Shown: piece after piece, positions 1-64,000 of the stretch | How the letters are laid out: the number at the start of each line of letters is the position of its first letter | Numbering within the stretch: position 1 is the first letter of the stretch | Source of the DNA: Lobosporangium transversale | Lineage: Eukaryota > Mortierellomycota > Mortierellomycetes > Mortierellales > Mortierellaceae | Assembly (NCBI RefSeq): GCF_002105155.1 | Contig: NW_019029001.1 | Location: 248,001 to 312,000 of the forward strand | Direction of reading: 5' to 3' | Length of the DNA stretch: 64,000 bases | Notes under the pieces: model-generated | Seen by the model: the letters and a program-made list of their open reading frames with translations, nothing else | Told to the model about the DNA's origin: nothing | Database searches by the model: none | Program-made: the position numbers and the translations under genes

Positions 1-1010
1 CAAGGTTGTAAGAGCCTACTCCAATAATCGATCTACAGTCAAGCGCTCTATCTGGATCACCATTCTCGTCACCCTCGCCTTTCGTATCCATGGCATGGCA
101 ACAAACAAGCCCAAGAAGGACAGCAAGAAGTCCGGTCTTATCAAGGGCGATAAAAAGAATACTAAAGTAGCTGTAAGTTCCTCGATCCTCGGGTTTAATA
201 ATATTGTTTATTCACTAATGAATGAGGATCAAGAAAAGCCTGGGCAGATCAGAAGGAAGATTACAAAAAAAAAAAGAAAAGGGGGGGAAAAGTGGTTAAG
301 TAAACGTTGCGAATGCAAAAACTCATTAATCTTTTTCCACCCTCTTTTTCAGGTTGATCGGGTCTTCTTCGAACGATTTATGAGGCTCCTGCGCTTGGTC
401 ATTCCAGGGTGGCGATCTAAAGAATTTTGGCTATTAATTGTCCATTCAGGATTCTTGGGTATGTACTATGCATAATACACATTGGTAATTCCCTCTTCCC
501 TTCACTATCAAAACTGAAAAAGAAAGTCGAGAATACAGGATGCCATAGCTGGGGCATACATAATTTCTTTATTAGTTCCCCATATGTCTGACCAAGCCGT
601 CCTTTCGACATTCTAACCTCAACTGTCTCTCCTGATGCAGTCTTTAGAACCATGCTTTCCGTGTACATTGCTGCCCTCGATGGAAGGATCGTCAGTGCTT
701 TGGTCCGTGGTCAAGCCAAAGACTTTATGGTGGGTCTTCTCTGGTGGATGACCGTGGCTGTACCTGCCACTTATACCAACAGCATGGTAAGTTCATAAAA
801 AATTTCTTTCAAAATGAGTGAAAGTTTAGTATGTTGATTTTTTTTTATTATTATTCTTGTTTCCTTTTAAAGTTGACGTATATGCAAAGCAAGCTGGCCA
901 TCCAGTTCCGTACACGTCTCACGAACCACATTCATGAGCAATACCTCACTGACATGACCTTTTACGCCATCGGCAATCTGGACGACCGTATCAAGAACGC
1001 AGATCAGTAT

Positions 1011-1044
<34 letters not shown>

Positions 1045-1106
1045 TGCAATGATATATATTAATAGCTCTTATTACACTACATACGATTTTACCAACTACC
1101 AACCTT

Positions 1107-1137
<31 letters not shown>

Positions 1138-1675
1138 CGTTTAGGTGCATCACAGTGGATGTCAACAAATTCTGCACATCTTTATCGGAACTCTATTCCA
1201 ACTTAGCCAAGCCTATCCTCGATGTTATTATTTACAATGTTCAGCTCTCTAAGAGCGTTGGGGGCGAAGGATTATTCGGTGTCAGCGCACTACTTCACGC
1301 CTCGGCCTTGGTGCTCCGGGCATTGACTCCTCCATTTGGCAAGATGGTAGCGGAGGAGCAGCGCCTTGAGGGTGAGTTCCGCTTCACACACTCACGAGTG
1401 ATCGAAAACGCTGAGGAGATTGCACTCTTTGGAGGACATGACGTCGAGAAGGCGATCCTGGACAGAAACTACTTTGCATTGATCAAGCACGTCAACCGCA
1501 TCTTCCGCATGCGTGTCTGGCACGGCATGCTCGAAGACTTTATCATCAAGTACTTCTGGGGCGCCATGGGTCTTGTCATTTGTTCCATCCCTGTCTTCTT
1601 CAAGCTTCCTGGTCAGAGTGGGGGGGCTGATATTGGAGGCCGTACCGAAGGTCAGCATCTTTTTCTTAAGCTATT

Positions 1676-1709
<34 letters not shown>

Positions 1710-3167
1710 TTGCTATTGTGACTAAAGAGTTTCATTTTTACAAATATGTATTCAGGCTTCATCACAAATAGGCGTATGTTACTAAGCTCTTCGGACGCAT
1801 TCGGACGCATCATGTACTCATACAAAGAAGTGACTGAGCTGGCTGGCTATACCGCCCGTGTGTCTGAACTGTTGGACGTCTTTGAGGATGTAAAGGCAGG
1901 TCGTTTTGAGAAGAGACTGGTTTCCTCAGCATCAACGGACGAGAACGCTAGGGTGCTCTCGGGTCGTGGCGACGTGGTCGAGGATGACACCATTGAGTTT
2001 ACAGATGTCCCTATTGTGTCACCCAACGGCGATGTTTTACTCAAGAAGTTGTCTTTCTATGTCAAGCCTGGCATGCATCTGTTGATCGTCGGTCCTAACG
2101 GTTGTGGCAAGAGTAGTTTGTTCCGCATTCTGGGTGGCCTTTGGCCCGTCTATGGTAAGGGACATCAATAGGGCTAAAATATCATATTTTTGCTATACCA
2201 TGACACTCAACTCTAATATTTCTTCTGTTGATTTATTGTTTGTTTGGTAGGCGGTACTGTTCACCGCCCACACCCTAAGAATATATTCTATATTCCTCAG
2301 CGCCCATACCTATCCCTTGGAACACTACGTGATCAGATCATCTATCCTGGCACTGTAGAGGACATGAAAGCTAATGGATACACAGATCAAGATTTGCAAG
2401 AGATTCTTGAAGTTGTTCAGTTAAATAACATTGTCGAACGCGAAGGCGGATGGGGCCGTGAGCGCGAGTGGCGCGATGCCCTTTCAGGAGGCGACAAGCA
2501 GCGTGTATGTTCTTTTATTTGCTATTTGTTTACTTGTTTTCTGCCTTGGTAAAATATGGCGCTGAAATATTTACAATATTGTTTTTTAAGATTGCTATGG
2601 CCCGTCTCTACTATCATCGTCCTCGCTATGCTATTCTTGATGAGTGCACAAGCGCAGTGAGCATGGAGGTTGAAAAGATCATGTATACCCACTGCATGAG
2701 TAAGTTCAAGCTGCCACTTCCTCTTCATCAAGCACCGATTCCTTGAAAATGATTTTTTAGATGGATGTTAATGTTCTTTTTTTTTTTAGAACTCGGAATT
2801 TCTCTCCTAACAGTATCTCATCGTCCTTCCTTATGGCAATACCACAACGTAAAGTTGCTCGCCGATGTATCTTTTGTTTTATTTATGTAACACTTAGCGA
2901 TTCAATGCTAATCTCTTGCTTTTCTTTTTTGCTTTTTTTTTTTTTCTTCAGTACATTCTCCAATATGATGGTCAGGGTGGCTATGTCTTCACCAAGCTAG
3001 ATGCTGAGCGCCGGCTTGCTCTCCAGGAGGAGCGTCAGGTACTGGAGCACAAGCTGGCCGAGATTCCCAAAATTGAGCAACGTTTGGAAGATCTCCGTAA
3101 CCTGATGATGGAACGTGGCTCTGGTAAAGCTACTGATGAGGCTCAAGAGTCCTCTACACACGCATAA
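1..3167 (+). CDS. Peroxisomal ABC half-transporter, ABCD1/PXA-like (5' partial)
   Basis: This family imports very-long-chain acyl-CoA or fatty acids into peroxisomes as half-transporter dimers. Ten exons fit: 1-172, 353-458, 641-786, 873-1006, 1145-1650, 1756-2154, 2251-2504, 2591-2699, 2790-2848 and 2952-3167. All junctions are GT-AG and keep frame. The reading frame is open to base 1, so the true start is probably outside the window; the ATG at 95 is internal. Visible motifs include the EAA-like stretch [14 protein letters not shown], Walker [10 protein letters not shown], signature LSGGDKQR (usual form LSGGEKQR), Walker [12 protein letters not shown] and the H-loop [21 protein letters not shown] and [12 protein letters not shown] resemble human ABCD1 more than ABCD3. 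The C-terminus is a charged helix. A possible AATAAA polyadenylation signal lies near 3282. The gene converges on the GEMIN5-like gene with about 170 bp between stops. Confidence 0.93.
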
Positions 3168-3340
3168 AACGTCATATCCAGTGTGTATTTCGGATTTTTC
3201 TATTGATTAGATGAAAACAATTAGTCGTTTCCTCTTTTCCTCTCCTTCTGCTTTTCTAACCCCTTGTTCATTAGCCATAGAAATAAAACTTTGTTGAATG
3301 ATGCAATGCTTGATGTAAACTTTTATTTGACAGATCTTGC

Positions 3341-6300
3341 CTATGTCTTGTCTACTTGTTTGTTAAAAGCCAGCGCGGTTTCATACTGTGATATACGCTC
3401 CAACTGAGATGGATCATCGAGCAAGATCGCCAATCCTGCAACAATCCTCAATGTTGCAACGTCTCCTCTCCGAGCCAGAGTTTGTAATCCAACAGATGAT
3501 GTCGCCTGAAGAATCTCCACAGCGTTACTTAGAGTCGGATCGGAAGGTCTATGCTGACGATATGAGGCTCTTTTTAGCACTGCCGCTAGAGTCAGCTGGC
3601 ATTTGCTTGCTTGTACATAAAACCCACGTCGTTCCAAGTATTGGCCCCATTCTGTCAAAATCTGTATATGAAGTTTTGTCAAATCTTTGGCTGTAGTAGC
3701 AACTGACATTTGGGACACATCCATTATACCCAAACCTTCCTGAGGCTTGTTACTCTTTTCTTGCGCATCCATCACCACATCTGAGCCTTCGATACCGCTT
3801 TCTTCCTCGTCCCCGACATCTTCATTCTCCCAAGATCGTATTCGAAGCAACATCAACGCCTCACGGTACATTTCCATCTTGCGGTATGCATCAATGGCTT
3901 CAAAAACATGACCAATCCCCAAGTAGCATAACACAGCGGCATGGATTTCACCTCGCACTTCAAACTTGGATGCCGTTTTCTTCATCATCTCCTTCCAGGC
4001 ACCCACTCCACCCAATGGGGATAATGCTATACCAATCCAATCATGAATCCCAAGTTCAGAAGCCGGAAGTGCTCCGAGGACATCCATCATCTTTGGAACG
4101 TCACCCATCCAGTAAGATACTGGAATCTGGCCAAGTTGAGCAAGTCTCCTTGCTTTTACTGGTGAACTTGAATCACTATCCTTGTAAACTGGCGCCGTAA
4201 TAACACCCATGCCGCTTCCTACTGAAAATATGCTGCTGTGGTGTTCTTGTGTCTCTTCTTTTCTCTCTCCTTGCCCCTCCCCTTCCTCCTGATCTTGTCC
4301 CTGCTCACTTGCTTTCCTTTGCGCATTTACCAGCACTTGGGCTTGGGATGATGCTTTTCTAGAGTGGACTTTGCTAACTTGATATCCCTCAAGCTCTGCC
4401 AGTGCTTTGATTGACTCTCGTGAACCGTAGAAAATCAAATCGCTACAGGACGCTCCTTCGTCATCAGTCGCGGCTACTTCCTCCGGAGCATCACACCTCT
4501 GTAAATGTTCCATAACTTGGTCCTTGGACTTTTTTTTGATACCAACTTTTTGCTGTTGAATGATTGCTCCGTCCGTGTACGTAGAACAAGGCCCAATAAT
4601 AGAACCTTGAGAGACTCTTTCGCTTGTATCGGCATGAGTGCTTGAATTTCCCTTATCTTCGTCGTTGTAACTATCATCTAGGTTCATCTCATCCACATCC
4701 ATGCCCAAGATACTGGACAAGATAACACCTTCTTCCTCATCCTTCTCAAGAAAGTCGCGCATAGCGCGCCATCTCTTCCTCGCTGCCTCATGCTCCGCTT
4801 CGCTCCTAAGTGTGCCTCCCTGCCGAAATCGCCTGCAGTACAGGTTACGAGCCAGTCGTATAATCTCCAGATGAAGCTTTTCTTTGGACTGGGTTCGGAA
4901 AGCCTTCGAGCTTGAGGGGAAAAGATTGACTCCTTTAACAGGCGTTATCGATTTATTATCTTTGGATGCCGTTGGTGGATGCCCTGTGGAGAGTTGAAAA
5001 GCACTACCATCTGTAACTTTGGCTGTACTCGCCCGCGCTCGCTTAGATGCAGTAAGATGAGTTTGTGGGATGGGGTCGCCTTGTCTTTTCGGCAACTCAG
5101 ACTCTTCTGCTGCTTCTACCTCTATATGAGTTCCAGTTCTTACGTTACTATGAGGCTCAATAAGCGGTCCAATCTGCGTTACTCCTACTTGATCTGCAGC
5201 ACTGGAAGCAGTTGCTTGGTCCTTAATTAAAGAATACATTCCTGAATGCGGGTTTGAACCCACTCTCACATGCCTAAGCGCCGCAATCTCCTCTTCTGAA
5301 ATTTCATGCTTTCTCCAATTCCAAAGGCATACTCTCCAATCGTTCCCACCAGTATAAATTTGATCCACCTCTGACAAACTCCAGTGCGCTGAAAGGGCCT
5401 GATTCCCATGACCATCGAAATAGGCTAGTATTTTATGTTGTTGCGGAAGAGGCTGGGCAACAGCAGAATCGATTGCATTAGCAATATGCATAACTGTGCC
5501 GGCTGCTGCTGTATCAATGTAATCCATTTCTGGGTCGTTCTGACAGAGATTAGCGCTCAGGCCAACTTCGTCATTCGTTTGAATCTCGTAGACAATTGCT
5601 TTTCCATCAAACGAGACGCTCACGATTTTTTGGCCAGTTGGGTTGGATTCTTCGGCGGGCCTATGCGGCGACCAGGCTAAGTCAGAAATCCCTCGTGAGT
5701 GGCACGAAAAATAGGCGTGAACACGACGCGTGGGTAAAACTGTACCACTATCCAATAAACGCAGCAACTGTGCCTCACTCTTATCACTCTTGCTAGCGCT
5801 ATCCTGACGTCTTCCGCTTGTCTCTCGCTGACCACGCTCCCTCTTTCCTCCCAGAGTTTTGGCTGAAAAACAATAGAGCTTATGGATGGCCAAAGCACCA
5901 TCGTCTGATCCGCTAGCAAGGAGATAAGAAAGCTGGTCGTAATCTTTGATAATGTTTGACCCTCCATTTTCAATCCAATTCCACTTCAGCCGGTTCACGC
6001 GTCGCCGGTGACCTTGATACACGTATACCAACTTGAAGTATCTCAACTCAAATACTTCGACAGAGCCATCATCATTTCCAATCGCAAGGAGGTCTTCATT
6101 GGGATGAATAGCAACATCTCGTCTCTGAGGAGCCTCAATGCCCTTGATAACCTTTAATGACTGATACCACGCGGAATTTTGCTTCTGAATCACGGCTTCA
6201 AGACTAAGACTCTTTTTTGTAGGCTTCGATGTATCTGTGACGAGAATTTTGCCATCACTGCCACATGTGACCACACAAAATGTAGCCTCGTGAAGAGAAA

Positions 6301-7844
6301 AATCAAAGAGATCCGGAACCGGGGCCTCAAATACCTTTGGGGTACACCAAGTCATGGAAATAACAGGCCCTTCATGATAAGACTGAAAGATTGTCATGTT
6401 TTGGTCCACCTTACCTTTGCCAACCGCTCTTTGCCTCCCGTTTTTCCTTTGTGTCGATTGCTGATTGTCAAGTCCAGACCCACTCATAATATCCTCTATC
6501 ATCCCAATCTTGCCATTCTCAAGTCCAAAGCAAAGTTTGCCCTCGTCAAGAGTGTGCCACTTTACTACCCGGACTTTACTCTGCAATCGATCTATAGTCA
6601 CACATTCATAAGGCTCATCCTGACTAAGTGTGTGCCAGATCTTCACTGTTTCGTTTCCAAGCCCCATGGCCAATCGGCTGGGGTCTAAAGGGCTAATGTC
6701 GAGACTATAAACATTCCCTCCAATACATTCTATCTGAGCTATACCCTGGTTGTTTTCAATGTCCCAAGCTATGATCCTTCTATCCATTGATATCGAGAAC
6801 GCAAAGCCTCCAAGAGGCCACATCATTATCTGGTATACAGTACGGCTATGCACATTTCCATGCATGATCTTGACAAAATCTCTAGTATCTCCTTTGAGTG
6901 ACCAGCGAACCATACTCCCACTAGAGTGCAGTAAGAAGGACATATATACTTGTGTTAGATGATCGAAATAGACGACAGACATATTCATGTATTCGATATA
7001 AACCAGTATTGATAGAGGCTTCGGCAAGAGCATACGTACCGACTTGTACAAGAAACGACCCCTTTACCATCGGAAGTCCATCCAAGAGGCACCCATATTT
7101 TCGATCGCTGGCTAGATCCTAGTTTTTTGTCCAGTTCTGGCATTGAGATTATTCTCACGGAGCATTCTTTTTCAATATCCCAGATCCGAATAGATTGATC
7201 TGCAGATCCTGAGCCTAAGAGTGTATAACTTTGACTGTGTGACTCTAGCCAAAACCATATTTGATTAGACCCAGTTGAAGGTGTTTTGCACAATTAGCAA
7301 TCCTTTGTTTACAACGGAGGACAATTACCCGATAACTGCTGCCACGAAAGACTCTGAATCTTTTCTGTATGACCATATAATCGACGCAGCGCAATAATAT
7401 GAGTTAAATTAACTTGACAAATAAGTATGTCGCCCCCATCCAGTCTAATTAAAGGATTTCTCGGTTAGACCATGTATGCTAAGTGCATAGCTACCTTCTT
7501 TTTTCTTGATGCTAGTACTATATGCTTGCTTAATCGTAATCCTTACCCAATAGCTGCAGTATCTGGATGCGCAGGGCTAGAACTTATACATGAAATACTG
7601 GGCTTCTCTGGTAGAACCTTTTTATTCGATTTGCCTTGGAACGGTGACCATACAGCTAATACTCCTCCTTTGTCGCCTAATAAAGCACAGATATGTCGGT
7701 ATGAAATAGTTAGTCTTGACACCGATTCAAAACCACAAGCTATTTCAGGTAATGTTTACGCCGCTTTTGCATATTAACCATTTTACCGGATACAATAAGG
7801 CGACCGTCTCCAGTCCATTCCACAGCCTTGACTGGTTTCTAACA

Positions 7845-7875
<31 letters not shown>

Positions 7876-8302
7876 AAGTCATTATTTTTCGTGTCGTTAG
7901 CTCGATCAATTCAATACAACACTCTTTTATTACTTGATGCAGTTTCTTCAGTGACGCCACTGCCCGTTGATCCTTGATATCCCAGCAAATAACTTTAAGA
8001 TCGTCCCCACAGGACGCTACAAGAGTTTTTTGATTGGTCAATGCATCTTGATCTTGTTCGAGTTTAGAGCCAAGGCTCCCGTTCCCTAAAGTAGACGTCA
8101 TCGTAGACCTTGAAGCTATAGCATTGATCCTGGCGGTATGCCCATTGGCCAATATGCCCTGGTACTTGAGAGTGAATGGATTAAGTATATGGATATCATT
8201 GTTAAGAGAATACAGAAGCCAGCCTGTATCCTCGCACAAGCAATAGAGACAGGCTGCGTGGGGTTGATTCCACTGTGGTGACGGAGGGAAAGCGGTATCC
8301 AT
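3341..8302 (-). CDS. GEMIN5: GEMIN5-like WD40 protein (SMN complex / snRNA recognition)
   Basis: In animals GEMIN5 recognises snRNAs for the SMN complex that builds Sm rings. Six exons fit on the minus strand: 8302-7934, 7838-7787, 7676-7547, 7444-7329, 7244-7040 and 6920-3341. They sum to 4452 nt, an intact frame of 1483 aa, close to human GEMIN5 (1508). The N-terminus AFPPSPQWNQPHAACLYC matches the family's PPSPNW start. It is followed by many WD repeats (SADQSIRIWDIE, RLAMGLGNETVKIWHTL, LLAIGNDDGSVEVFEL, IYTGGNDWRVCLWNW). An acidic, low-complexity linker separates these from an alpha-helical TPR-like region (HAAVLCYLGIGHVFEAIDAY, YLERRGFYVQASKCQLTLAA) like the animal dimerisation domain. 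A 27-nt T tract lies just upstream of the first acceptor. The start at 8302 was chosen because it directly precedes the conserved PPSP segment. Confidence 0.88.
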
Positions 8303-9415
8303 GAAGACAAGGCTCTGTCCGCAATAAATTATCTTTGCTTTCTTTAAGGAAATCGAAAACAATAAAGACAGTCACAGTAAATGCATGTGATAAGTGATTG
8401 TGTACGTATGGGTCGAGTCAATTATTAGTGGCGCTCATTGCCACTAAAGCATCGCTCATGACTCTTTTCGTCGTTGAAATTATGGCTGGCAGCATGGTAG
8501 CCAAAAGTGACACAACTTGATACCCTTCTTTCTGATAAAATAGCTTCGCTAAAAGTAATAGAATTAGCGCTGGGACATCGAGCAACTTACAGTACTATGT
8601 GCCGAATTGGGAGGCTTCGGCATGCTAGGATCGAAGCATACTCCTCTGATAAAATACTTTTTAAAGTAAACAAGAGGATCACTAAGGAAGGTGCCAATCA
8701 AGGATACTAAAACATACACTTGTGGAGAATCGTGGTTACCGCATATCTGCTAAACGCCTCCACCTTCGATGCAGCACCTTTCTCGAGTCCTCCTGAAAAC
8801 CATCAAAGTACTGCAGATGATACAGAATGCTTTACGATTGTGATCTGAGAATATCGAGAATTGAAAGGGCAGCTCAGTAAGTCCCATGATACACATACTC
8901 ATCTTCCCATCAGCTCAAGTGACAAGAACTCCTTCAATTACCAAGAGAAGTAAGGAAGAAAACGACGGAACAAATAGGGATAAGGAAAGCTCTAAAAAGT
9001 CTAAGTAGGGCCAATTGGATCAGGAATGGGATCAAGCAGAGCAATGACAGAACCAAATGTGCCAGGAGTAGGATAAAGTGAGACGGATCTTCCTCCTGAT
9101 GGTGCCGGACAGATTGTAACCACTAGGAGAACAGCTGTGAGGCCGGGATGTGCCGTCAAGGTTGATATCTCCGTCCATGTGAAGGAACCAGTCTATACTA
9201 TGTTAAAAGTCCGCTTTCATCGGGTGTTCGAGGTCCTGGTGCTGCAACACTCCTCATTATATGCTTTCGAAACAACTATTTTAGTCCCGACAATAAATTA
9301 CTGCCTGGCACTCTTGAGTCACGGGAGTCGAAATAGATTTATATATCTGTAACTGACTCTTTTTACATATTCACAATTCCTTTCTCCACTCTCCACTCCA
9401 CTGTAATCTTTCGCC
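8303..9415. other. Intergenic, divergent promoters plus unassigned sequence
   Basis: This stretch separates the divergent GEMIN5-like and adenylate kinase genes. No open frame has recognisable domains. Parts near 8990-9250 look like broken coding sequence with many stops, possibly an old transposon relic, but I cannot assign it. Immediately upstream of the adenylate kinase start (9370-9415) the sequence is CT-rich, typical of a fungal core promoter or leader. Confidence 0.4.
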
Positions 9416-11219
<1,804 letters not shown>

Positions 11220-11472
11220 AAACCCTTTGATCACTTTTGCTTGATATTTTTCTTTCTTCCTTTCTCGTCTTTAATGATGATATATGACCATGATTTGGTC
11301 GTAATGACTGTAGATTCTTTTTTTTTTAACCGACTATACTTCCTATCCTAACTGATTTTCTCGACTGTTACATATTTTCATTAAAGCAGAGAAATGAGTT
11401 GTTTGAAGTCTGTGTCTTATTTCTTCGTAGAATGCCGAATATATAATGAATGAAAAGCGCTACCATTAACGA

Positions 11473-11503
11473 CATTATTATTATTATTACTATTATTATT
11501 ATT
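11473..11503. repeat. (ATT)n microsatellite
   Basis: About ten ATT units with one interruption (ACT). It lies between the 3' ends of the convergent adenylate kinase and bHLH genes. Confidence 0.9.
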
Positions 11504-11533
11504 TAATAGTTTGAGTGTATGCAATAGAATTAC

Positions 11534-13564
11534 CTAACATAACATCCGTTCAACACTCATTTTACCGCCACTATGACGCCTCCCTGTCTCTCCTAACGAT
11601 ACATTCTCTATCTTGCCATTGCTCATGGCCTTGTCTTCATCCTGATAGTCTTCATCATCAAGTTCATCGCTCATATCAGAGTCTTCCTGTTGAGTTTCAT
11701 CTTCTTCATATTTGTCTTCGACGTTAACAGGTGTACACCTCCTTTTCCTCTTCTCTAAACTATTACGACACTCCTCTACGAAAGTTTGAGCAGAAATACC
11801 ATGGCTTGCGCCTAGCTCACCATCATTGGGTATTTCTGGCTCTAGCTCTGGCACGAGGCTAGGCGATGTTGTAGTGGATAGTGCACCAGACGACATTTGA
11901 GACAAAAGCAACAAACCATCTTTGGCATCTTCGTCTGAGGACGGCTGCCTAGCTGAGACGCGCCTTGGATCGTGTACAACAGAAGATTTGGGTACAGATG
12001 GGAGAGAATGAATAGTGCCAGAAGATGAACTATGCTGTGTATTAATTGCTTGCTCTGTTCTAGCGCGCTTTGAATATGGGTAGCCAAGTCCTGTAGTCAT
12101 CATGGGTGTAAATATCGTACTGTTGGCACTGTTAAGAGCATCTAACATATCTGTTGTCTTATTGTTGGGGTTGCTGTTGGTAGCTTTTTGAAACTTTGCA
12201 TTGGCTATAGACTCTGGAATAACAGACTTGAGATACTGTATGTACTCGATAGTGCTCTGCAGAATGGATAGTTTATGCAAATGGTCCTCATCGACGCATG
12301 CTGGTACTAAGCACTTTAACTGCAGAATCTTGTCATTAATCCGTTCACGTCTCCGCCTTTCAATCGCCGAATGTGATACCTTACGCATCATTTCACGTGT
12401 CTCCTGATCAACCTTGTCACTGGAGGAGGCACGGCGTTTAGAGCCTGCACCTCCATTGGCTTTAGCCTGTCGCGCTGAAGCCATTGTAGGGGCAGTCTGT
12501 GGAGGAAGCATCATGAAGCGCTGTGGCGAGCTGGGTATGGAGCGCTGACTAATACCCATTTGTGGGCTTTTTAGCTGGGTAGGATGGGATGCGGGGCTTT
12601 TAGGATGCTGACCACTGGAGTACGGAGATGGAAAAGACCGAGGAGACAATACTTGGAATACAGATGTGGATGAAAGGGAGGGAGCAGGGAGCAACATATT
12701 GGGGGGTATTGGCTGCTTTAGGTTGCTTTCATATCTCGGAGATTGATGTGGACTTGACTGGTGCTGAGGATAATGCTGTGGTGTCGGATAGGGAGAGAGT
12801 GGGCCAATGAAGGGAGACGACAATGAGTGGTTCATACGTGGCGACCGCTGAGGGTTAGATTGAGGCGACATGTTGCTGTAATTTCCAGGCTGCGTTGGTC
12901 GTGGAGAAGGTAAAGGCAGTGACCTTGCTCCTCCTACAACTAAGCTGGATTGTGGAATCTGTTGAGGGACCATTTTAGGAGAATAGTGTGGGGCATCATT
13001 AGGATGCAACGGCTGCTGTAAAGGTGGAGGAAGTTGATAAAACCCGGAGGAGTGTTGATTGGATTCTGAGGCTTTTTGGTATGGAGAGAGTAGTGAACGT
13101 GCGGGGGAAAGAGGTGGCGTTGCACTAGAGTACAACGTGTGATTAGGGCGTGTACTTGATGATATGGAAGCTGACGAGGGATAAGAAGCCTTGCTCGATG
13201 AGTATGAAGCATTGTCTGCACAATCGCCGGCATTACCCAGGGAAAGTGTTGCGCTTGGGTTTGGGCTCGCAGAGGGTCGTTCAGGACTTTTACCTGAGCA
13301 ATTGGTGAAGAATGGTGTAGGATTTGTGGATTTGGTGGCGTTTGATTTGGGATCCTGTGGATTCATGCTGGGTGAGGGATCTGGACTGTGAGGATGATGA
13401 AAAGAAGGGTCAGAGAATATTATTGTTGTACACGTAGTAGTTGGAGGTAATGCAGAAAGAGGGATAGACCGATGTGAAAATATGGAATTCGACGCAAAAA
13501 ACTGATTGAAGATCTCATAGCTTGTGGCGGTTATTCGATTGCAGTTTAAACAGTTAAAGGACAC
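11534..13564 (-). CDS. bHLH transcription factor
   Basis: A single-exon open frame of 676 aa with a clear basic helix-loop-helix domain near residues 390-450: SHSAIERRRRERINDKI, then a loop and LHKLSILQSTIEYIQYLKS. The basic region has the H-E-R contacts of class B, E-box (CACGTG)-binding factors. The N-terminal 350 residues are rich in Pro, Ser and Gln, and the C-terminal third has acidic runs (DKYEEDETQQEDSDMSDELD), so activation or interaction regions are likely. An alternative start is Met67 at 13366, where the Pro/Ser-rich region begins; the sequence does not decide between them. I cannot name a yeast orthologue. Confidence 0.85.
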   Translation of the reverse strand: MSFNCLNCNRITATSYEIFNQFFASNSIFSHRSIPLSALPPTTTCTTIIFSDPSFHHPHSPDPSPSMNPQDPKSNATKSTNPTPFFTNCSGKSPERPSASPNPSATLSLGNAGDCADNASYSSSKASYPSSASISSSTRPNHTLYSSATPPLSPARSLLSPYQKASESNQHSSGFYQLPPPLQQPLHPNDAPHYSPKMVPQQIPQSSLVVGGARSLPLPSPRPTQPGNYSNMSPQSNPQRSPRMNHSLSSPFIGPLSPYPTPQHYPQHQSSPHQSPRYESNLKQPIPPNMLLPAPSLSSTSVFQVLSPRSFPSPYSSGQHPKSPASHPTQLKSPQMGISQRSIPSSPQRFMMLPPQTAPTMASARQAKANGGAGSKRRASSSDKVDQETREMMRKVSHSAIERRRRERINDKILQLKCLVPACVDEDHLHKLSILQSTIEYIQYLKSVIPESIANAKFQKATNSNPNNKTTDMLDALNSANSTIFTPMMTTGLGYPYSKRARTEQAINTQHSSSSGTIHSLPSVPKSSVVHDPRRVSARQPSSDEDAKDGLLLLSQMSSGALSTTTSPSLVPELEPEIPNDGELGASHGISAQTFVEECRNSLEKRKRRCTPVNVEDKYEEDETQQEDSDMSDELDDEDYQDEDKAMSNGKIENVSLGETGRRHSGGKMSVERMLC

Positions 13565-13980
13565 TGAGTAGCAAGTAGTTGGAAACTGGAGATGTGTAAG
13601 AAGAGCTGCACCCGGAAGCGATCAAGAGTTGTTGCGTCGTACGCAAAATTACCTGATTCTGTCCTAGAATGGAATATGTTCTGAGAAAGACAGGGAATGA
13701 GAAGGTGAGCACACGAACAACAAATAAGAAAACGTGATCGCGAACTGATGCAGATGTGCACGCCACCTTTTATGCGTAAAGTCCTTTCCATTTTAATGTA
13801 GAAATTCTTTACCACCAATACAACTCAACTACAAAAGTCATATGGGTACATGAACCTTGTATTTGAAGTCGAGTATGTTCTGTCACGTAGTGAGATGCCA
13901 CCAAATCAATTCAATCACCGTTATTAGATTAAAAATATATGGGATCGTGACTTAATGAAATGGGACCTACATGTAGTCTA
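13565..13980. other. Promoter region of the bHLH gene
   Basis: No ORF with support. This is the upstream region of the bHLH gene and ends at the left inverted repeat of element 1. Confidence 0.4.
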
Positions 13981-14186
13981 TAAGTCCGCCCCATTAAAAA
14001 TCGGGACAGCCCATCTAGATCAAGGATATTGTAAAAAGAGCAAGGAATACATTAGTGCATAGAAGTAAATAAATTAACTAAAAAATATTGTCAAATCAAT
14101 ACTTACAATTTTTTTAAGACGAAGGCCTTTCAGGACCTAGTAATATTTGGTAGTAGACCAAATTGTTACTACCGGCTTGATGTCTC
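13981..14186 (+). repeat. Element 1 left inverted repeat
   Basis: It begins near the TATA, then CCCATTAAAAATCGGGACAG, and ends near ACCGGCTTGATGTCTC. It is nearly identical to the reverse complement of 18331-18536. It contains the reverse complement of the conserved block GGCCTTCGTCTTAAAAA and the donor-like GTAAGTATT. At its inner edge it also carries what resembles the extreme 3' coding end of the fusion gene. Confidence 0.88.
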
Positions 14187-14189
14187 TCC

Positions 14190-14500
14190 TCCTCCTGGGC
14201 GCAACAAAGGCTCTTTTGGTATCGAGTTTGGACCTAGCCTGTCAGTGAGCGTTAGTGCAATGCACATAAGCTAATGACGAGTCTAACGCGTCGTAAGGAT
14301 TCGTGGCTGTGTGCTAAAATTGCAGTCATAGGCATGACATTACAAAAAATCACAGGCCTTGAATAAATGCGTTTTAAGAATGACCAGACTGCAATGATGG
14401 ATCCCCTCAAACGCCGCCCATGGCCTCCATGATATGACAAGACTCTAATGATGGCTCCTTCAACCATCGATACAGGTACATGATTAAATTGATTGTACAT
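14190..14500 (-). pseudogene. Relic matching the opposite-strand gene flank of element 2
   Basis: 14190-14290 aligns by eye (roughly 80%) with the reverse complement of about 27510-27600 in element 2, including CTGTCAGTGAGC and TTTTGGTAT. In element 2 this sequence follows a Fanzor RuvC-I relic on the plus strand. In element 1 only the downstream flank is recognisable. The rest (14290-14500, minus strand) is open for 82 codons but I do not recognise it. Confidence 0.4.
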
Positions 14501-15431
14501 TTAAAGGTGTAGAGTATTTCTATGCCATGAGTGTTGAAAACATGGCTATTAAGAAATTGAAACTTCATACACATCCTCTTTTTTTTGGTGACGGCGTTAT
14601 TGATATAATTGTTGGGTTTCTTCTGAATTGCTCATGAGCCAATCCGCCTATGCGTTCCAAAAAAAAAAAAAAAAAAAAAAAAAGGAACACGAGCCCTTCT
14701 TTGGGCTTAATCACAGTTTATTCTTTGGATCGTAAAACGGGAAAATTTGCCCATTTAGCTTTCATCAACTCATGGGCGGAACTGATCCAGTTCAGTAAAA
14801 ATCAATCAGGAAAAATCAGCAAAAACCATATATCAAACTATCTAATCACGATGCACTATGTTCACTATTCACTCGCCTCTACTCCTTTGCGCATCTAACA
14901 ACTTTTGCCATTTCTTCATTTCTCGTTGATAGTCATGGCGAAGGCTGGATTTGCCATATGTAGATGATTGGAGAAGGGCTGCAAACAACGCTTGAAATAA
15001 AAAAATAAAAATAAAAATAAAAAAATAAAAAATAAAAAAAAATAAAAAGAGAAACCTGTTTGTTTCTCTGTTAAAAAGTCTGATGAGTGTGTATGTTTTT
15101 TTTAAATATGCTCCTTTTGTTTCGAGCTGCATTGTCGAAATATATATACCCAATTATGGGGACAACATTCTACACACAAACCACACACCGAGAGTAAATT
15201 TGTGGTAAATTCATCAGCCCTTCGTTTCGCTCTCTTTCATACACCTACAAATACCCTGCTTCTCTCCCTTTCATGCTGATACAACGACATTTATCTCCCA
15301 CCCTCTCACATTCTCACAGATTACAATCTCTTGCTCTTTTAAAGTAAACCATGTCTACCCTAACAACTTCAACTTCAATTTATAGCTGCATAAACTAATG
15401 TTCGTTGCTTGCACTGTCTTTAATACTGTAA

Positions 15432-15547
15432 TTCAGGGCTCCCATTCGATAATCGAATAGAATTCGAATGCACTGTAAAAAAAAAAAAATTCACCCCTTT
15501 TTTATATGCATTCAAATTTCATTCGATTGTCGAATAGGAGCCCTGAA
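15432..15547. mobile_element. 116-bp MITE inside the element 1 leader
   Basis: Terminal inverted repeats of about 40 bp: TTCAGGGCTCCCATTCGA on the left and its near-reverse complement, ending GAGCCCTGAA, on the right. TA dinucleotides flank it. It interrupts the leader intron that is intact in element 2 (26486-26576), so it inserted after the two copies diverged. An apparent upstream start codon at 15468 comes from this insertion. Confidence 0.75.
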
Positions 15548-15561
15548 TATACTTCCTCTAA

Positions 15562-18330
15562 ATGGGTATAAAAGCCCTCTATTCACACCTTTCAAGAAGA
15601 GGTTGCCACCAAGAGGGGTTAATGTACATGAGCTTGCTGCTAAACCTGATTCATCTTTTAAGCTAGATCTGCTTGGCACTTTCCACAGCGATATACACAA
15701 TCTCATCCTAAGAAAATTCAACCGGCAGAGCTCTTTCACTGCCTATGGCCATGCTATGATTAATACCAATCTAAAGGTCTTTGGCCCACTTGCCACAGTG
15801 ACGGTACACATTGATGGGCCCCGCTGCAATGAAAAAGCCCGCGCTTATAAAGACCGAGATGCTAAGCGTACAACAACTGGTGCAAAGCTCGATACACTCA
15901 TAGCCAACATAGAAATTAAGCCCACTGAAGGGAAATGGGAATCTTGGAGCCATATGATTCCCATTAAAAAGAATCTTCGACAGCTCTTCACATTCAGTCA
16001 TAACGAGAAGAGGGGACTCGCAGCACCATTTGACCGATACAATAACTTCTTAATCTGCCATTGCGGCAATGAAGCTGATGTATGCTTTGCCGTCAAATGT
16101 ACGCCAACCAGTATCGCTGTATCTGGGGGCTCTGGTCTTTTTACCTATTGTTCTATACAAAGAGTTCTTCGTCTAATCTCTCATCGCCATCACATTTATG
16201 TGCATGAGAAGCAAGATGTCCTGGAAACCCTTGGATTTTCAAGTGACATTCCACTCCTGGTCTATGACATTGTATCCGATCACGATTACATCCCAAATAT
16301 CTCAACTGTTGGTCTTGCTACAAACATGAAGGCTCTTTCAGTAGTCATTGACACTGATGCCGAAAAGTTGGCGGCATTGTATGTTTGTGAGGTCCAGGCC
16401 AATAGCGCTCGAACTCCTTTAAAGGGCCAATTTGACAATTTAATCAGTGTTTTTTTTTTTTTTTTTCGCTAAGATTCAAACCCAAGCTTTGCAACAACCA
16501 ACCGCTAAAGGTTCCCTTATTACCATGACAGAATAGCCGCGGTATCCGCTAGGTACCAAAACAAAAATAATTAATCTCAACCCAGATAAGCTCCTTCGAA
16601 TGAACATTTTTCAAAGCGTATACAAAGAAACAAAAAACGAAGTTATCTAACCCTTGACATTGCTGTTTCGTAATTAGGCTCTTTATACCTAAATGCGCAA
16701 AGCCGGATCGCTATCGACCCGTTTTCCCTACTGTGAAACGGAACTCTCTCCTAAGAAATATGATCTGACTAACTGTAAACAACACGACCGTCTCGTCAGC
16801 CCCGATCATCAAAGAAAGCCCAGGAAAAAGGGAAGAGGATGAGGATGAAGATGAGAAGGGGGAGGGAGATAAGGAGGAAAGGAAGAAGAAAAAGAAGAAT
16901 AAAGGGAAAGCCAAGTACATCAGAAAGACTGATAAATCTAGGAAGGTGGAGGCTTGACTACTGCCAAGGATCGACGGTTGAAGAGAGCCCACCCCACTAC
17001 TGCATTAACTCTGGGTACGCTTAAGACGTGTATAGTTGCCAAGCTGAACTCCAACTCCGATCCCAATCTCAATCCCGAGTAACTTGCTGCTATAATCCAA
17101 GGGCTTATTTAATCCTTTATCAAAATGCTGAATGAGTTACGAATTCGAGCTTTCTGGGCCTGTGCCTTGTGATTGATAATCTGGTTACCATCCACAAGCT
17201 GCTCAACCTTCGAATACTCAAACATCTTAAGCAGCCTAGACTTCTTCGAGTGCTCAGCGGGGTCCCCCATCCTCAAGTCATGGCGCAGGCGATGGCGATG
17301 GCGGTGGTGATGGAGATTATGACGGGGATAAGGATGATGGTATCTCACTGGGTGTCAACGGTATTGACATTCTTAGATGGCGACGGAGAAGAAGCAGCTG
17401 AAGAAGATATATCGAGTATAAATCCGCTGTCTTCAGTGAACTCCAGCCCTCGGCGAGAGATCAGCTGGAAGTCATCTTCTCGACAATGTAGAGGTTAGAT
17501 ATGATACTCATGCACCATGCCCTCCCCTGGAAACACCATTATTATTGGATCCAGGCGAGAGGCGCTCGGTGATAATTGTAAAGTTGGATCCAAAAAAAAC
17601 CCCCTCCAATGAGCATGAGATCCTCCGGATTCTAGAGCGTATCTACAAATCATCCAAGAGGTTCCGGAGTGAGTTAGATAGGCGGGAGCTTGGAAGAGGG
17701 ATTACAGTAATTTAAAGCAACATTCCGTCATTCTCAAGACCCACTCTACCACAGTATTTCACTTATACGAGCTCACCGCCAAAATAAGCTCCATCAAGTA
17801 CTGGAGATAGCTTCGCTGGTAGTGGAGTTGGAGCCAATGACAACAATAGAGAGGCTATATATAGAGTGTTAGTCAATTTCTATAATGATGGATGGTTTGT
17901 TCGAAATATCTGGACAGTAGAAAAGCACTGAATGGATGCGTTAATTATGTAGTCAAGGCAATTCTGAAGCTTGCAGGCGGAAGTAATGGAAGAAGAAGAG
18001 GCACCAATACGAATGTGGTGATCTGTATTGGGCTTGGATCATTCAAGGCAAATCGAGAGCAAGCATCGAAGCATGAGATATTGACGAAGAAGCTTGTTGG
18101 AAAGGTTGAAAAAAATAAAAAATAAAAATCATGATCAATGGACATTTAATTTTTGGGTCTTTAAAATGGAGTATTAAGTATCCACGACCTCACTGCGAAT
18201 ACTTTGATCAGAAGTATGCTTTACAATTTCGACAGTACTTGAATCGGGGTGCTGTTGGTACTGAAAATATTGCAAGGGTCTGTGAGTCGCAGATAATACA
18301 GCAAAAATGACCTGCAAAATATATGCCGTA
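15562..18330 (+). pseudogene. XPG-Fanzor fusion pseudogene (copy 1)
   Basis: Homologous along its length to the copy 2 gene. The XPG part (15562-16445) starts MGIKALYSHLSRR, suffers a one-base deletion near 15602, then runs on as VNVHELAAKPDSSFKLDLLG. Two metal-ligand aspartates are replaced by glycine: SGGSGL at about 16122-16140, where copy 2 has SGDSDL. A T-run expansion (16449-16466) breaks the frame. The donor of the next intron is AT instead of GT (near 16593). Further decay includes stops near 17170 and 17714, a deletion that removes the start of the zinc-finger exon, and a small inversion at 18205-18246 in the zinc-finger/DRD region. The promoter TATAAATA of copy 2 reads TACAAATA here (near 15246). 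It is non-functional, but useful because it shows the ancestral codon where copy 2 has a stop at 24898. Confidence 0.85.
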
Positions 18331-18536
18331 GAGACATCAAGCCGGCAGTAACAATTTGGTCTACTACCAAATATTACTAGGTCCTGAAAGGCCTTCGTCT
18401 TAAAAAAATTGTAAGTATTGATTTGACAATATTTTTTAGTTAATTTATTTACTTCTATGCACTAATGTATTCCTTGCTCTTTTTACAATATCCTTGATCT
18501 AGATGGGCTGTCCCGATTTTTAATGGGACAAACTAT
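18331..18536 (-). repeat. Element 1 right inverted repeat
   Basis: Partner of 13981-14186. Read left to right it holds the hairpin-capable AGGTCCTGAAAGGCCT, the donor-like GTAAGTATT, CACTAAT (branch-site-like), a pyrimidine run, TCTAG followed by ATGGG, and the terminal palindrome-like GTCCC...GGGAC. Confidence 0.88.
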
Positions 18537-18591
18537 ACGGAAGTTATGATAATAAATAAAGAAGAACTGGTGGGCATAGCAGAATGGTATA

Positions 18592-19192
18592 CTAAACCAT
18601 TTTGGCAAACTCCTCGCGATCAACCTTGTTATCATTGTTCTTGTCAGCAGCCTTGATCATGTCATCGATATCAGAAGAAGTGGGCTTTTCTCCTTGACTG
18701 GCCAAGACCTCCTTGAGCTCTTTTGCTGAGATGGACCCATCACCATCACGATCAAAGCTCTGGAAGATGGCACTCACCTCCTGGGCGCTCTTTTGCTTTG
18801 GCTGACCCGAGACTGAGTTGGGGTTGTTGAGGCCAAGAGTCATGTAGACTTCCAAGAACTCATTAAAATTGATTTTGCCGTCTTTGTTATTGTCGCCGCG
18901 AGAGAAGAACCTTTGAATATCGTACTCCTCAGGATCACGGTTCAAGTTCTTGAGAGACTCAATGAACTCTTTCTCGGTGATGAAGCCATCGCCATCCTTA
19001 TCGATGGCATTGAATTGCTGTTTGATAAGGACAGTCTCTGATTCGGAATATTTATTGTTGGACTAGATATTAACAAGCCAATCAATGAGGGAATATGTAA
19101 ACTTGTTAATGGACGTTTTGGACTATTCTTTCATGCTATTGACGATAGAGAGAGAGAGGGAGAAGAGAGAATGAAAATGAAATACTTGCCAT
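18592..19192 (-). CDS. Four-EF-hand calmodulin-like protein
   Basis: A calcium sensor of 157 aa. Exon 2 (19062-18592) encodes everything but the initiator. The start codon at 19192-19190 forms a coding exon by itself and is followed by an intron (19189-19063) that begins GCAAGT and ends CTAG, a GC-AG intron. A GT donor one base further on would put a stop in frame. The EF loops are DKDGDGFITEKE, DNNKDGKINFNE, DRDGDGSISAKE and DKNNDNKVDREE. The fourth has Asn instead of Gly at loop position 6. The central linker has an insertion relative to calmodulin (LGLNNPNSVSGQPKQKSAQE), so it is calmodulin-like and not calmodulin itself. An ATAAATA sequence about 70 bp upstream is a TATA candidate. Element 1 ends just beyond the stop codon. 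Confidence 0.88.
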
Positions 19193-21294
19193 GATGTTTT
19201 GGTTTGTAAAACGTAGTGATGAGTAAATGAGGTTGAATTAAGGAAAGAAGAGAAGAGATGGGTATTTATTCTTGTCATGCAGTCGTAATCAACTTTGACA
19301 GCAAACCAAAAGTCCTCTTGTGTTGTTTTAAGTTCAGACGTTTCGTTGGGTCAGCAATTATACATGTATCGATCTAGTGACTGATTTTGTCATGTCTTGT
19401 CTTGTGTAGCACTAAATTTTTGATTACCTGAGCCTTTTTTTTTATAAACATGCAAACAACATGCAATACATGGATCTTTAACATGTTGTGCCTTTCAAGT
19501 CAGCTCAGTACTTTCGGTACAGAACTCTAGTTTGAATATGATGGCTTCGCTCACATAGATATGGATAGAAATACGCCATCGCAACGAAGCGAATACGCCA
19601 ATACATGGATCTCTTACATGGACAAATACACACTCTTCTTTTCTTTTCTTTCTTTCTCTCATCTTCTTTGGAGCATTACTACTATAAAGATCGTTGGAGC
19701 TACCTGTGCCTATAAAAAAGTTTATTTGAAGAGGCCACGTGCATACAAAGGAAGAAAAGAGGGTGTTAGGGACGGTAAGGCTAAGATAAACAAGATAAAC
19801 CATGATGTCTCTCTCATACATCACTGTGGCGATATGATCGTGTGGACAGGACACGGTGACAAACGCCATACCTTAATATACCCATAAATATGGCAAAGAA
19901 AGGTATAATTAAATTGACAGTCGAGTGTTTGCTCCTAAAGAACAGCTCGAAGGGATGAACAAAGGCTAGTCATAGACTATGGGTAGCTTGCAAGGATGGT
20001 AAAAGGAGAGGGTTGATATCCTGAGTACACAGCTATGACAAAACTTATGAAGAGCTTATTATCAAACGGGAGGAATAGGCTCATGGAGCTTGGCTTGGAT
20101 TGACCTGGCTTCACTTGAGCAAAAAAAATCCTAGTGATCATGCGGACGAAAATGCCCAATAACTTACTTTCAGATCCTGCTTTTAATTTACATCTTTCCT
20201 TCATTGTTGCCTATGACTTGGGCAGTGAGGACCTTATGAAATAGGAATGTTGCTGCATTAGCAGCCATTTATATGGATCTTCATTATTGTTTCCTGTCCT
20301 TTTTTTTAAAGAAGATCCTTAATCTTATTAAACACACATCTTCCTTTCGTTCTCGTTACTTATTATGATATTTCAAACATCCTCAACGGAATATGAGGTA
20401 AGAGCCTTATCCCTAGAAATCCCATGTACGAGCATGTCTTGGTGCTTGTGAACGGCTTCTTCCTTGCTATACCTTTTCCCTGTTGCCAACACTTGTGGCG
20501 CTCACGTCACATGACTTTTCTAGCTTGTCGCACGCCACTTAAAGGGTTGAATCACGTATGTTTCTCACTGACCATTTTGACCATTTCAAACATACAGACT
20601 CTAACACCTTACACTTGACTTGTCTACATCTTATCTCTTATCCCAATAGATTAATAGATTATGAATACTCTGATCATTCTCAGTATGATAAGGGAGTTGA
20701 CTCTAGCAAGAATAGTTCCAAACATGGATGTCCTAGAGCTCATGTGGATACTTGATATACTCTTCTTATTATGGTGCTCGTTACAACACCATCATAATGT
20801 CGTCGTTGCCGAAAGAGGCAAGCGTTTGCACACCGCAGTCTCTTGAAGGAAACCCCTACTCATCATACAGTAAGGGTATCTTAGGCCCGCTGACCGTAAA
20901 CTCCAAGGTGCTTATCGCTATCACCGCTCTACTAATTAGCGCACAATTTTTCTGAAGGCCCCTCCTTAGTTCAATTGGCTACCACTCATTACCATAGTAT
21001 ACGCGACATAACCAAGGGGTTAGAGTCAACAAAGTAGTTTTCAAGTGTATCAGAAGTTCCGGAGTAAGCAGGCAATACATATATGAAATATATTGACTAT
21101 TCCGGATTATAAAAGTAGAGCAAAGTAGCGGATAGTCTCTACCACTAATATTTATAAGCTGTTCTATCGCTTGACCCACGGTTGGAAGGACGATTCTAGG
21201 ACAAATATGCCTGTGGCTTGACACATATTACAAATGATAACTCTGGGAAGCAAATAAGTTCATACACAAGCTCATTCTTTCACATTCTGCAGAA
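19193..21294. other. Intergenic, no supported gene
   Basis: About 2.1 kb between the EF-hand gene (-) and the Asterix gene (+), two divergent promoters. The longest open frames (about 125 codons near 19495-19869 and shorter ones to 21224) have no recognisable domain and overlap on both strands, so I do not call them. ACATGGATCTyTwACATG occurs twice (about 19468 and 19603). Confidence 0.4.
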
Positions 21295-22295
21295 ATGTCT
21301 GCTCCATCAGCGTCCACATCTTCCTCTGCAGATCCGAGGCGATCTGATCACATTGTCGAATACAAACCTGAGGTTAAGCGTATTGAAGATGACGATCCAG
21401 ATGTACACGGATTCGTTGCTCTTTGTGCTGGTATGTGTCAATGAACACAAATATCTTTTCGAGTGCTGCTAACAAGTCGACAAGCTCATAAGTCCTCTCT
21501 TTTCTCTCTTTTATTTTAGCTGTCATTGGCTTGATGATTAGGGCAAGTATTAAGTACTGAATTAAATTGTTTATCCAAAGTTTTAGTCAATTATGAATCG
21601 CTAGGACAATCAACCATATATCGCAGCAAGAGCGCGATAGCGACATGACTATTTGCTGATGAAGAACGAAAGAGCGTATAAATCCTTAAAGGAAACACCA
21701 TTAAAACTTAGCTCCATCCGATGTTATCTAGCACTCCATTTGATCATGCACCATATCATTTCGATCCGTCTTCGAGTATAGTATCTCAGATGTGTGACAG
21801 TTCACAGCATATCACGATACAATGAAAGCTAACAATTCTTGATGTCATCTGCAATCATAAAGATCAAATATTACTCCAAAAGAAAGTACCATCGTTAGCT
21901 TTTCAGGAATATAAGAAAATGACATGCAGTTAATTAATATATATACTGTAATAACATTTTTATGCATCAACTAGAACCGAACCTGTCTTTGGTTAGGGAT
22001 GATATTCTCAGTTGAATCATACCTCAATCAACGCGCAAGTGAAGGTGGACTCATGGGTTCACCAACTGCAACCATCTTGTAAGTTTTTTTTATTAAAAAA
22101 AAAAAAAAAAAAAAAAAAAGTATAAGCAAGTTTATCAGAAAAAGAAAGAGTCTTTGACCTCATCTAATAAAAAAATGCATATCAATATATATAAAAAAAT
22201 CCCTCGTGTTTTCATCTTGTAGGTTTTCAGTCTCTTCACTCGTGATGAACTACATGCCAGAAATCCTTGCTGCATACTCTGGCGTGAAAACCTGA
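21295..22295 (+). CDS. WDR83OS: Asterix (PAT complex subunit, WDR83OS homologue)
   Basis: Asterix is a small ER membrane protein that, with CCDC47, shields transmembrane helices during multipass protein insertion. Four exons fit: 21295-21430, 21520-21542 (23 nt), 21975-22078 and 22223-22295, giving 111 aa (human 106). The cytosolic N-terminus has the family signature DPRR, then VEYKPEVKR and DDDPD. Three hydrophobic segments follow (VALCAAVIGLMI, LWLGMIFSVESYL, ATILFSVSSLVMNYM). The N-Q-R-A-S-E stretch matches the family's NSRSSE. Intron 2 begins GCAAGT and ends CTAG, a second GC-AG intron; the nearby GT donor gives a stop in frame. Element 2 begins about 78 bp past the stop. The short exon and GC donor explain why simple ORF finding misses this gene. 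Confidence 0.85.
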
Positions 22296-22373
22296 AGGAA
22301 TGATACCAAAAAATTGTTTTTGGCAAAATTGACTGCAAATAAATATTAATAGCTGTTGACTGAACTACCAATA

Positions 22374-22590
22374 TAGTCCGTCCCATTAAAAAACGACATT
22401 CCATCTATTGTAAAAAGAAGAAATGTATTAGAACACAGAAATAAATAAATAAATAAGAAAAAAAGTACTATCAAGCCAATACTTACAATTTTTTTAAGAC
22501 GAAGGCCTTTCTGGACCTAGTCATGTTTGTAGTAGATTGTGTCCTACTGTTGTTGCCGGCTTGTCTCTCCGCCTCCTCCTGGACCCAGCA
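22374..22590 (+). repeat. Element 2 left inverted repeat
   Basis: Shares with all other ends of the family the block CTTACAATTTTTTTAAGACG, then AAGGCCTTTC and GGACCTAGT. Its inner part overlaps the extreme 3' end of the fusion gene (GCCGGCTTGTCTCTCC). It is the partner of about 27600-28003. Confidence 0.75.
22480..22543 (-). ncRNA. Candidate Fanzor guide-RNA scaffold region (hypothetical)
   Basis: Just 3' of the Fanzor coding end, all four family ends keep AGGTCCnGAAAGGCCTTCGT (with small changes), then a short A run and TTGTAAGTATT. AGGTCC/GGCCT can pair around a GAAA-type loop. In known Fanzor systems the guide RNA overlaps the 3' end of the gene and the element end, so this is the place to look. 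There is no direct evidence of transcription. Confidence 0.25.
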
Positions 22591-25500
22591 AAGGTCCTTT
22601 CGGTGGTCTTGATCCCTCTACTCCTCCTCCTCCTCCTTCATCTGAAAATTTCCTTTTTGTGGATCTGCTACTACCACCACCACTGCCACCACTACCTCCA
22701 CCGCCGCCACTACCGCTAGAAGCTTGGCCTTGAGTTCCTCCGTCCGGCGGCATATATTTTGAGGTCGTTTTTGCTCTCTTATCTGCGACTCACAGACCCT
22801 TGCGATGTTCTCAGCACCAACAGCATCTCGATCAAAGTATGCTTTACAATTTCGACAGTACTTGGATCGAAAAGGAACATTCTCCAATATACTGTCACAG
22901 TGAGGCCGTGGACACTTGGCAGATGTGTAGTATTCATGACAACCTGCAATGGGGTAGTCTAGAGATTTTGCCTGTTCGAGCCAGATTTAATACTCGTTAA
23001 AAAAGAGACTCAAAAATTGAATGTCATTGATCAAGGGATTTTTTTTTTACCTTTTCAACAAGCTTCTTCATCAATATCCCATGCTTCGATACTTGTCCTC
23101 GGTTTGTCTTGAATGATCCTAGTCCAATACAGATCACCGCATTCGTATTGGCATCTCTTCTTCTTCCATGGCTTCCGCCCGCAAGCTTCAGAATTGCCTT
23201 AATCACACAATCAACGCATCCGTTCTGTGCTTTTCTAATATCCCAGCTATTCCGAACAAACCACCCGTCATTATAGAATTCGACAAGCGCCCTATATTTA
23301 GTCTCCCTATTGTCGTCACTGGTCCCAGATCCACTGCTACTACTGGCCTCAACTCCACTGCTACTACCGGTCCCTGCTCCACTGCTACTACTGGTCCCAA
23401 CCCCACTACCAGAGAAACTACCTCCAGTACTTGATGGAGCTTGATTTAGCGGCAAGCTCATATAAGCGAAATACTGTGTTAAAGTAGGCCTTGAGAATGA
23501 CGGAATATTGCTTTCAAATCTCTGTAATTCCTCTTCTAAGCTTTCGCCTCTCTAGCTCGCCCTGAAACTTCTTGGATGGTTGTAAAGATACGCTCTAGAA
23601 ATCCGGAGGATCTCACGTTCGTTAGGTTTCCTTGGATCCAACTTTGCAATTGTCATCGAGTACCTCTCGCCTGGATCGATCCCAATGATAATGGTGCTTT
23701 CGGGGGGAGGGCATGCTGCCTGGGTGTCATATTTAACTTCTACATTCTCGAGGAGACGGGATCTCTGCTTCCAGTTGATCTCACGCCAAGGACTGGGACT
23801 CACCGGGGACAGTAGATTTGTGCTTGATGTACCTTCTTCGACTGCTTCTTCTCCCTCGTCGCCATCTAAGAATGGTTCATCAACTTCCAGCAAGTCAATA
23901 TCGCTGATACCCAGCAAGATATCGTCATCTTCATTTCCGTCGTCGTCTCCGTCATCACCACCATCACTTGCACCATGGCCTGAAGACGAGGTTCCCTGCT
24001 GAGCACTTGAAGAAGCCTGGACTGCTTGAGATCTTTGAGTATCCGAAGGTTGGGCAGCTTGCGAACCTCTACCTCTTTTTTGCTTCGATGTGTCATAGGC
24101 AAGAAGTGTTAGGGTAAGGCCGTTTGTAAAGAACGATGTCCGTAGTTTCCTTCTAGGGCCATCATCAGATTGCAGTCCAACGTCCTTGTATCCTTTCAAG
24201 GAAAACAGCTCCTGCAACAATATCCCCTTGTGGTTAAGGATCTTGTCCTCTGCAGCCCCCTTGGTACTCATGTTTAGTTCCAACAATTGGACTATTTCCT
24301 CTCGAACTGTTGGGTTAGACCGTAATATATCCAGGAGGCAGGCTTCCGTTAGGCAGAGAGACCGAGGCGAGAAAGCAGACGTAGGGAAATCCAGATATTT
24401 TTTGGCAGTTGCATTTTGCTCAAAAAAGAATTGGATGGAACTTCTTCCATCGCCTGGAATATCTATGTCAAACTAGACATTATATTGAAGAAATGATTAG
24501 GAACATTTCTATAAACATATTATAAGATTATATTTACCTGCACATTCCGATAGTGAGACCTTAGCGCTGCTTGAACAGGGACCATGACCATCCGAGACGA
24601 CTTGCTGATCACCAAATCGGGATAGATCTGGTTTAAAGGACCAAGCCCTGTCTTTGCATAGAAGTTTTCGTATGCTTTGAGCTGGGACGGCTTGGCTACG
24701 TTCCCTTCGCCTTTTTTCTTCACTTCTCTGCTATACCTAGATAATGGACTCATCACTCCGTGATACAACAACGCAGCAAGGCCGTAAATAAAGTCCCTGC
24801 TATCAAGAACTTCATCTAGGAGTTGTGGGAGATCAGCTGGATTGGATGGCCCAGTGGTAAGCAGGTTATCGACCCACAAGGCGCAGGCCCAGAAAGCTCA
24901 AATCCGTGCCTCATTCAACATTTTAATAAATGATTGAATGAGCCCTTGAATTGTTGCAGCAAGTTGCTCGGGATTGAGATTGGGATCGGAAGTAGAGTCC
25001 AGCTTGGCAACTACACATGTCTTTAACGTGCCCAGAGTTAATGCAACAGTGGGGTGAGCCCTCTTCAACCGTCGGTCCTCGGCAGTAGCCTCCTTCACTT
25101 TCCTGGTCTTATCAGTCTTTCTGATATACTTGACCTTCCCTTTGTTCTTCTTTTTTTTCTTCTTTTCCTCCTTAACCTCCTCTTCTTTGTCATCCTCTTT
25201 TTTTTCCTTTTCCTTTTTTTTGGGGGACTTTCTTTGATGGCTGGAGCTGACGGGACGGTCGTGTTGTTTGCAGTTGGTCAGGTCATATTTCTTAGGGGAA
25301 AGTTCCTTTTTCTGGGTAGGGAAAACAGGCCGATAGCGATTCGGCTTTGCGCGTTTAGGGATATAGAATCTAATTAGGCACAACAATGTCAAGGGTTAGA
25401 TGACTTTTTTTTTTTTTTTTTTTTTGTATATGCTTTGGAAAATGTTCATTTGAAGGAGCTTACCTGGGTTGAGGTTGATTATTTTTATTCTGGTACCTAG

Positions 25501-26485
25501 CAGATATCGCAGTCCTCATTCTATCATGGTAATGAAGGAATCTTTCAGCGGTTGGTTGCTGTGAAGCCTGGGTTTGGATCCTACCAAAGAAAACATTAAT
25601 TGAATGGTCAAACTGGCCTTCTGCAGGAGTTCGACGGCTACGGGCATGGACCTCACGAACATATGATACCGTCAACTTTACGGCATCAGTGTCAGTGAGC
25701 GCAGAGATAATCTCAGCATTTGTAGCAAGACCAAAGGTTGGGATATTTGGGGTGTAATCGTTATCGGATATAACGCCATAGACCAGGAGTTGACTGTCCC
25801 TTGAAAACCCAAGGGCTTGCAGGACCTCTTGTTTCTCATAGAGTGCAAACATGTGATGGCGACGAGGGATTGGACGAAGAACTCTTTTTATAGAAGGATA
25901 GATGAGAAGGTCAGAGTCCCCAGACACAGCGATACTGGTTGGTGTACATTTGGCGACAATACACACATCAGCTTCATTTCTACAATGGCAAATCACAAAG
26001 CTATTGTATCGACCGAATGGGGCCGCGAGCTCCCTCTTCTCGTTATGACTGAATGTGAAGAGCTGTCGAAGATTCTTTTTAATGGCAATCATATGGCTTC
26101 GAGATTCCCATTTGCCTTCATTGGACTTGGTTTCCATGTTGGCTATGAGCGTATCGAGTTTTGTATCCGCTGCTGTACGCTTAGCATCTCGGTCCCTATA
26201 GGCGCGCGTTTTTTCTTCGCAGCGAGGCCCATCAATGTGTATCGTCACTGTGGCAAGAGGACCAAAGATCTTTCGAATGATACTAGCCATAGCATGGCCG
26301 CAGGCAGTGAAAGAACTCTGCCGGCTGAATCTCCTTAGGATGATATTATGTATATCGCTGTGGAAAGTGCCAAGCAGATCCATCTCAAAAGATGAATGGG
26401 GTTCAGCAGCAAGCTCATGTACATCAATCTCCTTTGGTGGCAGGTCTCTCCTTGAAAGGTATGAATAGAGTCCTTTAATACCCAT
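22544..26485 (-). pseudogene. XPG/FEN1-like nuclease fused to Fanzor (copy 2, nearly intact)
   Basis: Exons: 26485-25464, 25369-24538, 24472-23051 and 22971 to about 22544; all three introns are GT-AG and keep frame, about 1230 aa. Residues 1-300 are XPG-like: start MGIKGLYSYL and acidic residues D36, D85, E171, D173, D190, D192 and D243, matching the seven FEN1 metal ligands in order. A Lys-rich linker follows, then a Fanzor: FFTNGLTLTLLAYDTSK, RuvC-I IIIGIDPGERYS (near 23670), VICIGLGSF in place of the usual RuvC-II Glu, HEYYTSAKC, zinc finger CPRPHC/YCRNC, and FDRDAVGAENIA. The HEYYTS Glu may be the relocated catalytic residue described for Fanzors. The exon 1/2 junction (CCCAG to ATTC) joins both halves in frame. 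Defects: TGA at 24898-24900 (copy 1 has CGA), TAG at 23552-23554 within a patch of three one-base insertions, and probably one lost base near 22758. Some may be assembly errors. Confidence 0.85.
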
Positions 26486-26709
26486 CTAGAGAAAGTATAG
26501 TGTAAAACAGTGCAAGCAATGTTGGTTTAAACGGCTAAAGATTGAAGCTGAAGTTGTTAGAGTAGAGATAGTTTACCTTTAAGAAAGCAAAAAGTTATGA
26601 TCTGTGAGGGGATGAGGATGTAAGAGTACGGGTGAGAGCGCGAAAGCAATGTCGTTGTAAAATGAGAGAGAGAGAGAGGGAAAAGAGAGGGAGGCAGGAC
26701 GTATTTATA
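26486..26709 (-). promoter_or_regulatory. Promoter and leader intron of the copy 2 fusion gene
   Basis: TATAAATA lies on the minus strand at 26709-26702, followed by CT-rich sequence. A leader intron runs from 26576 (GTAAAC) to 26486 (TCTAG), so the ATG is the first codon of the next exon. The same layout is recognisable in copy 1 at 15246-15561, where the TATA box and the acceptor (TCTAA) are mutated. Confidence 0.65.
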
Positions 26710-27029
26710 GGTGTATGAAAGAGAACGAAACAAAAGGCTGATGAATATGGAACAACTCGCATTTAAACTAAAAAACAAGATTCTCAGCGACAAGTTTTAA
26801 CTTTTTGGATTTTGAGTATTGTTTACAGCTCTTCTCCAATCATCTACATTTACCAAATCAAGCCTTCGCCATGACAATCAACAAGAAATAAAAAAAAAAA
26901 AAAAACAGACTTCCTTACGTCCCCCTTCGGTATGTGTATCTGTCTGAACACGTCCTAACTGACATCCTCTCGACAATCCTTCCAAGGCTGCAGTGTTTGA
27001 ATGTGTACAGGGAACAAAAGAAGTCTAGA

Positions 27030-27545
27030 TACAGGCTCTCTTTGTGACATTGAAGGAGATCGCATGTTTCATGGCTATCGAGACAAGGTACCCCTACAGG
27101 CACAAGACAAAGGTATAACTCGGTTCAAACTCAAAGGAACGACTTTACCAATGGCCTTGTTCTGAATCCACTTGCCTATGACACAGTCCAGACGAAGAGA
27201 CAGCAGCAGTCTGACGTAGATGAAGAAGATCTCAGCCAGGAATTGAAACTTTCTCAAGGATTCCTTAACACGGCGTGTTTTAAAGGCAGCCGGTGAAGGC
27301 CTGATAGATGAAGACTACGCAAACATAAGCTGGAAGAGGGGCCCCAAACTTCTTGAAAACGTTGGACTCATATTCCATGAGCCAGGGCGATGCTCATTTG
27401 CAAATACCACAACTACCGTCTAATGCGATCCTGGTATTGTTAATGCCCTTACGTTTTCTTCGCTAGACCGTCACAACCCTGACCTGCGTCAAACGGTGAA
27501 GGTGAGAAGTAGGCTCGTCAACAGCCTGTGTGCCTTATATGCGTT
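27030..27545 (+). pseudogene. Relic of a second, divergent Fanzor
   Basis: Plus-strand frames with stops show NDFTNGLVLNPLAYDT, VQTKRQ, then SWKRGPKLLENVGL and CDPGIVNALTFSSLD. These align in order with the copy 2 gene (FFTNGLTLTLLAYDT, NWKQRSRLLENVEV and GIDPGERYSMTIAKLD). CDPG is the RuvC-I motif; the codon two before the CDPG aspartate is TAA, where a sense codon is expected. A possible splice donor GTGAGAAG follows at about 27501. The zinc finger and DRD region are not found. The sequence is too divergent from the minus-strand gene to be a simple inverted copy. It points toward the right inverted repeat, as the fusion gene points to the left one. Confidence 0.65.
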
Positions 27546-27599
27546 GCACCAATGCTCACTGACAGGTTGAGCCTAAACTCGAGATACCAAAATAGCCTT

Positions 27600-28003
27600 C
27601 TTTGAATCCATGGAGGAAAGACACCAAGCCGGCAACAACAATAGGATATGATCAGTTGCATATTTCACAGTACACGTGTTACATGAAAATTTATAATACA
27701 GACATACTAACAGCTCTATGTCCCATGGTGTGGTGCCCGAGACAAACTTGCAGTTTTATTTTGATACAAATTTGGATAAATGCCCCATGGATGTGATGTG
27801 TGAACCCACATCCTATTCTCACTTCTGCTCCCTGGTTACTATTCGTCTGTCTAAAATATTTCATGAGCTACTACAAACATGACTAGGTCGGGAAAGGCCT
27901 TCGTCTTGAAAAAGTTGTAAGTATTAGCTTGACAGTGCTTTCTTGACTAATCTCTTTATTTCTATGCTTGGTCTAGATGGTGTTTTTTTATGGGGAGGAC
28001 TAT
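27600..28003 (-). repeat. Element 2 right inverted repeat (interrupted)
   Basis: Two matching blocks, about 27628-27650 (CAAGCCGGCAACAACAATAG) and 27868-28003 (GACTAGGTCGGGAAAGGCCT, donor-like GTAAGTATT, TCTAGATGG, terminal GGGGAGGACTATT). They are separated by about 220 bp of unrelated sequence, so this repeat has an insertion or has diverged. Confidence 0.65.
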
Positions 28004-31000
28004 TTAGACAACATATAGACCCCACATATCCTAATCTATAATGAATTGGTTTGGTGATATTGTTGTAAAAAATAGGTATATCTTCGCTTAAGGGACAGAA
28101 AGATAGACACAAGCAGGAAAAGGCAGGACAAAGGGTGTCAACAAGGTTAACAAGAGAAAATAGAGTCAAATAACCTTGACTACAAACAGCACCATAGAAT
28201 GTCAAAAGATGGGAGCTTTATAGGTGAGCTCACAAACTGAGTTACCGGAAGACAAATGCTTGTTGTGAAAAGGGGAAAAAGATAAATGGCAAGATGAACT
28301 GCGGATGAAGAATAAGACATGTGGGGAAAACTGAAGACTTTATTAAGAAGGAAGTTTCTTTGGCTTTTATACTCGGTAGTTTCTAGGTGAGGCGGACCCG
28401 CCTATGACTACAAAGGCTTTGCGCAAAGATTCCTTTAAGCTGGTTCGACAGATTAGTGGATACAAGATAAACTGAAATTAATTTTAATGACCAGTTGACC
28501 AGTCACACCACTTGCAATAACAAGCGAGTCAATTGGCTGCCAATACATTTAAGAGTATTCAAAAAATATAAGGGATTGCGACCAAATGGAACTGGCTATA
28601 CTAACCTGTACAAGCCATAAAAGGATCGCGTGTGCCTGATTTCCATACTTTCTGATCTTAACATCCACGTGAAATGGAGTGAGAAACGATCACTATTTAA
28701 TAATAATGATCATTGTCTTTATAATTGCAATACTTGTTTATAAATCTAACTATTTTAGTAAAACGTTATAATTGAGCAAGAATTAACGTAATGTTTATCG
28801 TTAAGCTGTAATGTAAGAAAAGCTGTTTCAGCCAAGGAAGCACAGCATCCTTATATTGGGATTGTGAGTCTATTCAAGTAAGGAATGTTTCGCTGGGTGT
28901 CATCATATAACAAATGCAATTAAAATAGGCGGTGGCGATCATTGCGTAGAAATTATCCGTTTCTCCCTAGCCCGTTATGTTTCAGCATTTTTCACCGTCC
29001 AGCGAGGCGGGTTAACATAATAAAAATTAAGGAGAAAAGAGCCGATTTGTGTAAGGTAATAAGGGTCTAATATCACTCTCTAAGATGCATGTATAAATAT
29101 AAATGTAATAACATCAGCAATGAGCCTGCCAAGTTACCATAGTCTAGTGGGTTCGAGATTCAGAAACTCCACGAGACCAAAGTTGATGTATATATATATA
29201 TATAGTATATATAAATGTGTATGTATAAATGTAACGCTACTACATTGTTGACATTTAGCAACAAAAGCACAGATCGCCACAATGTGTATAAGCCAATATA
29301 GGCTATTTATTATAACATTTACAAGTCATTCACTCTGTTGATGGTAAGGCATCGATGAGGGACACCCTTTTTTGTTTGTGGCAACAAGGCATATCATGAT
29401 CGAATAAGAGTTATGGCAATAAACAAACAACCAACAAATGGACATGTCGACTCTCGACTCCCGCCAGCCCTGCCACCTCCTTTTTCTTTCAAAAATCTGT
29501 GACGTTAGATTGGTGGACAGATTCTGGCTCTCTGTCCATGCGACGCTTTGGTACGTTATATAATATGATTCTGTTCTCAATAGGAGCCCACATCGCTGAG
29601 AAAAAAGACCTGTTTTGTGGCGGTTCATTTTGATGTTTGAGATATTCATTTATAATATAAACATGTATATTACACATATATATATATATATATATAATAT
29701 TATAGGTATATATATAATATTATAGGTATATATATTTAAAGTAGAGGAATGATATGGTGGCTGATTTTACATGTGGAGGTTCACGACAATACGAGGTAGA
29801 CCTTAATGTTTATTACTTGTTTTAGATTTACTGAAGTTTATTCCTGTAATCTAACCTAGCCACGCATCTCGGCAGTTGGAAATCCCCCGAAATAAAGACC
29901 CTGCTCGGTCTATGCAGGTTCCAGCATGCATGGAGTTGAAGTGAAAGGAACTTCATCTTTTTATTGGTCTCCACAGACCGCGTTGCTGCGGGCTTTTTTT
30001 GAAAAAAAAAAAAAAAAAAAAAAAAAAGTACTTGAGTCCCTGATTTATCCCGTAAATCAACTTGGAATAGAATAAGTATACATCAAGGCTTACCATTAGA
30101 AGGCTGATTTTGTGGATAATTTTATACGGGATGTTTGAAAAGCAAATTGAATGCAGGCCTTTCTTCGCAGCTGCAACTGCTCCGAAAATCTGTGACTTAC
30201 CAAAAAAAGATTGTCGCATGAAGGTATATTTGTATACGGCATATGTATAAGGATTGGAGCATAATATGTAAAACGCATGAAAACGAAGAAGTGGGAGGAG
30301 TTGTGGAAAGGGATGATGAGGACCTATCTGCGGAATCACGAACCATGCACATTTGTTCAAGAATGCACTAGTCTATAGTACTTCATAATAGGGGAGGGAC
30401 AGATGGATGCGCGTGTGAAATGGACTGTAATAGAGGACCCTGATAAATATACAAATACACATATATATATATAATATATTATAAATGTTTGTTTAAATGT
30501 GTGATGCATGGTTGCTCTTTACATTGTGTAAATCATTGAGTGTCTTGAGTCCACACGCCTTTCATTAATTCCCTCATTCTCTGTTTGTGTCTCCTATCTC
30601 GTCATAGACTGCAGCCCATCGACAACAAAGAGGTGAGATACAAATTAAACAGTAGTCTATCCCTTTTCTTCTCTTGGGGCTTCTCTCATGCAGTCGTAAT
30701 CAGCGGCAGTTGAAAAACAGCAATCTTCATGTAGGGACCAGACTACAAATGTATGGTCCGGTTCAGTAGGTTACAACCTATATATTTTTACACAAAGAGA
30801 TGAATAAATTAATTTTGGTGGCTGACAACAAGTAAATTAATTGGCTACCAATACATCCGAAATAATCGGCTAGATTTGCCGGGTTATTATATATCTTATG
30901 AACCAGTACATAATCTCTATATATATATATATATATATACATGTATATGTTTATTATACATATATGGAATAAAGATTTTATAATTTGTACGTTGAACAGG

Positions 31001-32667
31001 CTTGTCCTTTGTTCTTTTGTGTGTTCTCAAATGTGATGATTTTGTATTAGATGTCTCTGATTATATATTATACGTATATAAATTTGCAAGCTTTGATGTT
31101 ACGGCTAACAAAGAGCCGATCATCTTGTGCTAACCTGTGCATGCTCATGCGCGTGCGTGCGTGAGTGTGATCGCAAAGACAACAAAATGAGTGGCATGGA
31201 GAGCATAAGATGCGAGACTAAGCTTTTATTTTTTGCTTGCTAAAAAAGGTTTGGCTGCTTCATGCAATGCAAGAGCCCCTTGTTTTTTTGCTCCTTCTTT
31301 TTTCCAGTTAAGAGGAGAGAGCAAAAAAAAAATTGAGCGAGGGAGATGTCATCGAACCAAAAGGACACAAAACAATCCATTGAATTAGACAAATATATTA
31401 TATATATACAAACGAGTTGTTCTTTCTCCTTTTTTTTCATTCAATTCCATGTGTGCGTGCGTGCACTGTATTCATCTCAACTCAGCTCAGCTCAGACAGC
31501 AACTCTTACTTTGAATATATTATATTATATATATATATATATACACATTTATATCTATTCAATTGTATTTAAATGTATTTTTAAATTATTGCGCGGCTTG
31601 TTGACCTGTTGGTTTCTATCAGTCCTACACCTCCTTGGTTCCTTTCTCCACCCAGCCAGTCTACCACCAGAAAGTAAAAAAGACATATCAAGATATATAT
31701 TATATCACTTAACTCCGCGCTAGACCATTAGGTACAGATATATATTATATATATACAATACTGACTATAGGCTTAAAGATTAAACTTAATAAATATATAC
31801 CCGCTAAAATAGGTAATCTGTTTAAATCATATTATAAATATGAACATATATGTCTAGCTTGCGTGTATTGTATTATAGTCTAGTTTAACAGCTGTCTATT
31901 TATTATATATATATGTATATAGTATATATATATATTAATTTATTATTGATATTGTCTCTATTTATTATAATTTATTATATAGATACTTTTCTCTATTCAG
32001 TTTCCATGTCCACTGTATATATATATTTGTAAATATATATATACAAGTATACCAAAGATACCAAAGTGTACACAAGATTTATATCCGCTTTGTTCCCCTT
32101 GTCTACATTTCCATTTGTGTGTCCAATGTCCTGTTTCCCATAGTCCTCAGTCCGTCCGTCCTCATCCAATCTCCGACTCACACGCTATTTTATCCTACTT
32201 TGTCTTGTCATGCTTGTTTGTTTTGCGTCTATTTGTTTATTTTTTGTTGTCTGTCTTTCTTCGTTCGTTCCTTTCTGTTTCTAGTCCCTTCCTTCCGGCT
32301 GACCGTTGTATCATTTTGCATTACATATTCTAATCCATACAAAACAAGCTCAATTATAAAGTATGTGAGCAATATCCGACTCAATACTCTCTTTCAATGG
32401 ATCTAATTCATTCCAATTCAATATTAGTCTACATTTTCAATCCTATATAAACCTGACCATACTTCTTTGTTTCCCTCTTTTTTTTTTTATACCTGCCGTT
32501 CTTGATCTTTTTATCCTTCCATTTCCGTCATTTGTTTTTCCTGTCAACAGCGTCCCGCTTGTCTGCCTCTCAGCGGGAAGAAATTTCAACTCCTTTATTT
32601 CCTTCCACCCTTTATTTCCCTGATTCACGTGATAATAATCAATCTATACATCTTTCGCACGCGTACT
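28004..32667. other. Long AT-rich region without supported genes
   Basis: 4.7 kb of AT-rich sequence with many (TA)n tracts (29190, 29670-29740, 30460, 30920, 31510-31550, 31730-32050). No open frame shows a recognisable domain. Near 28340-28370, read on the minus strand, a TATA-like box is followed by AATAAA about 30 nt later, as in small fungal LTRs, but no partner was seen. The last kilobase becomes CT-rich toward the orphan gene and probably contains its promoter and leader. Confidence 0.45.
29672..29736. repeat. AT-rich tandem repeat
   Basis: A (TA)n run, then a unit of about 20 bp (TATATATAATATTATAGG) repeated twice plus a partial copy. Confidence 0.8.
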
Positions 32668-33378
32668 ATGACCATGTCTCCCACACTTACTATGTCCTCA
32701 TCCTATTCATTATCACACCCTTCACAACTTACCAAGACCCATGCAACTCACACAGTCTTTCATAGCAGGACAAACAGCGAATCTTTCTTGTTCACACCTC
32801 CTCTCTCTCCTACTGAACAACAGCTCTTGGAGTTTCTAATCCCTGACATCGAACCATCAGAGTTGGCCGCCTATCTTTCGGCACCCACCACACCCGTCCT
32901 TTCTGACGTGTCATGTTTGATTGGACAGAGCCCTGTACTTGCCGAGGAGCATCCTATGTCCAGTGCTTATGTCAACAACCTTGAGACTGTTTATCCTAGT
33001 CCTGTTTGTGCAGCTGCCGCAGCCACGGTTGTTGCTCTAGATCGCTTAGATGGTGGAGATGTGTATCCCATGCTCTCCACCTCGCCTACAAGCCTTCAGA
33101 TGGACTCGATGCTTCATGCCAAGAAGAAGCGATGTTCTACCTATGCCTTCCTTGGTTCGGAGGATGAAGAAAATTGTGATGGATCTTCGGATTTTTCAAG
33201 TTCTCCCGTTTATGTGATGTCTAGCCGTAATTCCCGTAAACGTCTGATGCTCGAGCAAGCTTTCGTCAGTCCAGATGATGAAGAGAGCTGCTACGCCCAA
33301 ATTTTCCAAGGGACTTCCTCAAATGACTCGACATCTGATCTCTCAACTACTCTTGCATTTGATCTCGTCTTGGTTTAA
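32668..33378 (+). CDS. Serine-rich orphan protein
   Basis: An open frame of 236 aa from the ATG at 32668; the open frame itself begins at 32629. No domain is recognised. Composition is Ser/Thr-rich with proline-directed phosphorylation-like sites (FTPPLSPTEQ, APTTPVL), an acidic segment after KKKRCSTYAFLGSEDEE, and a basic patch SSRNSRKRLM that could serve as a nuclear signal. FTPPLSPTEQQLLEFLIPDI looks like a short linear interaction motif. This pattern fits a small regulatory protein. The coding bias, clean stop and T-rich 3' sequence, convergent with the TEX10 gene, support a real gene. Confidence 0.6.
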   Translation: MTMSPTLTMSSSYSLSHPSQLTKTHATHTVFHSRTNSESFLFTPPLSPTEQQLLEFLIPDIEPSELAAYLSAPTTPVLSDVSCLIGQSPVLAEEHPMSSAYVNNLETVYPSPVCAAAAATVVALDRLDGGDVYPMLSTSPTSLQMDSMLHAKKKRCSTYAFLGSEDEENCDGSSDFSSSPVYVMSSRNSRKRLMLEQAFVSPDDEESCYAQIFQGTSSNDSTSDLSTTLAFDLVLV

Positions 33379-33845
33379 AGGACCCCTATTTTCATTTTTA
33401 TTTTTATTTTTTCTTTTGTTACTTTTTTATTATTGTACAATTCGCGCGTTTTTTTAGCATCATCTGGCATTTTTTTTTTTTTCTTTTTTGTAAAATGATT
33501 GCTGTACAGTAGATATTTATCAATTTTGCTCTTTCTTTTTTATTGTTTTCTTGTAAGCTGTACATTGTAACATCGCTCGCTTTCATTTTTCACATTGTAG
33601 CAGTAGTAGTCTCGATAACAGAGTAGCAATCCAGACGCATTGTAACCATACTTTATTATTAAAAATATATTAAAAGAGGAGGAGAGCTTTCTCTTCCTCA
33701 GCTTTTTGGCATACTCAATGGCACTGAAAGCCACCATATAATAGATTATTTTACATTGCATGCATTGATATGGAGTGTTTCTTGGATATACAGTCTTGTT
33801 TCCTGAGGAAGATCAACTAGTTTTGCCAATAGAATGGTTTAATTG

Positions 33846-36800
33846 TCAGTACCATGGCTTCATCAATATAAGAAAGCAAATCATTTTTTCTTTACCTTGA
33901 CAGCAAGATTTGACTGCAGCCAACAGAGGCGCCAGCTTTTGTATGCTAGTATCCTTTTTTCTTCGTGATACACTCTCTACTTCGGAAAACGAAATAGTAG
34001 GAGCTACATCCAAGTAATATACAATCTCGATGGCGCGTCTTTGAAGCTTAGGAGGCAAGTTCACAAAAGGTCCCATCACTGTCCGCTTTTCGTCTTTGTT
34101 GTCTTTTCCTGCCACTGTGACACAGAAGAAGAGGGTCATATAGCTCTGGAAAGTCTTTAAAAATTCAACACGCTCCTTTTCATGTGTTGTTTCTGTATGA
34201 CAATCGCCTGCAATCATCACCACCCATGCTAACAAGTCTAAGATAATTTGAGTTGTCTCAATCCTCTCGATTCCAAGATCCCACAACAGTTTAGGCAATT
34301 TGAGTAGACTAGCCGTAAGGAGCCGGGACATCCTTTCCACTGACTCCTTTTGTTCTCGTCGATATTTCTTGGACACTCCTGCTAGATCCCTTTGTACTGT
34401 TCCAGCACACGCTCCAGGAATCAAGACGCTGAAAGAGCCAGTATAGTGAGGATGTGATTGAATCTTTAAAGGTATATACGACATTGCCGTTAATACCATA
34501 AGCACTATGTTTTTGTCATTGTTGATTCTAATGAATTTGGGATATTTAAACCCATCTTTGTGGTTGCATACCTTGATAACTAGAGCAAGAAACTGGAGTA
34601 ATATTTTCTTGGACCCACTTTGAACATGAGCATTGTCAAAGAAATTCATTAGCCCTTCAAAAACCCATTCCCTTCTTCGAGGTTCCAGACAGTTCAGCAA
34701 AGTCCACAGTGTTGGTAAAAGTGAAACTAAATCTTGTGCTTTAAAATCAGTTGACAAGCTGCTCATTCGCGACGGTTTTCCAGTATTAGTATTGATGAGA
34801 CAATCTTTATCCTCAGCTTCGGGATGAACCCATCCTAGTGCGTCAAGAACGAATTGAACGACTTGATCTGCCCATTTAGGGGCTTCGGTCTGTACAACGA
34901 CCGTATCATCACCGTTACGACCCTCCGACACCAAAACATCCTCGTCACTATCATAGTCTGATGACGAAGAAAAGAAAGGTTCATCTGCTACCGTTACTGC
35001 CTGGCGTTTCTTGACCTCTTTATTGGAGGGCTGACATGAAGTCTTGACAACTTGTCTTTTCTTTATCTCCGATTTGTAGCTTGGCTTCTGCACACTGCTC
35101 CTCTGTTGCTGCCGTGTTCTTCCAACACCCGGAGCCAGTAAAAAAAGCGAAGTCAGTTCACAATAGATTGTATTCATCTCTTGCAGTGTTGCAGTCACCT
35201 ATATAGCCAAGAATAGCCAAGGACGACCATAGAGACAATGAAAACTAAGATAAGTAAAATATCCTTTCAGGCTAGTAGGGCTCAAAAAAATGAGGAGACA
35301 ATCTCCACTTGAATGTTCTTTGACAAAGGATGTGTTACAGGAGACATACCTTAGGGTTCATCATGGCTAGAGTATCCTTGCCGAATGGAAAATAAATTGA
35401 AACATGTCGAAGCAAGCTCTGGAGATACTCCTCTAACCATATTTGTTCTTCTCTTTCCATGCTTGCTTCGAGTTCAGAATCTGCATTCATTTTTTTAGGA
35501 CGCGCAAGAGCTGCCCTCCAGAGAATCCCCCAAATCTTGAGAACTAGGTGAGTGATTGCCAAGGTATGGTTGGCATGGATGCTTGTTGAAGAAGCAAAAA
35601 CGGCAGGTGCATTGTCCAGCCATAAGGAGAGAAGCAATGGGTGTAGAGTTGAAATCAATGGTCTAACTTGCGCAAGCCTGCCTTGGATGCCTCCTAGAAT
35701 GTTCTCACCGCCTTCTCCACCTCCATTTGTACTGATGTTAGCTTCTGTCACTGTTGCAGCAGATCCTCTTCCCCCCTGTTGCGGAAAAATCCTGATTTGA
35801 ATATTAGCTGCCTCTCTGAAGTCGCTAATCGGGTCTTTAATCCCTCCAAATATTGTTCTCGTCATGGGCGAGCATGAGGTAATTGGATGAATTGGGAACG
35901 TGGAGAGAATACCGTGATGTGTTTGAGCACGGCTGAAAGATATAAAAGGTGAAGAATTAAACATGAGATACTCATCTTGGACATTCCTTTCAGAATGAGT
36001 CGATTGGTCGCTATCAATAGATTCGTTGTCTGTGCCCATTTCTCCCTCCTGACTGCTCGCTTCACTACCATCCCCAATATTATCAGAAGCGCTACCTACG
36101 GTACCCTTATACATTGATCTTGCAGAGGAGCGCTCGCTAACGTTCTGCTCCTGTAATTTTCGCCTCTTGATTCCCCTTGAATCCCTCAAGCTATCATGCC
36201 TATCCCACTGGGTTCTAATAGCGTTGAAAGATTTGCGAGCATATGGCGTCCCTAGGAAGTTTCTCAGAAACCAATATGGATCTTTCTCACACCCTTCGCC
36301 TCCAAGCCCTTCCTGTAAGAATCCAACCAAGCTCTGCAAGACATCACATTTGGCCTTTAGTGACCCTGGCGCATTCTTCCCTGTACTAGCCCTTGACACA
36401 AGCCTAGATGCAGAGAGTGATGATCCCAATCCACCTAACGTCGCATTCGTGAGTGAGGTATTAAAAGACATGGTACTTGAGAGCTTGGATACGTTCGTAG
36501 CATTTGAGTCTGAGGTCAAAAGCGACACGTAATTGGGGATAATCTATGAAGGATAAAAAATATTAATATATTGTTATTCACATGCTTTCTTACAGCCGAG
36601 CACCCACTAATAGCTCTTTCTTCAATAAGCCTCACGGTATACATACTTTATCCCAGAATCCATCAACAACAATCTGACCTCCTGCTGCCACCCACAGATC
36701 CATAAACTTTAGAGCGTCCTCACGAATATCCTCCAGAATGTGTGTCATGGCGGAGCAAGTGTAAACAACTAGAAGCGGCAGAAAGGGGTGAACATCTCGA

Positions 36801-37533
36801 GGATGAAGCATTGGAATGAACTCTGATAGGAAATTCTGCAATGTCTTGCGAACTATACTGGACTGATCAAATGAGAAAGAAATGATGGCCATATTAAACA
36901 TCACGATCGTCTATGGATATACATAAAGGGCTATCTTGAGATAATCAACAGGTAGAACGAGCATACATCATCGATTAAAAGTCGGACTATTGCGTTGACA
37001 AGTACACCAAGGTGAAGGGACAGAAGATGAGGATGATGATCAAAGAGATCACGCAGGCCCAAGATAGCATCTTTACGATTGCCTGGACTGTAGTGCTTCA
37101 GTTGTGTAATTAGTTCCGCAAACGTGGCATTGCGCGAATTTGTGAGTAGAGTGGTCTTGTCATGCGTAATAGATTGACTAGGGAGCGAGATTGCTATAAA
37201 AAAAGGGGGATAAGAATGACAGTTGTGAGCTCCTTTGGGGAGGGGGAATTGTACAAGTTATAGTCTTTGGAGTGATTTTTACCTTTTGCTTTAAAGGATG
37301 TATCCGTAAAGTTGTCCGCAACAGCCTTTTTCTTTCCTACTTTCAGTTTAGTTTTCTAATAACATGTATAGAATTCATCGATGCAATCGATGCAATGATG
37401 ATCATAGTCAAGGTTAGAAAGTGATAAGAAACTCTTATGAACCTCCAGTCAATAATTTACACTCATGTGCTTTAACTCGCACCTTAAAGTCAGCATCTTT
37501 TTGCTTTTTTTTCTTATTGCTTGACTTTGGCAT
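33846..37533 (-). CDS. TEX10: TEX10/IPI1-like pre-60S biogenesis factor (Rix1 complex)
   Basis: The Rix1-Ipi1-Ipi3 (PELP1-TEX10-WDR18) complex acts in pre-60S maturation in the nucleus. Six exons fit: 37533-37483, 37355-37283, 37193-36967, 36910-36647, 36543-35350 and 35198-33846; they keep frame and give 1053 aa. The start MPKSSNKKKKQKDADFK followed by KTKLKVGKKK matches the family's lysine-rich N-terminus (KVKLKVGKKK). Then come helical-repeat segments FAELITQLKHYSPGNRKDAI, GLRDLFDHHPHLLSLH and SSAMTHI-like (CSAMTHILEDIREDALKFMD), as in TEX10. The length is close to animal TEX10 (about 930) and far longer than yeast Ipi1 (about 330). A short further exon after 33890 (possible donor GTAAAG) cannot be excluded. 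Confidence 0.85.
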
Positions 37534-39462
37534 GACAGATGCAATAGGACGTTGAGGAGGAGGATTAGAACAGGACAAAAATGAAGAATGAAAGAACCAA
37601 AGAACATGGTTCTCTTTTTTTTTTTTTTTTACTTTTATTTATTTAAGCGGCTTAGTTTCTGAGATCAGATCAATCTTTCTCTTTTAACTCCTGTTGCCAT
37701 CTCATGTGCTCTTAACAAAGACGATGTCAATGTTGGTCTTCTTCGTTCGACCATCGTTGCCTTCACCTGTCGATTGCGAATCCCACCCATCTATTGGAAC
37801 CATTTTATTTTCTCTCACTTTCAATTGTATTTTCTCTTGAGTATGCCACCGATCTTACTTTCTGTCTCTTACATCCTGGACCTTTCTATTACCTGTTTTT
37901 TTTTTTTTTATCTCTTCGTCTAATCTGGAGCGATTTGGCTCTGGATTCTCTTTGAAAACTCAATTTATAAAGATTTTCTCCAAAACGAGCAATGAAATGC
38001 CCTCTATTAATCGAAGTCGATTCTTGAACCATCCGCATAATTAGCACTGTTAAAAAATCCGAAATATTTAAGCCCTAATATCACACCAACCAGCTTGGTT
38101 CCTCGGAATAAAATGCAATGTATTACACAATTATACATGAAGAACGAATTTATAAAATTTGAAGCCACCAGGCCCAGTTTCTGAAGTCTGGGGCAGGTTC
38201 CCTCATGGTCTCTTTTTTTGATTTCACTTATGAGTTGCATCAAAGAATTTCACTTGCTTTCAACATTGCTTGGCCTGTTTGAATCCCACACAACTTCATA
38301 ATTCGCAACCATTAGACACTCGTGACTTTAACTTGTCCCAAATGAATCTCCCCTTACCCACTTACACGCTCAGTATGCACCAGTTCAGTAATCAATTGAC
38401 AATCTTTGCACTTGCTATAACAGTTTTTTGAAGTCAACAATCAGAGATGAGAACCCATTCATCCCAACTATATACCATTTTCTTTATACCAATTATCATT
38501 TTCACAGCATCAATGCGCGTGAATAGAGTCTTCGTCACAAAAATATGATGAATTACTACTGATCAATATTATCATTCTCAGTCTTCGGGATTTCGTCTCT
38601 ATATTCTACGAGCAAAATACCCCAGACACTATAGCCAAAAAACAGCTATACTGCACAAATGGATGTCCATGGTTTCATAAACCCTGGCCGCCGTGATTAG
38701 TACTCAAAAACCATCTTTCCGACGTGGCCTGTTGCGTAACGCGACAAATTATCCGCTATTTATGGTCGTCAGGGGCTTCGGTCCATTTAACCGCTTCATC
38801 AGGTTCAGTTTACATTTCCCAAAGTAGCTATCTCAGGCTCATTCATTCGCGCTCTTGTGGATCTCTCTCACATTCAGTTTCTGTTATTGTCTCAGGGAAA
38901 GGACAAGGAAATCATTGCTACTACGTCTGGATATGGGTCCACACACCACACCCATGGGGTATTTATTCATTTTCTGGTAGAGGGACTTATACCAGGTAAC
39001 TACGTATCTATCTGTAGGATGACATAGGTTCGTTCTAAAAACTTCATATCAAAGATTTATCGCGTCTTTGTATGGCGCGTTATTGCCACTAATTTCTACT
39101 GCTAATCTTTTTAGTGCATTAGTGTTTTTACTAATTTTTTTCTATCATAATATTGCATACTGTGGTATATGCAACAGAGCGCGATGAGTATCACAGTTCC
39201 CACGGCGCTGCAACTCCCAACAGTAATAATTCCAGACTCCCTCTACTCTAGACTGACCTTCGCTTATTTCCTTCGAAATACAAAGCTAGAATCATGTAGG
39301 CTGTAGGATACACGTTGCTGCTTGTAGATGAAATAGAGACCCCGTGCAAATAAAAAAGACCTCCCGTGCAAATAATTTTTTTTATTTGCACGGTGGGAGC
39401 AGTGTAAGTACGGGGCAGTGCAAATAACTTCATCCATAAAAAAAAGGCCCCCATGCAAATAA
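37534..39462. other. Intergenic, no supported gene
   Basis: No domain-bearing frame. It contains T tracts (37617-37631, 37899-37909) and, near 39345-39460, five copies of GTGCAAATAA or its reverse complement. Two of these form a 12-bp hairpin (arms 39364-39375 and 39382-39393), next to the MULE-type MITE. Confidence 0.45.
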
Positions 39463-39471
39463 AAAGGATTA

Positions 39472-40238
39472 GGACTAAGGAAAAATGCACCCCCCCGTCA
39501 GAATAAAATTCTGAGCCCCGGTTGAGAATTCCCTTGACCCCCCCCGTCAACATTCATTTTTTCGGAATTCTTACCCCTGTCCCCCCGTCAGAATTCCGGT
39601 ACACCCCCCGTAAAGATTTTCAAAATGTAAATCTTTACCCCCCCGTCAACCATCTTAATTGTGGGAATCCTTACCCCCCCGTCAACATTTTGAAGCTGTT
39701 TTTAAGAGAAGATTTTCTGTTCTTGGTTATACCTAGATCTAACTAGCTATTTAGTTCGACACCATTGATCCTCTCTTACTTTGTATCTTGCCATCAAAGC
39801 ATGACAGTAGATCAGTGGATCAGTTCCTTGATGAATGATCTCTTCCTAGATTCGTATTCATCAGGTTCAGAACCCTCGGCAACTTAACATACACCACATG
39901 CGTCCAACATAGTCTTAAAAGAAAAAGACAAAAAAACATTGCATTATTATTCAGCGTCAACGCTTGGCGATCCTAAACCATCTTTACAATTAATAGAGGT
40001 TAAGATTAAAATACTGTACTAGTTGTGTGGAAATCATAGGATGTAATACTCTTTTTTTTTTTTTTTTTTTTTTTTTTGAAAATCAGCTCCAGAATGTTGA
40101 CGGGGGGGGGGTAAGAATTGCGCGGTTGACGGGGGGATGAGAATTCCGGAAAGAGAAATGTTGACGGGGGGGTCAAGGGAATTCTCAACCGGGGGTCAAA
40201 ATTTTATTCTGACGGGGGGGTGCATTTTTCCTTAATTC
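39472..40238. mobile_element. MULE-type non-autonomous element (MITE) with C-rich subterminal arrays
   Basis: 767 bp, flanked by a perfect 9-bp direct repeat AAAGGATTA (39463-39471 and 40239-40247). The terminal inverted repeats start GGACTAAGGAAAAATGCACC and GAATTAAGGAAAAATGCACC and extend through CCCCCCGTCAGAATAAAATT. Inside each end CCCCCCGTCA recurs every 20-40 bp, six times on the left and four on the right in inverted orientation. The 9-bp duplication indicates the Mutator superfamily. No transposase frame is present. Confidence 0.8.
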
Positions 40239-40250
40239 AAAGGATTAATC

Positions 40251-40353
40251 TATTTGGCAGCCCATACCAAATATAGTAATTTTTGCCTCTATTTGGCAGC
40301 CTACTTCTGGGGCTGCCACTTAACTTCGCACTCTTGGGTGGCTGCTGGGCTGC
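40251..40353. repeat. Small palindromic MITE-like repeat
   Basis: TATTTGGCAGCCC at the left and GGGCTGCCAAATA at the right, with further internal ATTTGGCAGCC and GGCTGCCA copies. About 103 bp long and foldable, directly beside the MULE-type element. Confidence 0.6.
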
Positions 40354-41186
40354 CAAATACATAACTTTTTTTTTTTTTTTTTTTTTTGATAACAGGGTCA
40401 TAACATCAGTGGTAAAACAGGCAGCGTTCTGTGGATACATTGCCTTGCACAGCTAATGCCGCCGGAGGTACTAAGGGCAGCGGCGATGACATCTTCACAA
40501 AACAGTTTTCAATGTACACGGTTAGGGAATGATTTATTGAAGACCTCTAGGTAGCAGTGAGACGCGTTTGCTCCGAGCGAAAACCTCTCATAGTGTCAAG
40601 GACTGACAGGACGAGTGCAAGAGAAGGTAAGTGATTTAGGAACAAGAATGAACTTAGGAGATTCAAGAATAGTTTTATTGCAGACTGAGGTTTACTATGT
40701 TACAAATCTATCATATTTATACTTGTTTGACTGAAGCGGAGACGCGCTTCAAGAACTCTAAATAAAGCTTACTCAAATATTTCCTAAGGACTTTTACCAT
40801 ATGCGGAACTCCAAGTGTTGAGTTAACTTAATACACAGGATCCGAGGAAGATATCTGGTGCAATCTTATTTCAAGGTTCCTTGGCACTATAAGTCTTGGT
40901 TATTGGTTTATAGCTCTTCTAGAATCCTTGGAGCTATTCACGGAGCTAGAAAACTAGGAGACGCGACTTGGCTTGACAGGCAAACTATGCATGGAGGAAT
41001 GAGTGAAGGAAATGAGCGGAACAAATTAATCAAGCACACGTGATCTTTTTCAGATTCGAATCAGACAAAAGTCATTCATCAATTCATGAGCTAGACATTG
41101 CTTGCTGTTCGTGACACATAGGCATTGATCTCCAAATGGCACCTCCAAAACTGTATGAGCGACCTACTTGAAAAAAAAAAAAAAAA
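40354..41186. other. Possible solo LTR or relic sequence
   Basis: No gene. On the minus strand TATAAATA (about 40720) precedes AATAAAA (about 40675) by roughly 40 nt, the compact core seen in the LTRs of this window. Without a second copy I cannot call it. A T tract lies at 40366-40387. Confidence 0.3.
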
Positions 41187-41307
41187 AGTCATTAGTTTTC
41201 TAAATGAGACAAGACAATGTCACTACACATAACTATGACGTAGAAGACGGGAGCTTTATTAATTTAAAGTATGAGCGTTATATACAAATACGGTTCCTAG
41301 GAATGAA
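41187..41307. repeat. Relic of a Tc1 inverted repeat
   Basis: GTCATTAG, AATGAGACAAG, AACTATGACGTAGAAGACGG, GAGCTTTATTAA, AAGTATGAGCG and CCTAGGAATGAAAAA occur in the same order as in the right repeat of the intact Tc1 element (54286-54420), with small gaps. It is a solo end of a related element. Confidence 0.7.
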
Positions 41308-41382
41308 AAAAAAAAAAAAAAAAAAAAAAAAGCAAATAACGCTGGGTAGGCTGCCATATAGATTGTGAAACGAAATTGCTCA

Positions 41383-41504
41383 CCTGTGTCCATTCAGATG
41401 GACACAGGCGGACACAGGTGGACACAGAAGGATACCAAGTCACAAAATTTTTATATTTCGCTTCACAAATCTTTTTCCACAAAATGGATTTGTGAAGCGA
41501 AATA
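41383..41504. repeat. Two hairpins flanking the Crypton 3' side
   Basis: CCTGTGTCCA and TGGACACAGG pair across six bases (41383-41408), and GGACACAGG then repeats directly. Next, ATTTCGCTTCACAAATC (41455-41471) has a perfect reverse complement at 41487-41503 across a 15-base loop. Function unknown. Confidence 0.75.
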
Positions 41505-41938
41505 GACAAAATCTTTTTATGGTAGAGACAGTGTTAATGATTAAACATGACAGTTTTTATATTGATGAAGTATTCAATTATTTCTGTTATAGTGCGTTGG
41601 TAGCCGAGTCGAGTCAAAAATGCTTTGATAGTGCTTTGATGGTGTTTTGTCTTGTTAATAATGTTGACGATAATGCTTTTTCCTGGATGATACTTATGCT
41701 AAACACCTTGGAATATCACAAATTTCACGACAATGGATTGCTTGTACATTGTATTTTCTCAGCCTCTTTTGGCTCAAGGATGCAGCCAACAGTTTTCTGC
41801 CTCTTGTAGCTCAGTTCATGTCTTGGTATTTCCGACACCATCACTACTTTGTGCTTTATTGCTTAAATTTGTATCCGAGGATATATATATATGTATATAT
41901 AAAAAAAAAAAAGAAAAAAAAAAATTACCCTTACTCAT

Positions 41939-44353
41939 CTACTCGTCCGCATCTTGGTGGCAGCCTTCGTCATTCCCGGTGTCTTTCAGAAGCTCTAGTC
42001 GAATGGAATTGATTGTCCGACCCTTGTACTGAGCTGTCAGTGCGTCTACTACCTCTTCGAAGTCTCGCTTCTGTTTTTCGGCAATATTCTTTATCAGATC
42101 GAAAATTTGACGCCTGCGCCTGAATGCCTTGTGACGCGCCTCTGTGAATGGCCATTTGTGATTTTCCTGCTTTGCCTGAGCAACGGGCCCACGGAATTCA
42201 TCCCATGCTTCCCTGACCGTCAATTGCTTGCCATCGCCTTTCATGAGGTAGCCTTTATACCTTTCATCTTCCGGCAATCGTTGTGTCTGCTCTGAGGTCA
42301 TTGGAGCCTGCACATGGCTATGTTGATATGGCTGTTGCTGAGGACATGGTGGCAATTGGTTGGAAAATAATGGCTGCTGTTGCGGTGGAGTGGCCTGGCG
42401 AGCTTGATATAGACCCTGCGTAGTAGGAGCCTGAGGAACCGAAGGAAAAGAAGCTAGGCGGCTCTGTGCTGGCGCCAATGGAGAAGGATTAAACACAAAG
42501 GGCGGGCAAGACTGCACATGATATGGAAAAGGCTGCCGCACATTTGCGCTTTGTTGCTGCTGCAGCGATTGGAGAAGTAAGTGGATTTGCTCCTGTTGCT
42601 GCCTCTGTTGCTCCTGTTGCTGCCTCTGTTGCTCCTGTTGCTCTGTCACAAGGGTGGATAGGGCCTCGAGCTTCTGGACCGTCTCATGCTGGAGTTGATG
42701 AAAGACCCGCGCCTCTACCGACAACGTGTTAATGGCGCTTACCATAGTTTGCGCATTAACTGGCACATCCGCTTGGATGATGCCTGCTTGTCGGCGATGT
42801 ACGTCGATGGCCCGAAGCAATTGATGTTGGAAATCCAGAAAGAGCTGGCAACCAAAGATTTCTGGTAACGACTCGAGGAGTTTGTTCTCCAACATTTTCC
42901 CCTTGTCGTTCGGCTTCAAAAAGAGCACTGCATCCTGAAGGATTACTCGCCTCATACGCACAAGAAGTTTGAGGAACCCAATGCGTGTAACAAGGGAGTC
43001 AGTGCTGAAGGCACGGGTCAATCGTTTCGAGCTCGTCTTCTTCTCGATTGGCGTCCAAAAAATGTCTTCGTCTGTCGGGACATTTGGATCGACCCCCAGC
43101 ATTTCTTTGGCGCACTCCTCTCTCCAGGAGTCAGCTCTCTCCGGCATATCTTTATCAAAATTTTCCTCAATCCAAGGAAAGACCAGACGCTGGAGCTCTA
43201 AGGGCGGGGTGACCAAATCACGCTCGATAAAGTAAGGCTCATTCGGTCCAAACTGAGCCATACAAAAAGCGCCCCTGGTTGGGTTTTTTGGAGCATAGAA
43301 GTTCTCCATTTGCCCCATGACCCACCTTCCCAAGTGGCGAATATCGTCCAGGCTTAAGCCTCTTTCGTAGGCTTCCGAGACCCCTGCATGTCGGCCAGAG
43401 TGCGTAATTTTGGCCGAATGCACGTCGCAGGCACGCATTACAGCCGCCGTAGTGCTCATTTGGGTTCGGCCAACAAGCGCTTCCTTTCGGTTCTCTAACC
43501 GTTCTTGGCTTGTTCCACCCCCTGTTAGCACCTTGATGCTGTACCACTCGTCAGGGTCCGCAAAATTGGGAAGAGGCTCCTTGAACACCTACAATAGGGA
43601 AAAAAAAAAAATAAGGATATATGTCACTTTGTGTAATTGAATGAGAAAAAATCATACGCTCGCGTCAAGACTGACGGCATCATTTACCTGGAACCGTTCT
43701 AGCATATAAAATGCAAACCCGCCCACGGTGCACCTTAAGAACAGCTTATGTCGATAAGCTGTCGCATAGAGTTCGACACCTTTATGGTTTGTCTTTCCAC
43801 GTGTGATGCAGAAGACAAGCCCCGACGCCAGCTTTGACCCTGGCGCGGGGTGACGGGTCTGAATATTGAATGTGTTAGCCAGGTTCAAGTTTCGGATGTC
43901 CTCATCCCGCAGCAACATATGATGGCGTGCAAGGAGGCATAGCCTCTCCCTCATATACTGAAATCTTGTAACACTGTCGTAAGGTCGCCTGCCGCTTACT
44001 CCAACCGTCGGAAGCATGCGCCATGTAAAGGCCAACATACGCAGGTACATTTTAGTGTTGTAAGGTTCTCGTACGGCACAGGTGGCAGTGCGGGATAAGG
44101 TGCCTGTCGTTACTTTGTGATGGACAAGTTTCTCTCCATAATTTTTGATCGCCTCCGCTAGTGGTACATCCGTTCTTGGGTTTGGGGCGGGATTGGGATA
44201 CGGAGCTGTCGAAGAAGACTGTTGCCTCCATAAGTATTGCAAAGCCTTCTTAACATTTGCGACTGTCCCCAGCGTGAGAGGAACAAAGACAATTTTGCTG
44301 CCATGTTTGTCCTCTGGTGCTTGCAGGATAACTACAAACGCAAAAGTATATCC

Positions 44354-44384
<31 letters not shown>

Positions 44385-45798
44385 TTGTATATATAATAAA
44401 AAGTATCAACCATTAGTGTAAATTGTAACAATCAAAGATACATTAAGGTGGATGCAGGATTAAGGAATGGTTTATTAAGTCATAATTTAGTAGGCTATTT
44501 ATATTGATAATTAACACTGAGTTGCGGCCATGGTGTCTTGTCACCTGGGGTACGCGTGATGGCGGAGCCTTCCCAAAGGTTTGGATCCCAGTACTGTATA
44601 ACAATTTATATATTAATACATGGTTATCTTTACATACCTTGTTCTCTTTCATTTTCAGTCCTGATAACGGCTGCAGTCTTCCGCTTCGGCGTGATGTTCT
44701 TGCTTGAACCCCCAACAGTTACAGCTTCATGTGATGCTCGCTCCTCATCATTCAATGCTATATCAATCTGCCATTGATGTGGGTCGACTCCTTCAGGTGG
44801 CTCCATATTATCCCAGGAGGGAGGAGCCTTCTTACCTCTCTGTGCCAATGACCTCAGCTGAAGCTCCAGATCTTCATCCTGTTCCTGTTCCTGTCCTTGT
44901 TCCTGTCCCTGTCCCTGACCCTGTCTCCGTTCCTGATCCTGTTCCTGACCCTGTCCCTGACCCTGTCCCTGTTGTTGACCTTGGTCTATGCTTTGGCCGT
45001 CGTCGTCATCAACTTGCTCGCTGTTATCTAATGTCTCCAGTCTCTGCTCCATGTCGCTTAGTTCATGTTCGTCGATATCTGCCTCGACTAATTCGTCGAT
45101 CTCTTCTCCCTCATAGACTGCGTCTTCCCCAGCCTGAGAATTCGAAGAATCTCCTCCACCCTGCTGGGCATACCCAATAGCGCCACGGTAGCAACGATCT
45201 GTGCCGATCAATCGCTTTACTGTTCGCTTGAAGACAACCGTTGTGAAGTATTCAAGCATGCGTTTCGCATCGACGCTACAGTCACCTTGATAATTTTCAT
45301 TGCAGTATTGCTAAAAACAAAAAAGAGAATTAGCCAAGTCGTCTAGTTTGATAGCCTGTCTGAGATAGCTCATAGCGACATTTTGATGATCCAACATACC
45401 TCCCACAGCCGGAGCTGTGTCTTATATTGATTCACTGTCGTCGATGAATCTGGATCATCTAAAATCATCTGCAGCACACTTCTCGCCGACTCCTTCCGTG
45501 CGTTCGCCAGGGCCAGCTCTTCTTCTGTCAATGGACCGGAGTGAAGGACATTTGAGGATAAAGAATCAGCCTCACAACGCCTAGGGCGCTTAAAAGACTT
45601 TGCACTAACTCTAGCAGTCTGTGCCACTGGTGAAGGCTCTGGAGTCGTTTCGTCAGTCAGAATAACTCTTTTTCTCCTCGGTGCTGCACGAGTGGATCCA
45701 GTGCGAGTACTTGACTTGGTTGGCTTCGTCTGACTGGTGCTTTGTTCCAAATCCATGCAGGTGAAATTGGATAAAATCTTTTCGTTGTTGTTTGTCAT
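41939..45798 (-). CDS. Crypton tyrosine recombinase with C-terminal GCR1_C-like domain
   Basis: Four exons fit: 45798-45400, 45310-44638, 44331-43688 and 43588-41939, giving an uninterrupted 1121 aa. An N-terminal helical segment (QYKTQLRLWE|QYCNENY, spanning the first intron) resembles the DNA-binding part of Cryptons and Ndc10. A long acidic, Gln/Gly-repeat linker follows. The recombinase core has the Arg in LLRDEDIRNL, then KTNHKG, HSGRHAGVSEAYERG (H-x-x-R), LGRW and the tyrosine in NFYAPKNP. After a Q-rich coil (QQEQQRQQQEQ), the C-terminus (TVREAWDEFRGPVAQA, AFRRRRQIFDLIKNI) matches GCR1_C, a DNA-binding domain known in fungal Cryptons. Intron 2 (44332-44637) contains a 26-nt T tract and an LTR-like TATA/AATAAA pair. 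The intact frame means a young element or a domesticated gene. Cryptons lack inverted repeats, so I cannot fix the element ends. Confidence 0.85.
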
Positions 45799-46199
45799 TT
45801 TGAAAGTGAGCAAGCAGGAATGAACCTTTGAAAATGCGAATGTGCCGTTATTTTTCTCAGTTTTAGTCAGGGGAGAGGGCAAGTCTACTCTGTGTATTGT
45901 AGGTTTTATTGTTTTATTGTGTATATGAATGTATGGAGGAATGAAGGCGTAAAATAAAGAAGAAAGAAAGAGATCTTTAGCATGCCATGATGACATTGTT
46001 AAAATTTCGATGGATTTGATGTCAATTCAAATTTCAGGACAAGTGTCGGAGTAAAAGCCACAAAACGGACACATGTCTTGTACGTACAGACATGAAACAT
46101 AATACCCTTAAATGGAAAAAGGGCTGGATTTGGCATCATAATCCATTATAGATTAATCCTAATAAAAAAGCCAGAAATATCTTAAAAGATATCATCTTA
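45799..46199. other. Crypton upstream region
   Basis: Upstream of the Crypton start. No gene; AT-rich, with GTTTTATTG repeats near 45905. This probably contains the Crypton promoter and one element end. Confidence 0.35.
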
Positions 46200-46273
46200 T
46201 GTTTGTACTCGGACTCGAACCGAGGACCGTCTGTGTGTTAGACAGACGTGATAACCAACTACACCATACAAAC
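46200..46273 (-). tRNA. trnV-AAC: tRNA-Val (AAC)
   Basis: Read on the minus strand: acceptor stem GTTTGTA/TACAAAC, D-arm TGGTGTAGTTGGTTATCA (A box), anticodon stem GTCTG/CAGAC with loop TAACAC containing AAC, and T-arm CCTCGGTTCGAGTCCGAG (B box GGTTCGAGTCC). No intron. A Ty3 LTR starts about 20 bp upstream of its 5' end. Confidence 0.95.
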
Positions 46274-46293
46274 ATCTTGATGCGGTGTTTGTC

Positions 46294-46679
46294 TGTCCTA
46301 AATCGAGGCAACTTAAGCTCACGTCCTATAACAAGTGACGTCATGGTAGGTAGGACCAGAGGTATACCTATAGTGGTACCCTCAAACCCACCCCGTCCTG
46401 CCTGGACGTGAGCTCAGCCACCCGATCTTCCCCGCTATAATAAATAGTGGACTCTCCGTCCCTGAAGTGTTCCTTACCTTTATCTTGGTACAACACTTCA
46501 GGTATGCAACCTCATTCATCTCAGCACTAGTTACTTGTATAGTATTATATGTATCATAAACTAATAAAGACCTTTATCTTGGTACAACACTTCAGTGTGT
46601 TCTATGTATTTGCGTCTCGTTGCGGTTTTTAAGGGCATCTCAGTATAACCCCCCGGTTCTTAAGACAGTGATTTTTTCA
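46294..46679 (+). repeat. 5' LTR
   Basis: Begins TGTCCTAAATCGAGG and ends GTGATTTTTTCA. It contains TATAATAAATAG (about 46436) and an internal repeat of ACCTTTATCTTGGTACAACA (46476 and 46569). Confidence 0.9.
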
Positions 46680-46680
46680 A

Positions 46681-46698
46681 TGGTAGCAAAGGCACCAC
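46681..46698 (+). other. Primer-binding site, initiator tRNA-Met type
   Basis: TGGTAGC is complementary to a tRNA ending GCTACCA, as initiator tRNA-Met does in fungi. It begins one base after the LTR. Ty1 and Ty3 use the same primer. Confidence 0.6.
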
Positions 46699-46830
46699 GG
46701 TCTTAACGAGCCCAATAATCAACGATCAGTCCACAGTTTTTTTTTTGGTCGCACAGTTTTTATTTGTCAACAGTTTTATTTGTCCACAGTTATTTGTCCG
46801 TAATTCGGTTACACAGTTTACAAATAGTTT

Positions 46831-48390
46831 ATGGTGGTTTTTAGCCCACCAAGTGATACAGAATCGGAATCAAGTTATACCACGGCAGAAATGGATGCAG
46901 CAGAGATATTTGCACAGCGTCAGCAACAGTTGCAGCAGGCCTCGAGTGAGGAGCTCGCGCGAAGAGTCGAGGAGCTCACTAGGCAACTCGAGTTCGCCAA
47001 TAATCAATTGGCCTCAGCACCAGCGCCCCCGGCAGTAAGCCGATGGCTGGACCCTCACAGGCCAGCCCCGCAGTTTGCCGCTCAGACCTCTACTTTCTCG
47101 GGGCACGAAGTCGCCTTCGACCTTGATGCTTGGCTCAAGTTCATCGAGCTGCAGTTCCGGAGTCAGACGTGGCCGGACAACAAGAAAGTTCCCAGTTTTG
47201 TCACCATCCTCAAGGGAGGTGCTCTGTCGTGGGCCCTCCAATATATCGATGACAAGGGCGAAGACATCGGTTGGGATGCGTTCAAGGAAGACTTCGTTAA
47301 GAGATGGACGCAGACCCATCTTTCACAGAACCTGAGGGCCCAGTTAGACGGGCTAAAGATGGAGAAAGACGAGGCCCTAATCAGCTTCATGAGCAGATAC
47401 GTAGCGTTAGCCAACAAAATCCATGACAAGTCTACAATGGACAAGAAGTTGGAGTTAGCCAGAAAACTCCCACAATATATCCGAAACAAACTTGTTGATA
47501 TCATGAGGCCTGAGGATTCGCTCGAGACCTTCACTCACAAGATTGCCTTGAAGGATCAAGACCTGTCGGCCTTCAGATCCCTCACCAGTGGCCATGCGGG
47601 GGGAAACCCAGTCCATGGCAGTCGTAACCTTGGGTTTAGGTCGCAGTCCTTCGCTAGTACTAATGCCGACGCCCCCAGGTCCAGTGTGCCAAGTGCGCCA
47701 GACATGTCCATGGATTTGGACCATGTCCGGCAGCGTTTCACGGAGGAAGAGCTTGAGGTTGCGGCCATGCAGACTCGCCAGCATAGTGAGGGTCGAAAGT
47801 GCTTCCACTGTGGCAAGAACGGCCATATCAAAGCAAACTGTCCAGATAGAAGTAAGCCGCGATGCTACGGCTGTGGGATCCCTGGACATAGAATAGAGTA
47901 CTGCCCTGGCAATAAAGGTCGCAATTCTTCATCGTATATTTTACAGTCCTATCACCTAAAGAATGGCAATACCCCAGAAAATTATAAAGAGTTGAAGCGG
48001 CCGGTGCACGAAGTACGCGCAAAGGTCGGAACCTTAGGGGCACGCGTGCTGATCGACTCCGGTGCTTCCGGTAACTTCGTCTGCTCTGAATTCATAAGGG
48101 ATCTCAAGAAGGAAGACTACCGTTTACTACCCTTACCTAAACCAGTCAGGATCCTGATGGCTCGTGGCCAGAGCTCTGTCTCGTCAACCACGGCTACTCT
48201 TGCTCTCAGTATGGGCGACGAGGTAATGAGAGAAACGGGAGCCGTCGTTGATAATTTGAGATACGATATCATCCTAGGGCAACCCTGGCTGCGAAAGTGG
48301 GAACCCGCAGGTAAATTGGCGTACTGGAATATACAAATGGCAAGGTCGAAAAGGTTGGCAGGCGATACGCAGCGTAAGGGAGGAAAATAA
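46831..48390 (+). CDS. Ty3 Gag-protease
   Basis: 519 aa, intact. The capsid region (FSGHEVAFDLDAWLKFIELQ, FVKRWTQTHLSQNLRAQLDG) is followed by two zinc knuckles (CFHCGKNGHIKANC and CYGCGIPGHRIEYC), then a retropepsin-like domain with active site LIDSGASGNFV and the downstream DIILGQPWL motif. A TAA (48388) separates it from pol, so readthrough, frameshifting or a separate start would be needed. The first codons are uncertain; MDAAEIF at 46891 is an alternative start. Confidence 0.85.
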   Translation: MVVFSPPSDTESESSYTTAEMDAAEIFAQRQQQLQQASSEELARRVEELTRQLEFANNQLASAPAPPAVSRWLDPHRPAPQFAAQTSTFSGHEVAFDLDAWLKFIELQFRSQTWPDNKKVPSFVTILKGGALSWALQYIDDKGEDIGWDAFKEDFVKRWTQTHLSQNLRAQLDGLKMEKDEALISFMSRYVALANKIHDKSTMDKKLELARKLPQYIRNKLVDIMRPEDSLETFTHKIALKDQDLSAFRSLTSGHAGGNPVHGSRNLGFRSQSFASTNADAPRSSVPSAPDMSMDLDHVRQRFTEEELEVAAMQTRQHSEGRKCFHCGKNGHIKANCPDRSKPRCYGCGIPGHRIEYCPGNKGRNSSSYILQSYHLKNGNTPENYKELKRPVHEVRAKVGTLGARVLIDSGASGNFVCSEFIRDLKKEDYRLLPLPKPVRILMARGQSSVSSTTATLALSMGDEVMRETGAVVDNLRYDIILGQPWLRKWEPAGKLAYWNIQMARSKRLAGDTQRKGGK

Positions 48391-51300
48391 TGGCCAGCTG
48401 GCTTCAAATATTGAATCTACCGGGGCGAGCGACAATAAGAGCGTTAAGGAAACTGCAGAAAGGACAATGGAAGGAGACGTCATAGAAAGTGTCGCAGAGA
48501 CAGTGGCAGGCACAGACGAACTGTGGAATACGACAGTAAGAGAGGGCGAGGAAGCAACAATGGGAAATGTGAAGAGCGATGGAATGGAGCAAGTAGAAAT
48601 GGTGAAAGCAAATGAGGAGACAAAAAATGGGGAATCTACAGAAAAAGAAAAAGATCATCTGATCTCAACCTCTGCAGAGCATGAGGCCAAGAACCGTACA
48701 GACGTTCGCCTCGTCGGAGTGAAGCATTTCAAGAAGATCCTGAATACTACAGAGGATTATGGAGTTTGCTTTATCAGTGGGGACGAAGTAGAGTTAGTGG
48801 TCAATTCCGTTGACGCCGCCGGTGAGGAGCAGAAAAGGTCCCAGAGAGATACCGCGCGCTGATAGAGGAATTCGCAGACTCCGTCTTCGCCGACTTGAAC
48901 AAACTTCCCCCACACCGTCACGTTGATCATCGCATCGAGACTGGCTCGGCCCTCCCTATCGCCATGCCGGTGCGGAGGATGTCGCCTGAGGAACTGGATG
49001 CATTAAAGGAGCAATTAGAAGAGCTGCAGAAGAAAGGCTTCATTCGGCCCAGTATTTCCCCTTGGTCAGCGCCCGTTGTATTCGCTAGGAAGAAAGACGG
49101 AAGCCTCCGTCTGTGTGTAGACTACCGCGCGCTCAATGCAATTACCGTCAAGAATAAGTACCCTCTGCCACTCATTGATGAATTCTTCGACCGACTCTCA
49201 GGTGCAAACCGAGTTTTCTAAACTCGATTTGCAATCAGGCTTCAATCAGATTCGAGTCAACCCCAGCGACGTGGAAAAGACCGCTTTTGGTACCCGCTAT
49301 GGTCACTTTGAATATTTGGTGATGCCTTTTGGTTTGATTAACGCACCTGCGTCCTTCCAGGGGATGATGAATGAAGTTCTGCAAGGCGTCTAGATAAATT
49401 TTGTTTAGTCTTCATGGATGATATCCTAGTATTCAGTCGCAACCCTGAGGACCATAAGGAACATTTGCGTTGGGTACTTGAACGTCTGGCGAAATATCAA
49501 CTCAAGGTCAAGATGTCCAAATGCGAATTCGGCAAGCCTGAACTCCTCTTCTTAGGCCACGTTGTGAGCGGTGAAGGCTTGAAAGTCGACCCCTCAAAGA
49601 CAGAAAGCATCCAATCATTGACGGCGCCCACCAATGTTCAAGAGGTTCGTCGATTTTTAGGTATGGCTGGCTACTACCGCAAATTTATTAAAAATTATGC
49701 CTCTCGGGCCGCTCCCCTCAGAGATCTCACAAAAGAAAAAGACAACAACAAAATCAAGACCAGACCTCTCCCCTCGCCGTGGGGCGAGAGAGAACAAGCT
49801 GCCTTCGACGACCTCAAGCAAGCCCTCGCCTCAGCTCCCGTTCTACGCCTTGCCGATTTTTCTCGCCCCTTTTTCATCGAGACTGATGCGTCCCTCACTG
49901 CCATTGGTGCCGTCCTGAGTCAGGACTTTGGTTCAAACGGCCGGAAGGAAATGCACCCTATCGCTTTCATGTCGAGGAAATTAGATGAGGGTCAGCAGAA
50001 ATGGCCAACACATGAGCGCGAATTGTATGCAATTGTGCGCGCTTGCGACGAATGGCGTACTTATATCCAGGGCAGAACAGTCAACATTTTGACCGACAAT
50101 CACAGTTTGGTGTTCTTAAAACGACAAAAAGGCATGAGCAGACGCATGGCGGGATGGAGCCAACACATGGAGCAACAAGATCATGTTATCATCTATCGTC
50201 CGGGCAAGGATAATCCTGTTGCCGATGCTCTTTCTAGGCCTAATGAGGAGAATACCAAGGACGTCACCTGCAACTTCATGGAACTCGCCAACGGGGGAGC
50301 TCGGAATAAAAGAGAGTAACCACGACGCAGGTGTTGAGGCGTTCGAGGAGGCATTATTGATGGCCATGCAGAGTTTGACGAGACACTGGAAGATATGGAT
50401 TGGCCTCTATTAATGGTCGAGTATAAGGAAACGGGCACCCTCGCTGACCCCGCACACCAGGACTTCCTAGGTTTAATGAGGGAGGAAGAGGATAATTTTG
50501 TGGTGGAAGACGGGAAAGTGTTTAGAGTGATGGGTGATACGCAAGTAGAATTTTTAAATTTCGCTCGGCGCGCAGATTACATGGCCAAAATGCATGAAAG
50601 TATGGGACACCCCGGTGCGCAAGGCTTATTTGAACGCATCCAGCCTAGATATTGGTGGCCTCGTATGCGTGAGAGCATTCAAGAAGCATGCCGTACTTGC
50701 AAGGAATGCCAGCTGACTCGCGGAGGAGCAACGGTCACCGAACCTCTCCACACTTTCTCGGTGGCTAAACCCTTCCAACGCTGGGATATCGATTTCATCG
50801 GACGCTGTCCCAAGACTAAGAATGGAAACATGTGGATAATAGTCGCTGTAGATTACGCCACTAGCTGGACAATAGCCAAAGCTACGCCTGACGCCACTGC
50901 CGAGACAGTCTCAAATTTCATTTATGAGGAAATTGTCATGAACTTTGGTTGCCCCGCAGAGCTGATTTCCGATAGAGGCAGTCAGTTCATGTCAGAGGTC
51001 CTGCGAGAATATCTTAAGAAGATGAAAGTTAAACACCGGCTCACCTCCGCGTATCACCCGCGCACAAATGGCAAAACCGAACGCACTAATGGCATCCTCG
51101 GCGCCGCATTAACAAAATACGTCGGTGATAAGATGAAGCACAAGTGGGACCTCTTTCTAGATCAGGCACTTTTCGCCTGCCGCACCAGAATACATAGCGT
51201 ATCTAAGAAGTCACCATTCTACCTAGTCTATGGAGTCGAGCCCACGATACCTGGCGACCTCACTCGTCCTTATGTATTCGATGGAGCGGTTTTCACAGAG

Positions 51301-52044
51301 GTTCAAGCCGCGAGAGAGGCCGAGCTTGAAAGATTGAAACTTGAGAGGCTATCAAACGAGGAGCGGCAACAGGAAGCCGCAAGGCTCATGGAGGAAAGGT
51401 ATAATGAGAGACATGACATCGACCCCGAAGCTCCGAGGCAAGTGTACGAGATTGGCGACTGGGTTTTAGTAAAAAACATAGCGAAAAGGAAATTTGAATA
51501 CCCTTGGTATGGACCATTGCGTGTCGAGACGATTACCCCTTTTGGCGCCTACAAGCTTATCTGGCCCGATGGAAAAGCGAAAATGGACCTTGTGCATAAA
51601 GACCGTCTGAAACCAGTGAATCTACCCGCGGGTAGTCCAGAACCGACGCGCGCATGGTATAAAACCCGCAACAGTCGCGATGAACTCACCATCCCCATGG
51701 AGACCATTCAAGAAGAAGACGAGCGAGGGCCTCAGTCGGAGCCAGAAGTAGGTACAGCAGTGCAACCCATACCCCTCGAAGGTTCATCGCGTACAACGGC
51801 CCCATCATCATCAGCAAGGCCCGCAGCTACCGCATCGCCCCCTCCTGCGCGACCACCACGTTCCCTCTCAAGGCCCAATCCAAAGATTGACGCCGCAGGG
51901 GCGGCTTGGATTTCTCGTGGGGAGTCTGTCCTAAATCGAGGCAACTTAAGCTCACGTCCTATAACAAGTGACGTCATGGTAGGTAGGACCAGAGGTATAC
52001 CTATAGTGGTACCCTCAAACCCACCCCGTCCTGCCTGGACGTGA
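48391..52044 (+). pseudogene. Ty3 pol (RT-RNase H-integrase), frameshifted
   Basis: Segments in three frames: RT ([20 protein letters not shown], then FMDDILVFS), RNase H (FFIETDASLTAIGAVLSQ), integrase zinc finger (HESMGHPG, CRTCKECQ) and core (WDIDFIGRCPK, LISDRGSQF, YHPRTNGKTERTNG). Frame changes occur near 48830, 49210, 49390, 50290 and 50370, each by one or two bases. Protein similarity resumes at once after each. The integrase frame continues into the 3' LTR and stops at 52044. No chromodomain was seen. Confidence 0.85.
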
Positions 52045-52312
52045 GCTCAGCCACCCGATCTTCCCCGCTATAATAAATAGTGGACTCTCCGTCCCTGAAG
52101 TGTTCCTTACCTTTATCTTGGTACAACACTTCAGGTATGCAACCTCATTCATCTCAGCACTAGTTACTTGTATAGTATTATATGTATCATAAACTAATAA
52201 AGACCTTTATCTTGGTACAACACTTCAGTGTGTTCTATGTATTTGCGTCTCGTTGCGGTTTTTAAGGGCATCTCAGTATAACCCCCCGGTTCTTAAGACA
52301 GTGATTTTTTCA
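51927..52312 (+). repeat. 3' LTR
   Basis: Matches the 5' LTR base for base by eye. Purine-rich GTGGGGAG lies just before it as the polypurine tract candidate. Confidence 0.9.
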
Positions 52313-52836
52313 GTGCTGAGTATCCTAGCCGATGATAAAGGGAGAAACCAGTGACCTGCACGTGCCCGATCAAGATACCCCAGCCACCGAGAACCCCCAC
52401 GTCTGTTTAACGCTTCTGGAGCATTTTGTTCATAGAGTGTAGAAAATAAATCCCCCATGACCCTGAGGGTCCTTGTTATCAAAAAAAAAAAAGGTCTGTT
52501 TACGCGCTGACGCCTAGAGAGGAGCCCAATGTGCCCAATGGCTGAGTAGTATTCTCTTCAGGGCACCCCCCTGTCTAGCCCAGGGGCCGGGTTCGAGTCC
52601 TGGTTAAGGCACATAAAGTGAAGCAAACATGTGCCAGGTCAGGGATTTGCTTGAGTTTTTATACTTTCTCTCCGAGACAGCCTAGTGTTCTCCGCTAAGG
52701 CTAAGATCGTGGGTGCACTACCCTAAGTCGCCTGTCTGGCCACACGTCTTAGGTATATATATTCCACCCCCCCGGCCGAACCAGCGGTACATCTGACAGC
52801 ACATTCTCTCATCCACCCACTTGACTAGGACAGCTA
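52313..52836. other. Unassigned sequence between the Ty3 and Tc1 elements
   Basis: No gene seen. Contains the tRNA-like sequence at 52530-52613 and the C-rich CCACCCCCCCGGCCG near 52766. Confidence 0.4.
52530..52613 (+). other. tRNA-like sequence (pseudo-tRNA or SINE head)
   Basis: TGTGCC at the start pairs with GGCACA at the end. TGGCTGAGTAGT resembles an A box, and GGTTCGAGTCC is a perfect B box with a pairing T-arm. The anticodon stem CCCTG/CAGGG has loop TCTAGCC, with C where U33 belongs, and three extra bases lie between T-arm and acceptor stem. So this is probably a tRNA-derived relic and not a working tRNA. Confidence 0.35.
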
Positions 52837-54468
52837 CACTATCATGCAAAACTGATTCAATAATTCATTCCCATGTGCATTTCTTTTTTTCATTCCTAGA
52901 AACCGTATATGCATACACCACTCATACTTTGGTTTAATAAAGCTCCCGTCTTCTTCTACGTCATAGTGATGCGTTGTGACATTAGCTTGTCTCATTTGAA
53001 TAGCTAATGACTTTTTTGTTCATGCAGGTCATTGAATCAGTTTCACATGTGCTCATTCGGTGGCCAAAGATCTTTATTCTTTTGTGAGGCATAACCTTAC
53101 ATCAATAGATAGTATTCCAACCATGGGCATCACTGACAGCTTGGAGTCTCTTATGGATACCTATGATGAGTTTGCGGCAGAAGCCCACTGGGATCCTGTA
53201 CCATTCAACCGATATTCGCTCCCATAGTTCATCACAGCTCTTAGCTCGCTCCGGATACCTAGAGAGCCGCCTATCCAATTCTGCCCACATGTGTTCAATA
53301 GGGTTGAGGTCAGGGGATTGTGCTGGCCACTCTAGAAGTGTACCTTCCTCTTCTGTCAGATGTACTGACTCCAAATACTTCCTAACAATCTTCGCCGTGT
53401 GCTTCGAGTCATTGTCGTGCTGAAAGACGATATCGCTTTTAGTTAGGCCCCAGTCATCAAGCGACATCTGTAGATCCTCCTGCAGTAGTTTGATGTAAAG
53501 TTGTGCGTCCATACTATTGTCAATCTTTGCAATGTATCCAGGTCCGTACCATGAGAAGCATGACCACACTTTAACATTACCACCCCCAAACTTGACAGTG
53601 CCTTGCACCGACCTGCGAGTGAGGCGTCCCGGATTGTCGTCCCAGATCCACTGCACGCCATCAGAGCAGATTCGGTTTATTTTCGATTCATCTGACCAAA
53701 TAACCTTTTTCCAATCTTCCAGAGTCCATTCCTTATACTTTTTGATAAAATGCAAACGAGCTTTAATATGCCGTCGACGTAAAGCTGGCTTATGTACACG
53801 CCTCTTTGCTGTCAATCCTAACTCCTTGAGCCGTCGTCTAACGGTGGTCTCAGAAACAGCCGCTGGTATGAGCTGGTTGGCTCTGACGGTGGCCTCAACT
53901 GCAGACTTGAGTGTACCTCGTTTCATGTTCACCTTAAGATACTGCATGATACCTCTAGGTACTTTCCTTGGTCGACCGCCTTTATTGACTGGCATGTACT
54001 CCTTATTATGTGCATAGATCCTGGTGGCCGTCGCTATTGATATACCAACACTAGCAGCAGTTTCTCTAGTAGACATGCCTCCCATCATTAACCTCCTGGC
54101 TTCGTTGACTTTCCTTTGTGGAGTGGGTCTCATATTCTGTGAAGGTATAGTTAAGAGAGAGTTAAGCAAGTGTTCATAAAGGAAAGAGAGAAAAGTCCTT
54201 TTTTTACTGGCATTAAATGACGTCCAAAAGTTGTCATGGGCAACATTTTAGACCACATGTGAAACTGATTCAATGACCTGCATGAACAAAAAAGTCATTA
54301 GCTATTCAAATGAGACAAGCTAATGTCACAACGCATCACTATGACGTAGAAGAAGACGGGAGCTTTATTAAACCAAAGTATGAGTGGTGTATGCATATAC
54401 GGTTTCTAGGAATGAAAAAAAGAAATGCACATGGGAATGAATTATTGAATCAGTTTTGCATGATAGTG
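52837..54468 (-). mobile_element. Intact Tc1-type transposon with 214-bp inverted repeats
   Basis: 1632 bp, flanked by TA on both sides. The terminal repeats (52837-53050 and 54255-54468) read identical by eye and begin CACTATCATGCAAAACTGAT. Each repeat is itself edged by inverted copies of AACTGATTCAAT (outer) and ATTGAATCAGTT (inner), probable double transposase-binding sites. An intact transposase lies between them. It is a strong candidate for a recently active copy. Confidence 0.92.
53102..54169 (-). CDS. Tc1/mariner transposase
   Basis: 355 aa, uninterrupted. It cuts and pastes the element at TA sites. Two N-terminal helix-turn-helix regions (STRETAASVGISIATATRIY and VSETTVRRRLKELGL) flank a GGRPRK AT-hook-like motif. 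The catalytic residues are in VIWSDESKIN, FQHDNDSKHT and LNPIEHMW. I count 39 residues between the second Asp and the Glu, five more than the usual DD34E; the extra residues sit around VHLTEEEG. Met13 (MRPTPQRK) is a possible alternative start. Confidence 0.93.
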   Translation of the reverse strand: MLNSLLTIPSQNMRPTPQRKVNEARRLMMGGMSTRETAASVGISIATATRIYAHNKEYMPVNKGGRPRKVPRGIMQYLKVNMKRGTLKSAVEATVRANQLIPAAVSETTVRRRLKELGLTAKRRVHKPALRRRHIKARLHFIKKYKEWTLEDWKKVIWSDESKINRICSDGVQWIWDDNPGRLTRRSVQGTVKFGGGNVKVWSCFSWYGPGYIAKIDNSMDAQLYIKLLQEDLQMSLDDWGLTKSDIVFQHDNDSKHTAKIVRKYLESVHLTEEEGTLLEWPAQSPDLNPIEHMWAELDRRLSRYPERAKSCDELWERISVEWYRIPVGFCRKLIIGIHKRLQAVSDAHGWNTIY

Positions 54469-54754
54469 TATGATCACAAAGTTTGACGGAGTCCAAAGTA
54501 GAAATTTCAGACCAATCCCGCAAGATTTGGGTCTACATGCTAGTGGATTTGATCGAATAAAAAAATTAAAGTCGTCCTTAGCTAGAGTCGGCACGCCAGC
54601 CTCCGCGGCTTTTCACGGGCGCAACAGGCCACATCGGAAAGATGGACTTCGAGTACTGACCACGGTATACATTGGTGGAGAAATCATGGATACGAATTGG
54701 CTCTTCACAACCATACCGTGGGAACTTTGAGAGTTTCGCGTGTTTCATAGTTGA
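54469..54754. other. Unassigned sequence
   Basis: Outside the Tc1 element. One 86-codon open frame (54470-54730) starts in the element's flank and has no recognisable domain; probably not a gene. Confidence 0.35.
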
Positions 54755-54929
54755 GGCGAAAGTGAAATGTTTTATGGTAAATCGGAAGTCAAGGAGATCA
54801 AAAGGTTTATTATTTTAGCTAGGTCGGAGCCTTATATAGGCTCCAACATAGCCGTCACTAATTGCTCTGATCTATGAATAAAAAGGGGAGTGCTCCATTT
54901 GGGTACACTCCCTAGCCTCAGGACGTAAC
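54755..54929 (-). repeat. Putative 3' LTR of Ty3 element A
   Basis: On the minus strand a polypurine tract CTGGGGGGGAG (54943-54932) is followed by TGTTACGTCC, then TATATAAGG and AATAAACC about 25-30 nt later, the LTR core arrangement. The far edge, near ACCATAAAACA, is a guess. No second copy is in the window. Confidence 0.45.
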
Positions 54930-55500
54930 AACTCCCCCCCAGATTTTATGTAGGGTTTTTGGCGTCTTGTCTAAAGGCCTTGAGGAAAAATAAGAAAAAC
55001 CTCTTGTTGTTGAAAGGTAGGAGGAAAAAAAATAAACCTCTTGAGGACAAAAATTTAAACCTCACGTGAGACTTCACAGTGTCTATTCTTAAAACTTGTT
55101 TTGATATTTCTTTTCTGTGATTAGAGAGAGACTTTATCTCAAAAAGTAATGTCAGCAAATGGATCATGGAAATATAACAGCCATTGGATCAGGATGTGTC
55201 ATACAGGAGATGTGGGTAGTAATTATTCAGCATGTCAAAAATGTAGAAATCTCATTGGTCCTTTGTCAAACAGGGATCACAAAAAGATCACGCCATCCAC
55301 TTCCCCCCAGAAGGACGAATGAGGATTCACGAAGCAACTGAAGAAGATTAAGGTCAAAAGGAATGAAGATTGGAAACTTCAAACGCTCACTCATTCCTTC
55401 ATTCCTCAGTATTCACTTTTGCTACTCAAACACCTTCTTGCAGGGACACATACTCATTACTTACTTTCCTTATAACAGCCATCAGCAGACAATTATCAAT

Positions 55501-56184
55501 ATGCCTTCTAACAATTCTCCCTCTTCCCCCCTGTCTGACTCTTCAACTCTACATGAGTATGAGGACTATGAATTTATCCCTACGGAGCTTTCAACAGCTC
55601 CGTCTTCACTCATATTAACAGAGACTGCAGACGTGGAGAATCGCAGTAACTTCGAAGGAGATACTGAGGAAGAGAGCAGCTATGACGCTGAGGACGACGA
55701 GGATTATGAGGGTGAGGAGGATCTGTGGGATAGTGACGAGGAGACTCGTGCCTGGAAAAAGGCACACTATCAGTTTTACCACCCAGAGGCACGGAGCCGA
55801 TCAGCCTCTCTGGAAATCCCAGGACCTCGTCCTATCAGGAAGCGAAAGGAGCCCTCTGGTGATGAAGAGTCATCAGGCAGCGAAAGCAGTGAAGCAGAAT
55901 TGTCAAGCTGTGGAGTGTGCACGACTCTTGGGAAGAGAAGACGTTTGATGGCGGAGAGTGGCGATGATTCCGCGAAGAGCCGCCTCCAAAGAGAATTCGC
56001 ATGGGCTAAGAGGTATGAACGCCTCTACAAGAAGTATACTAAGTTGCGCAAGCAATCAGAGAAGTATAAGACTATGCGCATACGGGTAGAGAAAGTTGTA
56101 GATTCTCTTAACTCTCAGTTGCCATCACATCCAGTTGCTAGTTGCAAATGCTGCAAGGGAAAGAATAAAGTTGATAGTTGCTAA
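55501..56184 (+). CDS. Acidic coiled-coil protein encoded antisense inside Ty3 element A
   Basis: 227 aa from the ATG at 55501; the frame is open from 55363. Order: Ser-rich start, acidic stretch (EEESSYDAEDDEDYEGEEDL), basic KRKEPSGDEESS, then CGVCTTLGKRRRLM, a charged coiled coil (RYERLYKKYTKLRKQSEKYK) and a C-terminal cysteine cluster CKCCKGKNK. It lies between the pol stop and the LTR of element A on the opposite strand and is intact. Lys/Arg clusters suggest nuclear location. Not recognised; it could be an accessory gene of the retroelement or a captured host gene. Confidence 0.6.
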   Translation: MPSNNSPSSPLSDSSTLHEYEDYEFIPTELSTAPSSLILTETADVENRSNFEGDTEEESSYDAEDDEDYEGEEDLWDSDEETRAWKKAHYQFYHPEARSRSASLEIPGPRPIRKRKEPSGDEESSGSESSEAELSSCGVCTTLGKRRRLMAESGDDSAKSRLQREFAWAKRYERLYKKYTKLRKQSEKYKTMRIRVEKVVDSLNSQLPSHPVASCKCCKGKNKVDSC

Positions 56185-56335
56185 ATTGAAATTTATTGAC
56201 TGTTGCGTTGCAAAAAAAAAAAAAAATATTGAAATGAGGACGAGTGTGTGCTCTCTTTTCTTCATACTGGAGAAAACTTATTTGTACAAAAACTCCAGTT
56301 ATCTCAACCCTACTAATATAACAGCTCTCTGCACT

Positions 56336-58840
56336 TTACAGCTTTGCCGCTACATGACGCTTGTGCCGTTTGGTCTGGTTATGGGTGAGTTGTCTCTGCT
56401 TCCTCTTAAGAAGTCTTGTTGACTCTGATGCGTTATTCTTTTGCTGCTTCTTCCTCTTTCTGTCATTAATATGAGGATTTTGCTGTCTTAGGTTCTTCCA
56501 ATATTGACGAATGATGATGTCCGAGTCAAAATTCTCATAGGGAATTTGCTCGTTGTATGAGGAATCATAGCCCTTCCACTTTACAGTATACATCATTCCT
56601 TTTCCCGTGAGTTCGTGGTCAACGATAGACTCTATTTCATACGACTCTTCACTGGGAGCATCAAGAGCTTGAGTGACCATTTTGAGCTGGCTCGGAGCAT
56701 AATTACGAGCCAATTTCTGGTTGGTAGCGTCTAGCAGAGTGTAGGCACCATTTTCGGTACGAGCCACTACTTTGTATGGGCCTTGGTATTTAGGTGCTAA
56801 TTTACCATTGGGCAATTCTTCCTTCGCCATGACAAACGCTCCAGGTGGGAACTGAAGGATTTTGTGTGTCCTGTTGAATTTCTCCACCATTCTTTTTTGC
56901 GTGTCAGAACTCTTATCATCGATAGCAGGGAAAACTAACGCGGTGAGATATTCCAATCTGTTCTGTAATTCTTCTTCAGACAGGAGATGTGACTCGGCTG
57001 AGGAAAAATCCGTTAGTCCTGCAAATGAGCGTCCATAGAATAATGAGAATGGCGTTGAATGATGTAGACTCGCGACTCTAGTATTCATTTGGAGCTGAAC
57101 CATTGGAAGATGGATGTCCCAATCATTCTGTATGCCTTCGAGTTGTTTTCTGAGGATGTCCTTAAATGTGCGGACAAACCTCTCCGCTACACCATTCGAG
57201 CGTGGATGATATGGCGTGGAGAGTCTATGCTCTATTTGCAACTTTTGCGTTATGAGACGTGACACTCCATTGACGAATTCAGTGCCATTATCAGTTTGGA
57301 TAATTTTAGGGAATCCAATAGAGCAGAATAGCTTGAAGAGGGTGCTGGCCACCGTAATGGCTTCCTTATCAGGCAGAGGCTCCAGGAATACAAATCTTGT
57401 GCAGATGTCAACCACTACTAAAGCGTAGTTATTACCCCTGGAACTGGTTTCAAATGAGGCTAAATCGAATGCTATGTGTTCCCCTGGGAGTCTGGCATGT
57501 ATGGCAGTTAAAGGATGATACCCCTTTCTAGCTATGTTGAATCTTTGGCATGGTCCGCATTGGCTAACCCATTTGAGACAATCATCTCTCAATTTAGGCC
57601 AAGTAAAGCCTTTAGCATGGATAGCAGTAACCATGGCATTTCCTCCAGGATGACCGAATCCGTGTGCTAGGCGAAGATGCTGAAGCTTTTCTTCAGGATC
57701 TTGGATGATTTTTCTAGAAGCATCCTCCAACTGAAGTTGATGAGAGTAAGGAGCAGTTATATCAATAACCTGTAGAGTGGAAGGCAGCTGCTGCGAATTA
57801 GATGACTGTGGAGCTGCCTGAACATTCTCGGTAGTCTCTGTTCCTCGCCTCATAGAAGCAATCTGCCGACTCGTAGAACATGTAGCTTGTTCTTCTTTAG
57901 GAGACTTCCACAATTCCTCAGGAAATGCGCGAGATAATGCGTCTGGAATAATGTTCAGCAGGCCTGGACGATAAATACATTCAAAATCATAGTTGAGCAG
58001 AGTGGCCTTCCAATTCAGGATTATTTGTGGCAACTCCTTCTGTTCATGAATGTACGTCAGAGGTCTGTGATCAGTATATAATGTAAATCTTCTTCCCCAA
58101 AGGTAATGGTGAAATTTCATTAGTGCAAAAATAATTGCTAAGAGTTCCTTCTTGTAAGCTGGGTAATTTTTCTCATGCTTATGCAATGCTCTGGCTTGAA
58201 AGGATATGTAGTTGACCTTGGTTTCATCTTCCTTGCCACCCGGTAGCTGATATAGGACAGCTCCTATGCCTACGTTAGAGGCATCTGTGGCTACAAAGAA
58301 TTGCTGAGTAAAATCAGGGAACGATAAGGCTGGAGCTTGGGCTATAAGCGATCTGATGCTGTTAAAGCTTCGCATTTGCTCCTTATTAAGATCAAAAGTG
58401 CCTTTGGCATTGCGCAGGGCATCTAGAGGTGCTGTGAGCGAGCTGTACAAGGGTATATACTCCCTAAAATAATTGAAGAGGCCTAAATAGCGTTGAACCA
58501 TCTTCTTATTGGTAGGTGGTGTCCATGAATGCACATTAGCAACCTTGTTGATATCTATTTTGCGTCCTTCTTTGTTGATTATGAACCCCAGTAGTAGCAC
58601 TTCTGTACTAAGGAATTTACTCTTTTCTCTATTGATTATCAACTTTGCAGCTGTAAGCCTTTCTATGACAATGCTGACATGAAGAATATGATCCTCTGCT
58701 GTGTGCGAATAGACAATAATGTCATCCACATAATTGTCAGCAAAGTGCAGATCATCTAAGAGTTGTGACATTCCTCTTTGGAAGATACTCGTGAGGGGTT
58801 TTAAACCAAAAGGTGCTCTAGCAAACATATTGCTTACCAC
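56336..58840 (-). CDS. Ty3 element A pol, 3' part (RT-RNase H-integrase-chromodomain)
   Basis: 834 aa. RT resumes at APFGLKPLTSIFQRGM and has the catalytic YVDD box (NYVDDIIVYS). RNase H has FFVATDASNVGIGAVLYQ and LYTDHRPLTY. The integrase zinc finger is HGFGHPGG...CGPCQRF, and the core has IAFDLASFE, IIQTDNGTEFVNG and YHPRSNGVAERFVR. A C-terminal chromodomain (YTVKWKGYDSSYNEQIPYEN) marks a chromovirus, which targets heterochromatin or modified histones. It begins where the upstream ORF ends. The first codon is not a true start; the two frames meet at a T-run near 58836, so a one- or two-base indel split a single polyprotein. Confidence 0.88.
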   Translation of the reverse strand: MVSNMFARAPFGLKPLTSIFQRGMSQLLDDLHFADNYVDDIIVYSHTAEDHILHVSIVIERLTAAKLIINREKSKFLSTEVLLLGFIINKEGRKIDINKVANVHSWTPPTNKKMVQRYLGLFNYFREYIPLYSSLTAPLDALRNAKGTFDLNKEQMRSFNSIRSLIAQAPALSFPDFTQQFFVATDASNVGIGAVLYQLPGGKEDETKVNYISFQARALHKHEKNYPAYKKELLAIIFALMKFHHYLWGRRFTLYTDHRPLTYIHEQKELPQIILNWKATLLNYDFECIYRPGLLNIIPDALSRAFPEELWKSPKEEQATCSTSRQIASMRRGTETTENVQAAPQSSNSQQLPSTLQVIDITAPYSHQLQLEDASRKIIQDPEEKLQHLRLAHGFGHPGGNAMVTAIHAKGFTWPKLRDDCLKWVSQCGPCQRFNIARKGYHPLTAIHARLPGEHIAFDLASFETSSRGNNYALVVVDICTRFVFLEPLPDKEAITVASTLFKLFCSIGFPKIIQTDNGTEFVNGVSRLITQKLQIEHRLSTPYHPRSNGVAERFVRTFKDILRKQLEGIQNDWDIHLPMVQLQMNTRVASLHHSTPFSLFYGRSFAGLTDFSSAESHLLSEEELQNRLEYLTALVFPAIDDKSSDTQKRMVEKFNRTHKILQFPPGAFVMAKEELPNGKLAPKYQGPYKVVARTENGAYTLLDATNQKLARNYAPSQLKMVTQALDAPSEESYEIESIVDHELTGKGMMYTVKWKGYDSSYNEQIPYENFDSDIIIRQYWKNLRQQNPHINDRKRKKQQKNNASESTRLLKRKQRQLTHNQTKRHKRHVAAKL

Positions 58841-61367
58841 CGTACGTAAATGCAGTTAGTGGTTGGCTTGATTTCTCTACAGGCATGCGATGATACGCCT
58901 GAGACAGATCAATTGTGGTGAAATACAGATGCCCTGCTACCCTCTGCTGGATATCAGTGATTAATGGTAGAGGGAAGACATCAGTATCCTCTAGTTGACG
59001 ATTCAACGTTCTTGGATCAAGGCATACTCTATATTTCAGAATATTACCATCCAGGTCACGGCGTGCTGCCATTGTCAGGGAGTTATTATACGGACACCCC
59101 TTAGGTGCTGGAACGATAGCACCCGTTTCTTGCCACTTCTGGATGGTCTTTTCCACTTCTTCTTTTTCAATTTGCGAATGGAATGGGCGAGATCTTTCCT
59201 GGATGATACAGGTGGGTTTAACCTTTAGCTGGACCTTCATTGTATCAAGATTGCAAAATGAATTTGGCGAGATGGCTTCATTCGCATGTAAATAAGGCTC
59301 CAGCGCTAACAGGAACTTTTCTTTCAATGCTTTGAATTCAGCATTGTTTTCTCTTTCTGGAGTTTGTGACGGAATGACTTGAGGTTTTTCATCATATGGG
59401 ACCCATAGGGATTCCTCCTCTCGTATCTCCGGCATGGCTATTCCCATGATGGAAAAGCCGAGTCTAGCGAAGAGATCCATTCCCAACACGAAGTCATAAT
59501 ACTCAATGTCCATGACCGACAATTGATATTCTCCAGATCTATTGTTGCAGACCAATTGGACTTTATCACAAGTAATGACATTATCCGTGCTAGTCCCTTT
59601 TTCTATCATTGCTATAGATTCTCCTGGTACTCGACCATAGCGAATACCTTGCTCTATGGCTACTTCCTTACTCAGCAAAGAAGTTGTGGCGCCTGGATCT
59701 AACAATGCTGTATATTGTTGCCCGTTTATAAATATAGGCACAGCTATTCTATTATCACCAGGAGCGGGACCTTTGAAAGCCCCTAGGTGCTTGATACAAG
59801 CTTTCTCAACAATTGAGTACGAGGAAAAGAAGGATTCTTTATTCGGAATTATGTCTCTTATGAGCGCACTATCACTAATCCTCTTAAAAGCACTGACTGA
59901 GGCAAGCGGCTTGCGCACATCAGTTCTCTTGACGTCCTTGGGCTTATCCTTAGAATGATCTCTGACTTGATCCTTAGCATAGCGACAGTCCTCCGGGGCA
60001 TGTTTGTACGGATTCGACCTACACTTCTCCGTTCCCTTACACCAGACCTTGAATGGTTTAGCCTTCTTGGCTTCTCTATCACTTGACGGATTGGCATTAG
60101 GTCGAGATCTTTTATGACTAGATCTCGGAACCTCTCTAGGAGTGTATTCCGATCTGGACTTGATGGATCGCAAATACTGTTCTCCAGCGTCTCCTCCATA
60201 CTTCTGGATAAACCAATGGGCGTCATCGGTTCGTTTCTCACCTAAGGCACCTGGTGTCTTTTCTAGGAACTCTAGAAACTCCTTCAAAGAGCTAACACTT
60301 TTCACTGAGCCGAATTCCTTGATGACAGCCTGAAATCCTACGTCGGACAGATGATTGCATAAAGCTTTGATGAGCATATAGCAGCCATCATCTGGGATTC
60401 CAGCTGCCTCAACCAGAGGTAGCAATCGTTGCGCGAACGACCTAATAGTGTCATTCTTCTCAGGCCTCATAACTAGCGCCATATCAGCGATGTAAGCCCC
60501 TAGAATGTCAAACTTTAGAGCTTTATTCAAGCATGTAACTGCCCGAGACCAGGTCCTGTCTTGAAGAGGCACTTTCTTGATGAGATCGTCATAGTCTCGC
60601 GCCAGGCCGGACACTTTGGAAACGCAGAGGGATAAGTAATCCCATGCTAGTTTGTCGAAAAGAACATCAGAAAGGTTACGACGGAATATCCTCTCAAAGT
60701 CATCACGGAAAGTGACAACCCTGATTGCTATTTCCTTGACCATATTCTTGCCGGGAACCTTGGACACGTCTAAATCAAGCATAGGCGCATCCGCAAACGT
60801 TTTCTTCTTGACCTTGGTATAGTCTACCTCTTCTGAATCTTCCATCAAAGGAATGTTCTCTTCTTTGAAGATTCGATGAAGTGCGTCATGTTCGGGATTA
60901 GCAGGATCCCATTTCACCGTTATACGGTGACTATCTGCTTCAGACACACTCGATCTATCAATCGAAATGTCCTCGCTTGAAGATAAGCCATTTCTGACCT
61001 CCTCCATATGTTCAATAGAACTATTCAAGTCTTCAGTTTGTCTTACTAAGACCTTCAAGATGTCTGCCTTCTGTTGAGCGAGATCGCCTAAGGCCTTGGT
61101 AAGTGTCTTTTCATCAACGTCAATTTTTCTTAACTTTGATTTGGCATCATTGTACCTAAGGAACAGCAATGCCTTCTTTCTGAGTGTCTCCTCCTTCTGA
61201 AGTCTATAACTTCGAAGAAGCATCGTAACATTCTCGATATCGGGAACAGCATCACTGCCGAACTCGACTACACTCTCCGTCGTATCTACGACCAGGCTAG
61301 CCACCAATAAGTTCAACTGCTCGACAGGTGTCAAGCCTGAGCCATTCTCTGGTGAAGAGATTTCCAT
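58818..61367 (-). CDS. Ty3 element A Gag-protease-RT (5' part)
   Basis: About 849 aa from the ATG at 61367; the frame is open to 61394. Gag is predicted helical, with coiled-coil stretches (LRSYRLQKEETLRKKAL). A single Cys-rich segment (WCKGTEKCRSNPYKHAPEDC) replaces the usual CCHC knuckle. The protease site is LLDPGATTSLLS, with Pro where Thr or Ser is usual, and the second protease motif is VLGMDLFARLGF. RT starts with PHDQ-like GAIVPAPKGCPYNNSL and FTTIDLSQAYHRM. A single gag-pol frame, as in Tf1-type elements, is likely. The frame stops at 58818 through an indel in TATGTTTGC. Confidence 0.85.
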   Translation of the reverse strand: MEISSPENGSGLTPVEQLNLLVASLVVDTTESVVEFGSDAVPDIENVTMLLRSYRLQKEETLRKKALLFLRYNDAKSKLRKIDVDEKTLTKALGDLAQQKADILKVLVRQTEDLNSSIEHMEEVRNGLSSSEDISIDRSSVSEADSHRITVKWDPANPEHDALHRIFKEENIPLMEDSEEVDYTKVKKKTFADAPMLDLDVSKVPGKNMVKEIAIRVVTFRDDFERIFRRNLSDVLFDKLAWDYLSLCVSKVSGLARDYDDLIKKVPLQDRTWSRAVTCLNKALKFDILGAYIADMALVMRPEKNDTIRSFAQRLLPLVEAAGIPDDGCYMLIKALCNHLSDVGFQAVIKEFGSVKSVSSLKEFLEFLEKTPGALGEKRTDDAHWFIQKYGGDAGEQYLRSIKSRSEYTPREVPRSSHKRSRPNANPSSDREAKKAKPFKVWCKGTEKCRSNPYKHAPEDCRYAKDQVRDHSKDKPKDVKRTDVRKPLASVSAFKRISDSALIRDIIPNKESFFSSYSIVEKACIKHLGAFKGPAPGDNRIAVPIFINGQQYTALLDPGATTSLLSKEVAIEQGIRYGRVPGESIAMIEKGTSTDNVITCDKVQLVCNNRSGEYQLSVMDIEYYDFVLGMDLFARLGFSIMGIAMPEIREEESLWVPYDEKPQVIPSQTPERENNAEFKALKEKFLLALEPYLHANEAISPNSFCNLDTMKVQLKVKPTCIIQERSRPFHSQIEKEEVEKTIQKWQETGAIVPAPKGCPYNNSLTMAARRDLDGNILKYRVCLDPRTLNRQLEDTDVFPLPLITDIQQRVAGHLYFTTIDLSQAYHRMPVEKSSQPLTAFTYGGKQYVC

Positions 61368-61389
61368 ATCAACATCTTCGTTAATTGGT

Positions 61390-61584
61390 TGCAAAAGTCA
61401 AGGTAGTGTTCTAGGGGGATCTAAGGGTGCAATAAAGGTATCTTTATTCAGGGGGAACTATGCTACAGAACTAGATAGAAAAGTAGACCTATTTATACTA
61501 GTTAATATCCTGTTGCAAGGAATGCTCTAGAAATATGGGCGAAATACTATGTTGCACAAAATTATTATAGTGATTTCGCTTGCA
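61390..61584 (-). repeat. Putative 3' LTR of Ty3 element B
   Basis: On the minus strand GGGAAGGA (polypurine) precedes TGCAAGCGAAATCAC. TATAAATAGG, then AATAAAG follow, and the repeat would end at TTTTGCA (195 bp). Element A's gag frame starts within a few bases of this edge, and the sequence does not resemble element A's own putative LTR, so B seems to have inserted into A. Confidence 0.5.
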
Positions 61585-61608
61585 TCCTTCCCGTCATGAA
61601 GAAACCTA

Positions 61609-64000
61609 TTATCTTGTTTTTCTTGAAGCCTCAAAGACGGCAAGCGCCTCTTTAGCGTTTGCGAGCGAAGATTTTGTTTCCCAAGTGGCTTCATCTAATG
61701 GATAGCCTTTCCAAAGAACGAGCCACTTAGGAGTTTTGCCAAACATTTTGAAGTCAATGATTTTGTCGACTTCATACTCCTCTTCTCCATCTACCAGCTC
61801 GGGGGCAGGGCGTGGTGGTGAGCGGTCGCCGAATTCACGAGGTGACTCAATATAGGGGCGAAGCAGATCGGCATTAAAGACTGGATGCTGATGCATGTCA
61901 GGCGGTAGTTCCAGCTTGTAGGCATTTTCATTGACCTTCGAAATGATCTTGTAAGGGCCTATGTACTCAGGTTCCAGTTTCTGCGACGGTCTATTTTTAT
62001 GTCCCGCGACAGAGATGTTTTCCGAGCTTAAGAGCACCATGTCACCCACAGCAAACGTAGCAGGCCTGCGAGTTTTGTCCGCTTGGGCCTTTTGCCTATT
62101 CTGCGCTTCGATAATGGCATCCTGAGCTAGCGCCAAATTCATCGACTGGGTTCGAACAAAATCACTGACAGCCGGAACATTGGTATCAGGTGGCTTTAAA
62201 AGAGATCCAGGGACTAGTGGATGGTGACCATAGTTCAGAAAGAATGGGGAGAAGCCTGTCGTAGGATTGACAGAGTTGTTGTATGCGAACTCCATCATAG
62301 GCAGTAAAAGATCCCAGTCGTTTTGCTTGTACGATATGTAAGAGCGGAGCATTTCTTCTAATGTTCTGTTGGCGCGCTCTGTTTGTCCGTCTGATTGTGG
62401 ATGGAAGGCAGTAGACATGTTAAGTTTGGTGCCCATGAGCTTCATCAACGTTGTCCAGAACTTGCCGGTGAAACGTGAATCTCTGTCTGACACAATTGTC
62501 CGAGGCATGCCGTGCAGTCTAAAAACATTGTCGAAAAAGAGTCGTGCAACATCAGAGGCAGTGTCGGTAGTTCGGCTAGCGCAGAAATGAACTTGCTTGG
62601 ACAGTTTGTCCACAAAGACCGTAATCGCGTCAAAACCTCTGGCTGTCTTCGGAAGCTTGACAATGAAGTCCATTGTTACAGTATCCCATCGTTGGCTTGG
62701 AATTGCCAAAGGTTGGAAAAGCCCTGCAGGAGGCTTTAGTGAAGGCTTGTTACGCTGGCATTGCTCACAGGAAGCAATGTATTTTTTTATATCCCTCGCC
62801 ATGCGTGGCCAAAAATATGTTCGTCGCATGCTACTGTACGTTTTATCGAATCCCAAGTGGCCTGATATAGGAGCGTCGTGAGCGTCATGCAAGAGTTGTG
62901 AACGGAGTCCGTCGTCCTTGGGTATGCAGAGGCGAGGGCCTTGTCCAGCGTTGATCCAGAGTAGACCATCCACCACGAAGTAACGATCCGAGGTAGAGGC
63001 ATCCTTATACTGATGCACGAGGGGACCTAGAATTGGATCGTGTAGGTAGCAACTGGCTAGTTGTTTTCGAATGCCAGGGTCTAGATTGATATCCAAGGAG
63101 TTCAAAGTAGTAGGTGTAGCCTCCAAGTCCTTGAGGTCCGGTCTTCGTGAAAGAGCATCAGGGACGACGTTATCTTTACCAGGTTTATACTTGAATACGA
63201 AATCATACTCTTGAAGCAACTCCATCCATCTTGCTTGTCTGCGAGTCAAGTTCGGCTGGCTAGGAAAATGTTGTAGAGTGGCATGGTCGGTATAAACGAC
63301 AAAGTGAGAACCATCAAGGTAGTATCGCCATGTCTTCAGAGCATGCACCACAGCCAGCAGTTCTTGTTCGTGTGTAGGATAGTTGCGTTCCGCTGGGTTG
63401 AGCTTGCGTGAAGTAAAAGCTACTGGTCGTGATTCACCATTTTGGTCCGTCTGGAACAGGACAGCACCAGTTGCAAAGCCTGAAGCGTCTGTTTCGACTG
63501 CTGTAGAGAGGGCAGGATCGAATATCCTAAGAACTGGTGCTGAGCTCACTGCTCTTTTCAAAGTCTCAAAGGCGTCTTGTTGAGATTTTCCCCAGTGGAA
63601 TTCCTTATTGCAGCCTAACAATTGTGTGAGGGGAAGAGCAATATCAGCGTAATGAGAAATGTACTGATGGTAAAAATTAGTCAAACCAAGGAATTGCATC
63701 ACATGTCGTTGGGTTGTTGGTACTGGCCATTCCCTTATTGCCTTGACAAGTCCGCCATTCGTCTTGAGTCCATCCTTGGATATGACATGGCCTAGGAACT
63801 CAGTCTCTTCCTGCATGAAGGAACACTTGGATAATTTACAATAAAGCCCAGCTTGACGCAAGAGGGAGAGTACTTGTCGGATGTGCTCTAAGTGATCTTT
63901 CTCGTTATCGGAGTAAATTAAAATATCATCGAGATACACAACAACACATTTATCAAGAAGTGGATCAAGTACGTTACGCATCATAGTCGAGAACGCTGCT
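61609..64000 (-). CDS. Ty3 element B pol (RT-RNase H-integrase-chromodomain), 5' partial
   Basis: At least 796 aa, open to the window edge and intact. RT catalytic box VVVYLDDILIYS; RNase H TAVETDASGFATGAVLF and VVYTDHATLQHF; integrase zinc finger HDAPISGHLG...CEQCQRN; core VTMDFIVKLPK, IVSDRDSRFTGKFW and FHPQSDGQTERANR; C-terminal chromodomain WLVLWKGYPLDEATWE. This is a different chromovirus lineage from element A (YLDD instead of YVDD, different LTR). The intact frame suggests recent activity. Gag and the 5' LTR lie beyond the window. Confidence 0.92.
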   Translation of the reverse strand, partial: AAFSTMMRNVLDPLLDKCVVVYLDDILIYSDNEKDHLEHIRQVLSLLRQAGLYCKLSKCSFMQEETEFLGHVISKDGLKTNGGLVKAIREWPVPTTQRHVMQFLGLTNFYHQYISHYADIALPLTQLLGCNKEFHWGKSQQDAFETLKRAVSSAPVLRIFDPALSTAVETDASGFATGAVLFQTDQNGESRPVAFTSRKLNPAERNYPTHEQELLAVVHALKTWRYYLDGSHFVVYTDHATLQHFPSQPNLTRRQARWMELLQEYDFVFKYKPGKDNVVPDALSRRPDLKDLEATPTTLNSLDINLDPGIRKQLASCYLHDPILGPLVHQYKDASTSDRYFVVDGLLWINAGQGPRLCIPKDDGLRSQLLHDAHDAPISGHLGFDKTYSSMRRTYFWPRMARDIKKYIASCEQCQRNKPSLKPPAGLFQPLAIPSQRWDTVTMDFIVKLPKTARGFDAITVFVDKLSKQVHFCASRTTDTASDVARLFFDNVFRLHGMPRTIVSDRDSRFTGKFWTTLMKLMGTKLNMSTAFHPQSDGQTERANRTLEEMLRSYISYKQNDWDLLLPMMEFAYNNSVNPTTGFSPFFLNYGHHPLVPGSLLKPPDTNVPAVSDFVRTQSMNLALAQDAIIEAQNRQKAQADKTRRPATFAVGDMVLLSSENISVAGHKNRPSQKLEPEYIGPYKIISKVNENAYKLELPPDMHQHPVFNADLLRPYIESPREFGDRSPPRPAPELVDGEEEYEVDKIIDFKMFGKTPKWLVLWKGYPLDEATWETKSSLANAKEALAVFEASRKTR

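Follow-up and report, generated by a model that had tools for sequence, protein, structure and literature searches.

A gene carried by a DNA transposon of the Mortierellaceae, soil fungi, appears to encode a single protein, in which a nuclease of the FEN1/EXO1/XPG type comes first and a Fanzor1 RNA-guided nuclease last, with a lysine-rich linker between them, and for which a cut-and-process role is proposed; taken as a whole, and judged from sequence and modelling, we give this reading an even chance. A joined gene with two complete active sites, a predicted nuclease fold and a transposon context are established by sequence and prediction. The copy considered here lies in a stretch of 64,000 nucleotides of the Lobosporangium transversale genome (hereafter the window), and its features are listed below.

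22372..28600, minus (the gene strand): whole transposable element of family 1, about 6.23 kb, delimited by terminal repeats and by the end of homology among copies
28585..28600, minus: left terminal inverted repeat, TATAGCCAGTTCCATT in the window copy, which differs from the family form at a single base
27054..27296, plus: family-2-like Fanzor remnant, antisense to the gene, within the element's 5' part, recognised by eye from the resemblance of its ORF to family-2 Fanzor frames
25464..26485, minus: exon 1, XPG/FEN1/EXO1-type nuclease domain
25370..25463, minus: intron 1, 94 nt, GT-AG, phase 2, across which the nuclease and Fanzor parts are joined; borders kept in 15/15 copies
24538..25369, minus: exon 2, lysine-rich linker, then the first part of the Fanzor; interrupted in the window copy by a premature TGA at 24900-24898
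24473..24537, minus: intron 2, phase 0
23051..24472, minus: exon 3, Fanzor with RuvC-I GIDPG (~23683-23669) and GLGSF; the reading frame of the window copy is shifted by 1 nt near 23582
22972..23050, minus: intron 3, phase 0
22544..22971, minus: exon 4, alternative RuvC glutamate, C4 zinc finger and DRD motif; PF07282 at 28.9 bits
22372..22387, plus: right terminal inverted repeat, TATAGTCCGTCCCATT
15594..18322, plus: copy 1, a degenerate relic with nuclease exon and then Fanzor; 67% identity, nuclease part interrupted by three in-frame TAA codons, Fanzor fragments downstream

The earlier note on this DNA described an XPG/FEN1-like nuclease fused in frame to a Fanzor, and a reading of the ORFs and translations of the window recovered all its features where it had placed them: seven acidic residues (D36, D85, E171, D173, D190, D192 and D243) within a first ORF of 341 codons (26485-25463), a 94-nt GT-AG intron in phase 2 (25463-25370), and GIDPG, C4 zinc finger and DRD motifs downstream of this intron. 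The would-be terminal TAA of the ORF sits within the GTAAG donor of intron 1. The join of nuclease and Fanzor in the proposed gene model was retained, but two more introns (24537-24473 and 23050-22972) had to be added. The fused gene is more than a chance observation, since the Cas12f1-like_TNB profile exceeds its Pfam cut-off and the nuclease part is predicted to fold like EXO1/FEN1. The window copy is itself a pseudogene, interrupted by the premature TGA in exon 2 and the 1-nt frameshift in exon 3. Copy 1 at 15.6-18.3 kb, from which the fusion had been held to predate duplication, has the identical domain order, but it is an old relic which has lost D190 and D192, both replaced by G in its public model (P0002). 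The nuclease exon of the window is 97% identical to an annotated L. transversale protein, and the public gene model P0001 (13 members) stops at this exon, giving the 341-aa form that is exactly what an unspliced transcript would yield.

A search of the 42.7 Mb genome located the nuclease exon at 96-100% identity in at least 15 copies of the same family (family 1). All 341 codons are open in 14 of the 15 listed, while in the fifteenth (C58) the match begins at residue 20. Intron 1 has identical borders throughout and varies in length (83-108 nt), mostly in an A-run, as expected for sequence that is spliced out. The GT-AG borders of intron 2 are kept in 14/15 copies and intron 3 was found in 12/15, the other three carrying a deletion there. 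An open nuclease exon (14/15 copies) contrasts with a Fanzor frame that is interrupted or truncated in 14/15. The sole uninterrupted spliced copy is C51, with 1209 open codons; the others are open to 944 codons (two copies) or stop at 23-766 (12 copies), several of these stops falling within or close to exon 2's lysine-rich A-run, where homopolymer assembly errors are possible, and the count for the window copy was made with intron 2 left in, its stop preceding that intron. The tail of C51 beyond the DRD motif is read in another frame than in other copies.

A second family has the same layout at considerable distance, the nuclease parts of families 1 and 2 being ~31% and the aligned fused proteins 37% identical. 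In seven of the eight family-2 copies examined the nuclease exon likewise ends in a GTAAG donor containing a stop codon, and in the eighth (L029) the nuclease reads without an intron into the Fanzor linker as one frame of 512 codons. Four family-2 loci modelled over all exons have introns 1, 2 and 3 placed as in family 1, in phases 2, 0 and 0 (the last judged by exon frame); once spliced, they stay open for 984, 955, 552 and 372 codons, without a complete frame among the four. In a third, more distant lineage (L086) nuclease fragments are followed by a Fanzor, both broken. Relatives of family 1 without the XPG part were considered as functional Fanzors with a different N-terminus; instead, their shared breakpoints make them look like non-autonomous deletion derivatives. 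In 12 of 15 (L045, L046, L048, L050, L051, L053-L059) homology restarts at an identical base in exon 3, and ten of these twelve also lose it at one shared base upstream of the nuclease exon, the left parts of L051 and L053 lying outside the comparison. The ~1.1-1.4 kb between the breakpoints contained no matching reading frame in the three translated (L045, L048 and L055).

The fusion extends to other species. Protein searches with the nuclease exon (8 proteins), the fused alignment (6) and P0011-P0013 as queries (5) gave, with overlaps, 17 ids, a range that is a lower bound as the searches relied on shared 5-residue words and scored the best candidates. The 16 ids that carry a name are from Lobosporangium, Entomortierella, Mortierella, Podila or Benniella; the family Mortierellaceae includes Podila, Benniella and M. 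alpina. Complete fusions are P0011 of Podila verticillata (1260 aa) and P0015 and P0016 of Mortierella alpina (1186 and 1502 aa), and partial ones are P0012 and P0013 (Benniella), P0014 (M. antarctica) and P0017 (Podila horticola). A consistent separation of the two ORFs in intact relatives had been named beforehand as the pattern that would speak against a fusion; P0011, P0015 and P0016 are, on the contrary, single proteins with both active sites, in which every nuclease position and every Fanzor motif is present. The gene models of the fusion proteins in these species look automatic. A single scan of viral contigs with six P0011 peptides found no relatives, which is not proof of absence. In maximum-likelihood trees of the two halves (eight proteins) four of five splits are common, and neither half's data reject the topology of the other (AU p 0.39 and 0.13).

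The nuclease half is assigned by fold and residues. Structure prediction, proposed in the earlier note, and fold comparison gave it the fold of EXO1/FEN1, which places the modelled domain in the FEN1/EXO1/XPG superfamily. The seven acidic metal ligands and the basic gateway K and R are complete in order and spacing in P0001, P0011, P0012, P0013, P0014 and P0016; P0015 is also complete, its E/D pair having been read by eye, and the gateway K and R align with 1a76. Substitutions occur in P0003 (N at D85, V at E171), P0008 and the family-1 copy C24 (G at D36), L065 and L067 (N at D192) and L030 (G at D85). The profile searches suggested at the outset succeeded on the Fanzor side, Cas12f1-like_TNB (PF07282) reaching 28.9 against a gathering score of 26.3 bits, but failed on the other, the window nuclease scoring 14.8 against 24.9 bits with XPG_I. 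XPG_I_2 in P0016 is likewise under its cut-off (17.5 versus 24.2 bits), the XPG models are absent from the Pfam profile matches listed for P0012, P0014 and P0015, and a Rad2 match in P0011 is weak (E 0.014). Because the Pfam XPG models stay below their gathering scores, the domain is, as modelled, a superfamily member by fold and residues and not an 'XPG/FEN1 orthologue'. It is only 10-16% identical to FEN1, EXO1, XPG (Rad2) and GEN1, and differs from all four in being joined to an RNA-guided nuclease; in contrast to FEN1, the second glutamate of the Glu-x-Glu pair (presumably E160 of FEN1) is Asp. EXO1 resects, while FEN1 and XPG cut flaps and bubbles.

The second half of the predicted fusion is, by its motifs, a Fanzor1 RNA-guided nuclease, Fanzors being RNA-guided DNA endonucleases (PMC10711439) and eukaryotic relatives of TnpB (Bao and Jurka 2013, PMC3627910; Saito 2023, PMC10432273). 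The gathering score of PF07282 is also exceeded in P0011 (33.2 bits), P0015 (29.2) and P0016 (33.4), while the family-2 exon of L065 (23.9), P0009 (25.3), P0010 (13.8) and P0013 (14.2) fall below it. The Fanzor1 motif D-X(125,275)-[TS][TS]-XX-C4-X(5,50)-RD, as given by Bao and Jurka, is found in C51 (D-to-TS gap 223) and P0011 (187), and P0015 and P0016 have DPG, TS, C4 and RD all present, with DPG-E gaps of 170 and 197. The DPG in RuvC-I and the alternative glutamate six residues ahead of the zinc finger, which Yoon (2023, PMC10711439) gives for Fanzor1, occur in a relaxed form in all four complete proteins, while the strict search string matches none of the four, because their first Cys pair has the form CxxxxC and they show a spacing of 170-218 rather than 120-160. 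Like Fanzor1, the fusions also sit in DNA transposons with inverted repeats; unlike Fanzor1, they have an added N-terminal FEN1/EXO1-type nuclease domain, a disordered lysine-rich linker (~90 residues in P0015), the CxxxxC pair and a length of 1186-1502 aa in the complete deposited proteins. Sequence matches of the Fanzor part are weak (S. punctatus Fanzor, E 0.3; the TnpB-like L79, E 0.063), P0015 matched no nuclease or Fanzor chain among PDB sequences, and in a full-length fold comparison the match list was filled by the nuclease domain. Fanzor1 is reportedly also the subject of a study by Xu (2024). The last 200 nt of the element fold no better than shuffled sequences (z -0.12), RNA structure at this 3' end being unremarkable; the guide RNAs of Fanzor1 are described in PMC10711439 as running ~15 nt beyond the transposon's duplication.

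That the junction is coding is suggested by a stretch behind it which lacks Met, of 149 residues in family 1 and 107 in family 2 (counted from the FYI motif). The two are 36% identical over 118 aligned columns, a value inflated by the lysine run as the low-complexity filter was off, and the FYI...QHDRP start and HP..ALT.G.LK end are also conserved. As this stretch has no start codon of its own, the Fanzor part must be translated from an upstream exon, and the exon present there is that of the nuclease. Among the matches listed, 64 of 81 nuclease-exon loci have a Fanzor zinc-finger match within 6 kb downstream on the same strand, as compared with two upstream and two on the opposite strand in the control directions, leaving 17 nuclease loci with no downstream Fanzor match and 55 of 119 Fanzor loci with no nuclease match. 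Some of these 55 are, as far as their sequences tell, deletion derivatives; in others the domain may be absent or too divergent to detect, and one C55 Fanzor locus acquired a nuclease partner once a third-lineage query was used. Pooled pairwise pN/pS is 0.42 for the family-1 nuclease exon (14 copies, 91 pairs), 0.58 for that of family 2 (8 copies, 28 pairs) and 0.35 for Fanzor exon 3 (11 copies, 55 pairs), the pairs not being independent and synonymous sites between the families being near saturation (pS 0.83). A fusion in one gene is thus supported at the level of sequence by the intron-joined layout common to two families, the open frame of C51, the single deposited proteins, the Met-free stretch and the compatible trees.

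The same gene might give two proteins, if intron 1 is often retained to leave the 341-aa nuclease and is spliced to yield the fusion, the nuclease then possibly acting in trans in transposition or repair. The stop within the GTAAG donor (15/15 copies in family 1, 7/8 in family 2), the 341-aa public model with its 13 members, and nuclease exons that stay open where the Fanzor is broken are consistent with this; however, P0011, P0015 and P0016 are deposited as single proteins and the conserved Met-free stretch ties the Fanzor part to an upstream exon, and we consider a two-protein gene possible, if unlikely.

A further alternative follows from the element itself. Family-1 homology is limited by TATAGCCCGTTCCATT and its partner TATAGTCCGTCCCATT, and the terminal repeat pattern has 41 exact sites in the genome compared with none for a reversed control. 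Clear inverted ends were not seen in family 2, where the five longest pairs given by an inverted-repeat search at each of four loci were all A/T-rich runs. Of the family-1 ends, tried in 14 copies, TATA was present in 9/11 left and 9/10 right ends read, and a G stands ahead of the left TATA position in nearly all copies, which a pure target-site duplication does not explain. Sailor (DD82E) transposons, described for L. transversale in PMC8533490, resemble the family-1 element in the TATA at their ends and a right repeat beginning with GTCC. In contrast to Sailor, the TATA is here a putative duplication, and inspection by eye of the ORFs in the window element and in L065-L067 revealed no DDE transposase frame. 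A DDE_3-like piece before the element of L064 scores below its cut-off (15.4 versus 28.6 bits), and the frame neighbouring it has 50 genome matches. The gene model of P0005, in one species, places the nuclease behind a DDE_1 transposase piece (26.9 bits, cut-off 22). This arrangement, the FEN1/EXO1-like fold with its catalytic residues, and the location of the gene inside a repeat with inverted termini would suit a nuclease serving transposon excision or gap repair (flap removal or resection after cut-and-paste), its only tie to guided cutting being the shared polypeptide. Against such a role, which we regard as improbable, the nuclease remains with the Fanzor in the lineages seen and the two have compatible trees, suggesting that they act jointly.

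Chance juxtaposition is rejected on the family-shared intron 1, the locus linkage, the Met-free stretch and the single deposited proteins, and it is very improbable that the intron model reads as one gene two transposon genes that have no joined product, as the missing complete frame in 14/15 family-1 copies and the automatic look of the other species' models might suggest, given that intron position and phase are common to two families, the Met-free stretch is conserved, single proteins exist in two other genera and L029 has no intron.

TnpB aids the persistence of its element by cutting sites that have lost it. In the fusion reading, an RNA from the end of the element would direct the Fanzor part to cut allelic or sister sites without the element, the nuclease part would then trim or resect the 5' ends, or else the R-loop's displaced strand, and the break would be repaired by copying the element from an occupied site, so that the element would be kept after cut-and-paste loss. 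A Tc1/mariner-Sailor group transposase could carry out transposition in trans, since the elements examined showed no evident frame for one. The single chain would then be a two-nuclease RNA-guided enzyme, in which a programmed break by the Fanzor and FEN1/EXO1-type resection or de-flapping, or cutting of the R-loop bubble, steer repair towards copying, a proposal we advance tentatively; one protein may in this way couple guided cutting with flap or end processing. PGv-1 is likewise a transposon in which an endonuclease gene accompanies a Fanzor, and in two other such transposons a methyltransferase occupies the equivalent place. The GIY-YIG endonuclease of PGv-1, however, is a separate gene, while that found here is FEN1/EXO1-like and in frame with the Fanzor.

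The earlier note knew of no XPG-Fanzor fusion, and a literature search by title and start of abstract likewise found no description of the pairing, preprints and closed-licence papers, in which one may exist, being outside its scope. Fanzors and 5' nucleases are known; their combination is, as far as searched, new. Fanzors are under development as genome editors, and the fusion, if true, would be a natural template for cut-and-resect editors. In several genera of one fungal family, a FEN1/EXO1-type domain has been placed in a transposon-borne RNA-guided nuclease and, if the reading is true, this lineage would show a possible way for a transposon to govern how the breaks it makes are repaired.

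The 5' part of the family-1 element, the transposable element that carries the nuclease-Fanzor fusion gene, holds in antisense orientation a relic recognized by eye:
27054-27296, plus strand, family-2-like Fanzor relic
An older Fanzor element seems, by eye, to have served as building material for this part of the family-1 element.

The window also contains a tRNA gene and, read by eye, other candidate genes and mobile elements:
18592-19062, minus strand, calmodulin-like EF-hand frame between both Fanzor copies
41939-45310, minus strand, frames like those of a tyrosine-recombinase (Crypton-like) element
46199-46274, minus strand, tRNA-Val gene
46828-52044, plus strand, one set of long frames resembling a gypsy-type LTR retrotransposon
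53102-54247, minus strand, open Tc1-type transposase-like frame of 381 codons
56336-61397, minus strand, another set of long frames resembling a gypsy-type LTR retrotransposon

Elsewhere in the L. transversale genome, a third, divergent lineage is represented by locus L086, in which both nuclease and Fanzor are broken and the latter bears the motif NEYYTSKKC...HRD:
G000:C79:167500-170750, nuclease fragments, then Fanzor
In Entomortierella lignicola, the gene model of the deposited protein P0005 runs from the tail of a DDE_1 transposase (26.9 bits) into the nuclease exon, and probably represents two adjacent genes of one element.

Twelve family-1 relatives (loci L045, L046, L048, L050, L051 and L053-L059) have one right junction in common, where about 1.1-1.4 kb has taken the place of the nuclease exon, the whole of exon 2 and the first part of exon 3. 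This derivative has multiplied.
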